From NCBI RefSeq assembly GCF_001294625.1, contig NZ_CP012677.1, positions 1,798,001-1,862,000 of the forward strand: 64,000 bases of DNA, given 5' to 3'. The first letter of the stretch is position 1. Each line of letters opens with the position of its first letter. This stretch comes from Arthrobacter alpinus (GTDB taxonomy: Bacteria; Actinomycetota; Actinomycetes; Actinomycetales; Micrococcaceae). The position numbers were made by a program, and so were the translations under genes. Below the pieces are notes generated by a model. It did no database searches. It was not told where the DNA came from and worked only from the letters and a program-made list of their open reading frames with translations. Shown here one piece after another: positions 1 through 64,000 of the stretch.

Positions 1-158
1 TGATTCCGTACCGCTGGGATCGGTCAGGGCGAACATTCATCCGCCTGTTCCAATCCCGCTCAACGGAACCGTGCACCACTACTTTAGCGTGCTTTGGCGC
101 CAACAGTTTCCCATACGCGTTTCCCGGGCCGTGTCGTGTGCTACTGATGCCAGTGGCG
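1..158. other. Window edge, no gene recognised
   Basis: This short stretch lies downstream of the ThiD-TenA gene. I see no coding frame with convincing composition, no RNA gene and no clear terminator. It may hold the end of a neighbouring unit that lies outside the window. Confidence 0.4.
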
Positions 159-1748
159 TTAATCACGTGCGACCCTGTGCGGGGTGCTGTCAGCGTGCAG
201 ACGTGGCGCATCAAAGAAGTCCACTTCGAACTGGGCGGAGTGCGCAAATGCCGCCCGCATCCGCTGGCGCTCACGCTCCGATCCCCGGCGTGCGGCGGCA
301 TCGGCAATCTCCACGGCCGTCCTGGTGGCCTCGGCGAATTCCTCGTCGGCATACGTTGCAAGCCACTCGCCGTACGGGTGTGCACCCTCCCGCCCGGAAC
401 CGACGGCGTCCAAGGCTACCGTGCCGACGCCGTCAAAGATTTCCTTTTCGGCGGCCACAAATTGTGCGTGCAGGACCCTGCCCACCTCCGCGTACAGCCA
501 ATAGCAGGGCAGCACCGCTGCCACCACTTCCCCATAGCTGCCGCTGAAGGCCGCCGCTGCCAGATGGTCAACGTAGTGCTTAGTCACAGGCCCCATCAGG
601 TGCTTGTGCGGGTTTTTGGACAACCACACCTTGTGCAGTTCCAGCTCTACCGCGAGGCAATTTTGTGCGCCCTGAGCCCAAAAGCGTTGCTCCTCCTCGG
701 TGGGAGCGAGGGCGCTGGCATGGGCCAGGACACGCGAATATGCGCCAAGGTAGAGCGCGTCCTGGACCAGATAGTAGCCAAAGTGTTCGCGCGGCAGCGT
801 CCCCGCGAGTAGTTCCTTGATGAAATCGAGTTCAAAGATGGCCGCCCGCTGCCCGGAAATCTCGGCCCACAGGCTGGCACTGAACTCGCCACCCTGAGGC
901 GCCGCGGTCGCCCACAGCGCATGAAAGTGATTCAGTGGGCCCCTGCCCTGCCCAACATTTAGTTCGCCGGAGGCCTGTAACGCTTGCGTCAGCCAGGCCT
1001 TGGCCTTCCCCACGCTTGCGGACCATTCCCCGGTTTGCGCCTGCAACGTGGCCACGGCAGCCGAGAGCGTGCACCCTGTGCCATGTGTGTTGGCAGTGTC
1101 CACCCGTGCCGCGGTGAATTCAACCAGCGAACCGTCCGGGGCAATGAGCGCGTCCGGGCAAACATCCGAGGCAAGGTGCCCACCCTTGACCAACACCTGG
1201 ACGTTCCTGGCCGCGGCCAATATTTTGCCTTGATGGAGGGCTTCCTCCCACGTGCGGGCTTCCGGCTCGCTCACCAACACTGCCAGCTCGGGCAGGTTGG
1301 GTGTGACCAGGTGTGTGTGGGCCAACAGCTCGAGGAGAGCCTCCCTAGCCTCTCCTGAAATCAGCGAATCCCCGCTGCTTGCCACCATGACCGGGTCAAG
1401 GACCACCACGGCAGGCCGGGTTTCCTCCAGCCAGTCCCCTACAGCCCTGATCACCTCCGCATTGGCCAGCATGCCGATCTTGACGCTGTCAATGGCGATG
1501 TCCTCGCTGAGTGCTTCCAACTGCTGCATGAGGAAGTCCACGGGTGGGATGTGAACGCTGCGCACACCCTGCGTGTTTTGCGCCGTCAACGCCGTGATTA
1601 CGGTCATTGCGTACCCGCCATGGGCACTGATGGCCTTGATGTCCGCCTGGATGCCGGCGCCTCCGGAAGGGTCGGAGCCGGCAATGCTCAGCACTCGCGG
1701 ATGGTCGGGACGGCCCTGGAAAGGTGTGGTTAAAGTGTCGTACGTCAA
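159..1748 (-). CDS. thiD: Bifunctional HMP(-P) kinase / TenA family protein (ThiD-TenA fusion)
   Basis: The protein (529 aa) fuses two thiamine-pathway domains. Residues about 15-265 form a ThiD ribokinase-fold domain (SIAGSDPSGGAGIQADIKA near the start, and DTANTHGTGCTLSAAVA with the anion-hole GTGC). ThiD phosphorylates hydroxymethylpyrimidine and its monophosphate. Residues about 290-500 form a TenA domain, a helical aminopyrimidine hydrolase used in salvage of degraded thiamine (Tyr-rich helices such as GYYLVQDALYLGAYSR). The start is a TTG directly after the riboswitch; the ATG inside the riboswitch 3' end runs into a stop after two sense codons. The ThiD-TenA fusion is known in actinobacteria. 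The riboswitch supports the assignment to thiamine metabolism. Confidence 0.95.
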   Translation of the reverse strand: MTYDTLTTPFQGRPDHPRVLSIAGSDPSGGAGIQADIKAISAHGGYAMTVITALTAQNTQGVRSVHIPPVDFLMQQLEALSEDIAIDSVKIGMLANAEVIRAVGDWLEETRPAVVVLDPVMVASSGDSLISGEAREALLELLAHTHLVTPNLPELAVLVSEPEARTWEEALHQGKILAAARNVQVLVKGGHLASDVCPDALIAPDGSLVEFTAARVDTANTHGTGCTLSAAVATLQAQTGEWSASVGKAKAWLTQALQASGELNVGQGRGPLNHFHALWATAAPQGGEFSASLWAEISGQRAAIFELDFIKELLAGTLPREHFGYYLVQDALYLGAYSRVLAHASALAPTEEEQRFWAQGAQNCLAVELELHKVWLSKNPHKHLMGPVTKHYVDHLAAAAFSGSYGEVVAAVLPCYWLYAEVGRVLHAQFVAAEKEIFDGVGTVALDAVGSGREGAHPYGEWLATYADEEFAEATRTAVEIADAAARRGSERERQRMRAAFAHSAQFEVDFFDAPRLHADSTPHRVARD

Positions 1749-1834
1749 AAGGACATCCCTTCGCCGGTATTAACCGGGCAGGTTCAACGGGTCTTTTCTC
1801 AGCCGGACCGATTGTCTAGGCACCCCGTGTCGAT
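1749..1834 (-). promoter_or_regulatory. TPP riboswitch (THI element) of thiD-tenA
   Basis: Read on the minus strand, the element has the THI-box landmarks in order: GGGGTGC, the CTGAGA box, ACCC, GAACCTG, then the GGTTAATACCGGCGAAGGGA 3' segment. The conserved 3' end lies only a few bases before the TTG start. Ligand binding therefore probably hides the translation start, which is a translational OFF switch when thiamine pyrophosphate is plentiful. Confidence 0.95.
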
Positions 1835-1860
1835 CTCCACCCTAGCCTTCCGCCGCCCAC

Positions 1861-1935
1861 TTAAAAAACCAGGTACCAGAAGCTGCCTTCCGTCAACTGA
1901 ACCACGTTGCTGGAAAGGCGTTTCTGGTACCTGGT
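1861..1935 (-). terminator. Rho-independent terminator after rne
   Basis: Two perfectly complementary 14-nt arms (1868-1881 and 1922-1935) are separated by 40 nt. On the minus strand the second arm is followed directly by six T (1862-1867). Each arm also contains the self-palindrome AGGTACCT or a near match. The position just after the rne stop fits termination of rne. Confidence 0.75.
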
Positions 1936-1947
1936 GCCGACGTTCGG

Positions 1948-4900
1948 CTAGAGTTCGGAGGCTGGAACCCCGACACCGAGCATGATGATGGGCGCCGCGT
2001 CCTTCTTGCTCGCCACGGCCGGCGTTGGTACGACGGCGGCGGCGCTGCTGTGCTGGGCCGGGCCATGCCCTGCTGTGGCACCGTCAGAGGTTTCCACTTT
2101 CATGTCTGCTCCGCCCTGGGCGCTTCTGGCGCTTCGGTTCCGGCGTCCACGCCGTGAGCGCTGGCGGTTATCCGCGTGGGCCTGATCAGGGGCTCCCCCA
2201 TGGCTTTCCGACAGCTGGTCAAGGGCAACGGCGAGTTCGGCCAGCTGCTCGGCATGGTCTGTGTCGGTGGCGGTGTCGTGGTGGTGTCCGCGCGGCAGTT
2301 CAATGGCTTCCCCGGCAAGTGTCAACGTGGCGGTGTCAACGACGCTGGCTGTCAGGGGCTGCGCCGGGGCAGGCTCGGCGTCGTGGTGCGCCGCGGCCGC
2401 TGCTGCTGCAATGTTTGCTAGGGCCGCACGGGCCTCGGTTGCCTTGTGTGCCTTCTGCGCTTCAGCAGCCTCGTCAACGACAGGTACGTGAGGCACATGG
2501 GTCTGCTCCGCTTCGGTCGCCATGTCCTGCTCGCCGTCGTGGCCCGGCTGTGAACGGTTGCGGTTGCGCTTGCGTTCGCTTCGGGTGGAGCGGTTGGCCA
2601 TGCGTTCGCCGTCACGGCCCTCACTTTTGACCACATGCGCCTGCTGCGCCACGTGCGCCTGGTGCGACTCAGCGGCAACAGTGTGGACGCGGCGGTGCTC
2701 AACAGGGATCTCATGGGTGACCATGCCGCGTCCGGCACAGGCCTCACACTGCTCACCAAAGACTTCCAGCAGGCCGGTGCCCATGCGCTTGCGCGTCATC
2801 TGGACCAGGCCAAGGCTGGTCACCTCGGCCACCTGGTGCTTGGTCCGGTCGCGGCCCAGGCACTCCACCATGCGGCGCAGCACCAGGTCGCGGTTGGATT
2901 CCAGGACCATGTCGATGAAGTCGATGACGATGATGCCGCCAATGTCGCGCAGGCGCAGCTGGCGGACCACTTCCTCGGCAGCTTCCAGGTTGTTCTTGGT
3001 GACGGTCTCTTCCAGGTTGCCACCTGTCCCGGTGAACTTGCCTGTGTTGACGTCAACCACTGTCATGGCCTCGGTCCGATCAATCACCAAGGAGCCGCCC
3101 GAGGGCAAGAACACCTTGCGCTCAAGAGCCTTGGAGATCTGTTCGTCAATGCGGTGGGCCGCAAAAATGTCATCGGGCTTGCTCCACTTTTCCAGGCGGT
3201 CCAACAGGTCCGGGGCCACGTAGGTCACGTAGGCCTCAATGGTGTCCCATGCCTCCTCACCGGAGACGATCAGCTTGGTGAAGTCCTCATTGAAGACGTC
3301 ACGAACCACCTTGATGGTCAGGTCCGGTTCACCGTAGAGCATTTCCGGGGCCGGCGTCTTGTGGCCGGTGGCACGGGTGTTGATGCCTTCCCACTGGGCC
3401 CGCAGCCGGTTGATGTCGTTGGTCAGTTCCTCTTCGCTGGCGCCCTCGGCAGCCGTGCGCACAATGACGCCGGCGTTTTCTGGCAGGTGGTCCTTCAGGA
3501 CGCGTTTGAGGCGGTTGCGTTCGACGTCGGGCAGTTTGCGCGAGATTCCGGTCATGGAACCCCCCGGGACGAATACCAGGTACCGTCCGGGCAAGGAGAT
3601 CTGGCTGGTCAGGCGGGCACCCTTGTGACCCACGGGGTCCTTGGAGACCTGCACCAGCACCGTGTCCCCTGATTTCAGTGCGTTTTCAATGCGGCGCGGC
3701 TGACCGTTGAGGTTGGCGCCGTCCCAGTCGACCTCGCCGGCGTACAGCACGGCATTGCGGCCGCGCCCAATGTCGACGAACGCAGCCTCCATGCTGGGCA
3801 GCACGTTCTGGACCTTGCCGAGGTAGACGTTGCCAATCAGGGAGTCCTGCTGGGTTTTGGAGACGAAGTGCTCGGCCAGGATGCCGTCTTCCAGGACCCC
3901 GATCTGGATGCGCTCGTCGTTTTGGCGCACCACCATGACCCTGTCTACAGATTCGCGGCGGGCTAAGAACTCCGCTTCGGTGATGACGGTGCGACGACGG
4001 CCGGAGTCGCGTGAGTCGCGGCGGCGTTGCTTCTTCGCTTCCAGCCGGGTGGAGCCGCGCAGGCTCGTGACCCGGTCGCTGGAGGTACTGGTTTCACCCG
4101 GCGTGCGGGGGGCCCGGACCTTGGTGACGGTGTTGGGCGGGTCCTCGTCCGTGCCACCGCTGAGTTCCAGGTCAGCTTCGCCACGGCGGCGGCGACGACG
4201 ACGACGCGATGTCACGCCGTCGTCGTCGCTGTCCTCGCCGTCCTCGCCATGGGCGGCGTTGGCAATGGCGTCGCCTGACTCCGATGCTGTGCTGGAACTG
4301 CGGCGGTTGCGGTTGCGCCCACGGCCACGGCGGCCATCGGCGGACTCGTCAGCATCTGTTGCGTCATGGACGTCGGCGTCGCCGTCCGCATGGGCAGCAA
4401 CCGTGGCGGGGACAACCACGCTGAGGTCCGGGGCCAGGAACAAGGCGGACATACCGGCGCTCGGGGACAGGAACAGAGACTCGGTGGCGCTTGGCGCGGC
4501 TTCTTCCTCGGTGGGCGCGGCGGCATGAGCTGCGGGCGCCTCGACAGGGGTTTCGACAGGAGTTTCGGCCGGGGCTTGGGCCGGGGCTACCTTCACTGCC
4601 GGCTTGCGACGGCTGCGGGTGGTTTTTGCTTCGGACACGGCTTCCTCGCCGGCCAGCTGTGCGGGCGCTTGAACAACGGCGGCCTCCACAGAATCCGCCT
4701 CGGTTGCGGGCTCGGTCTTCTTGACCGCACGCCTGCGTACGGCGGCCTTCTTGGCGGGGGCCTGGGCAGCCTTGGCGGGGGCCTGGGCAGCGGGCACCTC
4801 TGAGGCGGCCGCCAGTTCCAGCTCCCCCAGCGCTTCCTGGGCAACGGATTCCTGCGCCACGGATTCCGCAGCGGTGCTGGCCAGGGGACTCGCCACAGGA

Positions 4901-5322
4901 GCGCTGGCCTGGGGCGCCGTGACGGGTGCCGTGGCGCGGCGGCGAGGCGCCTTCTTCGCGGGGGCAGCCACGGCAACAACCTCAACGGCGGGCGCGGCCA
5001 CCTCGACGGCGGGGGCCTGGACGGTGGCATCGATGAGGCCGTCGAGCAGGCTCGGCTCCGCCTCAATCTTCTTAGCACGGCTGCGGCGCACGGGCGCCTT
5101 CTTCACAGGGGCCTCGGCGGCAGGCGCAGCTTCGGCCAGTTCTTGCACAGTCGCGGTGACGGCCTCAACGCTAGCGGAGGGGGAGGTGACCTTCGCGGTG
5201 GCCCTGCGGCTGCGCTTGGCCTTCACAGGGGCTTCCGCCGTTGTTGCTTCCACTGATTCTTCATTAACCATTGCGGCATTACTTTCGCGCCATGAAAACA
5301 TCCCCACATCGGATGCCTTCAT
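1948..5322 (-). CDS. rne: Ribonuclease E/G family endoribonuclease
   Basis: The protein is long (1124 aa). Residues about 1-400 are a low-complexity Ala/Pro/Lys/Glu region with repeated AAPAKKAPRRR-like blocks. An S1 RNA-binding domain follows near 495-575 (GNVYLGKVQNVLPSMEAAFVDIG). The catalytic RNase E core comes next, with the metal-binding aspartates in VVDVNTGKF and IIVIDFIDM around residue 755 and beyond. The zinc-link CxxC is CEACAGRG near 860. A His/Arg-rich tail follows. It cleaves single-stranded RNA in mRNA decay and rRNA/tRNA processing. Domain order matches actinobacterial RNase E with its added N-terminal segment. The start is uncertain: MKASD at 5322 lacks a clear ribosome site, and ATG at 5271 (MVNEES) is a good alternative. 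Confidence 0.95.
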   Translation of the reverse strand: MKASDVGMFSWRESNAAMVNEESVEATTAEAPVKAKRSRRATAKVTSPSASVEAVTATVQELAEAAPAAEAPVKKAPVRRSRAKKIEAEPSLLDGLIDATVQAPAVEVAAPAVEVVAVAAPAKKAPRRRATAPVTAPQASAPVASPLASTAAESVAQESVAQEALGELELAAASEVPAAQAPAKAAQAPAKKAAVRRRAVKKTEPATEADSVEAAVVQAPAQLAGEEAVSEAKTTRSRRKPAVKVAPAQAPAETPVETPVEAPAAHAAAPTEEEAAPSATESLFLSPSAGMSALFLAPDLSVVVPATVAAHADGDADVHDATDADESADGRRGRGRNRNRRSSSTASESGDAIANAAHGEDGEDSDDDGVTSRRRRRRRRGEADLELSGGTDEDPPNTVTKVRAPRTPGETSTSSDRVTSLRGSTRLEAKKQRRRDSRDSGRRRTVITEAEFLARRESVDRVMVVRQNDERIQIGVLEDGILAEHFVSKTQQDSLIGNVYLGKVQNVLPSMEAAFVDIGRGRNAVLYAGEVDWDGANLNGQPRRIENALKSGDTVLVQVSKDPVGHKGARLTSQISLPGRYLVFVPGGSMTGISRKLPDVERNRLKRVLKDHLPENAGVIVRTAAEGASEEELTNDINRLRAQWEGINTRATGHKTPAPEMLYGEPDLTIKVVRDVFNEDFTKLIVSGEEAWDTIEAYVTYVAPDLLDRLEKWSKPDDIFAAHRIDEQISKALERKVFLPSGGSLVIDRTEAMTVVDVNTGKFTGTGGNLEETVTKNNLEAAEEVVRQLRLRDIGGIIVIDFIDMVLESNRDLVLRRMVECLGRDRTKHQVAEVTSLGLVQMTRKRMGTGLLEVFGEQCEACAGRGMVTHEIPVEHRRVHTVAAESHQAHVAQQAHVVKSEGRDGERMANRSTRSERKRNRNRSQPGHDGEQDMATEAEQTHVPHVPVVDEAAEAQKAHKATEARAALANIAAAAAAAHHDAEPAPAQPLTASVVDTATLTLAGEAIELPRGHHHDTATDTDHAEQLAELAVALDQLSESHGGAPDQAHADNRQRSRRGRRNRSARSAQGGADMKVETSDGATAGHGPAQHSSAAAVVPTPAVASKKDAAPIIMLGVGVPASEL

Positions 5323-5657
5323 AGCAGATGTGTCAACACCCGCAGGCGCTGACGGAAGTCGTCTGATTTCCCCTTAGGCGGCACCAACTCCTGGGTGCTG
5401 CAAGCTCTAAGAAGCCGCTGGCCCGCCGCATCCGCAGCATTCTGCGTGAAAACCGCCGGTGGATGGCTGCCAAGTGCTGGAGCCTCATCACCGGCAGCCC
5501 CTTGGGCGTGCCATCGGACTGAGCAACGAATGTGGATCGCCGGCCAGCCACCTATATTGTCTCACACACACCTCGCCTCCGCCCCGTTATACGTACGGCG
5601 CGCCAAGTTTCACAAGCTACAATCAGGACACAATAGCCCCGGATAGAAAAGGCCCTC
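5323..5657. promoter_or_regulatory. Divergent promoter region between rne and the VKOR gene
   Basis: No gene is seen. A TACAAT hexamer at 5618-5623 is a plausible -10 box for the rightward VKOR gene. TTGACA at about 5329-5334, read on the minus strand, could be a -35 box for rne if translation starts at 5271. No riboswitch or strong hairpin was recognised. Confidence 0.4.
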
Positions 5658-6287
5658 ATGCCTCTCCCCCGCGTTTCCGCTTCCCTCTCGCAGGAAGCCG
5701 CACTGCCCTCCATGGTGCGGGCACGGCCTTTCGGCTGGTTCCTAATCATCACCGGCGCCATTGGCTGGCTCGCCTCGGCAACACTGGTGCTGGAACGGAT
5801 CCACCTGTACAACAACCCCGATGCCAAGGTCAGCTGCGACTTCAACTCCTGGATCTCCTGCGGTGACGTCATGAAGACCCCCGAGGCTGCCATCCTTGGT
5901 TTCCCCAACCCGTTCATTGGCGTCGCCGCGTTCGTCATCCTCATCACCACCGGCGTGGTTTTGCTGGCCGGGGCCACACTCAGCCGCTGGTACTGGGTTT
6001 CCCTGCAGGTCGGCATCACCGCCGGATTCGCTTTGGTTTGCTGGTTCTGGTTCACGGCCGTGTACACACTCGCCATCTTGTGCCCTTACTGCATGATCGT
6101 CTGGGCCGTGATGATTCCGCTGTTGGTCTGGATCACGCTCCGCAACCTCCAACATGGGGTCTTCCGTGCTCCCGCTGCCCTGACCAAGTTCCTCACTGAC
6201 TGGGCCTGGATCATCGTCGGCCTGATCTACGTCGCAGTCATCGCTTCAATCTTCTTCAAGTTCATGTACGCCATCTTCGGCGCCTAA
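5658..6287 (+). CDS. Vitamin K epoxide reductase (VKOR) family membrane protein
   Basis: This is a 209-aa integral membrane protein with about five hydrophobic segments. It has the VKOR hallmarks: a loop cysteine pair C60 and C68 (SCDFNSWISC) and the active-site motif CPYC at 142-145 near the membrane face. Bacterial VKOR homologues use quinones to reoxidise a DsbA-like partner and so drive disulfide formation in exported proteins. The gene stands alone between the divergent rne and convergent ndk, so the partner thiol oxidase is not adjacent. A strong terminator follows the stop. Confidence 0.92.
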   Translation: MPLPRVSASLSQEAALPSMVRARPFGWFLIITGAIGWLASATLVLERIHLYNNPDAKVSCDFNSWISCGDVMKTPEAAILGFPNPFIGVAAFVILITTGVVLLAGATLSRWYWVSLQVGITAGFALVCWFWFTAVYTLAILCPYCMIVWAVMIPLLVWITLRNLQHGVFRAPAALTKFLTDWAWIIVGLIYVAVIASIFFKFMYAIFGA

Positions 6288-6303
6288 ACCATGGGCCGAC
6301 GCG

Positions 6304-6341
6304 CGAAAGGGCACCTCCTGATGGAGGTGCCCTTTCGTTTT
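6304..6341 (+). terminator. Terminator after the VKOR gene
   Basis: A perfect 15-bp stem with a TGAT loop (6304-6318 with 6323-6337) is followed by TTTT. It lies between the convergent VKOR and ndk genes. The T-run serves the plus strand. Confidence 0.9.
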
Positions 6342-6354
6342 ACTTCAGTTTGGC

Positions 6355-6771
6355 TTAGCCGAACCAGATGCCGATCTCGCGTTCAGCGGAGAGCACCGAG
6401 TCGGAGCCGTGTACCAGGTTTTGCTGGACCTTCAGGCCCCAGTCGCGACCGAAGTCACCGCGGATCGTGCCGGGAGCGGCGACTGTTGGGTCTGTTGCGC
6501 CAGCCAAGGAGCGGAAGCCCGCAATGACGCTGTTGCCTTCAAAGATTGCCGCAACAACCGGGCCGGAGAGCATGAACTCAACCAGCGGTTCGTAGAAGGG
6601 TTTGCCAACGTGCTCCTCATAGTGCTGCTCGAGCACTTCACGGGTCGCATTGACCATTTCCAGCTGGGCCAGCGTGTAACCCTTCGCTTCGATGCGGGCC
6701 AGGATGGCACCGGAGAGGTTGCGGGTGACGCCGTCGGGCTTGATCAGGACAAGGGTGCGCTCAATGCTCAC
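6355..6771 (-). CDS. ndk: Nucleoside diphosphate kinase
   Basis: The 138-aa protein has the full NDK fold and usual length. It shows [11 protein letters not shown] at 11-21 and the phospho-acceptor H121 in [17 protein letters not shown]. It transfers the gamma phosphate from NTPs to NDPs through phosphohistidine and balances nucleotide pools in the cytoplasm. It lies downstream of DUF4233 and folC, a layout common in actinobacteria. Confidence 0.97.
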
Positions 6772-6820
6772 AGAAACTCCACTTCTTCGTTTAAATTGTT
6801 TTCATGACCATTCTACGGGT

Positions 6821-7252
6821 TTACACTTGCGCATCGGGGTGAGCGGCGTCCCAGTGCGCTTGTTGGCGGGCCCGCTCACGGTTGTCCCGGTCAATACGGG
6901 AACCTGCATGCAGGGCGTACCACCAGGAGACACCAAACAGGATGCCCACAACGAACATAGACGGTTCCCAGAAGCCGCCAGCAAGTAGCAGCAGCTGCAA
7001 AACCCAACCGAACCCCGCACCCCACTTCTTGCCCATGAAGGCGCACGCGGCAACGAACAACACCGCCATGATGCCCGCCACTACTAGGTAGGCGGGGTTC
7101 TTCCCGTTCAGGCCGAACAGGGCCAAGCCTAAGAACAACGCCACAAAGGCCTCAAGCAGAAGCACCGTGGAGGCGAACATGGTCTTGGTGGAGCGCAGCT
7201 TCTTGGGCATGCCTGGGCGCCATTCGCGTTGCGCCTTAGTCAGTTTCGCCAT
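6821..7252 (-). CDS. DUF4233 domain-containing membrane protein
   Basis: This small protein (143 aa) has a charged N-terminus followed by four hydrophobic segments (about residues 25-48, 53-72, 75-95 and 98-115) and a hydrophilic C-terminus. I recognise it as the DUF4233 family found beside folC in many actinobacteria. Its start lies only a few bases after the folC stop, so co-transcription and translational coupling are likely. The molecular function is unknown. The constant link to folC suggests a folate-related or housekeeping role, which is inference. Confidence 0.85.
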   Translation of the reverse strand: MAKLTKAQREWRPGMPKKLRSTKTMFASTVLLLEAFVALFLGLALFGLNGKNPAYLVVAGIMAVLFVAACAFMGKKWGAGFGWVLQLLLLAGGFWEPSMFVVGILFGVSWWYALHAGSRIDRDNRERARQQAHWDAAHPDAQV

Positions 7253-7255
7253 GTC

Positions 7256-8638
7256 CTAGGCCTCTTCCTTCTCGCCGGGACGGCCCAACAGGATCCGGGC
7301 CTCCCCCACAACGGTGATGGAGCCGGTGATCAGCACGCCGCCGGCCAAATCGTTGTTGGCCTCGGCGCGTTCCACCGCCCATTCGATGGCGTCGTCAAGT
7401 TTCAGTGCAATGTGGACGTCGTCCTCGTCCCAGCCCAAGTCCAGGGCCATTTCGGCCAGCTCGTCGGCAGGGATGGCACGTGGCGAGTTGGATTGCGTTA
7501 GGCAAATTTCCGCAGCCTCATCCCCGTACGCTTCCTTGAGGGAACGCAGGATCCCCTCAGCGTCCTTGTCTGCCAGGACGCCCAGCACCACCACAAGCTT
7601 GCTGAAGGCGAACGATTCCTGCAGGGCAACTGCGGTGACGGCGATGCCGGCCGGGTTGTGGGCGGCATCCACCACAATGGTAGGCGAGGTGCGCAGCACT
7701 TCCATCCGGCCAGGTGAGCTGGCATTGCCGAAACCTTCCTGGACTAGATCCAGGTTCAGTTCCTTCTCGCCGCCGCCAAGGAATGCTTCCAGGGCGGCAA
7801 GGGCGACGGCGGCGTTTTCTGCCTGGTGTTCCCCGTGCAGTGGAAGCAGGATATCCGGGTAGCGACCGGCCAGCCCCTGCAGGGTGATCATTTGCCCGCC
7901 CACGGCGATGGTGCGTGATTCCACCCCGAACTCCACGCCCTCAAACCGGAATTGGGCGTGCATTTCGCGGGCCTTGTCCAAAATGACTTGGGCTGCGTCT
8001 GCTGGCTGTGCCGAACTGATCAGGAACGCGCCTTCCTTGATGATGCCTGCCTTTTCACGGGCGATCTGACCTGTCGTGTCACCTAAGAGCTCCACATGGT
8101 CCAAGGAGATGGGGGTGATGACGGCCACCTGGCCGTCGCCCACATTGGTGGCGTCGGTAATCCCGCCCAGGCCCACCTCCAGAACCGCCACGTCAACCGG
8201 CTCGTCGGCAAAGATGGCGTACGCCAGGATCGTCAGGGCCTCAAAGTAGGTCAGGCGCACCTCGTTGGCGGCCTCCAGTTCCGTGTCCACAATCTGCAGA
8301 TAGGGGCGAATCTCGTCCCAAATCCTCACAAACGTGGCGTCGTCCACGGGCGCGCCGTCAATGCTAATGCGCTCGGTCACCTTGCTCAGGTGCGGGCTTG
8401 TGTACCGGCCCGTGCGTAGCCCGTGGGCGAGCAGGCCGGACTCGATCATCCGGGCTGTGGAAGTTTTTCCGTTGGTGCCGGTGATGTGGATGATGGGGAA
8501 GGCCTTGTTCGGCTCACCCAGGATGTCCATGGCACGGAACAGTGGGGCAAGACGGGGTTCCATCTTGTTTTCGGGAGCACGGCCCAGCAGTTCCGCATAC
8601 ACGCTCTCGACTGAAAATTCGTCGTGGTCGGTAGTCAT
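7256..8638 (-). CDS. folC: Bifunctional dihydrofolate / folylpolyglutamate synthase
   Basis: The 460-aa protein belongs to the Mur ligase superfamily. It carries the ATP-binding loop HITGTNGKTSTARMI (P-loop residues 54-60), the conserved ILEVGLGG-type segment (VAVLEVGLGGITDATN) and the C-terminal DAAHNPAG motif. It adds glutamate to dihydropteroate and then lengthens the folate tail. The start codon abuts the ileS stop codon, so ileS and folC are probably co-translated. Further down the same strand come DUF4233 and ndk. Confidence 0.96.
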   Translation of the reverse strand: MTTDHDEFSVESVYAELLGRAPENKMEPRLAPLFRAMDILGEPNKAFPIIHITGTNGKTSTARMIESGLLAHGLRTGRYTSPHLSKVTERISIDGAPVDDATFVRIWDEIRPYLQIVDTELEAANEVRLTYFEALTILAYAIFADEPVDVAVLEVGLGGITDATNVGDGQVAVITPISLDHVELLGDTTGQIAREKAGIIKEGAFLISSAQPADAAQVILDKAREMHAQFRFEGVEFGVESRTIAVGGQMITLQGLAGRYPDILLPLHGEHQAENAAVALAALEAFLGGGEKELNLDLVQEGFGNASSPGRMEVLRTSPTIVVDAAHNPAGIAVTAVALQESFAFSKLVVVLGVLADKDAEGILRSLKEAYGDEAAEICLTQSNSPRAIPADELAEMALDLGWDEDDVHIALKLDDAIEWAVERAEANNDLAGGVLITGSITVVGEARILLGRPGEKEEA

Positions 8639-11600
8639 TTAAGCGATCGTCCGTTCAACAGTGATGGTGGTTTCAACGTCACCAGGGATAAGTTCAAGCT
8701 TAAGCGTCAAGGTCTCCTTTTTGACCAGCTCGGCGTTGGCGTGCAGGGCATCCACAACATCCTGCGGTGCGCTGATGATGGTGCGGATGCGGTCGCTGAC
8801 ATTGAGCCCGGCGTCCTTGCGGGCCTGCTGGATGGCGCGCACCATGTCACGGGCGGCGCCTTCGGCCTCAAGTTCGGGTGTCAGCTCGGTGTCCAACACC
8901 ACGAAGCCGCCGTGCGGCAGCATGGCGACGGCACTCTGCCCGCCGTCGGACGCCTCGGTCACCATGGTCTCCAGCGTGTACTCGGAGGGTTCCAGGGCTA
9001 GGCCTCCGGCGGTGACGACGCCGTCGGTGATGGACCAGTCGCCGCTCTTGGAGCCCTTGATGGCCAGCTGGACGTTCTTGCCCAAGCGCGGGCCGGCCGC
9101 CCGTGCGTTGACCACCAGCTTGGAGGTGATGCCAAATTCTTCCGGGGAGGCGTCAGAGGCATCGACGAAGCGGACGGTGCGGATGTTCAGTTCCTCCGCG
9201 ACGATCGCGGCACCGTCGTTCAGCAGTGCCGCGTTCGGGGCCACCACCGTCAACTCCTGCAGGGGCAGGCGGACGCGCAGCTTCGCGGCCTTGCGCAGGC
9301 TGGAACCGGTGGAACAGATCTGCTGGATCTTATCCATCTGCTCCACGAGGGCGGCATTGGAGACGAAAAGCTCGGCGTTGGGCCAGTCGGTCAGGTGCAC
9401 GGAGCGCCCACCGGTGAGCCCGCGCCAGATTTCTTCGGTGACCAGCGGCAGCAGCGGGGCGGCAACCCGGCACACGGTTTCCAACGCCGTGTAGAGCGCG
9501 TCGAAGGCGTCGGCGTTCTCATCGAAGAAGCGGCCACGGCTGCGGCGCACGTACCAGTTGGTGAGCATGTCCAGGTAGTTGCGCAGGGAATCGCAGGCCC
9601 CCGAGACGTCGTAGTCATCTAGTTTGGCGGTCAGCTCCCGCACCAGGTCGCCGGTGTTGGCTAGCAGGTATTGGTCCATGGTGTCGGTGTAGCCGTCAAA
9701 CCGCAGTTTCGCGTCGTAGCCTTGGCCGTTGTTAGCGGTGTTCGCGTACAGGGTGAAGAAGCTGTAGACGTTCCACAGGGGCAAGATGACCTGGCGGACG
9801 CCGTCGCGGATGCCTTGTTCGGTGACCACCAGGTTGCCGCCGCGCAGGATGGGGCTGGACATCAGGAACCAGCGCATGGCGTCGGAGCCGTCGCGGTCCA
9901 GGACCTCGGAGACGTCCGGGTAGTTGCGCAGCGACTTAGACATCTTCTGCCCATCCGAGCCGAGCACGATGCCGTGGCTGATCACGTTCCTGAACGCCGG
10001 GCGGTCAAAGAGGGCCGTGGAGAGGATATGCAGCATGTAGAACCAGCCGCGAGTCTGCCCGATGTATTCGACGATGAAGTCGGCCGGGTTGTGGGTGTCG
10101 AACCAGTCCTGATTCTCGAACGGGTAGTGCACCTGGGCGTAGGGCATGGAGCCGGAATCGAACCAGACGTCCAGGACGTCCTCAACTCGGCGCATGGTGG
10201 ACTTGCCTGTGGGGTCATCCGGGTTGGGCCGGGTCAGCGCGTCGATGAACGGACGGTGTAGGTCCACCTCACCGTCGTTGTTCACCGGCAGGCGGCCAAA
10301 GTCGGCCGCCATCTCTGCGAGGGAGCCGTACACGTCGGTGCGCGGGTACTCGGGGTCATCGGACTGCCACACGGGGATGGGGCTGCCCCAGTAGCGGTTG
10401 CGGGAGATGGACCAGTCGCGGGCGTTGGCCAGCCACTTGCCGAACTGGCCGTCCTTAACGTTGCCGGGGATCCAGTTGATGTCCTGGTTCAGCTCCACCA
10501 TGCGGTCCTTAAACGCGGTGACTTCCACGTACCAGGAGGAGACGGCCCGGTAGATCAGGGGTGTGCGGCAGCGCCAGCAGTGCGGGTAGCTGTGCACATA
10601 GCTGGCCTGGCGGACCAGGCGCCCGGCGTCCTTCAAGACGCGTGTGATGCTCTTGTTGGCGTCGAAGACCTGCACGCCTGCGATCTCGCTCAGCGGCCCT
10701 TGCGCAAACAGGGGTAGGAAGTTCGCACCCTCATCGACCGAGAGAACCACGGGGATGCCGTACTGCTCGCAGACCTTCTGATCCTCTTCACCGTAGGCGG
10801 GGGCCTGGTGAACGATTCCGGTACCGTCGGTGGTGGTCACGTAGTCGGCGAGCAGGAACTGCCAGGACTTGGCCGTACCGTACTTTTCGTCATCGGCAAA
10901 GTAGTCCCACAGCGGCTCGTATTTCAGGCCCTCAAGTTCGGCACCCACGTAGCTGGCGGTGACCGCGGAGGTCGCGGCAGCAGCGTCGTCGTACCCCAGA
11001 TCCTTGGCGTACGCGCCCACCAGGTCCGCGGCCAGCAGAAATTTTCCGGCGCCAGCTGTCGTTCCGTGGGGTCCCACCGGCACGACGGCGTAGCTCACCT
11101 GCGGCCCCACGGCGAGGGCCTGGTTGGTGGGCAGGGTCCAGGGCGTGGTGGTCCAGGCGATGGCGGCAACCCCGGCCAGTTCCTGCGAGAGTGCGGATTC
11201 GCCGGCCAGGATGGGGAAGGTGACAGTGACGGTCTGGTCTTGGCGGTCCTTGTAGACGTCCTCGTCCATGCGCAGCTCGTGGTTGGAAAGCGGCGTCTCA
11301 TCCTTCCAGCAGTACGGCAGCACTCGGTAGCCGTTGTAGGTCAAGCCCTTGGTATGGAGCTGCTTGAACGCCCACAGCACGGACTCCATGTACTCGACGT
11401 TGAGTGTCTTGTAATCGTGTTTGAAGTCGACCCAGCGGGCCTGGCGAGTGACGTATTCCTGCCATTCGCCGGCGTATTTCATGACGGAGGCACGGCAGGC
11501 GTCGTTGAACTTGTCGATGCCCATGGCCTCGATCTGGGCCTTGTCGGTCATGCCCAGCTGCTTCATCGCCTCCAACTCGGCGGGAAGCCCGTGCGTGTCC

Positions 11601-11911
11601 CAGCCGAAGCGACGCTCCACGCGGCGCCCGCGCTGTGTCTGGTAGCGGGCCACCAGGTCCTTGGCGTAGCCGGTCAGCAGGTGCCCGTAGTGGGGCAGGC
11701 CGTTGGCGAAGGGGGGGCCGTCGTAGAAGACAAACTCGTTCGAGCCATCCTCACCTGCGTCGCGGGCGTCGATGCTTGCCTGGAAGGTGTCATCCTCTGC
11801 CCAGTATTTCAGGACGAGTTCCTCCACCTTCGGAAAACTCACGGAGGCGGGAACGTGGTGGGAGTCGGCGTGCAGGCCGGTGGCGGCGGTTGCCTTCGGG
11901 AAGTGGGTCAT
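8639..11911 (-). CDS. ileS: Isoleucyl-tRNA synthetase
   Basis: The protein (1090 aa from the chosen ATG at 11911) is a long class Ia synthetase. The HIGH-type motif is HYGH at 74-77 ([17 protein letters not shown]), the KMSKS motif lies near residue 655, and a full editing domain with [11 protein letters not shown] is present. The C-terminal anticodon-binding and zinc regions follow. This start is chosen over an upstream one because the T-box leader occupies the preceding 200 nt and its sequestrator hairpin pairs exactly with the CAGGATG ribosome site a few bases upstream. The length and eukaryote-like sequence are typical of actinobacterial IleRS. Confidence 0.97.
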
Positions 11912-12118
11912 CACATCATCCTGGTTGTTGGCGTGCATTTCAGGATGCAAGGACGGCTTGCGCCGCGGTACCACCTCGCTTACCGTCCCTGGTTCCAGGT
12001 GCGGCCGCTCATTAACTGCTGTGACGGGCTTACCCGTCCGGTTCTACTGGCTTTGCTATTGCTGTTTGCAATTGCGCCGCGTTCTTCCGGAAGCTCACCG
12101 GTGATGGCCGGATCATAG
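11912..12118 (-). promoter_or_regulatory. Translational T-box riboswitch (tRNA-Ile) of ileS
   Basis: On the minus strand a short stem I presents the Ile specifier ATC in CCGGCCATCACCGG. A stem with GACGGG/CCCGTC follows, then the T-box sequence AGGTGGTACCGCGG that pairs with the uncharged tRNA acceptor end. CATCCTG (complement of 11941-11947) can pair with CAGGATG (complement of 11917-11923), the ribosome-binding segment. This is the ultrashort-stem-I, translation-control class known for actinobacterial ileS. Uncharged tRNA-Ile should free the ribosome site. Confidence 0.93.
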
Positions 12119-12187
12119 CTTTGTTGCCCATTCTACGGGATGCGCGGAGCTGGTGTGCGCCCCGTTCGTGGCGGGTGTGGCGCACAA

Positions 12188-12232
12188 CACTGCTATGCGC
12201 CGCATCCGGGGTGGGCGGGGCGCATAGCAGTG
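12188..12232. terminator. Inverted repeat downstream of the SDR gene
   Basis: Two perfect 14-nt arms (12188-12201 and 12219-12232) form a stem with a 17-nt loop. There is no T-run, so it may be a weak terminator or an mRNA-stabilising hairpin for the minus-strand SDR gene that ends at 12246. Confidence 0.55.
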
Positions 12233-12245
12233 CAGTGGGTGGCGG

Positions 12246-13001
12246 TTATTTGCGGATGAGCTTGTGGTTGGCGGCCTGGGCCACGGGTCGGATCACGATC
12301 TGGTCCAGGTTGATGTGGTGGGGAAGTCCGACGGCATAGCTGACCACCCCGGCCACGTCATCGGCAGTGAGGGGTTCGGCCACGCCCGCATAAACTTTTT
12401 CGGCTGCGGCCTGATCGCCGCCAAGCCTGTTGAGGGCAAATTCCTCGGTGTGAACCAGGCCGGGAGCCACCTCGATGACGCGCAGGTTATTTTCGACTTC
12501 CTCAAGGCGCAGCGCATTGGTCAGCGCGTGCTGGGCAAACTTCGCGGCGTTGTAGCCCGCCCCGCCTTCATAGGCCACGAGCCCGGCGGTGGAGGTCAGG
12601 TTCAGCACCGTGCCGCGGCCGTGGGCACGAAGGGCAGGAAGGAACGCTTTGGTCATTTTCAGGGTGCCCATGACGTTGGCCTGGAACATCCATTCCCAAT
12701 CGTCGTTGTTGGCCGAGCCCACCGTGTCGGCCCCGCGGGCTCCCCCAGCGATGTTGATCAGTGTGTCGAGGCCGCCGTTCTCGCTAACGAACACGGCCAA
12801 GGCGTCGATGTCTTCGTCCTTGGTGATGTCTGCGGCGAACACCTGCGCACCGGTTTCCCCGGCCAGACGTTCTAGGCGGTCGGCGCGGCGTGCAACGGCC
12901 ACCACCTGCCAGCCTTCGGAGCGGAGTTTGCGGACGGTGGCCTCGCCGATGCCCGTGCTGGCTCCTGTGACAACTGCATGCTTGGACTTGTTTTCAACCA
13001 T
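12246..13001 (-). CDS. SDR family NAD(P)-dependent oxidoreductase
   Basis: The 251-aa protein is a classical short-chain dehydrogenase with a Rossmann fold. The cofactor motif is TGASTGIGEA near residues 13-22, an NAG-equivalent NIAGG lies near 85, and the catalytic Ser-Tyr-Lys set is in TSTAGLVAYEGGAGYNAAK. A conserved P-G segment (EVAPGLVHTEEF) follows. It reduces or oxidises an unknown carbonyl or alcohol. The region after residue 190 resembles the YdfG/serine-dehydrogenase-like branch, but I cannot assign a substrate. It is a single-gene unit with a short gap to the DUF488 gene. Confidence 0.9.
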   Translation of the reverse strand: MVENKSKHAVVTGASTGIGEATVRKLRSEGWQVVAVARRADRLERLAGETGAQVFAADITKDEDIDALAVFVSENGGLDTLINIAGGARGADTVGSANNDDWEWMFQANVMGTLKMTKAFLPALRAHGRGTVLNLTSTAGLVAYEGGAGYNAAKFAQHALTNALRLEEVENNLRVIEVAPGLVHTEEFALNRLGGDQAAAEKVYAGVAEPLTADDVAGVVSYAVGLPHHINLDQIVIRPVAQAANHKLIRK

Positions 13002-13010
13002 GCATCAAAT

Positions 13011-13358
13011 TTAGCGCCCCGACGCGTCCAGGAATTCCAGCAACACGGCCGCCTGGTTCATGATCGGGTCCTTGGCCCCGTAGAGCAGGACCACCTTGGG
13101 GTGCGCGGCCAACAAGTCCTGGAGCGTGCCCACGGCGTCGTTGGCGGCAAGTTCGGCCCTGTAGTGGCGCTGAAAAGCGAGGAACCGCTTGGCCTGGTGG
13201 TCAAATTCATTGCGAACCTCTGCGCTGGGCGCTACTTCCTTCAACCACACGTCCACCTTGTCCTTGCTAATGCCGCGCGGCCACAATCTGTCGACCAGCA
13301 CCCTAAATTCCCCGGGCTCGGGCTGTTCGTACACACGCAATATTCGCACGGCGCTCAT
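13011..13358 (-). CDS. DUF488 family protein
   Basis: The 115-aa protein shows the DUF488 landmarks: an N-terminal RVLVDRLWPRGISKDK segment and a C-terminal VVLLYGAKDPIMNQA segment. Length is normal for the compact YeaO-like branch. The biochemical function is not established. It lies 9 nt upstream of the SDR gene on the same strand, so the two may share a transcript. Confidence 0.88.
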   Translation of the reverse strand: MSAVRILRVYEQPEPGEFRVLVDRLWPRGISKDKVDVWLKEVAPSAEVRNEFDHQAKRFLAFQRHYRAELAANDAVGTLQDLLAAHPKVVLLYGAKDPIMNQAAVLLEFLDASGR

Positions 13359-13390
13359 ATCGGCATCCTAGTCCGGAATCCGGCCCGGTG

Positions 13391-13486
13391 GGGAGTTATT
13401 TTATGCGCTGAGCGGGCTGCCCACCTTGCGCATTTTGGCTAGTAGCGCACGACGCGCCGGCGGGCGATGCGCAGAATAGAACTCCC
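13391..13486. repeat. Long imperfect inverted repeat between MepB-like and DUF488 genes
   Basis: Outer arms GGGAGTT / AACTCCC and inner arms TGCGC / GCGCA bracket about 96 nt, with further G/C-rich pairing possible inside. It lies after the minus-strand MepB-like stop. It could be a terminator without a T-run, or a structured RNA. Confidence 0.4.
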
Positions 13487-13492
13487 TTCGGA

Positions 13493-14002
13493 TCACGCGC
13501 CGTACAGGCCTCGGATCCGGTCCACTTCCGGGGCGGGGGAAAAAGGCAAGAAGTACATGATCTGCCATGCCTGGGTTTTCGCCGCCTGGGCGCTTGAGGT
13601 TTCAACCCAGGGGGCATAAAGACGTATGGCCCGTTTTCCGCCCCGCCCGGCAACGGAGAGCACCCCGCGCCGTGCCAGGACGTCCGCAGGAAACACGAAT
13701 TGTCCGGATTGTGTGCCGTCGGTGACGTGGACGACAAACAAGTCGACGCCGTCAGCGGTATCAAAAGGTCTGATGGGCCCCTGGCTGGTCCGCTGCCACA
13801 GGGTGACAAACTGTCCCACCTTGGTGGGCGTTGTCTTGGCCACGCGGAACCGGGCAAGGCGCCCGCCCACAGTGAACTCGCAGGCTCCATAGTCGCCACC
13901 CTCGGGCTCTGCCACAGGATCCGGGCAGCCCAGCCCGGCGGGCTCCAGCAGCAATTCCTTGGCCTTCGCCCATGCTGCGGGCCGCGGGTCGGTGACGTTC
14001 AT
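13493..14002 (-). CDS. MepB family protein
   Basis: The protein (169 aa from ATG 14002) matches the MepB family, with YGACEFTVGGRLARFRVAK, KVGQFVTLWQR and FVFPADVL-like segments in order. MepB was named from the mepRAB multidrug locus of Staphylococcus, but its own function is unknown. An upstream ATG at 14044 would add 14 residues. I prefer 14002 because a GAAGGA ribosome-site-like sequence lies in between, though its spacing is long. It is divergent from valS. Confidence 0.8.
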   Translation of the reverse strand: MNVTDPRPAAWAKAKELLLEPAGLGCPDPVAEPEGGDYGACEFTVGGRLARFRVAKTTPTKVGQFVTLWQRTSQGPIRPFDTADGVDLFVVHVTDGTQSGQFVFPADVLARRGVLSVAGRGGKRAIRLYAPWVETSSAQAAKTQAWQIMYFLPFSPAPEVDRIRGLYGA

Positions 14003-14114
14003 GGTGGGTCTGTGCGTTCCTTCGCCGGGGAATGTTTGTTGCATTCATCGTAGCAAGGCACCACCGGCCCGGGGAAAATCTGCTTCCCGCTGCAACTCAT
14101 GAAAGAATCGCATC

Positions 14115-16736
14115 ATGGCTGAAAATTTTCCGGGCACAGACACGCCCGCTCCCACCACAAGCAACGTTCCCGACAAGCCCGCCCTGGAGGGCCTCGAAGA
14201 GTCCCTGACCAAGCGTTGGCTCGCCGAAGGAACCTACAAGTTCGACAGCGAGACCACCCGGGAGCAGGTGTACTCCATTGATACTCCCCCACCCACGGCA
14301 TCCGGATCCTTGCACGTGGGGCACATGTTCTCCTACACGCAGACGGATGTGCTGGCCCGTTTCCAGCGCATGAACGGCAAGAACGTCTTTTACCCGATGG
14401 GCTGGGACGACAACGGCCTGCCCACGGAGCGCCGCGTGCAAAACTACTATGGTGTGCGCTGCGACCCGAAAATCGCCTACGACGCCGACTACCGCCCCCC
14501 GGCAGCACCGGCCAAGAACCAGCGTGACTTCGACGTCATCTCCCGCAAGAACTTCATCGAACTGTGTGAGGTGCTGGCCGTTGAGGACGAGAAGGTCTTT
14601 GAGCACCTGTTCCAGACCCTGGGCCTTTCGGTGGACTGGGCGCTGACCTACCGCACCATCGATGACCACTCCCGTGCCGTTTCCCAGCGCGGCTTCCTGG
14701 CCAATCTGAACAATGGCGACGCCTACATGGCCGAGGCCCCCACCCTGTGGGATGTCACGTTCCGCACCGCCGTGGCCCAGGCCGAGCTCGAGGACCGCGA
14801 AGTTGCCGGCGCCTACTACCGGTACCCGTTCTTCGCCGAAGACGGCAGCAAGATCTACATTGAAACCACCCGCCCGGAACTGCTGGCCGCCTGCTCGGCA
14901 CTTGTCGCCAACCCGGATGACGAGCGGTACAAGCCGCTGTTTGGCAAGAAGGTCACCTCGCCGTTGTTCGGCGTCGAAGTGGAGGTTCGTGCCCACGCCC
15001 TGGCCAAGCCCGACAAGGGCTCCGGCGTTGCCATGGTCTGCACCTTCGGTGACCTGACCGACGTCACCTGGTGGCGTGAACTCCGGTTGCCAACGCGCGC
15101 CATTGTGGGCCGTGACGGGCGCATCCTAGGTGACACGCCCGAGTGGATCACCACCGAGGAGGGCCGCGCCAACTATGCTGCGATCGCCGGCAAGACAGTC
15201 TTCAGTGCCAAGGAAGCCGTGGTTGAACTGCTCGTTGGTGCGGACTTGCTCGACGGCGAACCGAAGAAAATCATGCACCCTGTGAACTTTTTTGAAAAAG
15301 GTGACAAGCCCCTTGAGGTTGTCACCTCCCGCCAGTGGTACATCCGCAACGGCGGCCGTGACGCGGACCGCCGCGAACGCCTCATCAACCGGGGCAAGGA
15401 AATCGAGTTCCATCCGGCTTTCATGCGCTCACGTTACGAGAACTGGATTTCCGGCCTGAACGGCGACTGGCTCGTTTCACGCCAGCGTTTCTTCGGCGTC
15501 CCGGTCCCGGTCTGGTACCCGCTGGATGCGGACGCGAACCCGGACTACGAGAACCCCATCCTGCCCACGAGCGAGATGCTACCGGTTGACCCCGCCGCGG
15601 ACGCCGCCCCGGGCTACGCCGAGGAGCAGCGCAATGTGGCCGGCGGCTTCATTGGAGACGCCGATGTCCTGGACACCTGGGCCACCTCCTCGCTGACACC
15701 GCAGATCGTGGGCGGTTGGAGCGTTGATGAGGACTTGTTCAAGAAGGTCTACCCCTTCGACTTGCGCCCCCAAGGTCACGACATCATCCGCACCTGGCTG
15801 TTCTCCTCCGCCGTGCGCGCCGACGCGCTGCAGGGCAGCGCCCCGTGGAAGCACGCTGCCATCTCCGGCTGGATCCTGGACCCGGACCGCAAGAAGATGT
15901 CCAAGTCCAAGGGCAACGTGGTGGTCCCCACCGACGTGCTCAACGACTTTGGTGCCGACGCCGTCCGCTACTGGGCTGCCTCCGCCAAACTAGGCGCCGA
16001 CACGGCGTACGAGATTGCACAGATGAAGATCGGCCGCCGTCTGGCCATCAAGTTGCTCAACGCCTCCAAGTTCGTGCTGAACCTGGGCGCCACCGAATCC
16101 AATGTGCTTTCCAACGACTCCGCCGCGCTCACCAATCCCCTGGACCGTGCCGTACTGGCCCAGTTGGCCGACGTCGTCCGTCAGGCCACGAGTGCGTTTG
16201 AGAAATACGACTACGCCAAGGCCCTGCAGATCACGGAGAGCTTCTTCTGGCACTTCACCGACGACTATGTGGAGCTCATCAAGGACCGCGCTTACGGCGC
16301 CGCGGGCGATCACGAGCAGGAGTCGGTGTTGGCCGCCCTGGCCACGGCACTTGATTCGCTGCTGCGCCTGTTTGCCCCGTTCCTGCCGTTCGCCACGGAG
16401 GAAGTCTGGAGCTGGTGGCGCACCGGTTCCATCCACCGCGCACCGTGGCCCACTTCAGTAGAGGTAAGCGACGGCGACACCACTTTGCTCGCGACAGTCG
16501 GAGACGCTTTGAGCGGCATCCGCAAGGCCAAGTCCGAGGCCAAGGTCAAGCAGCGCACCCAGGTGCTCTCCGCGACGGTGACCGCCGGTGTGGTGCAGGC
16601 CGCGCAGCTCACGGCAGGTTTGGGTGACCTGAAGGCCGCGGCGAACGCCGTGGAAATCACCGTAGCCCAAGGCGAGGGGGAACTGAGCGTCAGCGACGTG
16701 CTCCTAGCACCGGCCGAGGAACCTGTCCAGGCCTGA
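14115..16736 (+). CDS. valS: Valyl-tRNA synthetase
   Basis: The protein (873 aa) is a class Ia synthetase. The HIGH motif is HVGH at 67-70 (PPPTASGSLHVGHMFSYTQ) and the KMSKS motif lies near 595 (RKKMSKSKGN). An editing domain with ETTRPELL sits between them, and the C-terminal helical anticodon-binding part follows. It charges tRNA-Val in the cytoplasm. A GAAAGAAT ribosome site lies before the ATG. The lysine- and glutamate-rich start followed by PPPTASG agrees with the bacterial short form. It is a single-gene unit closed by a strong terminator. Confidence 0.97.
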   Translation: MAENFPGTDTPAPTTSNVPDKPALEGLEESLTKRWLAEGTYKFDSETTREQVYSIDTPPPTASGSLHVGHMFSYTQTDVLARFQRMNGKNVFYPMGWDDNGLPTERRVQNYYGVRCDPKIAYDADYRPPAAPAKNQRDFDVISRKNFIELCEVLAVEDEKVFEHLFQTLGLSVDWALTYRTIDDHSRAVSQRGFLANLNNGDAYMAEAPTLWDVTFRTAVAQAELEDREVAGAYYRYPFFAEDGSKIYIETTRPELLAACSALVANPDDERYKPLFGKKVTSPLFGVEVEVRAHALAKPDKGSGVAMVCTFGDLTDVTWWRELRLPTRAIVGRDGRILGDTPEWITTEEGRANYAAIAGKTVFSAKEAVVELLVGADLLDGEPKKIMHPVNFFEKGDKPLEVVTSRQWYIRNGGRDADRRERLINRGKEIEFHPAFMRSRYENWISGLNGDWLVSRQRFFGVPVPVWYPLDADANPDYENPILPTSEMLPVDPAADAAPGYAEEQRNVAGGFIGDADVLDTWATSSLTPQIVGGWSVDEDLFKKVYPFDLRPQGHDIIRTWLFSSAVRADALQGSAPWKHAAISGWILDPDRKKMSKSKGNVVVPTDVLNDFGADAVRYWAASAKLGADTAYEIAQMKIGRRLAIKLLNASKFVLNLGATESNVLSNDSAALTNPLDRAVLAQLADVVRQATSAFEKYDYAKALQITESFFWHFTDDYVELIKDRAYGAAGDHEQESVLAALATALDSLLRLFAPFLPFATEEVWSWWRTGSIHRAPWPTSVEVSDGDTTLLATVGDALSGIRKAKSEAKVKQRTQVLSATVTAGVVQAAQLTAGLGDLKAAANAVEITVAQGEGELSVSDVLLAPAEEPVQA

Positions 16737-16770
16737 TCTGCTCCATCCCGGAGACTGCAGAGCACAATCT

Positions 16771-16813
16771 GAAGCCCCACCGACGTTACTAGGTCGGTGG
16801 GGCTTCAACTTTT
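16771..16813 (+). terminator. Terminator after valS
   Basis: A 14-bp stem (16771-16784 with 16793-16806) closes an 8-nt loop and is followed by AACTTTT. It lies about 35 nt after the valS stop. Confidence 0.88.
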
Positions 16814-17019
16814 CCATCACAGCCTGTCAGAGGAAGACTCACCCCTGCCGGTGAGTAGCCCCTCGTAGTTTTGTGGCCCCGCCTCTATCATTCCGGCATT
16901 GCTGTCACTAAGGTTGCATCAAGCTCACCATCATGTTGATGAGACTTAGCTTGGGTATTCAGGCTAAATCGTCCGCCGGATCGATTGGCCCGCGCAGCAA
17001 CTATTTTCGAAGGAGCGCC

Positions 17020-17274
17020 ATGATTGAGAATGAAGCACTTGCCGAAGATTTCCGTTCAGTGCCAGTCAGCGACTGGTCCGACTTGGGCCAACAGCTTTGG
17101 TCCTATCTGACAGGTCGTGGAGCCGTGGTTAACTACAGCTTCGTCGACATGACGGTGGAGGTGCCGCGAGACATTGGACCCGACGCACCACGGGCAACAT
17201 GGAAATTCAACGGCACTTTACGAGTCACGACCAGTGATAATGAAAGCGTCAACGCCGCTGATCTAAAGCCGTAG
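17020..17274 (+). CDS. Hypothetical protein, 84 aa, paired with FHA gene
   Basis: I do not recognise this small acidic soluble protein. It has no signal peptide or membrane segment. The start is fixed by a strong GAAGGAG ribosome site 6 nt before ATG at 17020. The sequence suggests a small beta-rich fold (VNYSFVDMTVEVPRDIG, then ATWKFNGTLRVTT), perhaps with the W and Y residues in a core. It ends 10 nt before the FHA-domain gene, so the pair is almost certainly one operon and the products may work together. Confidence 0.7.
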   Translation: MIENEALAEDFRSVPVSDWSDLGQQLWSYLTGRGAVVNYSFVDMTVEVPRDIGPDAPRATWKFNGTLRVTTSDNESVNAADLKP

Positions 17275-17284
17275 GTGAAGGCTC

Positions 17285-18172
17285 ATGAGATTTGACATAG
17301 ATTTGGCATTCTCCACCGACCTGCCTGCGGAGGAGGGCGAAGAAGCCACGGTGGTTAATGGTCGAATTACTGCTGCGGGCCAAGAAATTCACATCCATGC
17401 CGATAATGCAGCATTATTCAGGCTCGGCTCCCGGAGGCAGTTGCCAGCGCTTAGGAAACTCGCACACTCATTGGCCCAACGCGGGATCGTGGTGAGCGTT
17501 TCAGTTCCGGAGGGGGTCATTGTCACCCTCGGTGCTGTGGAGTTATCTGCGTTGCAGCGCTTGCTGACCAACTCTTCCTATATTAAGCCAGGCAAGGCGA
17601 ATACTTGGGCTACGTTGATCAAGGCGCAAGCATCCGGTGGTACCCGGGGCAGCTTACTGCCACCTGCTACACCACTGCCCATCTCACCGACGTTCCAGCG
17701 GCGTTACCGAATGAAACCAACCACCACGCACTACGCCCGCGGGGGCGGTCGGCCGCGTTTGATTTTTGTCAGGGATAGCGAAACGTGGGATGGGCGCCCG
17801 CCCAACGAATACAACCTCACCGCCGAAAATACCATCATTGGCAGCGGCGCAGAGGCTGACTTCAGGCTGCCAGACCTGTCTGCGGACCACGGGCACGTGG
17901 TCCACACAGCAGATGACGAATATGTTTATCTGCCCGGCGAAGGTGACACTCATCAGCGCCACGAACAAATACTGCGCACCGGCGCCCGCCTACTGCTCGG
18001 GCCTTGGCGAATGGTCTATTTCCGTGAGGAATATGCAGACCACGGGCGTCCCTTTGGTGGCCGGACGGCAGGTGAATTTGCCAAACTTCAACGGCCGCAG
18101 TTTGACCCCCGTTCCAACCAGATTGAATATGACGCCGTATCCGGCTTGGGCGATCCGCGCCGCCCCAAGTAG
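17285..18172 (+). CDS. FHA domain-containing protein
   Basis: The 295-aa protein has two parts. Residues 1-120 are an unassigned domain starting FDIDLAFSTDLP. Residues about 155-250 look like a forkhead-associated domain: ENTIIGSGAEADFRLPDLSADHGHVV contains the G-S-x-x-x-D-x-x-L pattern and the S-x-x-H stretch that bind phosphothreonine, followed by TGARLLLGPWRMVYFRE. It probably acts as a phosphopeptide reader in Ser/Thr kinase signalling; no kinase is adjacent. The operon partner is the 84-aa protein upstream. Confidence 0.75.
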   Translation: MRFDIDLAFSTDLPAEEGEEATVVNGRITAAGQEIHIHADNAALFRLGSRRQLPALRKLAHSLAQRGIVVSVSVPEGVIVTLGAVELSALQRLLTNSSYIKPGKANTWATLIKAQASGGTRGSLLPPATPLPISPTFQRRYRMKPTTTHYARGGGRPRLIFVRDSETWDGRPPNEYNLTAENTIIGSGAEADFRLPDLSADHGHVVHTADDEYVYLPGEGDTHQRHEQILRTGARLLLGPWRMVYFREEYADHGRPFGGRTAGEFAKLQRPQFDPRSNQIEYDAVSGLGDPRRPK

Positions 18173-18180
18173 GTACTGAG

Positions 18181-18226
18181 TCCATGGCAGCTGCGCGGAG
18201 TATGCTCTCTGCGCAGCTGCCATGGA
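18181..18226. terminator. Bidirectional hairpin between FHA and MFS genes
   Basis: Perfect 16-nt arms (18181-18196 and 18211-18226) with a 14-nt loop lie between two convergent genes. There is no strong T-run on either strand. It probably ends or protects both transcripts. Confidence 0.65.
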
Positions 18227-18231
18227 TGCGA

Positions 18232-19863
18232 CTAGGATTGGTGTGCAGTATCCCGGACATCATCACTGTCCACACCTCTGGATGGATTTGTTCGCGAACT
18301 ATCGCCGTTGAGTGAGAGCGTTGCAACCAGTCCCAGTGTTAGGAATCCTGCTGCGAAGAAAGCCGAATACTTCGTCCCGTTTGAAAAAGCCGTCCGTGCT
18401 GCTTCCGCCGAGGATTGGGTTGCGGGATCATTTTGTAGGCCTCTAATGGCTGCGCCAGAACTTTCCACCACTTCCGTGACAATTTTTTCACGTGTGGCAG
18501 CAGGCACATTGGCCTCTTTAAGCGAATTCCCCAATTGCACGGTGGCCGTGGTGAACAGGACCGTACCCAAGATCGCAATTCCCAAGGCCGAACCAATTTG
18601 GCGGGCTGTGCTTTGAGTACCGGATGCCTGCCCGCTTTTAGGTTGCGGCACGTCTTTGAGGACCACTCCTGTAAGTTGTGCTGTGGCCAGTCCGACGCCG
18701 ATCCCGTAGATGAAAAGGGCCGGGACCAGAAGAGTCCACGGTGTAGTTGAACTAATAAGAAATCCCAACATGGCCACGCCAGCAATTTCTAGCCCGATAC
18801 CCACCCGGACAATTGTTACCGCTGCGACCTTGTTCCCGAACGCGCCAGCGAAACCACTGGCGGCGAAGGAACCCACCGCAAGCGGAAGTAGCAACAATCC
18901 TGTTTGCAAGGCGGAAAAACCTAACACATTCTGAAGCCAAATCGGCAAGGACAAAATAATGCCGAACTCGCCCAAGCTGACAATCATCGCCGCAATATTG
19001 CCGTTGCGGAATGAGGGAATGGAGAAAAGACTGAAGTCCAGCATGGTGCTGGCACCCCGGTGTGCCCGTGCCCTTCCCCAGAGGATAAACAGTGAAGCCG
19101 AAAGTACGCTTATGGCAAAGGCTACCGGTACCGGGGAGAGTTTCAGCGGCCAGGTCCAAGCGCCCGCGGTCAACGAATTGTGTACTAGCCACCAACCATA
19201 GTTGCGCCCCTCGATCAGACCAAAGACTAAGGTGACGCTAGCTAGAACCGTCAGGAAAGCACCTGCACCATCGATACGCCTACTGGAAGCGGTATCACGT
19301 GATTCATCCACGACGATGACGGTTCCCACCACAATGATGATGCCCAAGGGAACGTTGATACCAAAGGCCCAGCGCCACGAATAAGCCGTGGTCAGCCAAC
19401 CGCCAAGCAATGGACCAAGTGCCGACATTCCGCCAATGGTCGAACCCCAGACAGCAAAAGCCACCGCCCTTTCTTTGCCGCGGAAGGTGGCGTTAATGAT
19501 CGAGAGCGTGGCGGGAAGGACCATCGCCCCACCTATGCCCTGCAAGATCCTTGATCCGATCAACAGGTTGCCGCTTTGACTAAGGGCGGCAAGTATAGAG
19601 GCGATGGCAAAGATGCTGACACCAAGGAGTAAGAGCCGACGGCGCCCGAACCGGTCCGCCAAGACACCAAAGACAAGAAGAAACGCGGCAAAGACAAGGG
19701 TGTAGGATTCCTGGATCCATTGCACTTGCGTGGAACTGGCCTTCAAATCATCCACGATTGAGGGGATAGCGACATTGACTATGGTGGAGTCAACAATAAT
19801 TAATGAAACGGCCAGACTGATGAAAATCAGCCCGAGCCATTTCCTTTTTAAGCTTGAAGCCAT
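18232..19863 (-). CDS. DHA2 family MFS efflux transporter
   Basis: The protein (543 aa from ATG 19863) has about 14 hydrophobic segments, the number typical of the DHA2 (EmrB/QacA) drug:H+ antiporter family. Motif A-like GVLADRFGRRRLLLLG and motif C-like GPLLGGWLTTAYSWRWAFGINVPLG are present. It probably exports drugs or organic cations. The start is set by AAAAGGAG 6 nt upstream of ATG 19863; an ATG at 19884 has no site. A palindromic operator overlaps the expected promoter, but no TetR or MarR gene is next to it. Confidence 0.9.
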   Translation of the reverse strand: MASSLKRKWLGLIFISLAVSLIIVDSTIVNVAIPSIVDDLKASSTQVQWIQESYTLVFAAFLLVFGVLADRFGRRRLLLLGVSIFAIASILAALSQSGNLLIGSRILQGIGGAMVLPATLSIINATFRGKERAVAFAVWGSTIGGMSALGPLLGGWLTTAYSWRWAFGINVPLGIIIVVGTVIVVDESRDTASSRRIDGAGAFLTVLASVTLVFGLIEGRNYGWWLVHNSLTAGAWTWPLKLSPVPVAFAISVLSASLFILWGRARAHRGASTMLDFSLFSIPSFRNGNIAAMIVSLGEFGIILSLPIWLQNVLGFSALQTGLLLLPLAVGSFAASGFAGAFGNKVAAVTIVRVGIGLEIAGVAMLGFLISSTTPWTLLVPALFIYGIGVGLATAQLTGVVLKDVPQPKSGQASGTQSTARQIGSALGIAILGTVLFTTATVQLGNSLKEANVPAATREKIVTEVVESSGAAIRGLQNDPATQSSAEAARTAFSNGTKYSAFFAAGFLTLGLVATLSLNGDSSRTNPSRGVDSDDVRDTAHQS

Positions 19864-19901
19864 CAGCTTGCTCCTTTTCATCACGACCAGAGAGTTAATA
19901 C

Positions 19902-19914
19902 TACGATAATCGTA
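19902..19914. promoter_or_regulatory. Palindromic operator upstream of the MFS gene
   Basis: TACGAT-A-ATCGTA is a perfect 6+1+6 palindrome, with further near-symmetric AATAC/GTATT flanks. It sits about 40 nt before the MFS start, where a TetR-family repressor would be expected to bind. The bound protein is unknown. Confidence 0.6.
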
Positions 19915-19985
19915 TTACTAACTCTTCGAAGTATCAATGAGATTCTGGCCGGCATCCCCCAACTGGCTGCAGTGAGCAGGTGGCA

Positions 19986-20032
19986 GCAAAAAGCCCCTGA
20001 CACAAACTTTTTCTAAAGTTTTCATCAGGGGC
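19986..20032 (-). terminator. Terminator after the DsbA-like gene
   Basis: The outer stem GCCCCTGA/TCAGGGGC (19993-20000 with 20025-20032) and inner stem AAACTTT/AAAGTTT are followed on the minus strand by five T (19988-19992). Confidence 0.85.
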
Positions 20033-20046
20033 AATCGAGATGGTGA

Positions 20047-20670
20047 CTACCCGAACTGGGGATCTTCGGTCCGGCTGCGCTTGATCTCGAAGAAATAGGG
20101 GAAGCTGGCAAGCGTAACCGTGGCGTCCCACAATTTCCCGGCTTCCTCGCCACGCGGGATGCGGGTGATGACGGGCCCGAAGAATGCCGTCCCGTTGAAG
20201 GCTACGATAGGCGTGCCAACATCCTGACCAACCTGGCCGATGCCGTCCTGGTGGCTGGTACGCAAGGCGGTGTCGTAGGCGTCGGTGCTGGCCGCCGCAG
20301 ACAGTTCGGCGGGCAGGCCCACCTCTGCAAGAGATTTGGCGATGACGTCGTCGAGGTCCTTGTTGGAGTGGTTGTGAATCTGGGTGCCCATGGCGTCGTA
20401 CAACTCTTTAATGACCTGCTGGCCGTGCTCCTGTGCGGCGGCGATAATCACGCGGACAGGCCCCAGAGCCTTGACCATGTGCTCCTTGTATTCTGCAGGT
20501 AGCTCGTCGTTGTTTTCGTTCAACACCGCAAGGCTCATGACATGCCAGTCGACCTTGATGTTGCGGACCTGCTCTACTTCGCCGATCCACCGCGAGGTCG
20601 CCCAGGCAAAGGGACAGATGGGGTCAAACCAAAAATCGGCTGTTTCAATGGCGGCAACATTTTCAGACAC
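20047..20670 (-). CDS. DsbA-like oxidoreductase, Rv2466c-type mycothiol-linked family
   Basis: The 207-aa cytoplasmic protein has a thioredoxin-like fold with a helical insertion. The active-site region is FWFDPICPFAWATSRW, with C19 followed by P-F-A22. The M. tuberculosis nitroreductase Rv2466c has CPWC here, so the resolving cysteine is replaced by alanine. Many actinobacterial relatives also carry CPFAW. A single-cysteine, mycothiol-dependent reductase or transferase is likely. The second half shows the DsbA-type cis-Pro loop GTPIVAFNG. It lies alone between clpX and the MFS gene. Confidence 0.88.
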   Translation of the reverse strand: MSENVAAIETADFWFDPICPFAWATSRWIGEVEQVRNIKVDWHVMSLAVLNENNDELPAEYKEHMVKALGPVRVIIAAAQEHGQQVIKELYDAMGTQIHNHSNKDLDDVIAKSLAEVGLPAELSAAASTDAYDTALRTSHQDGIGQVGQDVGTPIVAFNGTAFFGPVITRIPRGEEAGKLWDATVTLASFPYFFEIKRSRTEDPQFG

Positions 20671-20735
20671 AGGGATCTCCTTGATTGGCTTTCTCGAGCG
20701 GCGCGGATTACCCGCACATAGTGAACAACAGCGAA

Positions 20736-22022
20736 CTACGCCGACTTGTTCCGTCGTTTTGCGGCGACTTCGTGCGGGATCAGGCCCGGCTCGGATTTCT
20801 TGTTGACTGTGTCCGCGGTGATGACCACCGTGGCGATGTCCTCGCGGCTGGGCAGCTCAAACATGACGGGCTGTAGCACTTCCTCCAGGATGGCACGCAG
20901 GCCCCGGGCCCCGGTGCCGCGTGCCAGGGCCTGGTCGGCGATGGCCTCCAGCGCCCCGTCATCGAACTCAAGGTCGACGCCGTCGAGCACGAACATCTTT
21001 TGGTACTGCTTGATCAGGGCGTTCTTCGGTTCGGTCAGGATCTGTATAAGAGAGGTGCGATCCAGCTGGGTGACTGTTGTGATGATGGGGAGCCTGCCGA
21101 TGAACTCCGGGATCAAGCCAAACTTGAGCAGGTCCTCGGGCATGACGTCGGCATAGCTTGCCTCTGCCTTCTTCAAGGAACTTAAGGGGGCCCCGAAGCC
21201 GATGCCCTTTTTGCCCGCCCGAGAACTGATGATCTCTTCAAGTCCGGCAAAGGCCCCGGCGACAATGAAGAGCACATTGGTGGTGTCGATCTGGATGAAT
21301 TCCTGGTGCGGGTGCTTGCGCCCGCCCTGCGGCGGCACCGAGGCCACAGTACCTTCCAAAATCTTCAGCAGCGCTTGCTGCACACCCTCCCCGGAGACGT
21401 CACGGGTGATGGAGGGGTTCTCGGACTTGCGCGAAATCTTGTCGATCTCATCGATGTAGATGATGCCCTGCTCGGCCTTCTTCACGTCGAAGTCGGCTGC
21501 CTGGATGAGCTTGAGGAGGATGTTCTCGACGTCCTCGCCCACGTAGCCGGCTTCCGTGAGCGCCGTGGCGTCGGCAACGGCGAAGGGGACGTTCAGCCGG
21601 CGTGCCAGGGTTTGCGCCAGGTAGGTCTTGCCGCAGCCGGTGGGGCCGACCAGTAAAATATTGGACTTAGCGATCTCCACGTCGTCGTGGATGCCCCCGA
21701 CCAGCGTATTGGATTTGAGCGCATGGCCGGATTGGATGCGCTTGTAATGGTTGTAGACGGCGACGGCGAGCGAGCGTTTGGCCGGTTCCTGGCCGATGAC
21801 ATACTCCTGCAGGAAATCAAAGATCTCCCGCGGTTTGGGCAGTTCAAACGCATCCAGGTCGGCCACTTCGGCCAGTTCCTCGTCAATGATCTCGTTGCAC
21901 AGTTCAATGCATTCGTCGCAGATGTACACGCCGGGTCCGGCAATGAGCTTGCGAACTTGCTTCTGACTTTTGCCACAGAAGGAACACTTCAGCAGATCGG
22001 TGCTTTCGCCCATCCTGGCCAT
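20736..22022 (-). CDS. clpX: ATP-dependent Clp protease ATP-binding subunit ClpX
   Basis: The protein (428 aa from ATG 22022) has the N-terminal C4 zinc-binding domain (C13, C16, C35, C38), the Walker [16 protein letters not shown], Walker B IIYIDEID, and the sensor and pore segments of a Clp/Hsp100 AAA+ unfoldase. It unfolds tagged substrates and feeds them to ClpP. AAGGAC lies just upstream of the chosen ATG; the more upstream ATG lacks a site. clpP2 and clpP1 lie 5' of it on the same strand, with a gap of about 180 nt before clpX. Confidence 0.97.
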
Positions 22023-22204
22023 GCGGGTGTCCTTCCGTAAACGGCACTGGCCTGGGGCCGAACCATTCATACTTACCGTGCAAGGCAGCGAAAGCTGCCG
22101 TGCCTTGATCTATGCTTCCACTCTAAGCCACGCCACTGACATTGACAGGAAAGCAAACGCCGGGGCGAGGCAAAACTACCCTGCCCCGACGTCCGAAAAG
22201 GGCA

Positions 22205-22879
22205 CTAGCGTGTGATGGACTGTGCCTTCATCTTGCGCGGCGCCAACACTTCATCGATTAGGCCATACTCCTTGGCCTGTGCCGCCGTGAGGATGTTGTC
22301 ACGCTCAATGTCATTGCTGACCTGCTCAGGCGTGCGCCCGGACAGGTCTGCCAGGGTGTTCTCCAGCCATTCACGCATACGCATGACCTCGTTGGCCTGG
22401 ATCTCCAAGTCGGAGGCCTGGCCTCCCTGGCCGCCGGAGAGTGCCGGCTGGTGGATCAGCACACGGGCATTGGGCAGTGCCAGTCGCTTGCCGGGGGCAC
22501 CGGCGGCGAGCAGTACGGCTGCTGCGCTGGCGGCCTGACCCAGGCAGACCGTCTGGATTTCCGGGCGAATGAACTGCATGGTGTCATAGATGGCCGTCAT
22601 GGCCGTGAACGAACCGCCGGGTGAGTTGATGTACAAGGTGATGTCGCGGTCGGTGTCGTCGGCCTCAAGGACCAGCAGCTGTGCCATCACGTCGTCCGCG
22701 GAGGCGTCGTCAACCTGGACACCCAGGAAGATGATGCGGTCCTCGAACAGCTTCGTGTACGGGTCCTGACGCTTGAAACCGTACGGGGTACGTTCCTCGA
22801 ACTGGGGAAGGACATAGCGGCTGGAGGGGAGATTGCCGGCAGTTTGGCCGAACGCTGTGCTGCCAAAGTTGTAAGTCAT
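22205..22879 (-). CDS. clpP2: ATP-dependent Clp protease proteolytic subunit ClpP2
   Basis: The 224-aa serine peptidase has the catalytic Ser118 in [11 protein letters not shown] and His143 in LIHQP, with an Asp expected further on. An extended N-terminus (residues 1-45) is typical of ClpP2. It lies 34 nt downstream of clpP1. In actinobacteria the active protease is a mixed ClpP1P2 double ring, so both genes are probably co-expressed. Gene symbol by position (second of the pair). Confidence 0.95.
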
Positions 22880-22912
22880 GGTCTTTGCTCCTGAAATTTT
22901 TTTCTTCGGCGT

Positions 22913-23533
22913 TTACTTGGCGTTGGTTCCGCCGCCACCGGCGACGGTGCCTGCGTGACGGGCGATCTTGTCGAAGAAGCCGTATTCCAGCGCTTCCTCG
23001 GCTGTGAACCACTTGTCACGGTCGTTGTCCTTGAGGATCTTCTCCACAGTCTGACCGGTTTGCTCGGCCGTCAATTCCGCCATGACCTTCTTCATGTGCA
23101 GGATCAGCTCGGCCTGGATCTTGATGTCCGACGCCGTTCCTCCAATGCCGCCTGAGGGCTGGTGCATGAGGATGCGTGCGTTGGGCGTGGCGTACCGCTT
23201 GCCCTTGGTGCCCGAGGACAGCAGGAACTGGCCCATAGACGCTGCCAGGCCGGTGGCGACCGTGACGACGTCGTTCGGGATGAACTCCATGGTGTCGTAG
23301 ATGGCCATGCCTGCTGTCACCGATCCGCCGGGAGAGTTGATGTACAGGTAGATGTCCTTGTCGGGATCCTCTGCCGAGAGCAGCAACAGCTGAGAGCAGA
23401 TCAAGTTGGCGTTGTCATCGCGAACTTCCGAACCCAACCAAATGATGCGTTCTTTGAGCAGGCGGTTGTAAATGTACTGGTCCGAGCCGGACGGATCTGC
23501 GCCGGCCATCGTCGGTGTGGTGTGCTGTGCCAT
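22913..23533 (-). CDS. clpP1: ATP-dependent Clp protease proteolytic subunit ClpP1
   Basis: The protein (206 aa from ATG 23533) carries Ser99 in [12 protein letters not shown] and His124 in LMHQPSGG, the ClpP catalytic pair, and the [12 protein letters not shown] substrate-groove segment. GAAGGAGAGG precedes the ATG, which sets this start over a GTG/ATG further upstream. It pairs with ClpP2 just downstream to form the ClpP1P2 peptidase that works with ClpX. Confidence 0.95.
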
Positions 23534-23725
23534 GGTGGACTTACCTCTCCTTCGTGCGATCCGTTGGACCATAACCGTGACTGGCAAATACCCTCACGCC
23601 CGGCCCACTCCGGGTCATCACTAATCTTCACTACTTGGACAGTAGCCGTTATTGGCCCCGAATTGTTTCCCAAAAGCGCACTGTTCGCTGACGGCGCACG
23701 ATTCCCACAGCCGCGCCAAAGGGCA

Positions 23726-23771
23726 CAAAAATGCCGTTGCCGGCTCCTTGAAAAGGAATCGGCAACGGCAT
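23726..23771 (-). terminator. Terminator after tig
   Basis: Twelve-nt arms ATGCCGTTGCCG / CGGCAACGGCAT (23731-23742 with 23760-23771) are followed on the minus strand by a run of T (23727-23731). It separates tig from clpP1. Confidence 0.88.
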
Positions 23772-23813
23772 GAGTGAAAAGCGTTCCCTAGGTGGGAATT
23801 CTGGTTCGGAGAA

Positions 23814-25187
23814 CTAGATCCGGGCCTCGCCCGGATCGACGACGGCGGTGGGCTCGATGGCCTCGTCGTCGGCAACGATCTCTTCTTCTTCTTCGGAAGC
23901 CACGGAGACGAAGTCGGTCAGATCGACGATCTCGCCGTTGGTGTCCTTGACAACAGCCTTGGCCAGAACCGCGGCCAGTGCCTTGCGACGTCGAACTTCG
24001 CCAACGATCATGTTGACCTGGCCCGAGGAATCGAGCATCTGGGCGAACTGGTTCGGGTCCATGCCGTACTGGCTGGCGGAGGAGACGATGTAGTCGATCA
24101 GCTCGGCCTGGCTGACACCGACTTCTTCCTTCTCGGCGACAGCGTCGAGGACGATCTCGTTGCGGAACGCCTTTTCGGTGTTTTCCTTGATCTCCGCGCG
24201 GTGCTCTTCGGTGTCGTGCTCCTCGGTGCCGTGGGCGTTCTCCGGCTTGAAGTGCTGCTCGAGCTGCTCGGCAATGACCGATTCCGGAACCGGGACCTCG
24301 ACGAGGGCAAGGAGCTTCTCCAAAACCTTGTCGCGGGCTTCAACGCCCTGATCCATGATCTTGGAATCGGCTGCCTGCTTGGCCAGATCTTCCTTCAACT
24401 CCGCGATGGTGTCGAATTCGGAAGCGAGCTGGGCGAAGTCGTCGTTTGCCTCGGGCAGTTCGCGAACCTTGACCGCGGTGACCTTAACGTTGACCTGCGC
24501 GTCCTGGCCAGCGTGCTCGCCTCCGGCCAGCTTGGTCTCAAAGATTGCTTCCTCGCCGGCGGACAGGCCGGTTGCCGCCTCATCCAGGCCATCGAGCATG
24601 TTGCCCGCACCGATCTGGTAGGAGAGGTCGGACGCGGAGTCAACCTCTGTGCCGTCGATGGTGGCGGTGATGTTGATGGTGAGGAAGTCTCCCTCGGCAG
24701 CCGGGCGGTCCTCAGCCTTCAGCGTGCCGAAACGGCCGCGCAGCTCATCAAGGGCCGTCTCGGTGTCGGCGTCGGATGCCTCAGCGGCTTCAACCTCGAC
24801 CTCGATACCCTCGTACTCGGGAAGTTCGATCTCCGGGCGAATGTCCAGCTCGACGTGGAACTTCAGTTCGCCGTCAGTGGCCGTGGGGTCCGGAACCTCG
24901 GTGATTTCAACCTCGGGACGGCTCAACGGGCTCAGCTTGTTCTCAACAACGGCTTCCTGGTACCAGCCGTTGAGGCCTTCGTTGATGGCCGTTTCCAGAA
25001 CGTAGCCGCGGCCAACCTTCTGATCGATCATCCGGTTGGGAACTTTGCCCTTACGGAAACCAGGCACCTGCACCTGTGTGGCAATCGTCTTATAAGCCTC
25101 CGCAATGCTGGGCTTCAATTCCTCAAAGGAAACCTCAACGTTGAGCTTTACCCGAGTGGGCGTGAGGTTTTCGACAGCGCTCTTCAC
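23814..25187 (-). CDS. tig: Trigger factor (peptidyl-prolyl isomerase chaperone)
   Basis: The protein (457 aa) starts at GTG 25187, with CAGGAG 9 nt upstream; a longer frame would run through tRNA-Pro and is rejected. Domains are: an N-terminal ribosome-binding domain with [13 protein letters not shown] (the GFRxGxxP signature), a middle FKBP-type PPIase domain ([19 protein letters not shown]), and a helical C-terminal chaperone domain. The extreme C-terminus is acidic ([16 protein letters not shown]). It binds nascent chains at the ribosome exit. Confidence 0.96.
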
Positions 25188-25275
25188 AGCGTGGTACTCC
25201 TGATGGTCTGTTGATGGATTTATAGGCCCAGCACAGGGGCAGTCACTGACCAAACGTGAACCGGATAATGCTGAG

Positions 25276-25348
25276 TCGGGGCGACAGGACTCGAACCTGC
25301 GATTTCCTGCTCCCAAAGCAGGCGCGCTAGCCACTACGCTACGCCCCG
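25276..25348 (-). tRNA. tRNA-Pro (TGG)
   Basis: The minus strand folds as a cloverleaf: acceptor CGGGGCG/CGCCCCG, D arm GCG...CGC, anticodon arm CCTGC-TTTGGGA-GCAGG with anticodon TGG, and T arm GCAGG-TTCGAGT-CCTGT. CCA is not encoded. It lies between tig and tRNA-Gly. Confidence 0.96.
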
Positions 25349-25498
25349 TAGTTGCCCGGAACAGTCTACGGGCAAAAGTTCCCAGATGCACAATTGAGGA
25401 TTCGACCAGCTGCGAGGTGGAAGCTTTTCGCACCGATTTGCCCCCGCCCGTTGGCGTTGCTATTATCGAGGAGTTGTTCGGCTAGAAGCCGAGATGAC

Positions 25499-25569
25499 GG
25501 GGGCGTAGCTTAATGGTAAAGCCTTAGTTTTCCAAACTAATGACGCGGGTTCGATTCCCGTCGCCCCCT
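25499..25569 (+). tRNA. tRNA-Gly (TCC)
   Basis: A cloverleaf with acceptor GGGGGCG/CGCCCCC, anticodon arm TTAGT-TTTCCAA-ACTAA (anticodon TCC) and T arm GCGGG-TTCGATT-CCCGT. CCA is not encoded. A bidirectional terminator follows 11 nt later. Confidence 0.96.
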
Positions 25570-25580
25570 CCCTATATGAG

Positions 25581-25610
25581 AAAAACCCCGGTCTCGCGAC
25601 CGGGGTTTTT
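25581..25610. terminator. Bidirectional terminator between tRNA-Gly and Nei gene
   Basis: A perfect 13-bp stem AAAAACCCCGGTC/GACCGGGGTTTTT with a TCGC loop. The A- and T-runs on both sides let it serve the tRNA on the plus strand and the glycosylase gene on the minus strand. Confidence 0.92.
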
Positions 25611-25626
25611 CGTTTAACGCCGATGG

Positions 25627-26604
25627 TTAGCCACCTTGGCAGCCGGGGCACCAATACAATTTCCGGCCCGCCAATTCCGCCATGGCAACTGCCGTGCCAC
25701 AGTGCCGGCACGGCCGCCCCTCACGCTTGTAGACATAGTGAGCGTCCTCCACGGGGACTTCCTTGTTGGGGTTGGTGCCGGCACGGTTCGACGCCGTTCC
25801 CAGGTACCGAGCATCGTCCGGCCGTCCGCAGACAAAGCCAACAGCGATCCCGAGTCCCGAGGGCCTGTCATCGAGTTCGGTGGTGATGATGCGGCCGTCG
25901 CGCACGCCGTCAGCCATGACCGCGGCAATGTCCTCCCACAAAGCACAGGCCCGATCTTGTGACAGGGCCTTGCCTGGCAGCATCGGATCAAGACCGAGCC
26001 GGAACAGCACTTCGGCCCGGTAGACGTTGCCCACGCCGGCCAAGACTTCTTGTTTCATCAGCTGCTGGCCGATGCCAGTGGCGCTTTTGCGGATGCGGCG
26101 AACAAACTCGTCCCGATCGCCGGGGAGGTTGTTCAAGGGATCCGGGCCCAGCTTGCCCCGCACTGCCGCAGCTTCCTGGTGTGTGAGCACCTCACAGGCT
26201 GTGGGGCCGCGCAGATCGGCCCAGCCGTGGTCGGAGACCAGCCTGACCCGCACGGCCCCCTTCGGTTCCGGCGGGCCGGTTTCAGCCCACGCGCCGGATT
26301 CGCCGGATAGCTCCTGCTCGCCGATTCTTCGCGGGGCGCCGATGCTGGAGGCGCCGGTAAAGGTTGCGTCCCCGCCAAAGTCCCAGGCTCCGTAAAGGCC
26401 AAGGTGCACGCGCATCACCCGGTCCCCGGAGAAGGACAGGAACAGTTGCTTGCCGTGCGCATGTGCGCGCTTCAAAACGTGCCCGTCAACCAGCAAAGCT
26501 CCAGCAGTGAACTTGCCCTGCGGACTGGACACGGCCAGCACCGCCCCGCCAAAGACGTCGTTGAACTGGCGGGCTAGGCGGTGAACGGAATGACCCTCAG
26601 GCAT
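25627..26604 (-). CDS. Fpg/Nei family DNA glycosylase-lyase
   Basis: The 325-aa protein begins MPEGHSVHRLARQF; the Pro after Met and the next Glu are the catalytic pair of this base-excision repair family. The internal H2TH region is near AGVGNVYRAEVLFRLGLDP, and the C-terminal zinc finger has CRHCG and YWCPGCQ. The MPEGHS start points to the endonuclease VIII (Nei2) branch rather than Fpg. It removes oxidised pyrimidines and nicks the abasic site. It lies just upstream of rpiB on the opposite side of the terminator from tRNA-Gly. Confidence 0.93.
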   Translation of the reverse strand: MPEGHSVHRLARQFNDVFGGAVLAVSSPQGKFTAGALLVDGHVLKRAHAHGKQLFLSFSGDRVMRVHLGLYGAWDFGGDATFTGASSIGAPRRIGEQELSGESGAWAETGPPEPKGAVRVRLVSDHGWADLRGPTACEVLTHQEAAAVRGKLGPDPLNNLPGDRDEFVRRIRKSATGIGQQLMKQEVLAGVGNVYRAEVLFRLGLDPMLPGKALSQDRACALWEDIAAVMADGVRDGRIITTELDDRPSGLGIAVGFVCGRPDDARYLGTASNRAGTNPNKEVPVEDAHYVYKREGRPCRHCGTAVAMAELAGRKLYWCPGCQGG

Positions 26605-26651
26605 AGGTTTTCCCGGTCCCGCGGCGGGGCATTCCCCGGCGAGAGGCCACG

Positions 26652-27125
26652 TTAGTCGACGACCTCGCCGGTGGTCTCATACGTGGCGATCTTGCCAATG
26701 CGGCGCACATGGCGCTCGGCGTTGCTAAACGGCTCGCCCAGGAACGCCTCGATGATCTCGGTGGCCTCGGCAACGCTGTGCTGGCGGCCTCCGACGGCCA
26801 CCACGTTGGCGTCGTTGTGCTCGCGGGCCAGCTTGGCGGTGGAGAGGTTCCAGGCCAAGGCCGCGCGGACGCCCTTGACCTTGTTGGCGGCAATCTGCTC
26901 GCCGTTGCCGGAACCGCCGAGCACAATACCGAGTGCGTCGACACCGGCGGCCTGGTCGGCCACCACTGCCAGGGCGGCGTTGATGCAGAAGGAAGGGTAG
27001 TCGTCTTCGGCGTCGTAATTCTTGGGACCGTGGTCGAGCATCTCGTAGCCCTTGGCGGCCAACTCGGTGATCAGGTGGGCGCTGAGCTCCATGCCGGCAT
27101 GGTCGGTTGCGATGTGAACGCGCAT
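26652..27125 (-). CDS. rpiB: Ribose-5-phosphate isomerase B
   Basis: The 157-aa protein interconverts ribose 5-phosphate and ribulose 5-phosphate. It starts MRVHIATDHAGMELS and carries GSGNGEQIAANKVKGVRAAL. The cysteine used by E. coli RpiB is absent; the Glu in GNGEQ is at the position of the catalytic base in the M. tuberculosis enzyme. It lies 47 nt upstream of the Nei gene on the same strand, so co-transcription is likely. Confidence 0.95.
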   Translation of the reverse strand: MRVHIATDHAGMELSAHLITELAAKGYEMLDHGPKNYDAEDDYPSFCINAALAVVADQAAGVDALGIVLGGSGNGEQIAANKVKGVRAALAWNLSTAKLAREHNDANVVAVGGRQHSVAEATEIIEAFLGEPFSNAERHVRRIGKIATYETTGEVVD

Positions 27126-27196
27126 GAGGATTCTTTCTTCTCGGTTTTCAGTACTGCTTCAAGCCTACCCATGACGGCGGTGTGCCATGGCCGCCG

Positions 27197-28189
27197 CTAA
27201 CGGTCCTGCTGCGCCTTCCCGGCCCTGCGGTTCAGGATCGCGGCCATCTCATCGGCAACGTCCAGGTTGGGCGCGCTCACAACAAGTCTGCCTCCGCCGC
27301 TTTGCCGAAGTACGACGGCGGCCCCCGAGTGGGTGAGGAAGCTGGCGGATCCGCTGTGCTTGCGAAGGCCCCAACCCCCATAGTCCTTGGCGACGATGTC
27401 CAGGGACACTGCCGCCTGGACCTCCTCGCACGGGGCGACGAGGACGGCAATGACACCGGATATTTTCACTGTCAGCTGGCGGCGATCAACCTGGACGGTT
27501 GCGCACAGCGTGGCAATCACCAGCAGTGCAACACCCACGGTGGCTAGAAGGAGCCATGGTGTAAGAAGTGTCAGCAATGCCCCTGGCAAGAGGGCTGCGA
27601 GCAAGATCATCATGATGACCGAACTGCGCGGATGGATGACATAGGCCATCCGGTCATTGACGGCGTCGGGGTCCGCCGCGGCTTCCAGGGCCCGGATCAG
27701 TGCCGTGTCATCGGCGGCACCCCATTGCTCGTCAGGCTTGAATGTCAGCGACAGCACCAGCCCCATGGCAACTGCCAGCCCGCAGCCCATGAGCAGCACA
27801 TAGCCATCCACCCGCAATGGCACCAAGTCCCCCCGGCCGGCCTGCCCCAACAAGGTGGCCACGAAGAGTGTGAAGGCCGACAATTGCAAGGTCATGGCCG
27901 TGCCGAGTAGGACCCTGCGAAGCGTACGTGGCACGGTGGTGCGGGCGCCTTGGCTGCCTATCCCTGCCCCGAGCACCACAATTCCGGCCACCCCCACCGC
28001 CAAGAAGCTGGGCAGGGAAACAGGGTTGCCACCCCACGGCAGCACCATGGAGCCGTGCTGGTGCCCCACAAGGAACGCGCCAGCCACCAGTGCCGCGGAG
28101 AGTAGTCCCGGGAAGATCAGGGCAAAGCGTAACGCCCGGACGTCAATGTTCGGTTTGCCTTCGGTGCCGTGACCGCGCTTGGATGCCAT
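27197..28189 (-). CDS. Hypothetical multi-pass membrane protein
   Basis: I do not recognise this 330-aa protein. It has about six hydrophobic segments: four before residue 150 (near 22-42, 60-80, 93-115, 128-150) and two near 193-235. A soluble C-terminal domain follows, with HSGSASFLTHSGAAVVLRQSG and a final dibasic tail. The layout resembles conserved actinobacterial PH-like or DUF membrane proteins, but no family is certain. The stop lies 71 nt from rpiB on the same strand. The gene is divergent from pepN. Confidence 0.7.
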   Translation of the reverse strand: MASKRGHGTEGKPNIDVRALRFALIFPGLLSAALVAGAFLVGHQHGSMVLPWGGNPVSLPSFLAVGVAGIVVLGAGIGSQGARTTVPRTLRRVLLGTAMTLQLSAFTLFVATLLGQAGRGDLVPLRVDGYVLLMGCGLAVAMGLVLSLTFKPDEQWGAADDTALIRALEAAADPDAVNDRMAYVIHPRSSVIMMILLAALLPGALLTLLTPWLLLATVGVALLVIATLCATVQVDRRQLTVKISGVIAVLVAPCEEVQAAVSLDIVAKDYGGWGLRKHSGSASFLTHSGAAVVLRQSGGGRLVVSAPNLDVADEMAAILNRRAGKAQQDR

Positions 28190-28423
28190 GCCCCTAGCCT
28201 GTCACCGATGCGGCATGGACGTAAGCATTACCGTAAGCACTGACCAGCGCGACGCCGCCGCCACGGCTGAACGCCTAGGACCAGCGGCCCGGGCAGCAAC
28301 GCCATCTGCCCGATCCGCCGCCGCTGGTTGTAGGCCTTCCCGTATCCATCGCGCGGCCAAGTTCAATTCCCGCCCGGCCAGGCGTAACGTGGATCATCCA
28401 AGTCCCAACGGAAGGTACTTATC

Positions 28424-30982
28424 TTGCCTGGCATGAACCTCACCCGCGCCGAAGCCATTGAGCGCACCGCCACCCTGACAGTCAACAGCTATGACGTCAC
28501 CCTTGACCTGACGGCCTCGGAGACCACTTTCCCCTCCACCACTACGGTGACCTTCAGCGCGCAGGAGGGTTCGTCGTCGTTCATTGACGCAGTGACCGCG
28601 GCCGTTCACCAGGTGACTCTGAACGGGGTGGAGCTGGACCCGGCGGAGGTCTCCGACGGCGTGCGCATCCAGCTGCCGGTCCTGGCCGCAGAGAATGTGC
28701 TCACCGTTAAGGCCGATGCGCTTTTCATGAACACCGGTGAGGGCCTGCACCGCTTTGTGGACCCCGTGGACGGCGAGGTTTACCTTTACAGCCAGTTTGA
28801 GGTCCCGGATTCCCGGCGCATGTTTGCCGTCTTTGAGCAGCCCGACCAGAAGGCCACCTTCACATTCCACGTGACGGCGCCGGCACACTGGGACGTCATT
28901 TCCAACTCCCCGACCCCCGCGCCCGCGGCCGCCGGCGAAGGCAGGGCCACCTGGCACTTTGAGCCCACTTTGAGGATGTCCAGTTACATCACCGCCCTTA
29001 TCGCCGGCCCGTACGAATCCGTACGCAGCGAACTCACCAGCTCCAACGGGCGGATCATCCCGCTGGGCGTTTTTGCCCGGAAGTCGCTCATGCAGTACCT
29101 GGATGCCGAGAACGTGTTTGAGCTGACCCGGCAGGGCTTTGAGTTCTTCGAGAAACAATTCGGCACCCCGTACCCGTTCCCCAAGTACGACCAGCTTTTC
29201 GTGCCCGAGTTCAATGCCGGGGCCATGGAAAACGCTGGCGCCGTCACCTTCCTGGAAAGCTACGTGTTCCGTTCCAAGGTGCCCGACGCCACGGTGGAAC
29301 GCCGCGCCATCACGATCTTGCACGAACTGGCCCACATGTGGTTTGGCGATTTGGTGACCATGCGCTGGTGGAATGACCTGTGGCTCAACGAGTCCTTCGC
29401 CGAGTTCATGTCCACCCTGGCCGCCGCGGAGAACACCAAGTATGTGGATTCCTGGACCACGTTCTCGTCGCTGGAAAAGTCCTGGGCCTACCGCCAGGAC
29501 CAGCTACCCTCCACCCATCCCATCAAGGCAGAGATCAATGACCTCGAGGACGTGCTGGTCAACTTTGATGGCATCACCTATGCCAAGGGCGCCTCGGTGC
29601 TGCGCCAGCTGGTGGCCTGGGTGGGTCAGGAAGAGTTTATGACCGGGGTGCGCGCCTACTTTGCCAAGCATGCCTGGGGCAATACCGAGCTGCCGGACCT
29701 CATGGTGGAGTTGGAGGCCGCCAGCGGCCGCGACCTTTCTGATTGGACGCAGAAGTGGCTCGAAACCGCTGGCGTGAACACCTTCAAGCCGGCCATTGAG
29801 GTGGACGACGACGGCCTCATCACCTCATTCTCGATCCTCCAGTCGGCTGTTGCCCAGTTCCCGATCCTGCGCCCGCACCGGGCCGCGGTGGGTTTCTACA
29901 ACGTTGCCACCTCCGGTGACGATGTGGGCAAGCTGGTGCGCACTCACCGGGTGGAACTTGACGTGGATGGCGCCGTCACGGAGGTTCCCGAGCTGGTGGG
30001 CCTGGAACGCCCGGCCCTGGTTCTGCTCAACGACGACGACCTCGCGTACGCGAAGATCCGCCTCGATCCAGCCTCACTGGCCACGGCCAAAAAACACTTG
30101 AAGGACTTCCGCGCCTCCCTTCCACGTACTTTGGTCGCGGCGTCGGCCTGGGATGCCGCCCGCGACGGCGAAACTCCCGCCCGCGAGTACGTTGACTTTG
30201 TGCTGGCCAACATTGGGCATGAAAGCGACTCCACAGTGGTCATGGTACTGCTGCGCCAACTGGCAACAACACTGCACTTCTACGTGGCCCCGGAACGCCA
30301 GCACACCACCTCCGTAGCGGCAGCGGATGCTCTATGGGTGCTGGCGCAGGGTGCCGCCGCAGGATCCGATGCACAATTGCAGTTTGTGAAGGCGTTTGCC
30401 TCCCATGCCCAAACCAGCGCACAGCTCGACGCCGTGCAGGCCCTGCTTGAGGGGGCGTCGTCCTTACCGGAGCTGGTCATCGACGCGGACCTGCGCTGGG
30501 AACTGCTGACGTCCCTGGTGGCCGGTGGCCGCCGTGGCTCGGAGTCCATTGACGCCGAGCTTGCCGCAGACAACACCCAGACCGGGCAGCTGGCCGCTGC
30601 CACCGCACACGCGGCAGCCCCCACCCCGGAGGCCAAGGCGCAGACCTGGGAGTCCGTCGTCGTCAGGGGCGAGCACGCCAACGCCGTACAACGGGCATCT
30701 ATCGCCGGCTTCAGCCACGTCTGGGACAGTTCATTGCTGGAGCCATACGTTGCCAAGTACTTTGCCGCAATCCGCGGGGTGTGGGCGCAGAAGTCCTACG
30801 AGACGGCCTCCACTATCGTCACCGGGCTCTACCCCTCCCAGCTCGTTTCGGCTGCCACCTTGGAGGCCACGGATGCGTTCCTGGCCGAGCTCGGGGACCA
30901 GACGCCGGCACTGCGACGGCTTGTGATGGAAAGCCGCGACGGGGTTGCCCGGGCGTTACGGGCCCAGGCAGCGGACGCTTGA
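28424..30982 (+). CDS. pepN: Aminopeptidase N (M1 family)
   Basis: The 852-aa metallopeptidase has the M1 exopeptidase motif GAMEN and the zinc motif HELAHMWFGDLV near residues 299-303 with the downstream Glu in NESFAEF. It removes N-terminal residues from peptides in the cytoplasm. The start is TTG at 28424: GGAAGG lies 8 nt before it, and the resulting MPGMNLTRAEA resembles the usual MPGxNLTR start of actinobacterial PepN. The ATG at 28433 is too far from the site. The C-terminal helical ERAP1-like domain is complete. The stop codon falls inside a short tandem repeat. Confidence 0.95.
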   Translation: MPGMNLTRAEAIERTATLTVNSYDVTLDLTASETTFPSTTTVTFSAQEGSSSFIDAVTAAVHQVTLNGVELDPAEVSDGVRIQLPVLAAENVLTVKADALFMNTGEGLHRFVDPVDGEVYLYSQFEVPDSRRMFAVFEQPDQKATFTFHVTAPAHWDVISNSPTPAPAAAGEGRATWHFEPTLRMSSYITALIAGPYESVRSELTSSNGRIIPLGVFARKSLMQYLDAENVFELTRQGFEFFEKQFGTPYPFPKYDQLFVPEFNAGAMENAGAVTFLESYVFRSKVPDATVERRAITILHELAHMWFGDLVTMRWWNDLWLNESFAEFMSTLAAAENTKYVDSWTTFSSLEKSWAYRQDQLPSTHPIKAEINDLEDVLVNFDGITYAKGASVLRQLVAWVGQEEFMTGVRAYFAKHAWGNTELPDLMVELEAASGRDLSDWTQKWLETAGVNTFKPAIEVDDDGLITSFSILQSAVAQFPILRPHRAAVGFYNVATSGDDVGKLVRTHRVELDVDGAVTEVPELVGLERPALVLLNDDDLAYAKIRLDPASLATAKKHLKDFRASLPRTLVAASAWDAARDGETPAREYVDFVLANIGHESDSTVVMVLLRQLATTLHFYVAPERQHTTSVAAADALWVLAQGAAAGSDAQLQFVKAFASHAQTSAQLDAVQALLEGASSLPELVIDADLRWELLTSLVAGGRRGSESIDAELAADNTQTGQLAAATAHAAAPTPEAKAQTWESVVVRGEHANAVQRASIAGFSHVWDSSLLEPYVAKYFAAIRGVWAQKSYETASTIVTGLYPSQLVSAATLEATDAFLAELGDQTPALRRLVMESRDGVARALRAQAADA

Positions 30983-31025
30983 CCACCCGTTGACTTGACC
31001 ACCCGTTGACTTGACCACCCGTTGA
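30978..31025. repeat. Three tandem 16-bp repeats over the pepN stop
   Basis: CTTGACCACCCGTTGA occurs three times without gaps (30978-30993, 30994-31009, 31010-31025). The pepN stop codon lies in the first unit. The last unit runs into the left arm of the 40-bp inverted repeat that follows. Confidence 0.95.
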
Positions 31026-31098
31026 GGGGACACATCACCCCGCCACGGATCCAAGGTGACCTTGGATCCGTGGCGGGGTGATGTGTCCCCTCAACGGG
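31018..31098. repeat. Perfect 40-bp inverted repeat
   Basis: Left arm 31018-31057 and right arm 31059-31098 are exactly complementary over 40 nt with one base at the centre. A short T-run follows at 31110-31115 after a G/C spacer. The structure could end pepN transcription, but it is far longer than an ordinary terminator and shares sequence with the tandem repeat beside it. Confidence 0.95.
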
Positions 31099-31210
31099 GT
31101 CGGGACGCGTTTTTTCCTGCGTTCATTCTCGCCACCACGGGGGTGTCGGTGGCAAATTATTCGTGCCAAGAAGTCTACCGCAGCCGGTCATTCAGGAGTA
31201 CCTTCAGGGC

Positions 31211-32029
31211 ATGAACTCGCTAGCTTTCAGGAAGTTGACCGCGCGCACAGGCGCTGCGGTTTTGATGAGTCTGGGGCTCATTGCGGGGTTCGCCGGCGTG
31301 CCGGCTACAGCCCAGTCAGCACCACCAGTCACCCTCACGGTGCTTGGTGATTCGTACTCTGCCGGGACCGGCGGAGGGCAAGAGGCGCTTCCCTGCTTGC
31401 AAAGCCCCAACAGCTATGGCACTGACTATGCAGATGCCACCGGGCAAGCCATGGCCAACCTGGCCTGCTACGGTGCCACCACCGGCGACGTCCAAGCGCT
31501 TCAGCTACCGCAGATTCCCGCCACCACCAAACTCGTCACCTTGACAGTGGGCGGCAATGACATTGGCACCGGCGATGTTTCCGCCGCCTGTGTGGCCGCT
31601 CCCCAAAGTGCCACATGCACCGCCGCTTTAACTGCGTCGTTGCAAAAGTTGACCCAGCTGCCACAAAAGATCAAGGCCCTGGTGAACGCCATCAAGGCCA
31701 AGGTACCGACGGCGAAGATAGCGTTCTTGGGCTACCCGAACTTGTTTGAGCCAAACAACATGGCTCAGCTGGGGTACCCGGCCGAGCAAGTCAGGGCCGC
31801 CAGGATCATGAACGGTGCCGCCGATTTGCTCAATGGAGTCATTGCCATCTCGGCACTAGGCAACGGTGCCCGTTTTGTTCCTGTGGCATGGGCTTTTGCC
31901 GGGCACGGCATTCCCTCGTCCACACAGTGGATAGTGGGGCCAGGGGACACAAGCAACCCGTTCGTCTTCCATCCCACCGCCGCCGGCTACTCAAATGGTT
32001 ACACACGGGCCGTGCGGGCGTTCCTGTAG
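31211..32029 (+). CDS. Secreted SGNH/GDSL-family hydrolase
   Basis: The protein (272 aa from ATG 31211) starts with a signal peptide: basic SLAFRKLTART, a hydrophobic core to about residue 30, then an AxA-like cleavage region PATAQSA. The mature part has the SGNH blocks: VLGDSYSAG with nucleophile Ser48, a Gly in block II, GGND in block III and FHPTAAGY with the catalytic His in block V. It resembles the Streptomyces-type extracellular lipase/esterase. Paired cysteines suggest disulfides. It probably cleaves ester bonds outside the cell; the substrate is unknown. Confidence 0.92.
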   Translation: MNSLAFRKLTARTGAAVLMSLGLIAGFAGVPATAQSAPPVTLTVLGDSYSAGTGGGQEALPCLQSPNSYGTDYADATGQAMANLACYGATTGDVQALQLPQIPATTKLVTLTVGGNDIGTGDVSAACVAAPQSATCTAALTASLQKLTQLPQKIKALVNAIKAKVPTAKIAFLGYPNLFEPNNMAQLGYPAEQVRAARIMNGAADLLNGVIAISALGNGARFVPVAWAFAGHGIPSSTQWIVGPGDTSNPFVFHPTAAGYSNGYTRAVRAFL

Positions 32030-32071
32030 AACTGCGGGCGCGGTAGGGCTTGCGCCCTTGCCAATGCTGGC

Positions 32072-32084
32072 TACGCTTAGCCTC
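32072..32084 (+). promoter_or_regulatory. -10 box for leaderless OsmC gene
   Basis: TACGCT (32072-32077) ends 7 nt before the ATG at 32085, the spacing expected when transcription starts at the A of the start codon. No ribosome site is present. Confidence 0.5.
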
Positions 32085-32555
32085 ATGGCTTTGAACGAAC
32101 ATCATTTCTCAACCAGCGTATTCTGGACGGGCAATCGCGGCACCGGGACTTCCGGGTATCGGGACTACGGCCGTGACCACTCGGTCACGGCCGCCGGTGT
32201 GCCCGCATTGCTCGGCTCGGCAGATCGTTCCTTCCATGGGGACCGGGACCGGTGGAATCCGGAACTGCTGCTCATCGCGGCCTTGTCACAGTGCCACATG
32301 CTCTCCTACCTGCATGTCGCGGTCCTTCACGGTGTGGCGGTCACCCAGTATGAGGACAGCGCCACGGGCACCATGGTGCTCAACGCCGACGGCAGTGGAC
32401 AGTTCAGCTCCGTCACACTGAACCCGCGGATCGCCGTGGCCGAGCCCGCCGTGGGAGAGCTCGCCCTGAGCCTGCACGCCGAGGCCTCGCGGAAGTGCTT
32501 CATTGCCCGCAGCGTGAACTTCCCCGTCCATCACGTGCCCGGGATGCTGCTCTGA
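32085..32555 (+). CDS. OsmC family peroxiredoxin-like protein
   Basis: The protein (156 aa) shows the OsmC/Ohr fold with its two reactive cysteines: C70 in LSQCHMLSYLHVA and C138 in SRKCFIARSVNFPV. OsmC proteins reduce organic hydroperoxides with a thiol partner. The start at ATG 32085 is chosen because the protein then begins MALNEHHFSTSVFW, as usual for this group, and a -10 box sits 7 nt upstream. It stands alone between the SGNH hydrolase and mscS. Confidence 0.9.
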   Translation: MALNEHHFSTSVFWTGNRGTGTSGYRDYGRDHSVTAAGVPALLGSADRSFHGDRDRWNPELLLIAALSQCHMLSYLHVAVLHGVAVTQYEDSATGTMVLNADGSGQFSSVTLNPRIAVAEPAVGELALSLHAEASRKCFIARSVNFPVHHVPGMLL

Positions 32556-32680
32556 GCTGTCCACAAACGAGCAACCCCGTGCCGGGACAGCCACGGGAAG
32601 CTACAAGGAGACCCTGGCCGCGCTAGGGTTAAAGGGACGCTTCCCTACCCAACCCCCGAAAGACGCCAGGTATCCAGCCC

Positions 32681-33427
32681 GTGCCCCTGCAAACCCTAGA
32701 AGACACCAGCAACACAGTCTTAGACAATCTGCTCCATGCCAGCATCTATGTCGGCGTTGCGCTCGTTTCTTGGCTGATCCTGCACTATGTGGTCCGGATT
32801 GTTGTCAAACGTGCCGAAAAAGGTACCTTGGCCCAACGTGGCCTGGGTTGGATGAAACCGGTTTTCCGGAACCTGGATCCTGTGATGCGGGCGCTGGATA
32901 TGGAACGCCGTGTCCAACGCGCCAGGACCATCGGGACATTGCTGAACTCCCTGCTGACAGTGATCGTCGTCGTCATCACGGCGTTTTACGTTCTCTTGGC
33001 CTTCCACGTGAACATTGCGCCGCTGCTGGCCAGCGTGGGCGTGGTGGGCATCGCCATCGGTTTCGGTAGCCAGCAACTGATCCGCGATTTCCTGGCCGGC
33101 ATCTTCATCACGCTCGAGGACCAGTACGGAATCGGCGACGTCATCCAGACCAGCGAGGTCATTGGTGAGGTGGAGTACGTCGGATTGCGCATCACCCGGG
33201 TCAAGGGAGAGGACGGCACGCTCTGGTACCTGCGCAACGGCGAAATCCTGCGCCTGGGCAACCGCTCCAAGGGCAACTACGTGGCACCCATGGACGAACC
33301 TGAACCAAGCCCACTACCCGTGGCCGCACCTCCCGGCACCCCGGCGACGGCGGCCAGAACACTGCCAGCCGGCCACCCGGCGTCGTCCGGGCCACTGTTC
33401 AATGAACCCACCGCCGCGTCAGAATAG
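32681..33427 (+). CDS. MscS-type mechanosensitive ion channel
   Basis: The 248-aa protein has two or three transmembrane segments (about 20-45, 85-110 and 113-133) followed by the MscS beta domain. The pore-lining helix and next region read ASVGVVGIAIGFGSQQLIRDFLAG, a strong MscS signature, then GDVIQ and the VEYVGLRITRVKGEDG segment. It opens under membrane tension to release solutes. Translation starts at GTG 32681. A disordered Pro/Ala-rich tail of about 40 residues ends the protein. It lies 17 nt upstream of the globin gene, so the two form an operon. Confidence 0.9.
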   Translation: MPLQTLEDTSNTVLDNLLHASIYVGVALVSWLILHYVVRIVVKRAEKGTLAQRGLGWMKPVFRNLDPVMRALDMERRVQRARTIGTLLNSLLTVIVVVITAFYVLLAFHVNIAPLLASVGVVGIAIGFGSQQLIRDFLAGIFITLEDQYGIGDVIQTSEVIGEVEYVGLRITRVKGEDGTLWYLRNGEILRLGNRSKGNYVAPMDEPEPSPLPVAAPPGTPATAARTLPAGHPASSGPLFNEPTAASE

Positions 33428-33444
33428 AAAGCAGCAACCACCCC

Positions 33445-34071
33445 ATGAGTGCCCAGCACAACCCCACATCCCCGTTTGCCAGTGGTCCCGCAGCAAATGA
33501 TGCCGCCGAAGGCATCCCGATCCAGTCCCGCTTCGGCGAGACGCTCTCGGTCATGCTGCCCGTCCCGGTCCGCCAAAGCCGGCCATTGCAGCCCACGTCC
33601 GGGCCCGCCACCACCGCACTGGATCCCGCTGGCACGGCCGCCGACGGCGCTGAAGTTACCACCGAGGCTGACTACTCCGACACCTTCTACGGACAGGTGG
33701 GCGGGCATGAGACGTTCAAGAAGATCATCCACGTGTTCTACCAGGGCATTGCGGCCGATCCGGTGCTGCGTGCCATGTACGCGGAGGAAGACCTGGGCCC
33801 GGCCGAACACCGCATGTTGATGTTCATCGAGCAGTACTGGGGTGGGCCGCGCACATACTTGGAGGAACGCGGCCACCCGCGCCTTCGCATGCGACACGTC
33901 CCCTTTGCCATCACGCCAGAAGCCCGGGACCGTTGGCTGGCCGCCATGCGGGCCGGCTTGGACGCAGTGGAAATCTCACCCTTGCATGAGGCCACGCTCT
34001 GGGACTATCTAGAACGCGCCGCCGCATCGCTGGTCAACGCACCCTCGGACCCGTCCCAAACACTCCGCTGA
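33445..34071 (+). CDS. Truncated hemoglobin, group II (trHbO)
   Basis: The 208-aa protein has a globin domain from about residue 77 (DTFYGQVGGHETF). It carries the group II landmarks YAEEDLGPAEHRM, QYWGGPRTY, the proximal His151 in RMRHVPF and Trp164 (G8) in RDRWLAAM. It binds O2 or NO at heme. The first 70 residues are a Pro/Ala/Thr-rich extension not found in the typical 130-residue trHbO; it looks disordered. It follows mscS in an apparent operon. Confidence 0.92.
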   Translation: MSAQHNPTSPFASGPAANDAAEGIPIQSRFGETLSVMLPVPVRQSRPLQPTSGPATTALDPAGTAADGAEVTTEADYSDTFYGQVGGHETFKKIIHVFYQGIAADPVLRAMYAEEDLGPAEHRMLMFIEQYWGGPRTYLEERGHPRLRMRHVPFAITPEARDRWLAAMRAGLDAVEISPLHEATLWDYLERAAASLVNAPSDPSQTLR

Positions 34072-34162
34072 TCGAGCCTGCCGAGATCCGCCCACTTCCG
34101 CGGCCGCCGGAAGCGGACTCCGCGTCTGCGGGGAGCGGGCTCGGTTTTCGTGTGAGGGGTTG

Positions 34163-34831
34163 CTAGAGGATCGACTTCGGGCGGACAAGAATGTGGCCGC
34201 GGCTGGTGCTCAGGCGCAGCCACTTGTGGGAGCGGTACACCGTTCCAGTCTCCCCCGGCGCCACGAAACCCAGTGCGTAAGCGGCAAACGCCGCACCGCC
34301 GGGCAGGTCACCGGCGATGCCGGCCATGGGGCGGCCCCAGACGGCGGCACGGGCATTGTTGACAATCAAGGCGCCAGGGTTGATCGGAATGATCTGGCCG
34401 ATTTCCTGAACGCCGTCCTTCGCCACCTGGATCAGCTCCTCCGCCTGGACGGTGGCCATCTGCTCCCACGCACTTCGGGGGGCGCTGACTCCGGCCCACG
34501 ATTCATGCACCGTCATGGGCGGCGCGGGCAGGGCCGTATCGTCGGCGTCCATGCGAGCAAGCCTGTCGGCAACCGACGCCAAGCTCACGGTCACGTCGAG
34601 GGTTGATGCAGCGTTCAACGCCATAGTGCGCAGGCCTAAAATCGTGGGTGTTCCTTCGCCCAAAAGCTTCGGGCGCATGAGGCACACATAAGCCGCGAGG
34701 ACCCTGCCAGCCCCCTGCAGCCGGATGGCGCCGTCGTCCGCTGTACGGGCACGGGTCACAAAGGTCCGCAAGTCAGCGACGGTTCCCGCGTCGGCTAGCC
34801 GAAATTCGTCCGTGTTGGTGGCCGTAGTCAT
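34163..34831 (-). CDS. Hypothetical conserved protein
   Basis: I do not assign a family to this 222-aa soluble protein. It starts MTTATNTDEFRLADAG, has an Ala-rich helical first half (DLRTFVTRARTADDGAIRLQG) and a second half with PMTVHESWAGVSAP and a Gly-rich stretch near 180-200. No membrane segment or signal is seen. Its ATG overlaps the stop of the upstream thioesterase by 4 nt (ATGA), which points to translational coupling and a linked role, perhaps in acyl metabolism; that link is inference. Confidence 0.7.
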   Translation of the reverse strand: MTTATNTDEFRLADAGTVADLRTFVTRARTADDGAIRLQGAGRVLAAYVCLMRPKLLGEGTPTILGLRTMALNAASTLDVTVSLASVADRLARMDADDTALPAPPMTVHESWAGVSAPRSAWEQMATVQAEELIQVAKDGVQEIGQIIPINPGALIVNNARAAVWGRPMAGIAGDLPGGAAFAAYALGFVAPGETGTVYRSHKWLRLSTSRGHILVRPKSIL

Positions 34832-35406
34832 TCGATGCGCTCCTGCTGGGGTGTTGGGGGTTTCGGGGTGGAAGGATCGACGTCGGAGTTCGGCGCCGTC
34901 GAGTTCGGCGCCGTCGAGTTCGGCGCCGTCGGGTTCGGCGCCGTCGGCCGGCGTTTGAAGGGCACGGGGTCACCACGCCAGATGTCCAGGGCCGCGCGTT
35001 GGGCCTCGGTGAGGCGAACGGGGCGCCCGGTGGCGCGGGAGACCAGAACCATAGAGGTGGCTGCTAGGGCATAGACCACCGCGGTGTCGGCTTCGGTGAC
35101 GGAGTAGCCAAAGTCGTAGCTGGACCCGCCAATGTTCGTCACCCAAATATTGACGAACACAGGTTCGGTGCGGAAGGCGATGGGGGCAAGGTATTCGATC
35201 TCGTTGCGGCCCACCAGGGTGAAAAACGCTTCACCAATGAGGCTGTCAAAGCTGCCTGTCGTGCCATCCTGGACCTGCACTTGGGTGTGCATGAGTTGCA
35301 CACGGGCGTCCTCCAGGTACTGCAGATAGACCACATTATTGACATGGTGATATGCGTCGATATCGCCAAAACGAACTTGCAGGGGGATCTGAATTGCCTG
35401 AGCCAT
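34828..35406 (-). CDS. Acyl-CoA thioesterase, 4HBT hotdog family
   Basis: The 192-aa protein has a hotdog domain in residues 1-145. QVRFGDIDAYHHVNNVVYLQYLEDAR contains the catalytic Asp of the 4-hydroxybenzoyl-CoA thioesterase family. It should hydrolyse acyl-CoA thioesters. After the domain comes a tail with repeated TAPNS units encoded by a 15-bp tandem repeat, then PSTPKPPTPQQERIE. The tail looks disordered and is not part of the family fold. The downstream gene overlaps by 4 nt. Confidence 0.88.
   Translation of the reverse strand: MAQAIQIPLQVRFGDIDAYHHVNNVVYLQYLEDARVQLMHTQVQVQDGTTGSFDSLIGEAFFTLVGRNEIEYLAPIAFRTEPVFVNIWVTNIGGSSYDFGYSVTEADTAVVYALAATSMVLVSRATGRPVRLTEAQRAALDIWRGDPVPFKRRPTAPNPTAPNSTAPNSTAPNSDVDPSTPKPPTPQQERIE
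34888..34947. repeat. Four tandem 15-bp repeats in the thioesterase 3' end
   Basis: GTTCGGCGCCGTCG(A/G) occurs four times head to tail (34888, 34903, 34918, 34933). The unit length is a multiple of three, so copy changes keep the frame and only alter the TAPNS/TAPNP tail of the protein. Confidence 0.95.
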
Positions 35407-35484
35407 GCCTTCATCATGTCAAAGCTGGTGGGCCGCACCAAGCTACGCGACGGCGGTCACGTTCTTTCATGCCGTAACCCCCAT

Positions 35485-35514
35485 TTGTTCCGGCGTACAG
35501 CTGACACATAGAGT
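35485..35514 (+). promoter_or_regulatory. Promoter for leaderless tesB-like gene
   Basis: TTGTTC (35485-35490) and TAGAGT (35509-35514) are spaced 18 nt. The -10 box ends 7 nt before ATG 35522, which fits a leaderless mRNA. Confidence 0.5.
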
Positions 35515-35521
35515 CGCATTC

Positions 35522-36430
35522 ATGAACGTGACATCAGCCGATTTTGATCCCATGGAAACCCTCCTTCACATTTTGGAACTCTCCGATGCTGGCGGCGCCC
35601 TGACAGACGAGGATATTTTCGTTGGCCCCGGCGATGCAAATGCGCCCCGACCCAGGCTCTTCGGCGGGCAGGTGCTGGCCCAGTCGCTGGTGGCGGCCGC
35701 GAAAACGGTGGGACCTGACCGGCTGGTTCACTCGATGCACGGCTATTTCCTGCGCCCAGGCGACGCCGCCAACGCCATCACCTTTGGTGTTCAGAGGCTG
35801 CGGGACGGGCGCTCATTTTCGGCCCGGCGCACCCACGCCTACCAAAACGGAACCCCAATCCTGTCGTTGATCGCCTCATTCCAAGTTCCCGATACCGGGA
35901 TCGAACACCAGGAACCGATGCCAGCAGGGATCCCGGCACCTGAGACCTTGCCCACCTCCGCCGAGCTGCTGGGTGGCATCAACCACCCAGTGGCACAGGC
36001 CTGGGCCTATGAGCGGCCCTTTGACATCCGCCATGTGGGTGACAATATCTACTTCGACGTCAAGGGCGAGCACGTGGCCCACCAGGCCATCTGGCTGAAG
36101 ACGTTGGGGCCAATGCCGGAGGACCAGAACCTTCACCGGGCGGCCCTGGCTTATGCCAGTGACTACACGTTGCTAGAGCCGTCGCTGCGCCGGCACGGCA
36201 TCAGCTGGGCCACGCCCGGCTTGAGTGTGGCGAGCCTCGATCACGCCATGTGGTGGCACCGTCCGCTGCAGGTTGACGAGTGGCTGCTGTATGTTGCCGA
36301 GTCACCAAGTACTTCCGGGGCCCGCGGGCTGAACCTAGGCCGTTTTTACAACCGCGACGGCGAACTGGTCGCCTCCGTGGCCCAAGAGGGCATGATGCGA
36401 CTGCCCGAAGGGACGCCGGGGATCGACTGA
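35522..36430 (+). CDS. Acyl-CoA thioesterase II (TesB-like)
   Basis: The protein (302 aa from ATG 35522) is a double-hotdog thioesterase. The first half has LFGGQVLAQSLVAA and MHGYFLRPGDA. The second half has the TLLEPSLRRHGISWATPGLSVASLDHAMWWHRP segment that in TesB carries the catalytic Asp and pocket residues, then GLNLGRFYNRDGELVASVAQEG. It hydrolyses medium- and long-chain acyl-CoA. The gene is divergent from the 4HBT thioesterase, so two thioesterases share one intergenic control region. Confidence 0.93.
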   Translation: MNVTSADFDPMETLLHILELSDAGGALTDEDIFVGPGDANAPRPRLFGGQVLAQSLVAAAKTVGPDRLVHSMHGYFLRPGDAANAITFGVQRLRDGRSFSARRTHAYQNGTPILSLIASFQVPDTGIEHQEPMPAGIPAPETLPTSAELLGGINHPVAQAWAYERPFDIRHVGDNIYFDVKGEHVAHQAIWLKTLGPMPEDQNLHRAALAYASDYTLLEPSLRRHGISWATPGLSVASLDHAMWWHRPLQVDEWLLYVAESPSTSGARGLNLGRFYNRDGELVASVAQEGMMRLPEGTPGID

Positions 36431-36480
36431 TCTGATCTTCTTATTTCCTGATTCCTGAGGCAAGCTGACTGCTGAGGCAC

Positions 36481-36529
36481 AGAAGAGCCCGCCACCACCG
36501 CTTTTGAAGCGGTGATGGCGGGCTCTTCT
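36481..36529. terminator. Terminator between tesB-like and ettA genes
   Basis: A 23-bp stem with one mismatch (36481-36503 with 36508-36530) and a TTGA loop lies between the two convergent genes. It can act on both transcripts, though no long T-run follows. Confidence 0.75.
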
Positions 36530-36574
36530 CAGCCGTTCCGAGTCGGAAGGACAGCACGTGGACGTGCGTAGTGC

Positions 36575-38257
36575 CTAGTCGCGGGTCAGGCGGCGGTGTG
36601 TGACACGGTGCGGACGAGCAGCGTCTGCACCAAGTCGCTCAACCTTGTTTTCCTCGTAGGCATCAAAGTTACCCTCGAACCAGTGCCAGTTGGCCGGGTT
36701 CTCGTCGGTGCCTTCGTAGGCGAGGATGTGGGTGGCAACTCTGTCGAGGAACCAACGGTCGTGCGATACGACCACGGCACAGCCAGGGAATTCCAACAGG
36801 GCGTTTTCTAGGCTGCTGAGGGTTTCCACGTCAAGGTCGTTAGTGGGTTCATCGAGGAGCAGCAAGTTGCCGCCCTGTTTCAGGGTCAAGGCAAGGTTCA
36901 AGCGGTTGCGCTCACCACCGGAGAGCACACCTGCCTTCTTTTGCTGGTCCGGGCCCTTGAATCCAAAGGCCGCAACGTAGGCGCGGGAAGGCATTTCAAC
37001 CTGTCCGACCTGGATGTAGTCCAAACCTTCGGAGACAACTTCCCACAACGTTTTGTCCGGGTCGATGCCGCCACGGCTCTGGTCAGCGTAGGAGATCTTG
37101 ACGCTCTCGCCCACCTTGAGGGTGCCGGCGTCGAGCTCTTCCAAGCCGACAATGGTTTTGAACAGGGTGGACTTGCCCACACCGTTCGGGCCGATGACAC
37201 CAACAATGCCGTTGCGGGGCAACGTGAAGCTCAAACCGTCAATCAGGACTCGGTCGCCGTAACCCTTTTTCAAGTTCTCAGCTTCGAGCACGATGCCACC
37301 CAGGCGAGGGCCCGGGGGAATCTGGATTTCTTCGAAGTCGAGCTTGCGTGTGCGGTCGGCCTCGGCAGCCATTTCCTCGTAGCGGGCCAGGCGGGCCTTG
37401 GACTTGGTCTGTCGGCCCTTGGCGTTGGAGCGGACCCAGTCGAGTTCCTCGGTGAGGCGCTTGGCCTGCTTGGCGTCCTTTTTGCCCTGGACTTCCAGGC
37501 GGGCCCGCTTCTTTTCCAGGTAAGTGGAGTAGTTACCCTCGTACGGGTACAGCTTCCCGCGGTCAACTTCAGCGATCCATTCAGCAACGTGATCCAGGAA
37601 ATAACGATCGTGGGTCACGGCAAGGACGGCGCCAGCGTAGTTCTTCAGGTGAAGCTCGAGCCACTGCACGCTCTCAGCGTCCAGGTGGTTGGTGGGCTCA
37701 TCCAAAAGCAACAGGTCCGGCTTCTGTAGCAGAAGCTTGCACAAAGCCACACGACGGCGCTCACCACCGGAAAGGACTGTGACATCCGAGTCGCCCGGCG
37801 GGCACTGCAATGCATCCATGGCCTGTTCGAGCTGGGAGTCAATGTCCCAAGCGTCGGCAGCGTCAATGGCTTCCTGGAGCTTGCCCATCTCTTCAAGGAG
37901 TGTGTCAAAGTCAGCGTCCGGGCTGGCCATTTCCTCGGAGATCTCGTTGTAACGGGTGATCTTCGCGTAAATCTCGCCAACGCCTTCCTGGACGTTGCCC
38001 AGGACGGTCTTTTCCTCGTTTAACGGCGGCTCCTGGAGCAAAATGCCCACAGTGTAGCCGGGACTCAAACGAGCCTCACCGTTGGAGGGAGTGTCCAAAC
38101 CAGCCATGATCTTCAAAATGGTGGACTTACCGGCACCATTGGGCCCCACAACGCCAATCTTGGCACCCGGGAAGAAGGACATGCTTACGTTGTCAAGAAT
38201 GAGTTTGTCGCCAACAGCCTTGCGGGTGTTGGACATCGTGTAAATAAATTCCGCCAT
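36575..38257 (-). CDS. ettA: Energy-dependent translational throttle protein EttA (ABC-F)
   Basis: The 560-aa protein has two ABC ATPase domains with no membrane part. Walker A is GPNGAGKST at 38-46 and GPNGVGKST in the second domain; signatures are VLSGGERRR and VLSGGERNR. The interdomain linker (arm and PtIM region) reads WVRSNAKGRQTKSKARLARYEEM. EttA binds the ribosomal E site and gates the first peptide bond according to the ATP/ADP ratio. Length and motifs match EttA rather than other ABC-F proteins. Confidence 0.95.
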   Translation of the reverse strand: MAEFIYTMSNTRKAVGDKLILDNVSMSFFPGAKIGVVGPNGAGKSTILKIMAGLDTPSNGEARLSPGYTVGILLQEPPLNEEKTVLGNVQEGVGEIYAKITRYNEISEEMASPDADFDTLLEEMGKLQEAIDAADAWDIDSQLEQAMDALQCPPGDSDVTVLSGGERRRVALCKLLLQKPDLLLLDEPTNHLDAESVQWLELHLKNYAGAVLAVTHDRYFLDHVAEWIAEVDRGKLYPYEGNYSTYLEKKRARLEVQGKKDAKQAKRLTEELDWVRSNAKGRQTKSKARLARYEEMAAEADRTRKLDFEEIQIPPGPRLGGIVLEAENLKKGYGDRVLIDGLSFTLPRNGIVGVIGPNGVGKSTLFKTIVGLEELDAGTLKVGESVKISYADQSRGGIDPDKTLWEVVSEGLDYIQVGQVEMPSRAYVAAFGFKGPDQQKKAGVLSGGERNRLNLALTLKQGGNLLLLDEPTNDLDVETLSSLENALLEFPGCAVVVSHDRWFLDRVATHILAYEGTDENPANWHWFEGNFDAYEENKVERLGADAARPHRVTHRRLTRD

Positions 38258-38320
38258 GTCCTAAGGTTAGTGGCTGCACGGCGTTAACTCACATTTGCTG
38301 GTCGGAGACAAGCCGGAGCT

Positions 38321-38809
38321 TTAGTGCTGGTCGCCCACAAAGCATCGGCCAGAGGCGAGAACAGGCAGGATTGTCACTGTGACTTTGCCATCCCGGACTT
38401 GGCCAATGACACATGCAGAGTCCACTGGTGCAGCAGCTTCGATGGCATCCACAGGCAACCCTGTGGGAGTGATATCAACAGACACCTCGACCTTCTCCTG
38501 AACCGCACCGGCTTCGACCATGGCTGCCAACATCTGATCGCGTTTGGGGGCCTTCGTGGAAGCACCTAATTTGTCGAGGGACGCCTGCATTCGTTCCGCG
38601 AAGGCTTGCTCCGCCGTGGGCGGCTGCGCCGGAGTGGCAGGGTCGGTCCCAGTTCCTGCGACGCTCGGAGACTGGGTCGAATCCGTGGTGGCACGCTCCT
38701 GCGGCAGGAGCGAACAACCTGTGGTGGTCAAGGTTGCGGCCAATACGATAAACACGGCGACCGCACGCGTGCGCCGATACAATGGCGCCAAAGTCGGGCG
38801 GGGTGTCAT
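38321..38809 (-). CDS. Putative lipoprotein of unknown function
   Basis: The protein (162 aa from ATG 38809) begins with basic residues, a hydrophobic stretch VAVFIVLAATLTTTG and a lipobox ending in Cys (TTTGC), so it should be a lipid-anchored surface protein. A Thr/Ser/Pro-rich linker follows. The folded part, from about residue 75, contains two cysteines (SACVIGQV and GRCFVGDQH at the end) that may pair. I do not recognise a function. An upstream ATG at 38851 would bury the signal sequence and is rejected. Confidence 0.75.
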   Translation of the reverse strand: MTPRPTLAPLYRRTRAVAVFIVLAATLTTTGCSLLPQERATTDSTQSPSVAGTGTDPATPAQPPTAEQAFAERMQASLDKLGASTKAPKRDQMLAAMVEAGAVQEKVEVSVDITPTGLPVDAIEAAAPVDSACVIGQVRDGKVTVTILPVLASGRCFVGDQH

Positions 38810-38854
38810 GTTATCCAAAGTCACCCCGCCATTCTGCCACGGCAACACCAAGCA

Positions 38855-39514
38855 TCAGTATGGCGGCTGAACTGAGTCGACAAGCTCACCCGTGCTGAGA
38901 TCTGCGACGAGGCCATCGCCGGCATCCACCTGGTTGCTATTGGCTTCACCGGGATCAGTCTTGGAGCCCGCGTCATCAGTTGCGTCAGGATCATCGAGCA
39001 TATCGTCCGCATCCATCGAGTTCGTGTCCTGAAGCGGAGGCATCTGCTCCCCTTCGCCATGAAACTCCGGTGCCACAGAGGGCACCGGCGGTGTTGCGGA
39101 AGATACTCCGTCGGACTGTCCTTGCGCATACTGGCCCTGGCCATTTATGCGCGGCGACGCATTGCGGTGATAGGTGCACGTGCCAAACTTCAGATCGTTT
39201 CCCACTGTTTCGGCGTCGATTTCGACGGCCATTCCCTGCGATCCGTCAAGCCTCAACCAGGTCTTGATCCGTAACTTTCCCGACACGACGATGTGGTCGC
39301 CCTTGTGGACGCTGGCGGCGACATTGTTGGCCAGGGAGCGGAACAAATTCACACGGAACCAGTTGGTGGGTCCATCGCTCCACGCCTTAGTCACGGGATC
39401 CTGGACGCGATGCGTTGATCCCATTCGGAACTTTCCGATGAGCAAGCCCGATTCCTTCGTGTCCAGTTCGACATCCGAGGAAGCAAACCCTTGGAGAGTC
39501 ACGTAGTTCGACAT
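38855..39514 (-). CDS. ssb: Single-stranded DNA-binding protein
   Basis: The protein (219 aa) has an OB fold in residues 1-115 (MSNYVTLQGFASSDVELD, WFRVNLFRSLANNVAASVHKG, VVSGKLRIKTWLRLDGSQGMAVEIDAETVG). The rest is an acidic, disordered region. The usual acidic DDDxPF tip is missing: the end is ELVDSVQPPY. This divergent form is probably an accessory SSB (SsbB type) used in recombination or uptake, with the main SSB elsewhere. Start chosen at ATG 39514, with GGAAGG upstream. Confidence 0.88.
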   Translation of the reverse strand: MSNYVTLQGFASSDVELDTKESGLLIGKFRMGSTHRVQDPVTKAWSDGPTNWFRVNLFRSLANNVAASVHKGDHIVVSGKLRIKTWLRLDGSQGMAVEIDAETVGNDLKFGTCTYHRNASPRINGQGQYAQGQSDGVSSATPPVPSVAPEFHGEGEQMPPLQDTNSMDADDMLDDPDATDDAGSKTDPGEANSNQVDAGDGLVADLSTGELVDSVQPPY

Positions 39515-39706
39515 GATCTGTCCTTCCATTAGTAACTTGAGTTGGTATTGTTCGGCTACTTCTAGACAACTCCGGTCCGTACTTCATTTATAGGGGGTCG
39601 GACGAATCTGTGGACAATGTCCGCAGGCGTTATGGCTGTGGAGGAGGCTAAGCCGCCGCAAACCTGATAATTTAGATAAGGTTCGTGTCAGGCTGACGCG
39701 AACCAC

Positions 39707-39779
39707 GCCTCGGTAGCTCAGCGGATAGAGCAGGAGCCTTCTAATCTCTTGGCCGCCGGTTCGAGTCCGGCCCGGGGCA
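39707..39779 (+). tRNA. tRNA-Arg (TCT)
   Basis: A cloverleaf with acceptor GCCTCGG/CCGGGGC (one T-G pair), D arm GCTC...GAGC, anticodon loop CTTCTAA with anticodon TCT, and T arm GCCGG-TTCGAGT-CCGGC. CCA is not encoded. The accessory region begins right after it. Confidence 0.94.
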
Positions 39780-39783
39780 CAAC

Positions 39784-39822
39784 GGGCCTCTGACCTGCGG
39801 TTATACCTCGCAGGTCAGGCCC
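39784..39822 (+). terminator. Hairpin after tRNA-Arg
   Basis: TGACCTGCG/CGCAGGTCA (39791-39799 with 39809-39817) extended by GGGCC/GGCCC around a 2-nt bulge, then ATTT. It is a likely terminator of the tRNA transcript. Confidence 0.75.
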
Positions 39823-40230
39823 ATTTGGGACCAACTCCCCTTTTACTCCCCCAATTCGTCAAAATTTTCTTCAAATTCCACTCCCCCTTTTCAAAATGAC
39901 CAGCTCCCCTTTTTCGCTCCAAGACAGGCATTTGCGGCGTCATCCCAGACGATTGCCGGGCCGCTCAGGCGGTCGAAGTACGTATTCGGCTCCGCTGCCG
40001 CTGGCCGGTGGACGAGACGTGTCGTTGCCCTGAACAGCTGAGACTCTAGGGTGTTGCAGTTAGGGCACGTTCACCGGGCATTAAGTCGGGCGGGGTAATC
40101 GCGAATCTGACGCCCCTGGAAACACGTAGTTTGGAAAGAATTCCGAAGTTGCCTGCACACGCTCCGGTGGTGGACCCGGTTACGGGACCGCTCAGTTCGC
40201 GGTCGGGCGTGAAATGCTCGTCGATATGGG
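39823..40230. other. Intergenic stretch with a possible gene remnant (39891-40070, minus)
   Basis: The first 70 bases are rich in C and T runs (CTCCCCTTTT twice). On the minus strand an open frame of 59 codons without a start codon ends at 39891. It reads like coding sequence (LFRATTRLVHRPAAAEPN, then DRLSGPAIVWDDAANACL) but matches no family I know. It may be the tail of a gene cut off when the neighbouring DNA was inserted. No integrase is seen. Confidence 0.35.
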
Positions 40231-41826
40231 TCAGTCAGACGTGTGGGTGAAAGCGTCATGGTACTCGTCTACGATACGTCGAGTCGCTGCACCAATCGCT
40301 CGATACTCGTGGTCAGTGAGATTGGCTAGGGAGACCCGGGCGGAGGTATCCACAACCTCGAACCCTCTGCCGGGTAGCAGCACCACCCCCGTCTCGTCTG
40401 CGAGGCGAAAGAGAAATTCGGTGCCCAGACCTTGTTTGATGAACCAGGCCTCAAATTCGGCGCCGTAGAGCTGACCTCCCAGCTCCTGAAGGTCGATCAG
40501 ACTGTAATAGTTCACATCGTCGGGTTCGAACGCAGCAGTTACACCCATGCTGCGGTAGAGGGTCTGGTAACGCTGGCGGATGAGTTGTTTGGCCGCAGCC
40601 TTGTAGTGACCCAGACGGTCCATCAGCCCGTTGAGGGCCAGGAGGCCCATCTGGAACTGCTGTGGGGTCGATAGCCCCGCGGTGTGGTTAAGGGCGACAG
40701 CACGGCTGTCGCCGACCAAACGGTCGATGAACGCGAGCTTGCCAGGCTCGGCGGTCAACGACGCGTATCGCGTACGCAATCGCGTTTTCTCGGCCTCCGG
40801 CTGAGCCGACAGCATTTCGTCGATGATGTTGCTGGTGTGTAGGGCTATGGTCCCTAACCGCCAGCCGGTAGCCCCGAAGAATTTGGAAAACGAGTAAACA
40901 AGGAGCGTGTTGCGCGGTAAGACGGCGAACAGCGAAACGAAGTCGTCTGCGAATGTGCCGTAAACGTCGTCCGTCACGATTATGAGATCCGGGCGCTGTT
41001 TGGTCACCAACTTGGTGAGTTGATCGAGCCCGGCAGTAGAGATCTTCGACGACGGCGGATTGCTCGGGTTCACCACACAGAAAACCTTGACCTCGGGATC
41101 AAGAAGCTTATCGATTTCGCTCTGTGGCAGCTGCCAGTCGGCCGTTCGCTCCATACGAATGTCGACGATCTCAAGTCCGTACTCCGCCAGCACTGGGATC
41201 TCCAAATAGGGAGAGAAGACGGGAGTTGCAATAGCGATCTTCTCTCCCGGGTGGATCAATCCGTTGACCGCAAGGCTTTGGAAAATGTAAGCCATCGCGG
41301 CTGTACCGCCCTCGGTAGCGAAGAGGGAGAAGTCGCCGTCGGACTTGATCGGCCCGAACATCTCGTGCATCAGATAAGCCTTAACGATCTCTTCCACGTG
41401 ACGGAGCATTCGCGGCGGGGTCGGATAGGTGCATCCCAGGAATGCGCCGACCATCTCGAAAAGGAATTCGTCGCCGTCGAGGCCAAGCTGGTCTTTGACG
41501 TAGGAGAGCGCCGACCGCAGGAACGTGATCCCCGGGCTGTGATCTTGGTGGGCGGCGAAGGCTTCGAAACGCTGCACGATGCCCTCCGGTTCGGGCAGCC
41601 CGCCGAAGCCGCTGTCGAGATAGGAGTACGACCGTTCGGATTCCCTCATGGAAAATTCACCCAGTGCGAGAAAGGCAAAACGCGGAAGAGTGGCAAGAAA
41701 GTTGGGATTGCCGCGACCCGCATTGAGCATCAAACGCTGCGCGTCAGAGGAGGCAACTGAGATGAGTTTGTCTTTCAGCTCGAATGGGCTGAGATTGTTG
41801 AGGCTGGAGTAGTCCTGCGTGGTCAT
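40231..41826 (-). CDS. aspD: Aspartate 4-decarboxylase / aminotransferase (AspD)
   Basis: The protein (531 aa) is a PLP enzyme of the aspartate aminotransferase fold, longer than ordinary transaminases and matching bifunctional L-aspartate beta-decarboxylase. The PLP lysine lies in YSFSKFFGATGWRLG near residue 314, and VNPSNPPSSKIS marks the substrate-binding loop. It releases CO2 from aspartate to give alanine. The N-terminal SYSYLDSGFGGLPEPEG segment is typical of this group. It sits 22 nt downstream of the antiporter gene, so aspartate uptake, decarboxylation and alanine export are coupled. Start chosen at MTTQDYSS (41826) with GAAAGTGA upstream. Confidence 0.93.
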   Translation of the reverse strand: MTTQDYSSLNNLSPFELKDKLISVASSDAQRLMLNAGRGNPNFLATLPRFAFLALGEFSMRESERSYSYLDSGFGGLPEPEGIVQRFEAFAAHQDHSPGITFLRSALSYVKDQLGLDGDEFLFEMVGAFLGCTYPTPPRMLRHVEEIVKAYLMHEMFGPIKSDGDFSLFATEGGTAAMAYIFQSLAVNGLIHPGEKIAIATPVFSPYLEIPVLAEYGLEIVDIRMERTADWQLPQSEIDKLLDPEVKVFCVVNPSNPPSSKISTAGLDQLTKLVTKQRPDLIIVTDDVYGTFADDFVSLFAVLPRNTLLVYSFSKFFGATGWRLGTIALHTSNIIDEMLSAQPEAEKTRLRTRYASLTAEPGKLAFIDRLVGDSRAVALNHTAGLSTPQQFQMGLLALNGLMDRLGHYKAAAKQLIRQRYQTLYRSMGVTAAFEPDDVNYYSLIDLQELGGQLYGAEFEAWFIKQGLGTEFLFRLADETGVVLLPGRGFEVVDTSARVSLANLTDHEYRAIGAATRRIVDEYHDAFTHTSD

Positions 41827-41848
41827 TGAAGTCACTTTCTGGGAATGG

Positions 41849-43558
41849 TTACGCGGAGGCATTTTTGGTGATAATCCCGATGATTACCGGACCCCAGAGG
41901 GTGAGGAACACGTTGGCAACGGCGTAGGTAATGGTGAAGGAGACCACCGGAGTCGAGTTTCCGGCCTTCGCCAAGAGGGCGGCGAACGCCGGGTTTGAGC
42001 TTCGACCTCCGGCCACACACGCCAGAGCTTCGATCGGGTTGCGGATCCTAAGCACGTAGTAGGAGAAGAAGAACGTCAGGATCGGCGGGATCAAGGTGAC
42101 GCCTACCCCGAGGAGGAACAGGGTGATTCCGTGCTGCTGGATTGCCACGAGGGCCTGCGGGCCAGCCGTGATTCCAACGATTCCCACAAACACGGCAAGC
42201 CCGAAGTCCCGCAGAAAATTGGAGGCGCCAATGGGGAGGGCTGCGTACCGCGGGTGAACGCTTCGTAGCCATCCGAACAACAGGCCGGAGAAGAGACATC
42301 CGACGCCGCTTCCTAGTGAGATTGGTACACCCCACAGTTTGAAGGTGATTAGCCCGAGCAGCAGACCGATCGTCATTCCGATGCCGAAGAAGACGAAATC
42401 GGCCATGGCGGCCGCACTGATCTTGTAGCCGAGTTTTGACTGGACTCGATCTAGGTCGCTGGGACGGCCGACGAAATGGAGCTCATCGCCTCGGTCAAAG
42501 GTGACCTTGTCCAGCAGCGGCAAGTCTTTGCCCATCCTCAAAGCCTTCGTCAGGTAGACACCATGGCGCGTATCCACATTGACATGCTCGTGAATTTCGC
42601 TCATTGACCGGGATGTCAATGCCTTGTTCGTGAGAATGATCTCTCGGGATTCTTCGACCAACCGGAACCCGGTCGGTGCTGGCACTTCGTCACCGAGAAG
42701 TGTTCCGCCCACCTTCATCGCTTCAGGTGTTCCAGAGAGCGCGACAACGTCACCGGCTTGGAGAACCGTTTCGTTGGTGAAGGAAATGGCTTCTCCGGAG
42801 CGCACAACCGCGTCCACTGCGGCATCGGAGAGAGCCTCGTCCAGTTGGAGAGTGGTTTTCCTAGTCGAGCCCTGTGCCTCACTGATACTGAAAAATCGCG
42901 TCACCACGGGACGGACAGCGTTGAATTGTCCGGGCTCGAGTTCGGCATGACCGCCGGACATCGCGGCCGCGAGCTTTAACGCTTCCGCTCGAACATTCCA
43001 ACGTTTGATCGCGGGCAGGAACCAAGTCACCAAAAGGATCGGTCCGAGCGATCCGAAGATATAGGTGACGGCGTACCCGACAGCAACATTGGTCTGCATC
43101 GTCTTGGTTACAGCGGACGACAGCCCGAGGTGCGATATGGCATTTCCCGCCGTGCCAATGATCGCAGACTGGGTCAGCCCGCCGCTGGCAAGACCGGCTG
43201 CCAACCCACGATCCAGACCGAACATCCACGCACCGACAAGCACGGTGATCAACCCCACCACAGTCATCACGACGGCGGACACAAGTTGGTTGAGAGAACG
43301 ACGGTTCAGAGCGTGGACGAACTGCGGCCCTCCCTGGAAACCCACGGCGTAGATGAACAGGGCGAAGAAGATAGTTTTGATGCCAGGGTCTATAGAGACT
43401 CCGATTTGGCCAATGACCACACCCACTAAAAGTGTTCCGGCGATCCCACCAAGAACAAAACTACCGATACGAATTTTACCAATTAGATAGCCTAGAGCGA
43501 GTGTGATGAACAACGCCAATAGTGGTTCGGCAGTGAAAAGAGCGTTGAGAATGCTCAT
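41849..43558 (-). CDS. aspT: Aspartate:alanine antiporter (AspT, AAE family)
   Basis: The 569-aa membrane protein has the AAEx layout: about five transmembrane segments, a central hydrophilic part with two TrkA-C/RCK-like domains (about residues 195-380), then five or six more segments. GLASGGLTQSAIIGTAGNA and ACVAGGRSSNPAFAALLAKAGNSTPVVSFT are the duplicated family segments. It exchanges Asp2- for Ala1-; together with intracellular decarboxylation this creates a proton motive force, as shown for Tetragenococcus AspT. The start overlaps the stop of a 31-codon upstream frame (ATGA). Confidence 0.93.
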   Translation of the reverse strand: MSILNALFTAEPLLALFITLALGYLIGKIRIGSFVLGGIAGTLLVGVVIGQIGVSIDPGIKTIFFALFIYAVGFQGGPQFVHALNRRSLNQLVSAVVMTVVGLITVLVGAWMFGLDRGLAAGLASGGLTQSAIIGTAGNAISHLGLSSAVTKTMQTNVAVGYAVTYIFGSLGPILLVTWFLPAIKRWNVRAEALKLAAAMSGGHAELEPGQFNAVRPVVTRFFSISEAQGSTRKTTLQLDEALSDAAVDAVVRSGEAISFTNETVLQAGDVVALSGTPEAMKVGGTLLGDEVPAPTGFRLVEESREIILTNKALTSRSMSEIHEHVNVDTRHGVYLTKALRMGKDLPLLDKVTFDRGDELHFVGRPSDLDRVQSKLGYKISAAAMADFVFFGIGMTIGLLLGLITFKLWGVPISLGSGVGCLFSGLLFGWLRSVHPRYAALPIGASNFLRDFGLAVFVGIVGITAGPQALVAIQQHGITLFLLGVGVTLIPPILTFFFSYYVLRIRNPIEALACVAGGRSSNPAFAALLAKAGNSTPVVSFTITYAVANVFLTLWGPVIIGIITKNASA

Positions 43559-43650
43559 CGAACTCTCCCCGCGATTGCTGGCAGCATCGGGCCTTTGCTG
43601 AGCCGGAACTTTGATGTCACGACCGTGAGTGGTTTGGTCGGTGCCGTCAT
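43555..43650 (-). CDS. Possible 31-aa leader peptide upstream of aspT
   Basis: A short frame (MTAPTKPLTVVTSKFRLSKG at its start) has a GAGG ribosome-like site 8 nt before ATG and ends in an ATGA overlap with the aspT start. It is basic and has no homologue I know. It could couple translation of aspT to an upstream ribosome, or it may be chance. Confidence 0.35.
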   Translation of the reverse strand: MTAPTKPLTVVTSKFRLSKGPMLPAIAGRVR

Positions 43651-44961
43651 GAGCGACGCCTCGTTTCTATTGGTCCTCAGCTGGCGATGAGATTGGCGGA
43701 GATGCAGCAGAAGCCACCATGTAAGGGGACTGCAGCCGTGTTTATTGTTGGAAGAACCCGACCAGGTGGACTCCAGAGTAATGTAGCCGGCCCTCGGGCA
43801 CGGTTCCTGAGCTTCCCTCAGACCGTCAGAGTCCACCGTTGATTGAGGTGGCTGTTGACCCGACGGTCGAATACCACCGTTAGGTTGTTGGCCCAGACCT
43901 GCTGTGCATACAGAGGCTTCTATCAACGCCGCATTACCCACGGGTCGCGTGGGGAAGGCTGATGAGACGTTCACGGCACTGTCGGCCGCTTCTCGTAACC
44001 CACGCCTGTACCTCGAAGGAACGGATCGGGACATTCGTGCGTGGTTACCGCTGATGATTTAGTCATCTAATCCCTCTAGACACATTTTTCCCACTCTTAG
44101 CACATCTGGTGGCCAAATGACTGGCCGCAACTTCAAGGATGGACCTGTATCGGCCCGCAGTCTAGGGGTGAAAGACCCTAAAAATTGGTAGAGACAATGT
44201 GAGCTCCATGCGCCGTTGCTTGCCATCGAGTTCTCAGCATCAAACGCGAAGAGCCCGTTTATCGGACGGATCGACAGAATTTGTCAAATCAAACGAGACG
44301 TAGTGGTTATCGCTAATGAATCGCGGCATAGCTCTTTTCGCCGTGTCGACGATGCCGCCTTGGGGCCAAGGGTCCATCCTCCTAATAGATGTCTTTGGCA
44401 CCGGACCTTTGGCGTTGGAAGGCATGGTAACGCTGGTAGCAACGCACAAAAGGGCCTGCCGGTCATGGACCTTTTGCACACATTCCCCCTCGTCGCTTTT
44501 TCGGACCGGTGACTGGAGTAACGCCGCGATCGTAGAGCTCGCACGGCACACACCATACTTCGAGCGACTAGCCCGGACTCCCATCGGAACGGATGCTTGG
44601 CAGCCAATCAATCTCCGCACCTCGTTGGTGACGGCTACTCTCTGGGAAGCCAGGACGGGCAAGCGAGGTCCGCCGCCTCACCCACCCCTGACATGTAGAG
44701 CGTTGAAACCGACTGCGCCAGTGAAGGTTCCCCTGCGGGCAAACCCAATCGACCTCACAGCCGCGGTTGTCTCAGGCGAAGCGACCAACCTGTGGTGGAC
44801 CGGCGATCTGGATGACGAGCTCTATTCCTCACGGCTATACGGTGTGCTGCTCGCTGCAGGGTCCTGCGAGACAAGCCTGTATGCGGCTCGTGTTGCGGGC
44901 CGCGGCGGTCGAGTTCATCCCATATCAGGACCGGAGATCTGCGCTGGGACACTGGTGCGGC
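43651..44961. other. 1.3 kb without a convincing gene
   Basis: Frames of 140-220 codons exist on both strands here, but they overlap one another. None reads like a protein family I know, and base use is uneven. The stretch just upstream of aspT should hold its promoter. The rest looks like decayed DNA between two metabolic blocks, next to a clear regulator remnant at its right edge. Confidence 0.45.
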
Positions 44962-45170
44962 TCAGACGCCGTCGATGACGATGACGAGCACCGCCAGGAC
45001 TTCCCTCACGGTCGCTGATCGGATGAGCCGGCTTGGCAGGGGCAGATTCCTTTGCACCTCGTAGCGGCTGCTGCGACCGTCTTTCTCCTTCACCACGTAA
45101 ACGTCCTTGGCAAAGTCGTTGACGATGCTCGGTGACGCCGAGCGCCGTTCGCTATTAATTTCCAGTCCGG
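44962..45170 (-). pseudogene. Remnant of a winged-helix transcriptional regulator
   Basis: The minus strand encodes NDFAKDVYVVKEKDGRSSRY, then EVQRNLPLPS and TVREVLAVL before a stop at 44962. This closely resembles the second half of small (about 110 aa) winged-helix regulators with a wing of the GYVVKEKDGRRNRY type. The first helices and any start codon are missing, and the sequence before the match does not fit the family. It is a truncated, probably dead copy. Confidence 0.6.
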
Positions 45171-45287
45171 CAGGCTTCCGTTGGGGGTCAAGCCCTCGTT
45201 GTGGGTGTTGGTGGAGCGGACGGATAGGACCAGGCGCGCCGCGTGTTGAATCTGCTCGATCGGTTCAAGGGGCTGTGGTCGTGCTTG

Positions 45288-48092
45288 TCATGGTGAGTCC
45301 GGTTCTGCGACGTGCCCCTGGCCACCGTCGGCGGGCAGGGGTGTTTGGTCCGTGTGCGCTGGCTGGGCGGGTCGGTCGTGTTCGGCGCACCAGGTGCAGC
45401 GGCGTCGATCGTCGGTGCCCGGGTGGTCGTTGTGGTGGTTCTTGATCTCCTGCCCGTAGGGGCAGTTGTTGTTATCGTGATAGACGGGCTCGCCAGGGTC
45501 AGTGTCGGTGTAAAAAGCGGCGGGACTCGCCGCGGATGGGCCGTTGGTGGAGTCGGGCTCCTGTGCTGGCGTGCCCTCGACCAGACTCTTGTCGTCCGGG
45601 CTGGTGGTCGCCTTGGCGGGGTCCAGGATGCGGTAGGCGAGGAGTTTGATGCGGTCGCTGACCAACGCCCAGATGATGGCGTAGCCCCAGACGAATGCTG
45701 CCCATCCCCAGCCCAACGGGGTCATGAACAGTCCGTAGACGGCGATCAGGGTCGCTATTGCTTGGGTTCCGAGAACTGCCATCCAGAGGATGCGGGCCGG
45801 GGGGATGGACCAGAACGGGCCGCGGGTGCGGGTGAGGAAGATGGTGAGGTGTCCGGCGACTGAGAGCATCAGGTACATCATGGTCTGCAGTTGGGGACGG
45901 GGCACACCGAAAACCCGGTCACCGAGGTAGAACAGGCCAAAGGCGGCGATCGGTCCGACAACGCCCAGGACGGTGGCGATGCCCAACACCAGGCGCATGT
46001 TCCAGGCTTCGGGCTTCATCTTGTAGTGGACGTTGTCGTAGGCGATGGAGAGAATCGCCCCGTCGTTGAGCAGCGCCAGCATCACGATCATGATCGCTGT
46101 GACGGGGAAGAAGTTGAAGAACAGGATCGCCCCGGTCACGAACAACAGCACCCGCAGTGTTTCCGCGATGCGGTACATGGCGTAGGAGTTCATCCGCTGA
46201 AAGATCTTGCGGCTTTCCTTGATCGCGTCAATGATCACGGCCAGTCCCGGGGTGAGTAAGATGATGGCCGCCGCTGCCCGGGCCGCGTCGGTGGCGCCGG
46301 AAACAGCGATGCCGCAGTCTGCTTTCTTCAGGGCGGGGGCGTCGTTGACGCCGTCACCGGTCATGCCAACGATGTGGCCGCCCTTCTGCAGGACGTCAAT
46401 AATGTGGTATTTGTGCTCGGGGAAGACTTGGGCGAACCCGTCGGCCGTCTCGATGGAGCGCACCCTCGCAGGGCTCTCTTCCTTCTTCACGTCGCCGAGA
46501 CCGGCGGCATCGAGGATGTTGGTGCCGAGCCCGACCTTGTCTGCGGTCTCTTTGGCGATCGCGATCGCGTCACCGGTCACCATTTTCACGCTCACGCCCA
46601 TCGCTTCGGCGGTGGCGATCGTGGCCTTGGCGTCCTTTCTGGGCGGATCAAACAGCGGAAGCACCCCAAGGAATTTCCACTGGTTTTCACCCTCGGCCCG
46701 GGCCACACCGAGCGAGCGGTAGCCTCGTGCGGCAAACTCGTTGACGGCTGCCTCCACGACAGGGGTGATCTTGGCACTGTCCCCTGCCAGGGCGAGGATG
46801 ACCTGCGGGGCGCCCTTGCTGACCTTGAACGCCTTCCCGTCCGCACCGGTGACGCTGGCCTCGGTGCGTTTGTCGACGGGGTTGAACGGTTCGAAGTGGC
46901 CGACCGTGTAGGGATCCAGCGCTTTTTTGTCGTCCAGGGCACCGAGGACGGCGAGGTCGATGGGGTCTTCGTTGTCGGCACGGGAAGCCAGGGCGCCTGC
47001 CAGGATGACCTCGGCGGCGGTGACCGTGTCAATGCTGAAAGTCTCGCCCAGCGTCAGCGAGTTCTGGGTGAGGGTGCCGGTCTTGTCCGCGCACAGCATG
47101 TCGACGCCGGCAAGTTCTTCAATGGCGACCAGCCGGCTGACGATGGCCTTCTTCTTGGCCAGCAGCCGGGCACCAACGGCCATGGTCACCGACAGCACGG
47201 TGGGCATCGCGACCGGGATCGCCGCGACGGTCAGTACAAGGGCGAACTGCAGCGTGGTCAGCGCCGCGTCACCTCGAAGCAGGGAGACAAGGATGATCAC
47301 AGCGACGAACACGGCTGCGAGGATGATGAGGTAATTGCCGATCTTCAGGACAGCTTTTTGGAAGTGGCTGACGGTGTGGGCGTCGGCGACCAGCTCGGCA
47401 GTCTTGCCGAAGTAGGTGTGGGCGCCGGTGGCGTAGACCAGCGCACCAATCTCGCCGCGGCGAATGATCGAGCCGGAGAACACCGCCTCGCCCGGGGCAC
47501 GAGTGGCTGGCAGGGACTCCCCGGTGAGGGCGGACTGGTCAACCTCGATCGGATCGCCCTCCAGCAGGCGGGCGTCGGCGGGGACGATGTCACCGAGCCG
47601 AAGCCGTATCACGTCACCGGGCACCAATTCCCGTGCCGCGGGGGTGACCCATTCCCCGTCGCGCCGGGCACGGGCCGTGATCGCAAGTTTCGCACGCAAC
47701 GCCTCGATGGCGTTGCCGGCCTGGCGTTCCTCGCTCCAGCCGACCAGGGCGTTGGCCAGCAGCAGCACCAAGATGATGAAGAAGTCAGGCCAGTGCCCTA
47801 CTACGGCCGAGAGGATGACCGCGACTTCGATCATCCATGGGATCGGTCCCCAGAAGTAGGAAAGGAACTTCAACAGTGGATTGGTCTTGTGCTCGGGGAT
47901 CTCGTTCGGCCCATACGTGCCCAACCGTTTCGCTGCCTCGGCCTGGGTCAGCCCCTGCGCTGAGGTGTCGAGCTGTTTGAGGACCTCCGCCATCGGCTGC
48001 GACTTCAAGTCATGCGTCGGCTCAGTCGTCGACGCCGCCGAGCCGGTCGGTGTGGATTCGGTCGGTGTGGATTTGCTGTCCTCAGTGCTCAT
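45288..48092 (-). CDS. Plasma-membrane proton-efflux P-type ATPase
   Basis: The protein (934 aa) is a P3A-type H+-ATPase with about ten membrane segments. It has the actuator motif TGESLPA, the phosphorylated Asp in CADKTGTLTQNS near residue 336, and the hinge MTGDGVNDAPALKKADCGIA. It pumps protons out using ATP, or balances pH. After the last membrane segment comes an unusual tail of about 100 residues with C877, C899 and C902 plus several His (NCPYGQEIKNHH and RCTWCAEH), which could bind zinc. The start ATG overlaps the end of the aldolase gene by 11 nt. Confidence 0.93.
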   Translation of the reverse strand: MSTEDSKSTPTESTPTGSAASTTEPTHDLKSQPMAEVLKQLDTSAQGLTQAEAAKRLGTYGPNEIPEHKTNPLLKFLSYFWGPIPWMIEVAVILSAVVGHWPDFFIILVLLLANALVGWSEERQAGNAIEALRAKLAITARARRDGEWVTPAARELVPGDVIRLRLGDIVPADARLLEGDPIEVDQSALTGESLPATRAPGEAVFSGSIIRRGEIGALVYATGAHTYFGKTAELVADAHTVSHFQKAVLKIGNYLIILAAVFVAVIILVSLLRGDAALTTLQFALVLTVAAIPVAMPTVLSVTMAVGARLLAKKKAIVSRLVAIEELAGVDMLCADKTGTLTQNSLTLGETFSIDTVTAAEVILAGALASRADNEDPIDLAVLGALDDKKALDPYTVGHFEPFNPVDKRTEASVTGADGKAFKVSKGAPQVILALAGDSAKITPVVEAAVNEFAARGYRSLGVARAEGENQWKFLGVLPLFDPPRKDAKATIATAEAMGVSVKMVTGDAIAIAKETADKVGLGTNILDAAGLGDVKKEESPARVRSIETADGFAQVFPEHKYHIIDVLQKGGHIVGMTGDGVNDAPALKKADCGIAVSGATDAARAAAAIILLTPGLAVIIDAIKESRKIFQRMNSYAMYRIAETLRVLLFVTGAILFFNFFPVTAIMIVMLALLNDGAILSIAYDNVHYKMKPEAWNMRLVLGIATVLGVVGPIAAFGLFYLGDRVFGVPRPQLQTMMYLMLSVAGHLTIFLTRTRGPFWSIPPARILWMAVLGTQAIATLIAVYGLFMTPLGWGWAAFVWGYAIIWALVSDRIKLLAYRILDPAKATTSPDDKSLVEGTPAQEPDSTNGPSAASPAAFYTDTDPGEPVYHDNNNCPYGQEIKNHHNDHPGTDDRRRCTWCAEHDRPAQPAHTDQTPLPADGGQGHVAEPDSP

Positions 48093-49164
48093 GGTGTGCA
48101 TCCGCCTGTTCGAATTCGGTGCCGGTGCCGCGACGGGCATTCCGATTGGCGGCAACCCGTTGCTGGAGGGCCTGCTGGGCGCGGACCATATCCGCGTCGT
48201 TCCCGTCCCAGATCGTCAAGGCGGGCTGCTGGATCGCACGGCCGAAGGAAAACCCCACCGGCCACGGCAGCGGTGTGCCGGTGTTGATGGCAGCCAGCCG
48301 GGCAGTGGCGAGATCTCCGGACTGGCCACCGGAGAGAAAGGCGATCCCGGCTACCGCTGCCGGCACGGTGCGCCGCAGACACGTCCGGGTGGCCTCGGCC
48401 ACCACCTCCACCGGGTCCTGGACCAGGCAATCCAGCCCGGGAAGGACCATGTTGGGTTTCAGGAGCACGCCCTCGAGCACGACTCCTTGTTCCACGAGTT
48501 CTCTGAACACGACACGAAGGACGTCTTCGGTGACGTGGGCACACCGCGCAAGGGAGTGGGCGCCATCCATCAGCACTTCCGGTTCGACCACCGACACCAG
48601 GCCCGCTTCCTGACACAGTGCAGCGTAGCGGGCCAGCGCGTGCGCGTTGGCCACCATGCACGCCCGGCTGGGTGTGTGCGCACCGATGGTGAACACGGCC
48701 CGCCATTTCGCGAAGCTCGCGCCGAGCCCGCTGTATTCGGCCAGGCGGGCGCGCAGGCCATCGAGTCCCTCGGTGACCTTCTCCCCGGGGTGGCCGGCCA
48801 GCGGCGTCGTGCCGAGGTCGACCTTGATGCCCGCCTCGATCCCGGCTTCGCGCAAGACGCGCAGGAACGGCATCCCGTCAGCGGTGTGTTGACGGATCGT
48901 CTCATCACACAGGATGGCCCCACTGATGCTCTCCCCGAGCCTGGAGGTGGTGATGATCAATTCCCGGTAGGCGCGGCGGGCGGGTTCGGTCTGGGGAATC
49001 CCGAGCGTGGCGAAGCGCCGGTTGCAGGTCGGGATCGATTCATCGATCGCCAACAAACCCTTGTTCTCCGCGAGCAATGCCTGGGCGGTGCGCTGCAACG
49101 CCGTATCCACCAATGTGCTCACCCCCGCGCCCGGGTTGGCGACCGCCGGTGTCTCAGTGGCCAT
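48082..49164 (-). CDS. Fructose-bisphosphate aldolase, class I
   Basis: The protein (360 aa) is a Schiff-base aldolase. [22 protein letters not shown] opens the barrel, EPEVLMDG and [10 protein letters not shown] carry the active-site residues with the lysine near 233, and [18 protein letters not shown] ends the barrel. It interconverts fructose 1,6-bisphosphate with triose phosphates. Class I enzymes are unusual as the main aldolase of actinobacteria, so this is probably a condition-specific isozyme. The ATG at 49164 overlaps the phosphoketolase stop by 11 nt. Confidence 0.93.
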
Positions 49165-51604
49165 GGCCTGCTCCGGTGGGGTTCCAGGTCCAGTTGCGGA
49201 TCTCCGGCAGGTCCGCACCGTGTTGATTGATGTAGAGGTTGTGTTCGATGAGCTTGTTGGCCATCTCCTGCTTGAGGTAATCCCCGGTGGCACCGAGCTG
49301 GGGCAGCCTGTCGATGACGTCCTGGACGAGGTGGTAGCGGTCGAGCCGGTTTTGCACGCGCATGTCAAAGGGCGTGGTGATGGTGCCTTCCTCGTTGTAG
49401 CCGCGCACGTGCAGGTTGGGGTTGGTTCGCCGGTAGGTCAGGCGGTGGATCAGGGTTGGATAGCCGTGGAAGGCGAAAACGATGTGCTTGTCGCGGGTGA
49501 ACAAGGAGTCATAGTCCGCATCGGAGAGCCCGTGCGGGTGCTCACTGGCTGATTGGAGCTTCATCAAGTCCACGACGTTGACAACCCGGACCTTCAGCTC
49601 GGGCAGGTGCTCACGCAGAATCGAGGCCGCGGCAATAACCTCCAGGGTGGGGGTGTCCCCGCAGCAGGCAAGGACGACGTCGGGCTCGGCGCCGCGGTCG
49701 TTGCCGGCCCACTCCCAGATCCCGATTCCCTTGGTGCAGTGGATCTCGGCGTCGTCCATGGAGAGCCATTGGGGCATGTCGCGTTTGCCGGCGACAATGA
49801 CGTTGACGTAGTGGCGGCTTCGCAGGCAATGGTCGGCGACGGTCAGCAGGGAGTTCGCATCCGGTGGGAGGTACACCCGGATGATGTCCGCCTTCTTGTT
49901 CACCACATGGTCAAGGAAGCCGGGATCCTGGTGCGTGAAACCGTTGTGGTCCTGCTGCCACACGTGGGAGGTGAGCAGGTAGTTCAGCGAGGAGAAGTCG
50001 CGGCGCCACGGCAGCGCCTTCGTGATTTTCAGCCATTTGGCATGCTGGTTGAACATTGAGTCAACAATATGGATGAACGCCTCATAGCAGTTGAACAGAC
50101 CGTGGCGGCCCGTCAGCAGGTAGCCCTCCAGCCATCCTTGGCACTGGTGCTCGGAGAGCATCGAGTCCAGGACCAATCCGGACGGGGCCAAAAACTCATC
50201 GCCCTCGATCGTGCGGGCGTCCCATTGGCGGTCGGTGACCTCGAACACCGCCCCCAGCTGGTTGGAGAGCGTCTCATCCGGACCGAAGAGACGAAAGTTG
50301 CGCCGTTCCGCATTCAGCGCGATCACATCACGCAGGAAATCCCCCAGCACCAGCGTGTCCTTCGCCTCGACGGCACCAGGGACTGTCACGGAGACTGCGT
50401 AGCTCCGGAAGTCGGGCATCCGCAGATCGCGCAGCAGCAGCCCACCGTTGGTGTGCGGATTGGAACCCATCCGCCGTTCCCCGGACGGGGCCAGCTCCTC
50501 CAGTTCGGGCAGCAGCCGCCCGTCCGCATCGAACAGCTCCTCCGGCTTGTAGCTGCGCATCCACGCCTCCAACTGGCTGACGTGGCCTGGATGGCCCTCG
50601 TCCACCAGCAGCGGAACTTGGTGCGAGCGGAACGTGCCCTCGACCTTCAGGCCGTCAACCACCTTGGGCCCTGTCCACCCCTTGGGGGAACGCAACACGA
50701 TCATCGGCCAGCGCGGCCTGGTGGTGCTGCCTCCGACGCGGGCGCCAGCTTGAATGGTGCGGATGTCCTCAATGGCCGAATCCATTACACCGGCCAACAG
50801 CTGGTGCATCGCCTCCGGATCGCTGCCTTCAACATAGCGCGGGTCCCACCCGCATCCACGCAAAAACGCATCCAGTTCCCCGTGCTCGATGCGGGCCAGC
50901 ACGGTGGGGTTGCTGATCTTGTACCCGTTCAGATGCAGGATCGGCAGCACTGCCCCGTCGCTGGCAGGGTTGAGGAACTTCGTGGACTGCCACGACGTGG
51001 CCAACGGCCCTGTCTCGGCCTCGCCGTCGCCCACCACGCACGCGACCACCAAACCCGGATTGTCGAACACCGCCCCGAACGCATGGCTGAGCGAGTAGCC
51101 CAGCTCACCTCCCTCATGGATCGAGCCCGGGGTGGTCGGTGCCACATGGCTGGAAATACCACCCGGAAAGGAGAACTGCTTAAACAGGTTCTTCATCCCG
51201 GCCTCGTCCTGGCTGACGTCCGGGTAGATTTCCGAATAGCTTCCTTCAAGGTAGGTGTTGGCCACCAGTGCCGGTCCGCCGTGGCCGGGCCCGGAAACGT
51301 AGAACATGTCCAACCCGTACTTCACGATCACCCGGTTCAAGTGCACGTAGATGAAGTTCTGTCCCGGTGTGGTGCCCCAATGCCCCACCACCAGCGGCTT
51401 CACATCCGAGAGCGCCAAAGGGCGCTTGAGCAGGGCATTGTCGTAGAGATAGAGCTGCCCGACCGACAGATAGTTCGCAGCCCTCCAATACGCATCCATA
51501 CGATGCAGCAGTTCCTCACTCAGTACTGGGCTCTTTTCAGGTTGCGGGCTCTCAGGGCCCGCCATCGTGGTCGTGTCGGACTCGGTGTGCTCGTTCATGT
51601 TCAT
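49154..51604 (-). CDS. xfp: Phosphoketolase (xylulose-5-P / fructose-6-P)
   Basis: The 816-aa protein is a thiamine-diphosphate enzyme of the Xfp family. [17 protein letters not shown] and [17 protein letters not shown] hold the ThDP/Mg site; [18 protein letters not shown] and [16 protein letters not shown] are family blocks. It splits xylulose 5-phosphate or fructose 6-phosphate with phosphate to acetyl phosphate plus glyceraldehyde 3-phosphate or erythrose 4-phosphate. It starts 4 nt inside the end of the carbamate kinase gene (ATGA), so the two are translationally coupled. Confidence 0.96.
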
Positions 51605-52533
51605 GCTCCCTTGTGATTGGACGGCTTGGGGCCGGTGATTGTCGTACCTGCGGTTCCGGCCAAGATGTCCGCCGCGTCAGCGAGGGCGCCGATCGCGGAA
51701 GGGTGGCCGGTGGCGGTGGTGAACCAGGCGCCCGCGGCGATCTTCGGGCCCATCGATCCGGCCGGCAGATGCAGTCCAGCCAGTTCCTCGGTGCTGATGC
51801 GGTCGATGGCGTGCTCGCGAGGGGTGCCGAAGTCGCGCATGACAGCTGCGACGTCGGTGAGCAGCAGCAGCCTGTCCGCACCGACATCCAAGGCAATGCG
51901 GGTAGAGGTGTAGTCCTTGTCAACCACTGCCTCGATGCCGCGTAGCTGACCTGAGAGGTCCCGGGTGACGGGCGCCCCGCCGCCACCACCGCACACGACC
52001 ACTGCTCCGATGTGAAGAAGATGCTCGATACAGTCCAATTCGACGATCCCCAAAGGCTGCGGCGAGGCCACCACCCTGCGCCAGGCGGAGCCGTCGCCGC
52101 GGACCTGCCACCCATGTCGGGCGGCCAGGTCCGCGGCTTCCGCATGGGTGTAGGTGGGCCCGATGAATTTTGACGGGGACGCGAACCCCGGGTCTGCTTC
52201 AGCGACAACGGTCTGCGTAATCACCGCCACCACAGGATGGCTGACACCGGCGTTGCGCAGCTCCTGTGTCAGCCAGTACCCGATCATCCCCTGCGTCTGC
52301 GCTCCGAGAGCGTCCAAGGGATAGGGGGCGCGCAGTGACGGATCGGCTTGGCTTTCCATGGCCAGCAGTCCGACTTGGGGCCCATTGCCGTGGCACACGA
52401 TCAGTTGGTGCTCGTCAGTGAGCGGTGCCAGGGCAGCGGCAGCTTCGCGGATATGGCCGCGTTCAACATCGGCGTCGGGCCGGTCCTTGCGCTCGAGCAG
52501 TGCATTGCCGCCGAGCGCCACCACGATGCGCAT
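51601..52533 (-). CDS. arcC: Carbamate kinase
   Basis: The protein (310 aa) starts [20 protein letters not shown] and contains [24 protein letters not shown] and the C-terminal [13 protein letters not shown], all typical of the carbamate kinase branch of the amino-acid kinase fold. It moves phosphate between carbamoyl phosphate and ADP. No arginine deiminase or catabolic ornithine carbamoyltransferase is nearby. It sits directly between the transketolase fragment and phosphoketolase, which suggests it may handle acetyl phosphate; this is inference. Confidence 0.92.
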
Positions 52534-52534
52534 C

Positions 52535-52807
52535 TCAAATGCCCAGCGCGGGAAACAAGACCGCCGGCTCATCACGACGCAACCACACACCGTGGGTAAT
52601 CCTGCCCAGGTATTTTCCCGCAGAGGCGATTCCGAACGCCTGGTACTGGGAGGACAGGCGCCCTGCCAGCAACAGGACCGCGATGAGATCCGCGGCCGAC
52701 CAGGACGATGTGGGGTGTCCGGAGACTGCGCTTGTGCTGCAACGGATGGAATCCACCCGCAACTGCCCATTCAGCCTCCGGTTGAGCTCGAGCTGATCTG
52801 CGTTCAT
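52535..52807 (-). CDS. Transketolase-like N-terminal mini-protein, 90 aa
   Basis: The gene has a good site (AGGAGTACCACC before ATG 52807) and ends 1 nt before arcC, so it is the first gene of the operon. Residues 5-48 match the start of transketolase: ELNRRLNGQLRVDSIRCST followed by SGHPTSSWSAADLIAVLL. After that, similarity stops and a new 40-residue tail follows (SSQYQAFGIASAGKYLGRI). The usual 600-residue remainder is missing, including the ThDP pyrophosphate motif. It is either a truncated pseudogene that still drives the operon, or a small adaptor. Confidence 0.65.
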   Translation of the reverse strand: MNADQLELNRRLNGQLRVDSIRCSTSAVSGHPTSSWSAADLIAVLLLAGRLSSQYQAFGIASAGKYLGRITHGVWLRRDEPAVLFPALGI

Positions 52808-53118
52808 GGTGGTACTCCTGCCAAGGGGTTTCTCGTAGAAATCATCCGCGGGTGTTAAAGTCAGGGGGCTGCGGGTCCGGGCGGCACCTTTAATCACGCT
52901 ACACCTGCGGACACCGACCGGCCAGAGCACGGCCAAACAACCGCCTTCCGTCAGTGAGGGGGCCGTGGGCGTGGCCCACGGCCCCCTCTATTGCCCTACT
53001 CGGCGCAGGGGTAGATTTCCACACAAGGTTGCCGAGCCGCACGACAACTGACGGCCACAGCTCAAGTAAGGCCCGGTGCGCTGGTGACCACCCAAGAGGG
53101 CCAGGATCGCGGTGCACC
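52808..53118. promoter_or_regulatory. Divergent control region with a 15-bp perfect hairpin
   Basis: No gene is seen between the energy operon and the sugar transporter gene. A perfect stem of 15 bp (52956-52970 with 52974-52988, loop GTG) lies in the middle, with no long T-run. It could insulate the two transcripts or act as a terminator for antisense. A GACTTTAACACC segment near 52850-52862 (minus) is only loosely like a DosR-type box and is not called. Confidence 0.5.
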
Positions 53119-54582
53119 ATGAGCTCAAGTCCAGCAGAGCAGCCGAACTCAAATCCCGGGGCGGAGAAAACGCCCCATCTGGGAAAGATCATTATCATCA
53201 CCATGGCGGCCGCTTTGGGTGGACTCCTGTTCGGCTTTGACACCTCAGTGATCAACGGGGCCGTCAATTCGATCCAGTCCGACTTCAACCTGGGCTCGGC
53301 TGCCGTGGTCATCACTGTGGCCATCACCTTGATCGGATGCGCCATCGGTGCGTGGTTCGCCGGCCAACTGGCCGATGTCTGGGGTCGCAAGCCAGTCATG
53401 GTGTTGGCGGCTCTTCTCTTTGTGGCCAGCTCGATCGGCTCGGCCTACGCTTTCGCCATTTGGGACCTGATGTCATGGCGGGTCATTGGCGGGCTAGCCA
53501 TTGGCATCGCCTCGGTCATCGCTCCTGCCTACATCGGTGAGATGGCCCCTGCACGGCTGCGTGGGGCACTCAGCTCACTCCAGCAGTTGGCCATCACGCT
53601 GGGTATCTTTCTGGCGCTGCTTTCCGACGCCGGTCTGGCAAGGGCCGCTGGAGGTGCCGGCAATGAACTCTGGTGGGGCATGCCCGCCTGGCGGTGGATG
53701 CTGCTGGTAGGTGTCATTCCTGCCGTCGTCTACGGCCTCCTGTCCCTGACAATTCCCGAGTCCCCCCATTTCCTGATCCGCAAGAGCCGGAACAAGGATG
53801 CCCTTGCTGTCATCCGGCGCTTCACCAGCCCGGTCAACCCGGAACAGCGTCTGAAGGAAATCGAGGAGAGCCTGGAAAACGAACGGCGCTCCACCTACCG
53901 TGAATTACGCGGCCCCGCGCTCGGGCTGCAACCCATCCTGTGGATCGGCATTGGCATGGCCGCCTTTCAACAGCTGGTCGGCATCAACGCGATCTTTTAC
54001 TACTCGACCACGTTGTGGCAGTCGGTGGGCTTCAGCCAGGAAGACTCCTTCACGACGTCCGTCATCACTTCCATCATCAATGTGGCCCTGACGTTTGTCG
54101 CCATCTTCTTCGTTGACAAAGTTGGGCGTAAGTTGCTGCTGCTGGTAGGTTCGGCGGGCATGTTCGTGGGGCTTGTCGCCGCCGCAGTCTCCTTCTCCCA
54201 AGCAACGGGTTCAGGGGACTCGCTCACCCTCGCAGCTCCCTGGGGACCCATCGCCCTGGTCGGTGCCAACCTGTTCGTCATATTCTTTGCCGCAACATGG
54301 GGGCCCGTGATGTGGGTGGTCCTCGGGGAGGTCTTCCCGAACAAGATTCGCGGCCTGGCCCTGGGCATCGCGACCGCCTTCAACTGGATCTTCAATTTCA
54401 TCGTCACACTGCTCTTCCCGATCATGAGCGCCGCCGTCGGCCTTGGCTTCGTCTATGCCGGGTTCGCGTTCTTTGCCGTCCTGTCCTTCTGGTTCGTCAA
54501 GGCTTTGCTGCCAGAGGTCAGCGGACTGGAACTTGAGGACAAAAGCAAGTTGGTTCGGCACAAGAAGCCAACGACTGCCTAG
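53119..54582 (+). CDS. Sugar porter family MFS transporter
   Basis: The protein (487 aa) has 12 hydrophobic segments and the sugar porter signatures: GGLLFGFDTSVINGA in helix 1, GQLADVWGRKPVM in loop 2-3, PESPHFLIRKSRN after helix 6, and QQLVGINAIFYYSTTLW in helix 7. It should be a proton-coupled monosaccharide importer like XylE or GalP. Start chosen at ATG 53119 (MSSSPAEQ); an upstream start would add a basic stretch without homology. It is divergent from the phosphoketolase operon and may supply its sugar, such as xylose. Confidence 0.92.
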   Translation: MSSSPAEQPNSNPGAEKTPHLGKIIIITMAAALGGLLFGFDTSVINGAVNSIQSDFNLGSAAVVITVAITLIGCAIGAWFAGQLADVWGRKPVMVLAALLFVASSIGSAYAFAIWDLMSWRVIGGLAIGIASVIAPAYIGEMAPARLRGALSSLQQLAITLGIFLALLSDAGLARAAGGAGNELWWGMPAWRWMLLVGVIPAVVYGLLSLTIPESPHFLIRKSRNKDALAVIRRFTSPVNPEQRLKEIEESLENERRSTYRELRGPALGLQPILWIGIGMAAFQQLVGINAIFYYSTTLWQSVGFSQEDSFTTSVITSIINVALTFVAIFFVDKVGRKLLLLVGSAGMFVGLVAAAVSFSQATGSGDSLTLAAPWGPIALVGANLFVIFFAATWGPVMWVVLGEVFPNKIRGLALGIATAFNWIFNFIVTLLFPIMSAAVGLGFVYAGFAFFAVLSFWFVKALLPEVSGLELEDKSKLVRHKKPTTA

Positions 54583-54596
54583 CGGCCGGGAAGTAA

Positions 54597-55190
54597 TTGA
54601 CGGTGGTGAATCGCGTGGATGTTCTTGTCCTTGCCACAGCATTCTATGTCGCAGCGGACGATTTGTTGAAGGCCGATCCGGAGCGGGTCCCGTGCCGGCC
54701 CCGGATCGGGATCAGCCCCAAAATCTCCGACACTGAAGTGATGACCTTGGCGTTGATGCAGGCCCTACTCGGGTTCACCTCCGACGCGAGATGACTGCGC
54801 CACGCGAAGGAACACTACCAGGGCATGTTCCCGTATCTGCCGGGCCAGTCAGGTTATAACAAGCGTTTGCGTCGGCTCGGTGGCTGCATGAAGTGGCTCA
54901 TTTGCGCGTTGAACGAGCGCAGTGATATCTGCTGTGATGATGCGTGGGTGGTTGATTCCACCTCGGTCGAATACGCCAGATCCAGGGAAACCGTCCGCCG
55001 CTCGGAGATCGCCCAGTGGGCCGAGTACGGGTACTGCGCCTCCCACTCACGCTACTTCTGGGGGCTGCGCCTGCACCTGGTCTGTACCCTCCACGGCCTC
55101 CAGATCGGTTGGGCACTGGCCGGGGCGAAGGGGCGATGAACGCCAAACCTGCATGGACATCCGGACAAGGCCTTATCGCGCGAGCTGACC
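54597..55190 (+). pseudogene. Broken IS982-family transposase
   Basis: The reading frame begins TTG 54597 (VLATAFYVAADDLLKADPER), meets an in-frame TGA at 54792-54794 where the family has TGG (DAR-stop-LRHAKEHYQG), and continues in the same frame through DSTSVEYARSRETVRRSE and GYCASHSRYFWGLRLHL. A one-base gain in a G-run at 55131-55134 then shifts the frame before the GAKADERQ-like motif. The C-terminal third is missing. Motifs match IS982-type DDE transposases. Terminal repeats were not identified. Confidence 0.85.
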
Positions 55191-55341
55191 CTCCCGGGGC
55201 GTACCGCAGTTCCAATTGCCCCCGTCCGGATGTCCAAGGGCCTGTCCATGCCTGGTTGCCTTGACTGGCGTTTAAAGATGTGTGTAACCACAACTGCCCC
55301 AGCAGGTGGACACTTTACATAGAACGTGAAGGAGGACGTGC

Positions 55342-56600
55342 ATGTTCATCCTGGAAGCAGTCGGCCATGCTCTAGCCATCGCGGGCTCGATGGCTTGGCA
55401 GATCCTCTGGCCACTCGTGCTCGGATTCACCCTGTCAGGCGTGATTCAAGCGATTGTCCGCAAGGAACGAATCGTTGCTCTCATGCACGATGACTCCCCC
55501 CGCTCCCTATCGATCGCAGCTGGACTTGGCGCTGCGTCCTCGTCGTGTTCCTACGCAGCTGTCGCCCTCGCGCGAGCCTTGATTCGCAAGGGGCAAACTT
55601 CACTGCCGCCATGGCATTCGAGATCGCCTCCACGAACCTGGTGCTCGAGCTCGGGCTTATACTGGCGTTCGTGATGGGCTGGCAGTTCACCCTGGCTGAG
55701 TTCGTCGGCGGCCCGTTTATCATCGTGTTTGTCGCTTTCGGATTCCGGATGTGGATGCGTGGCAAGATCGTCGATGCCGCTCGCAACCAAGCCGACAAGG
55801 GCTTGGCCGGCTCAATGGAGGGTCATGCAGCGATGGACATGTCCGTCGCTGCAGAAGGCAGCTTTTGGAAGAGGCTGTTCTGCCGGGAGGGCATCACGTC
55901 GGTGTCGCGGTACTTCGTCATGGATTGGGCGGCCGTTCTCCGGGACATCCTGCTCGGGTTGCTCATCGCAGGAGCGTTTGCAGCGTGGGTTCCCAAACCC
56001 TGGCTGCAAACGATCTTTTTCGTCAATGACCCAACTCTGGCGTTCATTCTCGGTCCCCTGATCGGACCGCTCATCGCGGTCGTCAGTTTTGTCTGCTCGG
56101 TTGGAAACGTGCCCCTGGCCGCAGTCCTGTGGAATGGAGGCATCAGCTTCGGCGGGGTCATCAGCTTCATTTTCGCTGACCTGATTATCATCCCGATCAT
56201 CCTTATCTACCGGAAGTACTACGGCACGAAGGCGGCACTGCGCATCACCGCGATATTCTATGCGGCGATGGTGCTCGCCGGTTACGTCGTCGAGCTGATC
56301 TTCACGCCCCTGCACCTAGTCCCCAGCAACCGAAACCTCTCGATCATCGACGCTGGCATCAGCTGGAACTACACCACCTGGCTCAACATCACTTTCATCC
56401 TCATCGGGTTGGCATTGCTCGGGGTGTTCTTCCGCAGCGACTCCGGCAACATGCTCAAAATGATGGGTGGCTCACCCGACCCTGGACACGATCACACCGG
56501 CAACGACCATTCCGGTGGCGACCACCCATTGGACAATCACCCGGGGAGCCAAGACCACACCGCCAGAAACCCCGACCAGCCGGACCACGATCAACAGTAG
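55342..56600 (+). pseudogene. Frameshifted permease (DUF318 / ArsP-like family)
   Basis: The gene starts at ATG 55342 after GAAGGAGG. The first frame reads MFILEAVGHALAIAGS to ALARALIRKG; then one base appears lost in the GGGG run at 55590-55593, and the rest (ANFTAAMAFEIASTNLVLEL onward) continues one frame over to 56600. The rejoined protein would be about 419 aa with eight or more membrane segments and the two repeated family blocks with Cys (SSSCSYAAVAL and CSVGNVPLAAVLWNGG). The tail is rich in His and Asp (GHDHTGNDHSGGDH), which suggests metal or metalloid handling. A sequencing error would also explain the break. Confidence 0.82.
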
Positions 56601-56889
56601 TGGGCACCCTGGCCAGTGGGCTGGAAGATGCCCGATCGTCTCCCGCCCCGCACCATCAATGCTGCAGCCCACACTCTCTGCCTACCACCAGGATGCACCG
56701 GTTCGACGTAGGACAACTCTGGACTCAGCAAACTCAGCAGTTGTGCAAACCGCCAGTCGAAACGGAGCGTTCGCAAGCGGTTCCCCTGTGGAACGCGACT
56801 GCAATAGCCACCACGACGGTGCTGACTTGGTTTCGATGCCCCAGGTGGCGACCGGTTTACTGGATACAGCCTATGGAAGACTGAGCGTC
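56601..56889. other. Intergenic stretch before the TPR gene, with one GGTTCCC motif
   Basis: No gene is seen. A copy of the dispersed motif (CGCAAGCGGTTCCCCT, core at 56779-56785) lies about 105 nt before the TPR gene start. It is nearly identical to the copy at 62451-62463. Confidence 0.5.
56779..56785 (+). repeat. Dispersed GGTTCCC motif, copy 1
   Basis: The context is CGCAAGCGGTTCCCCTGTGG. It marks the left edge of the run of single-gene units and precedes the TPR gene. Confidence 0.6.
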
Positions 56890-57402
56890 ATGACTTTAGA
56901 CGATGAACTTGACCGGATCTTTACCGCCAGAGACCGGAACAACATGCAGCCGACCATAGATGCAATGCTCCTTCTCTACGCATCCAATCCCGATAATGCA
57001 CGCGTGCTATACGAGGTGGGAGGAGCGTACGACACCAGCGGCCAGGAAGAAGTAGCGCGGGGATTCTATGAACGTGCTCTCGCTTCTGGGCTGGAAGGCG
57101 ACCTGCTCCGCCGTTGCTATGTCCAGTACGGTTCAACGTTGAGGAACGTGGGCGAATACAAGAAGTCACTCGACGTCTTCGCAACCGCTCGCAACACATT
57201 TCCAGAATCACCGGCTCTGGGTGCTTTTGAAGCAATTACCCTCCACGCCGCAGGCCAACCGGACGCGGCCGTTGCAGAATTGCTAGACCTGCTGGTGGAC
57301 TTCGTTCGCACACCAGACATCGACAGGTACAAACCAGCGATCAGCGGGAACGCAGCACATATCCGTTCACTGGAAAGAAACGGATCAGACGTCTCTGCCT
57401 AA
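56890..57402 (+). CDS. Tetratricopeptide repeat protein
   Basis: The 170-aa soluble protein begins MTLDDELDRIFTARDRNN and is made of helical pairs with TPR spacing: ARVLYEVGGAYDTSGQEEVA, then GFYERALASGLEGDLLRRCY, then TLRNVGEYKKSLDVFATARN and ALGAFEAITLHAAGQPDAA. Similar small proteins occur across Gram-positives as tetratrico peptide repeat (Tetratrico_5-like) domains. Function is unknown; TPR folds bind other proteins. GGAAG lies 10 nt before the ATG. A GGTTCCC motif follows the stop by 11 nt. Confidence 0.8.
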   Translation: MTLDDELDRIFTARDRNNMQPTIDAMLLLYASNPDNARVLYEVGGAYDTSGQEEVARGFYERALASGLEGDLLRRCYVQYGSTLRNVGEYKKSLDVFATARNTFPESPALGAFEAITLHAAGQPDAAVAELLDLLVDFVRTPDIDRYKPAISGNAAHIRSLERNGSDVSA

Positions 57403-57412
57403 TCCCGCAGAG

Positions 57413-57419
57413 GGTTCCC
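57413..57419 (+). repeat. Dispersed GGTTCCC motif, copy 2
   Basis: The context is CCCGCAGAGGGTTCCCGACT. It lies 11 nt after the stop of the TPR gene and before the GNAT gene that ends at 57472. Confidence 0.6.
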
Positions 57420-57471
57420 GACTGGGACGGTCCGTTCTATTCAAAACTCTAGGTGACCTCGGAGCTCGTGG

Positions 57472-58038
57472 TCAGTCGCGTAAGGCAGCGTAGACCGCAT
57501 CCGATATCCACTCGCCCTTTTGGTAACTGCAGTCTCGATGTACACCTTCGAGCTGCATACCGAGTCGTTCACAAATGGCTGCAGAGGCACTGTTCCGGAG
57601 ATCTAGCCGTGCCTCCAATCGACGGAACCCTAGCTCAGCGAATGCCATATTGAGAACCATCCGGGCTGCCTCGGTGGCGAACCCGGCGCCCTGCGCTTTT
57701 GGCGCGAGGGACCAGCCCAGTTCACCAACCCGCTGAGGGCCAGATTCAGCCGTCTCTGGCTTACCGCCAGCCCCCCATTTAAGGGAAATCTTGCCAATGA
57801 GACCGGCCATATCGCGACGTTCAACAGCGAAGCTCGCCCAATCGCCCTCCTGCTGGAAGGTCGAATCGATGTATATTTGCACCCGCCCAAGGCACTCCTG
57901 ATAACTGCGAGGTTCACCGAACAAGTACCTAGCCGTTTCAGGAAGCTGCTGATACGCGAAGTAATCATCAATGTCTCTCGTTTCAAACCGGCGAAGAACC
58001 AGCCGTTCTGAGACCAATGGATAGGGAACTTGCAACAT
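57472..58038 (-). CDS. GNAT family N-acetyltransferase (RimJ/RimL-like)
   Basis: The 188-aa protein has the acetyl-CoA fold of the RimJ/RimL group: SERLVLRRFETRDIDDYFAY at the start, the core GELGWSLAPKAQGAGFATEA (motif A with the Q/GxGxA-like loop), and the C-terminal NSASAAICERLGMQLEGVHR. It probably acetylates an amino group on a small molecule or protein; the substrate is unknown. TATAGC lies 8 nt before ATG 58038 and no ribosome site is seen, so the mRNA may be leaderless. Confidence 0.9.
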   Translation of the reverse strand: MLQVPYPLVSERLVLRRFETRDIDDYFAYQQLPETARYLFGEPRSYQECLGRVQIYIDSTFQQEGDWASFAVERRDMAGLIGKISLKWGAGGKPETAESGPQRVGELGWSLAPKAQGAGFATEAARMVLNMAFAELGFRRLEARLDLRNSASAAICERLGMQLEGVHRDCSYQKGEWISDAVYAALRD

Positions 58039-58322
58039 GGGCTAAGGCTATAGAACTCCGCCAATTCTGCAAAAAAGCCAGCGCACATCATCCTCCTGGA
58101 ACTCGGAGGTCTAGAGAGGCGGACCCCACCGTGCCGGGCAACAGGGACTTCTCAAAATCCAAATCCATCACACAAGGCGGAAACAAAAGACTAGGCAGGA
58201 CGACTGTCACAGACGACTCGCAACGGACTTCAAACCTGACCCCACTGCCTCACAGAGGGTTCCCGCTACGGGCGCGGCTCTGACACTTGTGCAGCCGGCT
58301 TCTGACCCTTCTATGCTTCGAG
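58039..58322. other. Intergenic stretch between GNAT gene and IS110 remnant
   Basis: No gene is seen. It holds the GNAT promoter at its left end and one GGTTCCC motif copy at 58258-58264. That copy has no gene before it on the plus strand, so a unit may have been lost or replaced by the IS110 insertion. Confidence 0.45.
58258..58264 (+). repeat. Dispersed GGTTCCC motif, copy 3
   Basis: The context is CACAGAGGGTTCCCGCTACGGG. It lies 59 nt before the right-hand end of the IS110 remnant's coding part. Confidence 0.6.
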
Positions 58323-59372
58323 TCAAGCCATAAGCGTTTGTAATTTCCTGAATAGTTCTCGGGCAATAGATCGCTTGAGGCACCGACGGATCTCTCTGAG
58401 GGTCTTACCTTCAGCGGTGCGCCTTTGAACGTATTCCTTCGTTGCGGCGTCGAACTGCATGCGCGTCCGGGCGATCGTGTGCAGTGCCTTGTTCAGTTGC
58501 CGATCGCCTTGGCGATTGAGGCGGTGCCGGATGGTGTTGCCCGAAGAGGCTGGGATGGGGTTGACTCCGGCGATGGCCGCGAAGGCTGCCTCGGAATGAA
58601 TCCTTCCGTGGTGGGAGTAGGCGACGAGCACGACGGCTGAACTGACCGGGCCCAGCCCCGGCAGGTCCATCAAGCCCGGCGCCATGTCCTGGACGATGTC
58701 AGATATGTGGGTCCTGTTGGTTTCCAGCTCGGTGGTAAAGGCAAGGACTGCTCTGGCCAACCGGCGTGCTTCCTCCCGCGCGACCTTGTCGGCCCTTATC
58801 GTCCCGGGACCGTGTCCGCCATGCAGCGATGGCACGGATTTGGGCATCTGTTAGTGCCTGGCGGCCATCAACACCCAGCGCGGTAGTGCGGATAATCGCT
58901 GTCAGTGCTAGCCGGTCAGCTGTGCGTTGGCATCCATGAGCCGTCGGGCATCCAGCAGGATCCGCAGGGCGTTCCTCTCACCGTCGGCGCGGGGCTCGAG
59001 CAGGGAAGCGACCTCGATGCCAAGGACGGACTGCGCTGCTGCCACTGCATCAATGGCATCGGACTTTCCCCGCCCCCTCCGGGAGGTCCTGCGTGGGGGC
59101 CGCACATCACAGACGCTCATCCCGGCCCCACGGAGCGCCCGTGTCAGGCCGGCACCGTAGGAGCTCGCACCCTCCACGGAAACCAGGAGCTGCCCTTCCC
59201 CGGCACGTCTGTTCATCCAGTCGGCGGTACGGGCGATACCTGGCGGGCTGGTCGGAAACGTTGCGGTGTCTTGGACTTGTCCGGTCGCCGAGGAAAGAAT
59301 GGCGTAGGTGTGGGTTTTGGCATGGGTGTCCACGCCTACGACATGGGTGAATTGGTTGGCCACGATGGTCAT
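58323..59372 (-). pseudogene. Frameshifted IS110-family transposase
   Basis: The N-terminal DEDD domain starts at ATG 59372 (MTIVANQFTHVVGVDTHAKT) and runs to RRLMDANAQLTG, where the frame hits a stop near 58905. Homology resumes one frame over (LTAIIRTTALGVDGRQALTD) and shifts again near 58795 into ADKVAREEARRLARAVL. The C-terminal Tnp_20 domain (LPGLGPVSSAVVLVAYSHHG, IAGVNPIPASSGNTIRHRLN) is intact to the stop at 58323. Two frameshifts make it inactive unless they are sequencing errors. IS110 elements lack clear terminal repeats, so the ends were not set. Confidence 0.88.
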
Positions 59373-59678
59373 CTCTGGCTCTCCCTTCGAGAGGGTATTG
59401 TTCATAACGCCGATCCGGGAAGAGTCACGCCGAGGCAGTTCTCTAACGAGTCACGGCCCCAACCTTTTGAAAGGGGAGGACAACCTTCTATGAAGCCATC
59501 GAAGTGGGCCAGAAAGGTGCAGCCCCGACCAGGCGGACAAGTCAGAAGTAGGACACTGCCGTGGCAGGTCAGAAAATGAGCGAGTCACACCTGGCCGGAG
59601 TAGCACCAGTCTGCCAGCCAGCCCCGGGCCAGCCAATATCCATTAGAGAAAATGACACCGGGCCAAGACAGCATGAAT

Positions 59679-60197
59679 TTAGTGCGTGTTGATCCAGTAG
59701 CGGCGCTTACCGTTACGGCTGTCTTCATAGAGTCCACTATTCTTTTCGATAGTGGCCCGGGAACCGGCATTGTCCTCATCGCAGGTGACGAGAACCCGGG
59801 AAATCCCCAGCTCGCGGGCAACAGGCAACGCGTCATTCAACGCCTTGGAGGCGTGACCGCGTCGGCGCGCGGATGGCCGCACACTATATCCAATGTGCCC
59901 GCCTTCATTCAGCCCGAAATCATTGAGTTCGTGGCGGATGGCAAGAGAACCAAGGACCACATCCCCCTCAACGATCCACAGATAGGTGCACTTCACATAA
60001 CCAGGCTTCCGTGGGCTTTCCGGTAGCGCAGCAGCAACAAGTTCGTCAACAAACCGGCCAAAGTCCAGCGGATCCCGGAGGTCTTCCAATGACCAATCCT
60101 CCCCTCCGCCACCATCCCTGTGGGCTCCACCAAATTCAACGGCAGCTTCTAGCCAGGAGGATTGAAAAAATACATTGGGGGTCAAGAGGGTAGCCAT
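59679..60197 (-). CDS. GNAT family N-acetyltransferase
   Basis: The protein (172 aa from ATG 60197) has the GNAT core: TYLWIVEGDVVLGSLAIRHE, then GHIGYSVRPSARRRGHASKA (acetyl-CoA loop RRRGHA), and ISRVLVTCDEDNAGSRATIE. It resembles acetyltransferases that modify small amines; the substrate is unknown. TAGGAT (60204-60209 complement) ends 6 nt before the ATG, so a leaderless start is likely and the TTG one codon earlier is not needed. It is divergent from the NUDIX gene. Confidence 0.9.
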   Translation of the reverse strand: MATLLTPNVFFQSSWLEAAVEFGGAHRDGGGGEDWSLEDLRDPLDFGRFVDELVAAALPESPRKPGYVKCTYLWIVEGDVVLGSLAIRHELNDFGLNEGGHIGYSVRPSARRRGHASKALNDALPVARELGISRVLVTCDEDNAGSRATIEKNSGLYEDSRNGKRRYWINTH

Positions 60198-60321
60198 CAA
60201 AAGATCCTAGCCTGCTACTTTGCTCTTTCTGACACCGCTCAGGAGCGTCCCGTTCGAGGGCCCGAAAGCCTTCGCCTTCCAGATGCCGTCCCTCTCGCTC
60301 GCCCACCGGTGGACTCGCCCG

Positions 60322-60333
60322 TAAAATCGACCC
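60322..60333 (+). promoter_or_regulatory. -10 box for leaderless NUDIX gene
   Basis: TAAAAT (60322-60327) ends 6 nt before ATG 60334. There is no ribosome site in between, so transcription probably starts at the initiation codon. Confidence 0.5.
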
Positions 60334-60735
60334 ATGGATGAATCCTTGGTGCATCAGGTTTCGTGCGGAATGCTTATCTGCGCGGGGCGGGTGCTTCTTG
60401 TACACCGGTCGTCGTCGAAGGCACGATATCCGAATGTTTGGGACTTCCCGGGAGGTCACCTTGAACGGGGCGAAAATAGTCGTCAAGCGCTTGTGCGGGA
60501 GCTTCGAGAAGAGTTGGGCGTAGAAATCACTCCGCCGACTGGGCACCCGCTGCTGACCCGCCGGGACGCTGAGATATTCCAAGAAATATGGAAGGTTGAA
60601 GCATGGGAAGGTGCGATCATCAATGCTGCACCCGATGAACACGACGCCATCGGATGGTTCAGGTTGGACGAGGCAATGTCCTTAGACCTAGCCGATGACG
60701 GCTACCCAGCACTCTTCAATCAGGTGCTGCCCTGA
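60334..60735 (+). CDS. NUDIX hydrolase
   Basis: The 133-aa protein has a complete Nudix box at 41-63 (GGHLERGENSRQALVRELRE followed by ELGV), matching Gx5Ex7REUxEExGU. It should cleave a nucleoside diphosphate linked to another group. The N-terminal strand region CGMLICAGRVLLVHRSSS and the aromatic NVWDFPGG are standard for MutT-like members. A GGTTCCC motif follows the stop by 15 nt. Confidence 0.92.
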   Translation: MDESLVHQVSCGMLICAGRVLLVHRSSSKARYPNVWDFPGGHLERGENSRQALVRELREELGVEITPPTGHPLLTRRDAEIFQEIWKVEAWEGAIINAAPDEHDAIGWFRLDEAMSLDLADDGYPALFNQVLP

Positions 60736-60750
60736 TTTCTGACCGGAACA

Positions 60751-60757
60751 GGTTCCC
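60751..60757 (+). repeat. Dispersed GGTTCCC motif, copy 4
   Basis: The context is CGGAACAGGTTCCCCTGGGG. GGAAC/GTTCC can also form a short hairpin here. It lies 15 nt after the NUDIX stop. Confidence 0.6.
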
Positions 60758-60889
60758 CTGGGGCACATTGTCAATACCACCGACGGCTGCGGACATGAAT
60801 TCTGTTAATCGCATGGTTCATGCGTGAACGATAGAATTTGCGGCCCCTACTTGGTAGCGTGACCGTAGCCATCGCTACTAGGGGGATAA

Positions 60890-61694
60890 TTGGGCAACTT
60901 CGAAACATCGGTTTTTGCGTCAGGATCGTGGAAGACCGAAGAAGGAACGGACTGGCGACTGCGAATTTCTGTTCACGATAGTGACTTTGCCACCTTGGAC
61001 TACAGGCCCGTTCCCGGCTCATCCGGTCGATTCTATTTAGGATTCCAACCCCGCGACTACTTTTGAGGACCCGGCAGCGAGTGCCCCTGTCGATCTGCAG
61101 GCAGAATAGTCCGGCTTTTCCCAATGGGCGTCAGCCGTCCTCGGTACCGATATCGCTGCAACAGAGTTGCTTGCCCTCATGGCACCAGAGGGCGTTGAAG
61201 ACCCCATAGACGTTGTTGTAGAGGACACTTTGATTCGACTGCTCAATCTACTCGGCATGCCTATGCCCACGTGGTTGGCACCCGAGGGTCCGTTCGTAGA
61301 GACAGCACTGGCTGCGCAGGAACCTGGACGGGACTGGGCGGAAATAGCTCGGGAAATAGCTGGCAGCCTCGAGGAAATGACTAGTCTCGAGTACTTACTG
61401 GTTATCTACGACATCGGGCTTAGTGAATACTCTGTCTACGGTCAGTTCGCCATCAACGAGGGCAACTTTCAATGCGAGGTCGTCTCCGAGCAGTTCGTGC
61501 CAGCCGACGTTTGGCCAATTAATGACGGCTGCCTTCGCCACAGCGGTTGGTCTGCGCCAGAAAATGGAAATCCCAACTGGTCTATGCGGCAAGACAAACC
61601 CGAGCAAGCTGCCGATTCTGTGCTGACCGCCATGCGATCCGGCCTCGGATGCACCGACCCACAATTGATCAGTCTTACCGTAGGCCGTTTCTAG
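60890..61694 (+). pseudogene. Decayed gene of unknown function
   Basis: Coding sequence starts at TTG 60890 after AGGGGG (MGNFETSVFASGSWKTEEGT) and reads well to GFQPRDYF. One extra T in TTTT at 61061-61064 then brings a TGA. In the corrected frame it continues EDPAASAPVDLQAE to an in-frame TAG at 61107-61109, and then reads on without break through SQWASAVLGTDIAATELLAL, EDPIDVVVEDTLIRLLNLLG and QFAINEGNFQCEVVSEQ to 61694. The rejoined protein would be about 267 aa, soluble and acidic. I do not recognise a family. A functional shorter product from TTG 61167 is possible. Confidence 0.65.
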
Positions 61695-61703
61695 TCCGTA
61701 GAA

Positions 61704-61710
61704 GGTTCCC
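61704..61710 (+). repeat. Dispersed GGTTCCC motif, copy 5
   Basis: The context is CCGTAGAAGGTTCCCACTACGG: CCGTAG/CTACGG arms form a 6-bp stem with the motif in the loop. It lies 10 nt after the stop of the decayed gene. Confidence 0.65.
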
Positions 61711-61766
61711 ACTACGGTCTGCGGGATTGCTCGGCGGCGATGACTCCGGCGGCTAGTGTGGGAATC

Positions 61767-62405
61767 ATGAGCGAGTACCGGCGACCCACAGCCTCCATGG
61801 AGGTTTACCATGATCAAGAGGGCCTTTCGATCGAATACGGCAGTCGCTGGGAAGGGGCGTCTCCGCCTGAAGATAGTTACTCCCGGGTCAGCAATCCGAC
61901 GCGCTTCGCACCTCTGCACACCGTCGCCAACGCATTGATCGAATGGTTGCACGAAACCTTCGACGTGGTTGTCGAGCCAGACCCGGGGGCGGCTGCTGAC
62001 CTTCTACTCCTGCCAAATGAAGTTGTCCAGGCCGTGAGGATAACACCACGAAACCCAGCATCGGCCCCGCTGACTTTCGTCCTGACGCCGTTCCCGGGCG
62101 TGTACCTTCATGCCGGCTCACTCCACGACTTTCACTTCCCCGTATGCGGCTGCGATGCCTGTGATGACAATGTCGCGAATCTGGTCCAAGAGCTCGAATG
62201 GACCGTTCGAACTGTCGTATCGGGGGGATATTCCGAGCGCTTAGATGCATGGCCGGCCCGCTGTGTCGAATACCGACTTGAAGAGCCGGGCGTCGGCATG
62301 AGCTCCGGGCGCCGCGGCACCGAGGAACTGCCCGCCGAACGGGTGAAGTTGGCACGAACTGTACTACCCGCTGATGGCCAGTGGCTCCCCTGGCAAGAGC
62401 TTTAG
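61767..62405 (+). CDS. DUF6226 family protein
   Basis: The protein (212 aa from ATG 61767) begins MSEYRRPTASMEVYHDQEG and contains RFAPLHTVANALIEWL and the Cys/His-rich HDFHFPVCGCDACDDNV. I recognise this as the DUF6226 family found in Arthrobacter and relatives; function is unknown. The CGCDACD segment with nearby His suggests a metal site. TAGTGT ends 7 nt before the ATG, so the transcript is probably leaderless. A GGTTCCC motif follows 51 nt after the stop. Confidence 0.8.
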   Translation: MSEYRRPTASMEVYHDQEGLSIEYGSRWEGASPPEDSYSRVSNPTRFAPLHTVANALIEWLHETFDVVVEPDPGAAADLLLLPNEVVQAVRITPRNPASAPLTFVLTPFPGVYLHAGSLHDFHFPVCGCDACDDNVANLVQELEWTVRTVVSGGYSERLDAWPARCVEYRLEEPGVGMSSGRRGTEELPAERVKLARTVLPADGQWLPWQEL

Positions 62406-62455
62406 CAGGTCAACAATGATGGCGACGGCAGAGCGCCGAAAGACGTCCCGCAAGA

Positions 62456-62462
62456 GGTTCCC
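62456..62462 (+). repeat. Dispersed GGTTCCC motif, copy 6
   Basis: The context is CGCAAGAGGTTCCCCTTTCGG, 14 of 16 bases identical to copy 1 around the core. CCGAAAG/CTTTCGG arms (62436-62442 with 62462-62468) place the motif in a hairpin loop. Confidence 0.65.
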
Positions 62463-62493
62463 CTTTCGGTATGCCGTTGCAGTTTGGTGCGCG

Positions 62494-62521
62494 TTGATTC
62501 GCCACTATGACCCCATACACT
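62494..62521 (+). promoter_or_regulatory. Promoter for leaderless methyltransferase gene
   Basis: TTGATT (62494-62499) and TACACT (62516-62521) are spaced 16 nt, and the -10 box ends 6 nt before ATG 62528. The whole promoter lies between motif copy 6 and the gene. Confidence 0.55.
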
Positions 62522-62527
62522 CGTTGC

Positions 62528-63127
62528 ATGACCGATATGCAAGTTTCCCAGTCGTATTCCGCCCGAGCGGCGGAGTACACCTCCATCCTTGGGTCAATCG
62601 ATGACATGCGTCCACTGGACAAGACCCGCATCGAGCGGTGGAGCGAACAAATTACCGGCAGCGCACTCGATGCCGGTTGTGGTCCTGGCCATTGGACGGA
62701 CCATCTTCACAAACGAGGAATCGAAATTTCAGGGATCGACCTCGTTCCTGAATTCATAGAGAGTGCCCGAAACCGCTTCCCTGAGGTCCCTTTTCGTGTG
62801 GCTTCACTGCGCGCTCTCGATGTAGCGGACAGCAGCCTAGGCGGAGTCCTGGCGTGGTATTCGCTGATTCATCTGGCGCCTGCAGAGTTACCTCAAATTC
62901 TCGCCGAGCTCGCGCGCGCCCTCAAATCAAACGGTCACCTGCTGATCGGTTTTTTCGACGGCGCATCCGCTGAGCCACTCAACCATGTGGTCACCACGGC
63001 TTATCACTGGTCGGTAGACGAGATGAGCCGCTTGCTGCATGACGCAGGGTTCGATGTGCTGGAGATTGAGACCCGCCAGGATCCGGGCAGTCGACCGCAC
63101 GCAGCAGTTTCCGCGATCGCCCGGTAG
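62528..63127 (+). CDS. Class I SAM-dependent methyltransferase
   Basis: The protein (199 aa) has the methyltransferase fold: motif I SALDAGCGPGHW at 46-56, the acidic residue after strand 2 in ISGIDLVPEF, and motif III-like LAWYSLIHLAP. It binds S-adenosylmethionine; the acceptor is unknown. Start is at ATG 62528 next to its promoter. A degenerate GTTCC(TTCTACGG) copy of the dispersed motif begins 2 nt after the stop. Confidence 0.9.
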   Translation: MTDMQVSQSYSARAAEYTSILGSIDDMRPLDKTRIERWSEQITGSALDAGCGPGHWTDHLHKRGIEISGIDLVPEFIESARNRFPEVPFRVASLRALDVADSSLGGVLAWYSLIHLAPAELPQILAELARALKSNGHLLIGFFDGASAEPLNHVVTTAYHWSVDEMSRLLHDAGFDVLEIETRQDPGSRPHAAVSAIAR

Positions 63128-63244
63128 CCGTTCCTTCTACGGGGCACCTTCCCCCCGTTACCCGTACAGAATAAACATTCCGTCCGGAACCTCAGTAGAT
63201 TCTCGCAACCGGTTTGCTGAGAATACACTCACGGACCACGGCGA

Positions 63245-63790
63245 CTAGGCGTGGAAAGGGCTGAGGTGCCAGTCCGAGAATCGATGGGTCAGGGTCATTG
63301 CTGATCCAGCCACTGCTTTGTCCTGGTCTACGGGGCCGCCTTGGATGGCTGTGGTGGTTCCGACGATAAAAACACCCCCGGCCTCTAGGAGTTTTCCCAC
63401 CTGGTTAATGGTTGTGTGCAGGTCATTCGCGAAAAGAAAGGCCGGATCGTTTCCAGACATGAGCACGACGTCGTAGCCCTGGGGAAGACCCTTCATTGCC
63501 AGTCGCTCTGGTGTGGCCTCGGTGGCGGCCATTTGGCGAAACCACGACGGTTCATAGAGGTCCCCGGCAACTTCAAGCACCTCAAGTGTGGGATCGACTC
63601 CGTAGGCCGCGTGGCCACGGGCCCGTAGTCCGTTGACAGCATTTCCAATGCCACGTCCAATATCGAGGACCTTGGCCCGACGCCTGAACATCATGTCAAT
63701 GAAACGCACGTCCACTTCCATGTATGTTCCGGCGTGTGCGTGGTGGCGCATTTTCGCTGCATACTTATCGTAGCCTCGACCCGGGCTCAT
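63245..63790 (-). CDS. Class I SAM-dependent methyltransferase-like protein
   Basis: The 181-aa protein has a methyltransferase fold. Motif I is VLDIGRGIGNAVNGLRARGH, with Arg where the family usually has Cys (DxGCG). YGVDPTLEVLEVA carries the acidic ribose-binding position and YDVVLMSGNDPAFL is the next strand. The start MSPGRGYDKYAAKMRHHAHA is not typical, and residues before motif I may bind the acceptor. It is convergent with the other methyltransferase and ends the run of small units. Substrate unknown. Confidence 0.78.
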   Translation of the reverse strand: MSPGRGYDKYAAKMRHHAHAGTYMEVDVRFIDMMFRRRAKVLDIGRGIGNAVNGLRARGHAAYGVDPTLEVLEVAGDLYEPSWFRQMAATEATPERLAMKGLPQGYDVVLMSGNDPAFLFANDLHTTINQVGKLLEAGGVFIVGTTTAIQGGPVDQDKAVAGSAMTLTHRFSDWHLSPFHA

Positions 63791-64000
63791 GACCCCAGTC
63801 TCCCATTACACACGATGGGACTTAAGAAACCGGCGCATGGCGTCGGGTGCTACCTAAAGTCGTCGTGATCTTCAAAGGTTCCTCAAACGGCGGGGCAGCC
63901 ATACTTCCTGATCCCACTACTTGTCTGGGTTTTTTGGGGCAAACGGCTTCTGCTGCTCTGGAGGGGAATCAGTGTTGCCAATCATGGACCAGCGTGAGCG
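63791..64000. other. Window edge, no gene recognised
   Basis: The region should hold the promoter of the leftward methyltransferase gene. No coding frame, RNA gene or repeat is evident before the window ends. Confidence 0.4.

What the first reader, a model, noticed from the sequence alone, without database searches (positions are those of the whole stretch)
56779..63134. Dispersed GGTTCCC element separates a row of single-gene units (cassette-like array)
Six copies of GGTTCCC, all on the plus strand and all between genes, lie in 6.4 kb (cores at 56779, 57413, 58258, 60751, 61704, 62456), plus a decayed one at 63130. By base composition, less than one is expected in that length; the few others I noticed in the first 56 kb lie inside genes. 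Similarity extends beyond the core (CGCAAGxGGTTCCCCT; CAGAGGGTTCCCG; CCGTAG...CTACGG). Copies follow the TPR, NUDIX, decayed and DUF6226 genes by 10-51 nt. Units are unrelated small genes (GNAT, NUDIX, DUF6226, methyltransferase). This looks like a gene array built by repeated insertion at, or carrying, a short shared site, reminiscent of integron cassettes but with no attC structure or integrase that I can identify.
Basis: partly seen in the sequence, partly recalled or inferred. Interest (0 to 1): 0.72.

Follow-up and report, generated by a model that had tools for sequence, protein, structure and literature searches.

The report
Gene cassettes moved by serine recombinase
In Arthrobacter-like bacteria, small unrelated genes sit in rows like beads, each ended by the same short DNA site, and comparison of genomes shows the beads changing places at that site; the likely mover is a small serine recombinase, which would make this an integron-like gene-collecting system built on a different enzyme.

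Summary
The row of small-gene units is real and the units are mobile. The GGTTCCC core is the centre of a polar ~30-bp palindrome, GTCCCGYAGnnGG-TT-CCnCTTRCGGGAC. Relatives of four window units (83-98% identical, in other species and in the same genome) end at the central TT or within 12 bp of it. Of 264 sites compared, 26 pairs share only the right-hand unit and 55 only the left; similarity changes at the central two bases. Sites face one way: 178 of 181 in 26 loci. A two-base overlap and arms without covariation point to a serine recombinase. A small serine recombinase fits: 60 of 107 distinct genes examined carry such a site 110-170 bp upstream on the opposite strand, with arrays lying beyond it, as in integrons. 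One contig has recombinase, attI-like site and 13 same-strand sites in ~20 kb. The window's genome has a full-length recombinase 1.9 Mb away. No tyrosine integrase lies at the arrays checked and the site is not attC-like, so it is not an integron. That the enzyme acts on these sites is inferred, not assayed. Ten paper searches found no description of it.

The parts
56765..56798 (+).
   Evidence: Profile score -8.7; related TPR unit in another genome starts further right
56846..56870 (+). Probable decayed left boundary of the TPR unit (CCGGTTTACTGG), by eye
   Evidence: Comparison with the TPR unit in L291, whose left site is intact (1837, score 18.1); homology starts just right of it
56890..57402 (+). 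TPR-protein gene of unit 1
   Evidence: PF12688 3.2e-17 for 56881-57402; 91% identical in G007 with right end at the site
57399..57432 (+). Recombination site, central TT 57415-57416
   Evidence: Profile 10.0; homology of the next unit begins exactly at TT in L164
57472..58038 (-). GNAT acetyltransferase gene, inverted relative to the sites
   Evidence: PF13302 2.2e-28; stretch 57415-58272 98% identical in G018
58244..58277 (+). Recombination site, central TT 58260-58261
   Evidence: Profile 24.1, in the training set; right flank differs in L164, left flank differs in L062
58303..59650 (-). IS110-family element inside the GNAT+NUDIX unit; transposase frame interrupted (3 stops)
   Evidence: PF02371 and PF01548 on separate frames; 99.3% copy at L061:18568-19916; absent from the related unit in L062
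59679..60200 (-). GNAT gene of the two-gene unit
   Evidence: PF00583 2e-10
60334..60735 (+). NUDIX gene of the two-gene unit
   Evidence: PF00293 3.8e-22; 59648-60753 is 98% identical at 1610247-1611352 of the same genome
60737..60770 (+). Diverged recombination site, central TT 60753-60754
   Evidence: Profile -5.4 but homology switches here in L062, L163 and L168
61167..61694 (+). Remnant of a TY-Chap3 protein gene
   Evidence: PF22552 1.1e-15; stretch 60752-61710 98% in G007, 83% in G001
61690..61723 (+). Recombination site, central TT 61706-61707; CCGTAG/CTACGG arms
   Evidence: Profile 23.5, in the training set; right half differs in L163 and L168, left flank differs in L166
61740..62405 (+). 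DUF6226 gene
   Evidence: PF19736 1e-67; stretch 61702-62452 94% in G238
62442..62475 (+). Recombination site, central TT 62458-62459
   Evidence: Profile 26.5, in the training set; homology in L166 ends 6 bp before TT and the right flank differs
62507..63127 (+). Methyltransferase gene
   Evidence: PF13649 4.5e-19
63115..63148 (+). Weak recombination site, central TT 63131-63132
   Evidence: Profile 8.1; no comparison tests it
40158..40191 (+). Isolated site of the second class, central AC 40174-40175
   Evidence: Profile 18.2 with centre masked; a 93.5% block in L076 ends at 40192

Best explanation
The row is an array of mobile gene cassettes. Each cassette is one gene or a few, delimited by a ~30-bp core site of a small serine recombinase: two inverted arms (GTCCCGYAG and CTTRCGGGAC) round a polar central dinucleotide, TT or AC. 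Exchange between two sites with the same dinucleotide swaps everything on one side, so a unit can leave as a circle with one site and enter at another matching site; polarity keeps the sites in one direction. The enzyme is most likely a ~195-aa resolvase/invertase-family protein whose gene often carries an attI-like site (core plus an accessory repeat about 72 bp nearer the gene) ~121-140 bp upstream, with cassettes stacked on the far side, divergent from the recombinase. The window holds an orphan array; a full-length recombinase lies elsewhere in the same genome. Shown by sequence: units, site, polarity, exchange at the central two bases, association of recombinase and site, variation beginning at the attI-like site. 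Inferred: that this enzyme does the work, the circular intermediate, the matching rule, capture of outside genes, and any benefit.
For: Window units recur with ends at TT or within 12 bp. Junction census: 26 right-shared pairs are identical at both central bases and 27% identical 3 and 4 bases to the left, random pairs 36% and 46%. Block ends: 42 of 332 fall on sites in both copies, null mean 0.06, maximum 1. Direction: 178 of 181 sites in 26 loci. Arms show no covariation. Site 110-170 bp upstream on the opposite strand: 20 of 31 recombinase genes from the family's genomes and 42 of 80 from named records, together 60 of 107 distinct; any site on the same strand 0 and 1; control stretch beyond the gene 0 and 7. 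In the 80 named loci 50 of 51 TT sites on the upstream side lie on the strand opposite to the gene (33 of the 50 are the upstream site itself, my count). Complete example: L272 recombinase 3541-4107, AC site 3410, then 13 TT sites, all minus strand. Shared recombinase-plus-site homology ends within 25 bp of a scored site in 7 of 8 locus pairs, in both copies in 4. The own-genome copy aligns with Gin-type invertase and gamma-delta resolvase with the YxRVST and KLDRL-R motifs kept (that these hold the catalytic Ser and Arg is recalled).
Against: No activity was measured. Upstream sites of the family's recombinases are AC in 19 of 20 while most array sites are TT (112 TT and 10 AA against 23 AC and 23 GT of 197), so one enzyme must use both or a second one is involved. 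11 of 31 and 38 of 80 recombinase genes lack a scored site in the 110-170 bp band. Arrays occur in genomes without it: G016 has no PF00239 match, G010 and G013 none at E <= 1e-60. 290 of 332 shared-block ends are not at scored sites in both copies; I did not classify them. 30 of 165 sites fall inside crude ORF calls, and only 53 of 100 units hold a single called gene. In L062 the unit's right neighbour has TG, not TT, at the junction. Relatives of the recombinase also sit on a widespread actinobacterial element and on many plasmids, so the gene need not be dedicated to cassettes.
Confidence: 0.82

Rival explanations
1. The same cassette array, but moved by a tyrosine recombinase (XerC/XerD as in dif modules, or an unknown integrase).
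For: A 28-30 bp site with inverted arms has dif-like geometry (recalled); PF00589 proteins are in all 11 genomes searched; dif modules are a known gene-module system (search listing and starts of abstracts).
Against: No PF00589 match lies in the array stretches of G018, G019, G007, G016 or G010 (places against the stretches). Partners differ one or two bases from the central TT (GGTTCC, CGTTCG, GGTTGG), leaving no 6-8 bp identical overlap. The site recurs beside serine recombinase genes.
Confidence: 0.07
2. Real serine recombinase sites, but a by-product: plasmid and transposon resolvase (res) sites recombine now and then during plasmid integration and decay, leaving genes between sites; there is no gene-capture function.
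For: Related recombinases occur on 492 of 72,556 plasmid records at 1e-50 and on a near-identical element in several actinobacterial genera; the upstream site with accessory repeat resembles res.
Against: Units are short (110 intervals, median 1019 bp) in uniform direction, with 11-16 sites per 20 kb in the densest stretches (L271, L286, L278), and the same unit recurs between different neighbours in several species.
Confidence: 0.15
3. The motif is a dispersed repeat (REP or MITE-like, or a terminator) inserted beside genes; the mosaic comes from homologous recombination.
For: Palindromic, intergenic, 10-51 nt after stop codons in the window.
Against: Half-sites reassort and exchange sits on two bases; homologous recombination between 30-bp repeats would not give this precision or uniform polarity.
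Confidence: 0.03

Closest known systems
Integrons (IntI, attI, attC)
   Same: Array of small cassettes with sites in one direction, recombinase gene at one end and divergent from it, an attI-like site beside it, orphan arrays without a recombinase, GNAT-rich content.
   Different: Serine instead of tyrosine recombinase; ~30-bp sites whose arms do not covary, not folded attC; exchange on a 2-bp overlap in the middle of the site. [quoted passage not shown]
dif (pdif) modules of Acinetobacter plasmids and chromosomes, XerC/XerD
   Same: Genes packaged between short inverted-arm sites and shuffled by site-specific recombination.
   Different: Recombinase family (Xer there) and site sequence differ; uniform polarity and an attI-like site beside a recombinase gene here. 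Known to me from the listing and starts of abstracts only (PMC13141974, PMC6449649, PMC12907356).
Small serine recombinases: gamma-delta and Tn3 resolvase, Gin-type invertase
   Same: Protein family, motifs and size; site beside own gene with an accessory repeat; 2-bp crossover (recalled for the family, seen by sequence).
   Different: Not known to me, from recall, to build gene-cassette arrays; used for cointegrate resolution or inversion.

Membership tests
Integron | IntI tyrosine recombinase at the array | tested here: not met
   PF00589 search of 11 genomes: no match in the array stretches of G018, G019, G007, G016, G010
Integron | attC sites, folded imperfect palindrome with RYYYAAC and GTTRRRY boxes (boxes recalled) | tested here: not met
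   Core reads GTTCC or GTTCG, not GTTRRRY; arms paired 66.2% observed against 66.2% shuffled in 47 sites that had been chosen for paired arms
Integron | Recombinase gene divergent from a one-direction cassette array, insertion site between | tested here: met
   not every array has a recombinase
Small serine recombinase (resolvase/invertase) | Resolvase domain with catalytic Ser and Arg motifs and C-terminal HTH | tested here: met
   PF00239; alignment to Gin-type invertase and gamma-delta resolvase to residue 185-188; residue roles recalled
Small serine recombinase (resolvase/invertase) | Exchange with 2-bp overlap at the centre of inverted arms | tested here: met
   Junction census by sequence; no biochemical test
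Small serine recombinase (resolvase/invertase) | This protein recombines these sites | not testable with these tools
   Association only
Tn3-type res | Crossover site plus accessory sites next to the resolvase gene | tested here: inconclusive
   Crossover site and one accessory repeat about 72 bp away are visible in about 15 of 20 aligned loci, by eye; binding untested, neighbouring transposase genes not surveyed
dif/pdif modules | XerC and XerD binding arms and 6-bp centre | tested here: inconclusive
   Centre tolerates differences one or two bases from the middle; the host's own dif was not located

The most novel reading that the evidence does not exclude
A second, independent invention of the integron: a serine-recombinase gene-capture platform with its own attI, two central-dinucleotide compatibility classes (TT and AC) and arrays in Arthrobacter-like bacteria and Cryobacterium, in a phylum where tyrosine integrons are essentially missing.
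Probability: 0.6. Interest if true: 0.94.

Novelty: new variant of a known kind. Interest (0 to 1): 0.87.

Why it matters
Integrons are the textbook gene-capture platform, and their near absence from Actinobacteria is noted as unexplained (passages seen, PMC9024848). A non-homologous system with the same layout would show that the design evolved twice, would suggest where many GNAT, kinase, transporter and DUF genes in these genomes come from, and would give a simple double-stranded cassette tool. The central-dinucleotide rule makes directly testable predictions.

Tried and rejected
Tyrosine recombinase at the arrays: searched and not found in the array stretches compared. IS110 as the driver: its ends (58303, 59650) are not at sites and the related unit lacks it. 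Hairpin or attC reading: no covariation. An automatic profile for AC sites collapsed onto reversed TT sites because the site is nearly palindromic, so its 516 hits were discarded; the first profile had mixed both classes in the same way and was replaced by one from 47 aligned sites. I first read the AC sites as inverted TT sites and corrected this after aligning the recombinase upstream regions. The order-wide pattern count is near its control except for a few genomes; arrays were then confirmed in two genomes of another family (L292-L294). Two window units have no match on plasmids; DUF6226 has one, 67.9% identical, on a Cryobacterium plasmid. Ten paper searches listed no paper that, by title and start of abstract, describes a serine-recombinase cassette array; the library holds open-licence papers only and no preprints. 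Co-variation of recombinase DNA-binding residues with site arms, and correlation of recombinase presence with site number across genomes, were not done.
Full report
OBSERVATION. The six GGTTCCC copies and the decayed seventh are at the stated places, all on the plus strand and all between genes. The window as a whole has no excess (14 matches, shuffles 12.85, sd 3.07), so the signal is the cluster. The genes are a TPR protein, GNAT (inverted), an interrupted IS110 transposase, GNAT (inverted), NUDIX, a TY-Chap3 remnant, DUF6226 and a methyltransferase.

THE SITE. A pattern search of 23 genus genomes found further copies, several in clusters on one strand. An alignment of 47 sites gives GTCCCGYAGnnGG-TT-CCnCTTRCGGGAC with G-TT-C invariant; these 47 were chosen from my first scan for a GTT centre and paired arms, so the invariance is partly by choice. 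Three of the 47 are window sites. The profile is well separated from chance: at score 12 there are 173 hits in 40 loci and 5 in the reversed sequences. With the two central bases masked, the centre is TT or AA in 122 of 197 sites, AC or GT in 46, other in 29. In the 26 stretches with four or more sites, 178 of 181 sites lie on the majority strand; neighbouring stretches of one array count separately.

UNITS ARE MOBILE. A search of 295 family genomes with the window array returned single units with ends at the motif: GNAT unit 57415-58272, 98% in G018; remnant unit 60752-61710, 98% in G007 and 83% in G001; DUF6226 unit 61702-62452, 94% in G238. In L164 and L168 homology begins exactly at TT, with ggg against ccc just before it; right ends lie 3 to 12 bp past TT, or 6 bp before it in G238. 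A partial DUF6226 match in G229 (79%) includes the left site, but its right end stops at 62409. The GNAT+NUDIX unit has a 98% relative elsewhere in the same genome, without the IS110, with a different left half-site (by eye) and ending at the diverged site 60753, where the other copy reads TG instead of TT. The TPR unit (91%, G007) ends at 57415 but starts near 56856, so the copy at 56779 is probably not a boundary.

CROSSOVER. Among 264 sites, 26 pairs share only the right side, 55 only the left and 5 both. In right-shared pairs identity is 1.00 at both central bases and 0.27 three and four bases to the left (random pairs 0.36 and 0.46); in left-shared pairs it is 1.00 at the centre and falls to the right, though less sharply. 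Many pairs share lineages, so they are not independent events. Shared-block ends coincide with sites in both copies in 42 of 332 cases against 0.06 expected; the other 290 I did not classify. The arms show no covariation (66.2% paired, shuffles 66.2%; 47 sites, so power is limited). A two-base overlap and independent half-sites fit a serine recombinase acting on double-stranded DNA, not a folded attC and not a 6-8 bp overlap.

THE RECOMBINASE. No PF00589 match lies in the array stretches of G018, G019, G007, G016 or G010. Small serine recombinases lie beside arrays in several genomes, of more than one subfamily. One subfamily, found at E <= 1e-60 in 100 of 295 family genomes, has a conserved upstream region containing the same site with centre AC and an accessory repeat about 72 bp nearer the gene, visible in about 15 of 20 aligned loci (by eye). 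Of 118 matches in hand, 7 were dropped for a late start or too little upstream sequence. On the strand opposite to the gene and 110-170 bp upstream, a site is present in 20 of 31 genes from family genomes (19 AC, 1 TT) and 42 of 80 from named actinobacterial records (32 TT, 10 AC); four genes occur twice, leaving 60 of 107 distinct. Sites on the same strand: 0 and 1. Control stretch beyond the gene: 0 and 7. In the named loci 50 of 51 TT sites on the upstream side lie on the strand opposite to the gene (33 of the 50 are the upstream site itself, my count); on the other side 12 lie on that strand and 4 on the gene's. The own-genome copy at 3.793 Mb aligns with Gin-type invertase and gamma-delta resolvase to residue 185-188, with the catalytic motifs kept (residue roles recalled).

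COMPLETE EXAMPLE AND INSERTION POINT. In G001 the recombinase (L272:3541-4107, +) is followed on its upstream side by the AC site (3410, -) and 13 TT sites, all on the minus strand, over about 20 kb; a second stretch of the same contig has 14 sites, all on the minus strand. Eight pairs of recombinase loci were compared. The shared segment ends within 25 bp of a scored site in both copies for L078/L155, L152/L153, L143/L157 and L141/L142; in one copy only for L150/L151 (where the site is TT), L147/L077 and L143/L144, the other copy having no scored site there; L146/L149 ends 57 bp short. In L078/L155 about 3.6 kb in one species and 0.6 kb in the other lie between the attI-like AC site and the next AC site, after which homology resumes.

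CONTENT. In 110 intervals between neighbouring sites the median length is 1019 bp; of the 100 with an ORF call, 53 have one gene and 32 two; 63 main genes run with the sites and 37 against (crude ORF calls). Of 100 proteins scanned, 15 match PF00583 (GNAT) and 4 match MFS; others include kinases, hydrolases and DUFs; few match defence models.

DISTRIBUTION. Exact matches to GTCCCGYAGNNSGTTC total 98 in 23 genus genomes against 19 for the reversed pattern (my sums). In 396 order genomes the looser pattern is near control except for a few genomes; arrays were confirmed in two genomes of another family (L292, L293, L294) and appear in Cryobacterium ruanii (L265, eight TT sites on one strand).

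WHAT IS NOT SHOWN. No recombination was observed. The AC class at the family's recombinases and the TT class in most arrays must be reconciled: one enzyme recognising the arms and matching centres, or two enzymes. Some arrays stand in genomes without the recombinase: G016 has no PF00239 match, and G010 and G013 have none at E <= 1e-60. Relatives of the recombinase also serve other elements.

VERDICT. It works like an integron but is not one: two defining integron features were tested and not met. I rate it a new variant of a known kind (gene-cassette platforms), with a non-homologous enzyme and site.

Noticed in passing
L207:8699-11388 and matching stretches in L210, L215, L221, L229, L230, L234: A ~2.7-kb segment with a related serine recombinase and, in most of these loci, a TT site upstream is 98.8-99.6% identical to L207 in records named Microbacterium (MAG), Demequina (MAG), Brachybacterium, Microcella, Cellulomonas and Kytococcus (L207 itself is Brevibacterium): a recently spread mobile element.
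   Followed up: partly
window 39745-40192: Isolated AC-class site (40174) with a 93.5% identical block in G006 (L076) that ends at the site: a second, small cassette remnant in the window.
   Followed up: partly
window 58303-59650 and L061:18568-19916: Two near-identical (99.3%) IS110-family copies about 23 kb apart; the window copy's transposase frame is interrupted.
   Followed up: no
L072, L078, L155 and others, 20-65 bp right of AC sites: Units that start at an AC site share a further stretch resembling TCTATACGG...CCCCTTACGG, seen by eye; possibly another recombinase-binding repeat or a promoter.
   Followed up: no
L278 (G213), 2964-9682: TT and AC sites occur five times in pairs 27 bp apart in one array.
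   Followed up: no
L061:9112-9729: Apparently truncated serine recombinase gene next to a TT site (8919), beyond the window's right end.
   Followed up: no
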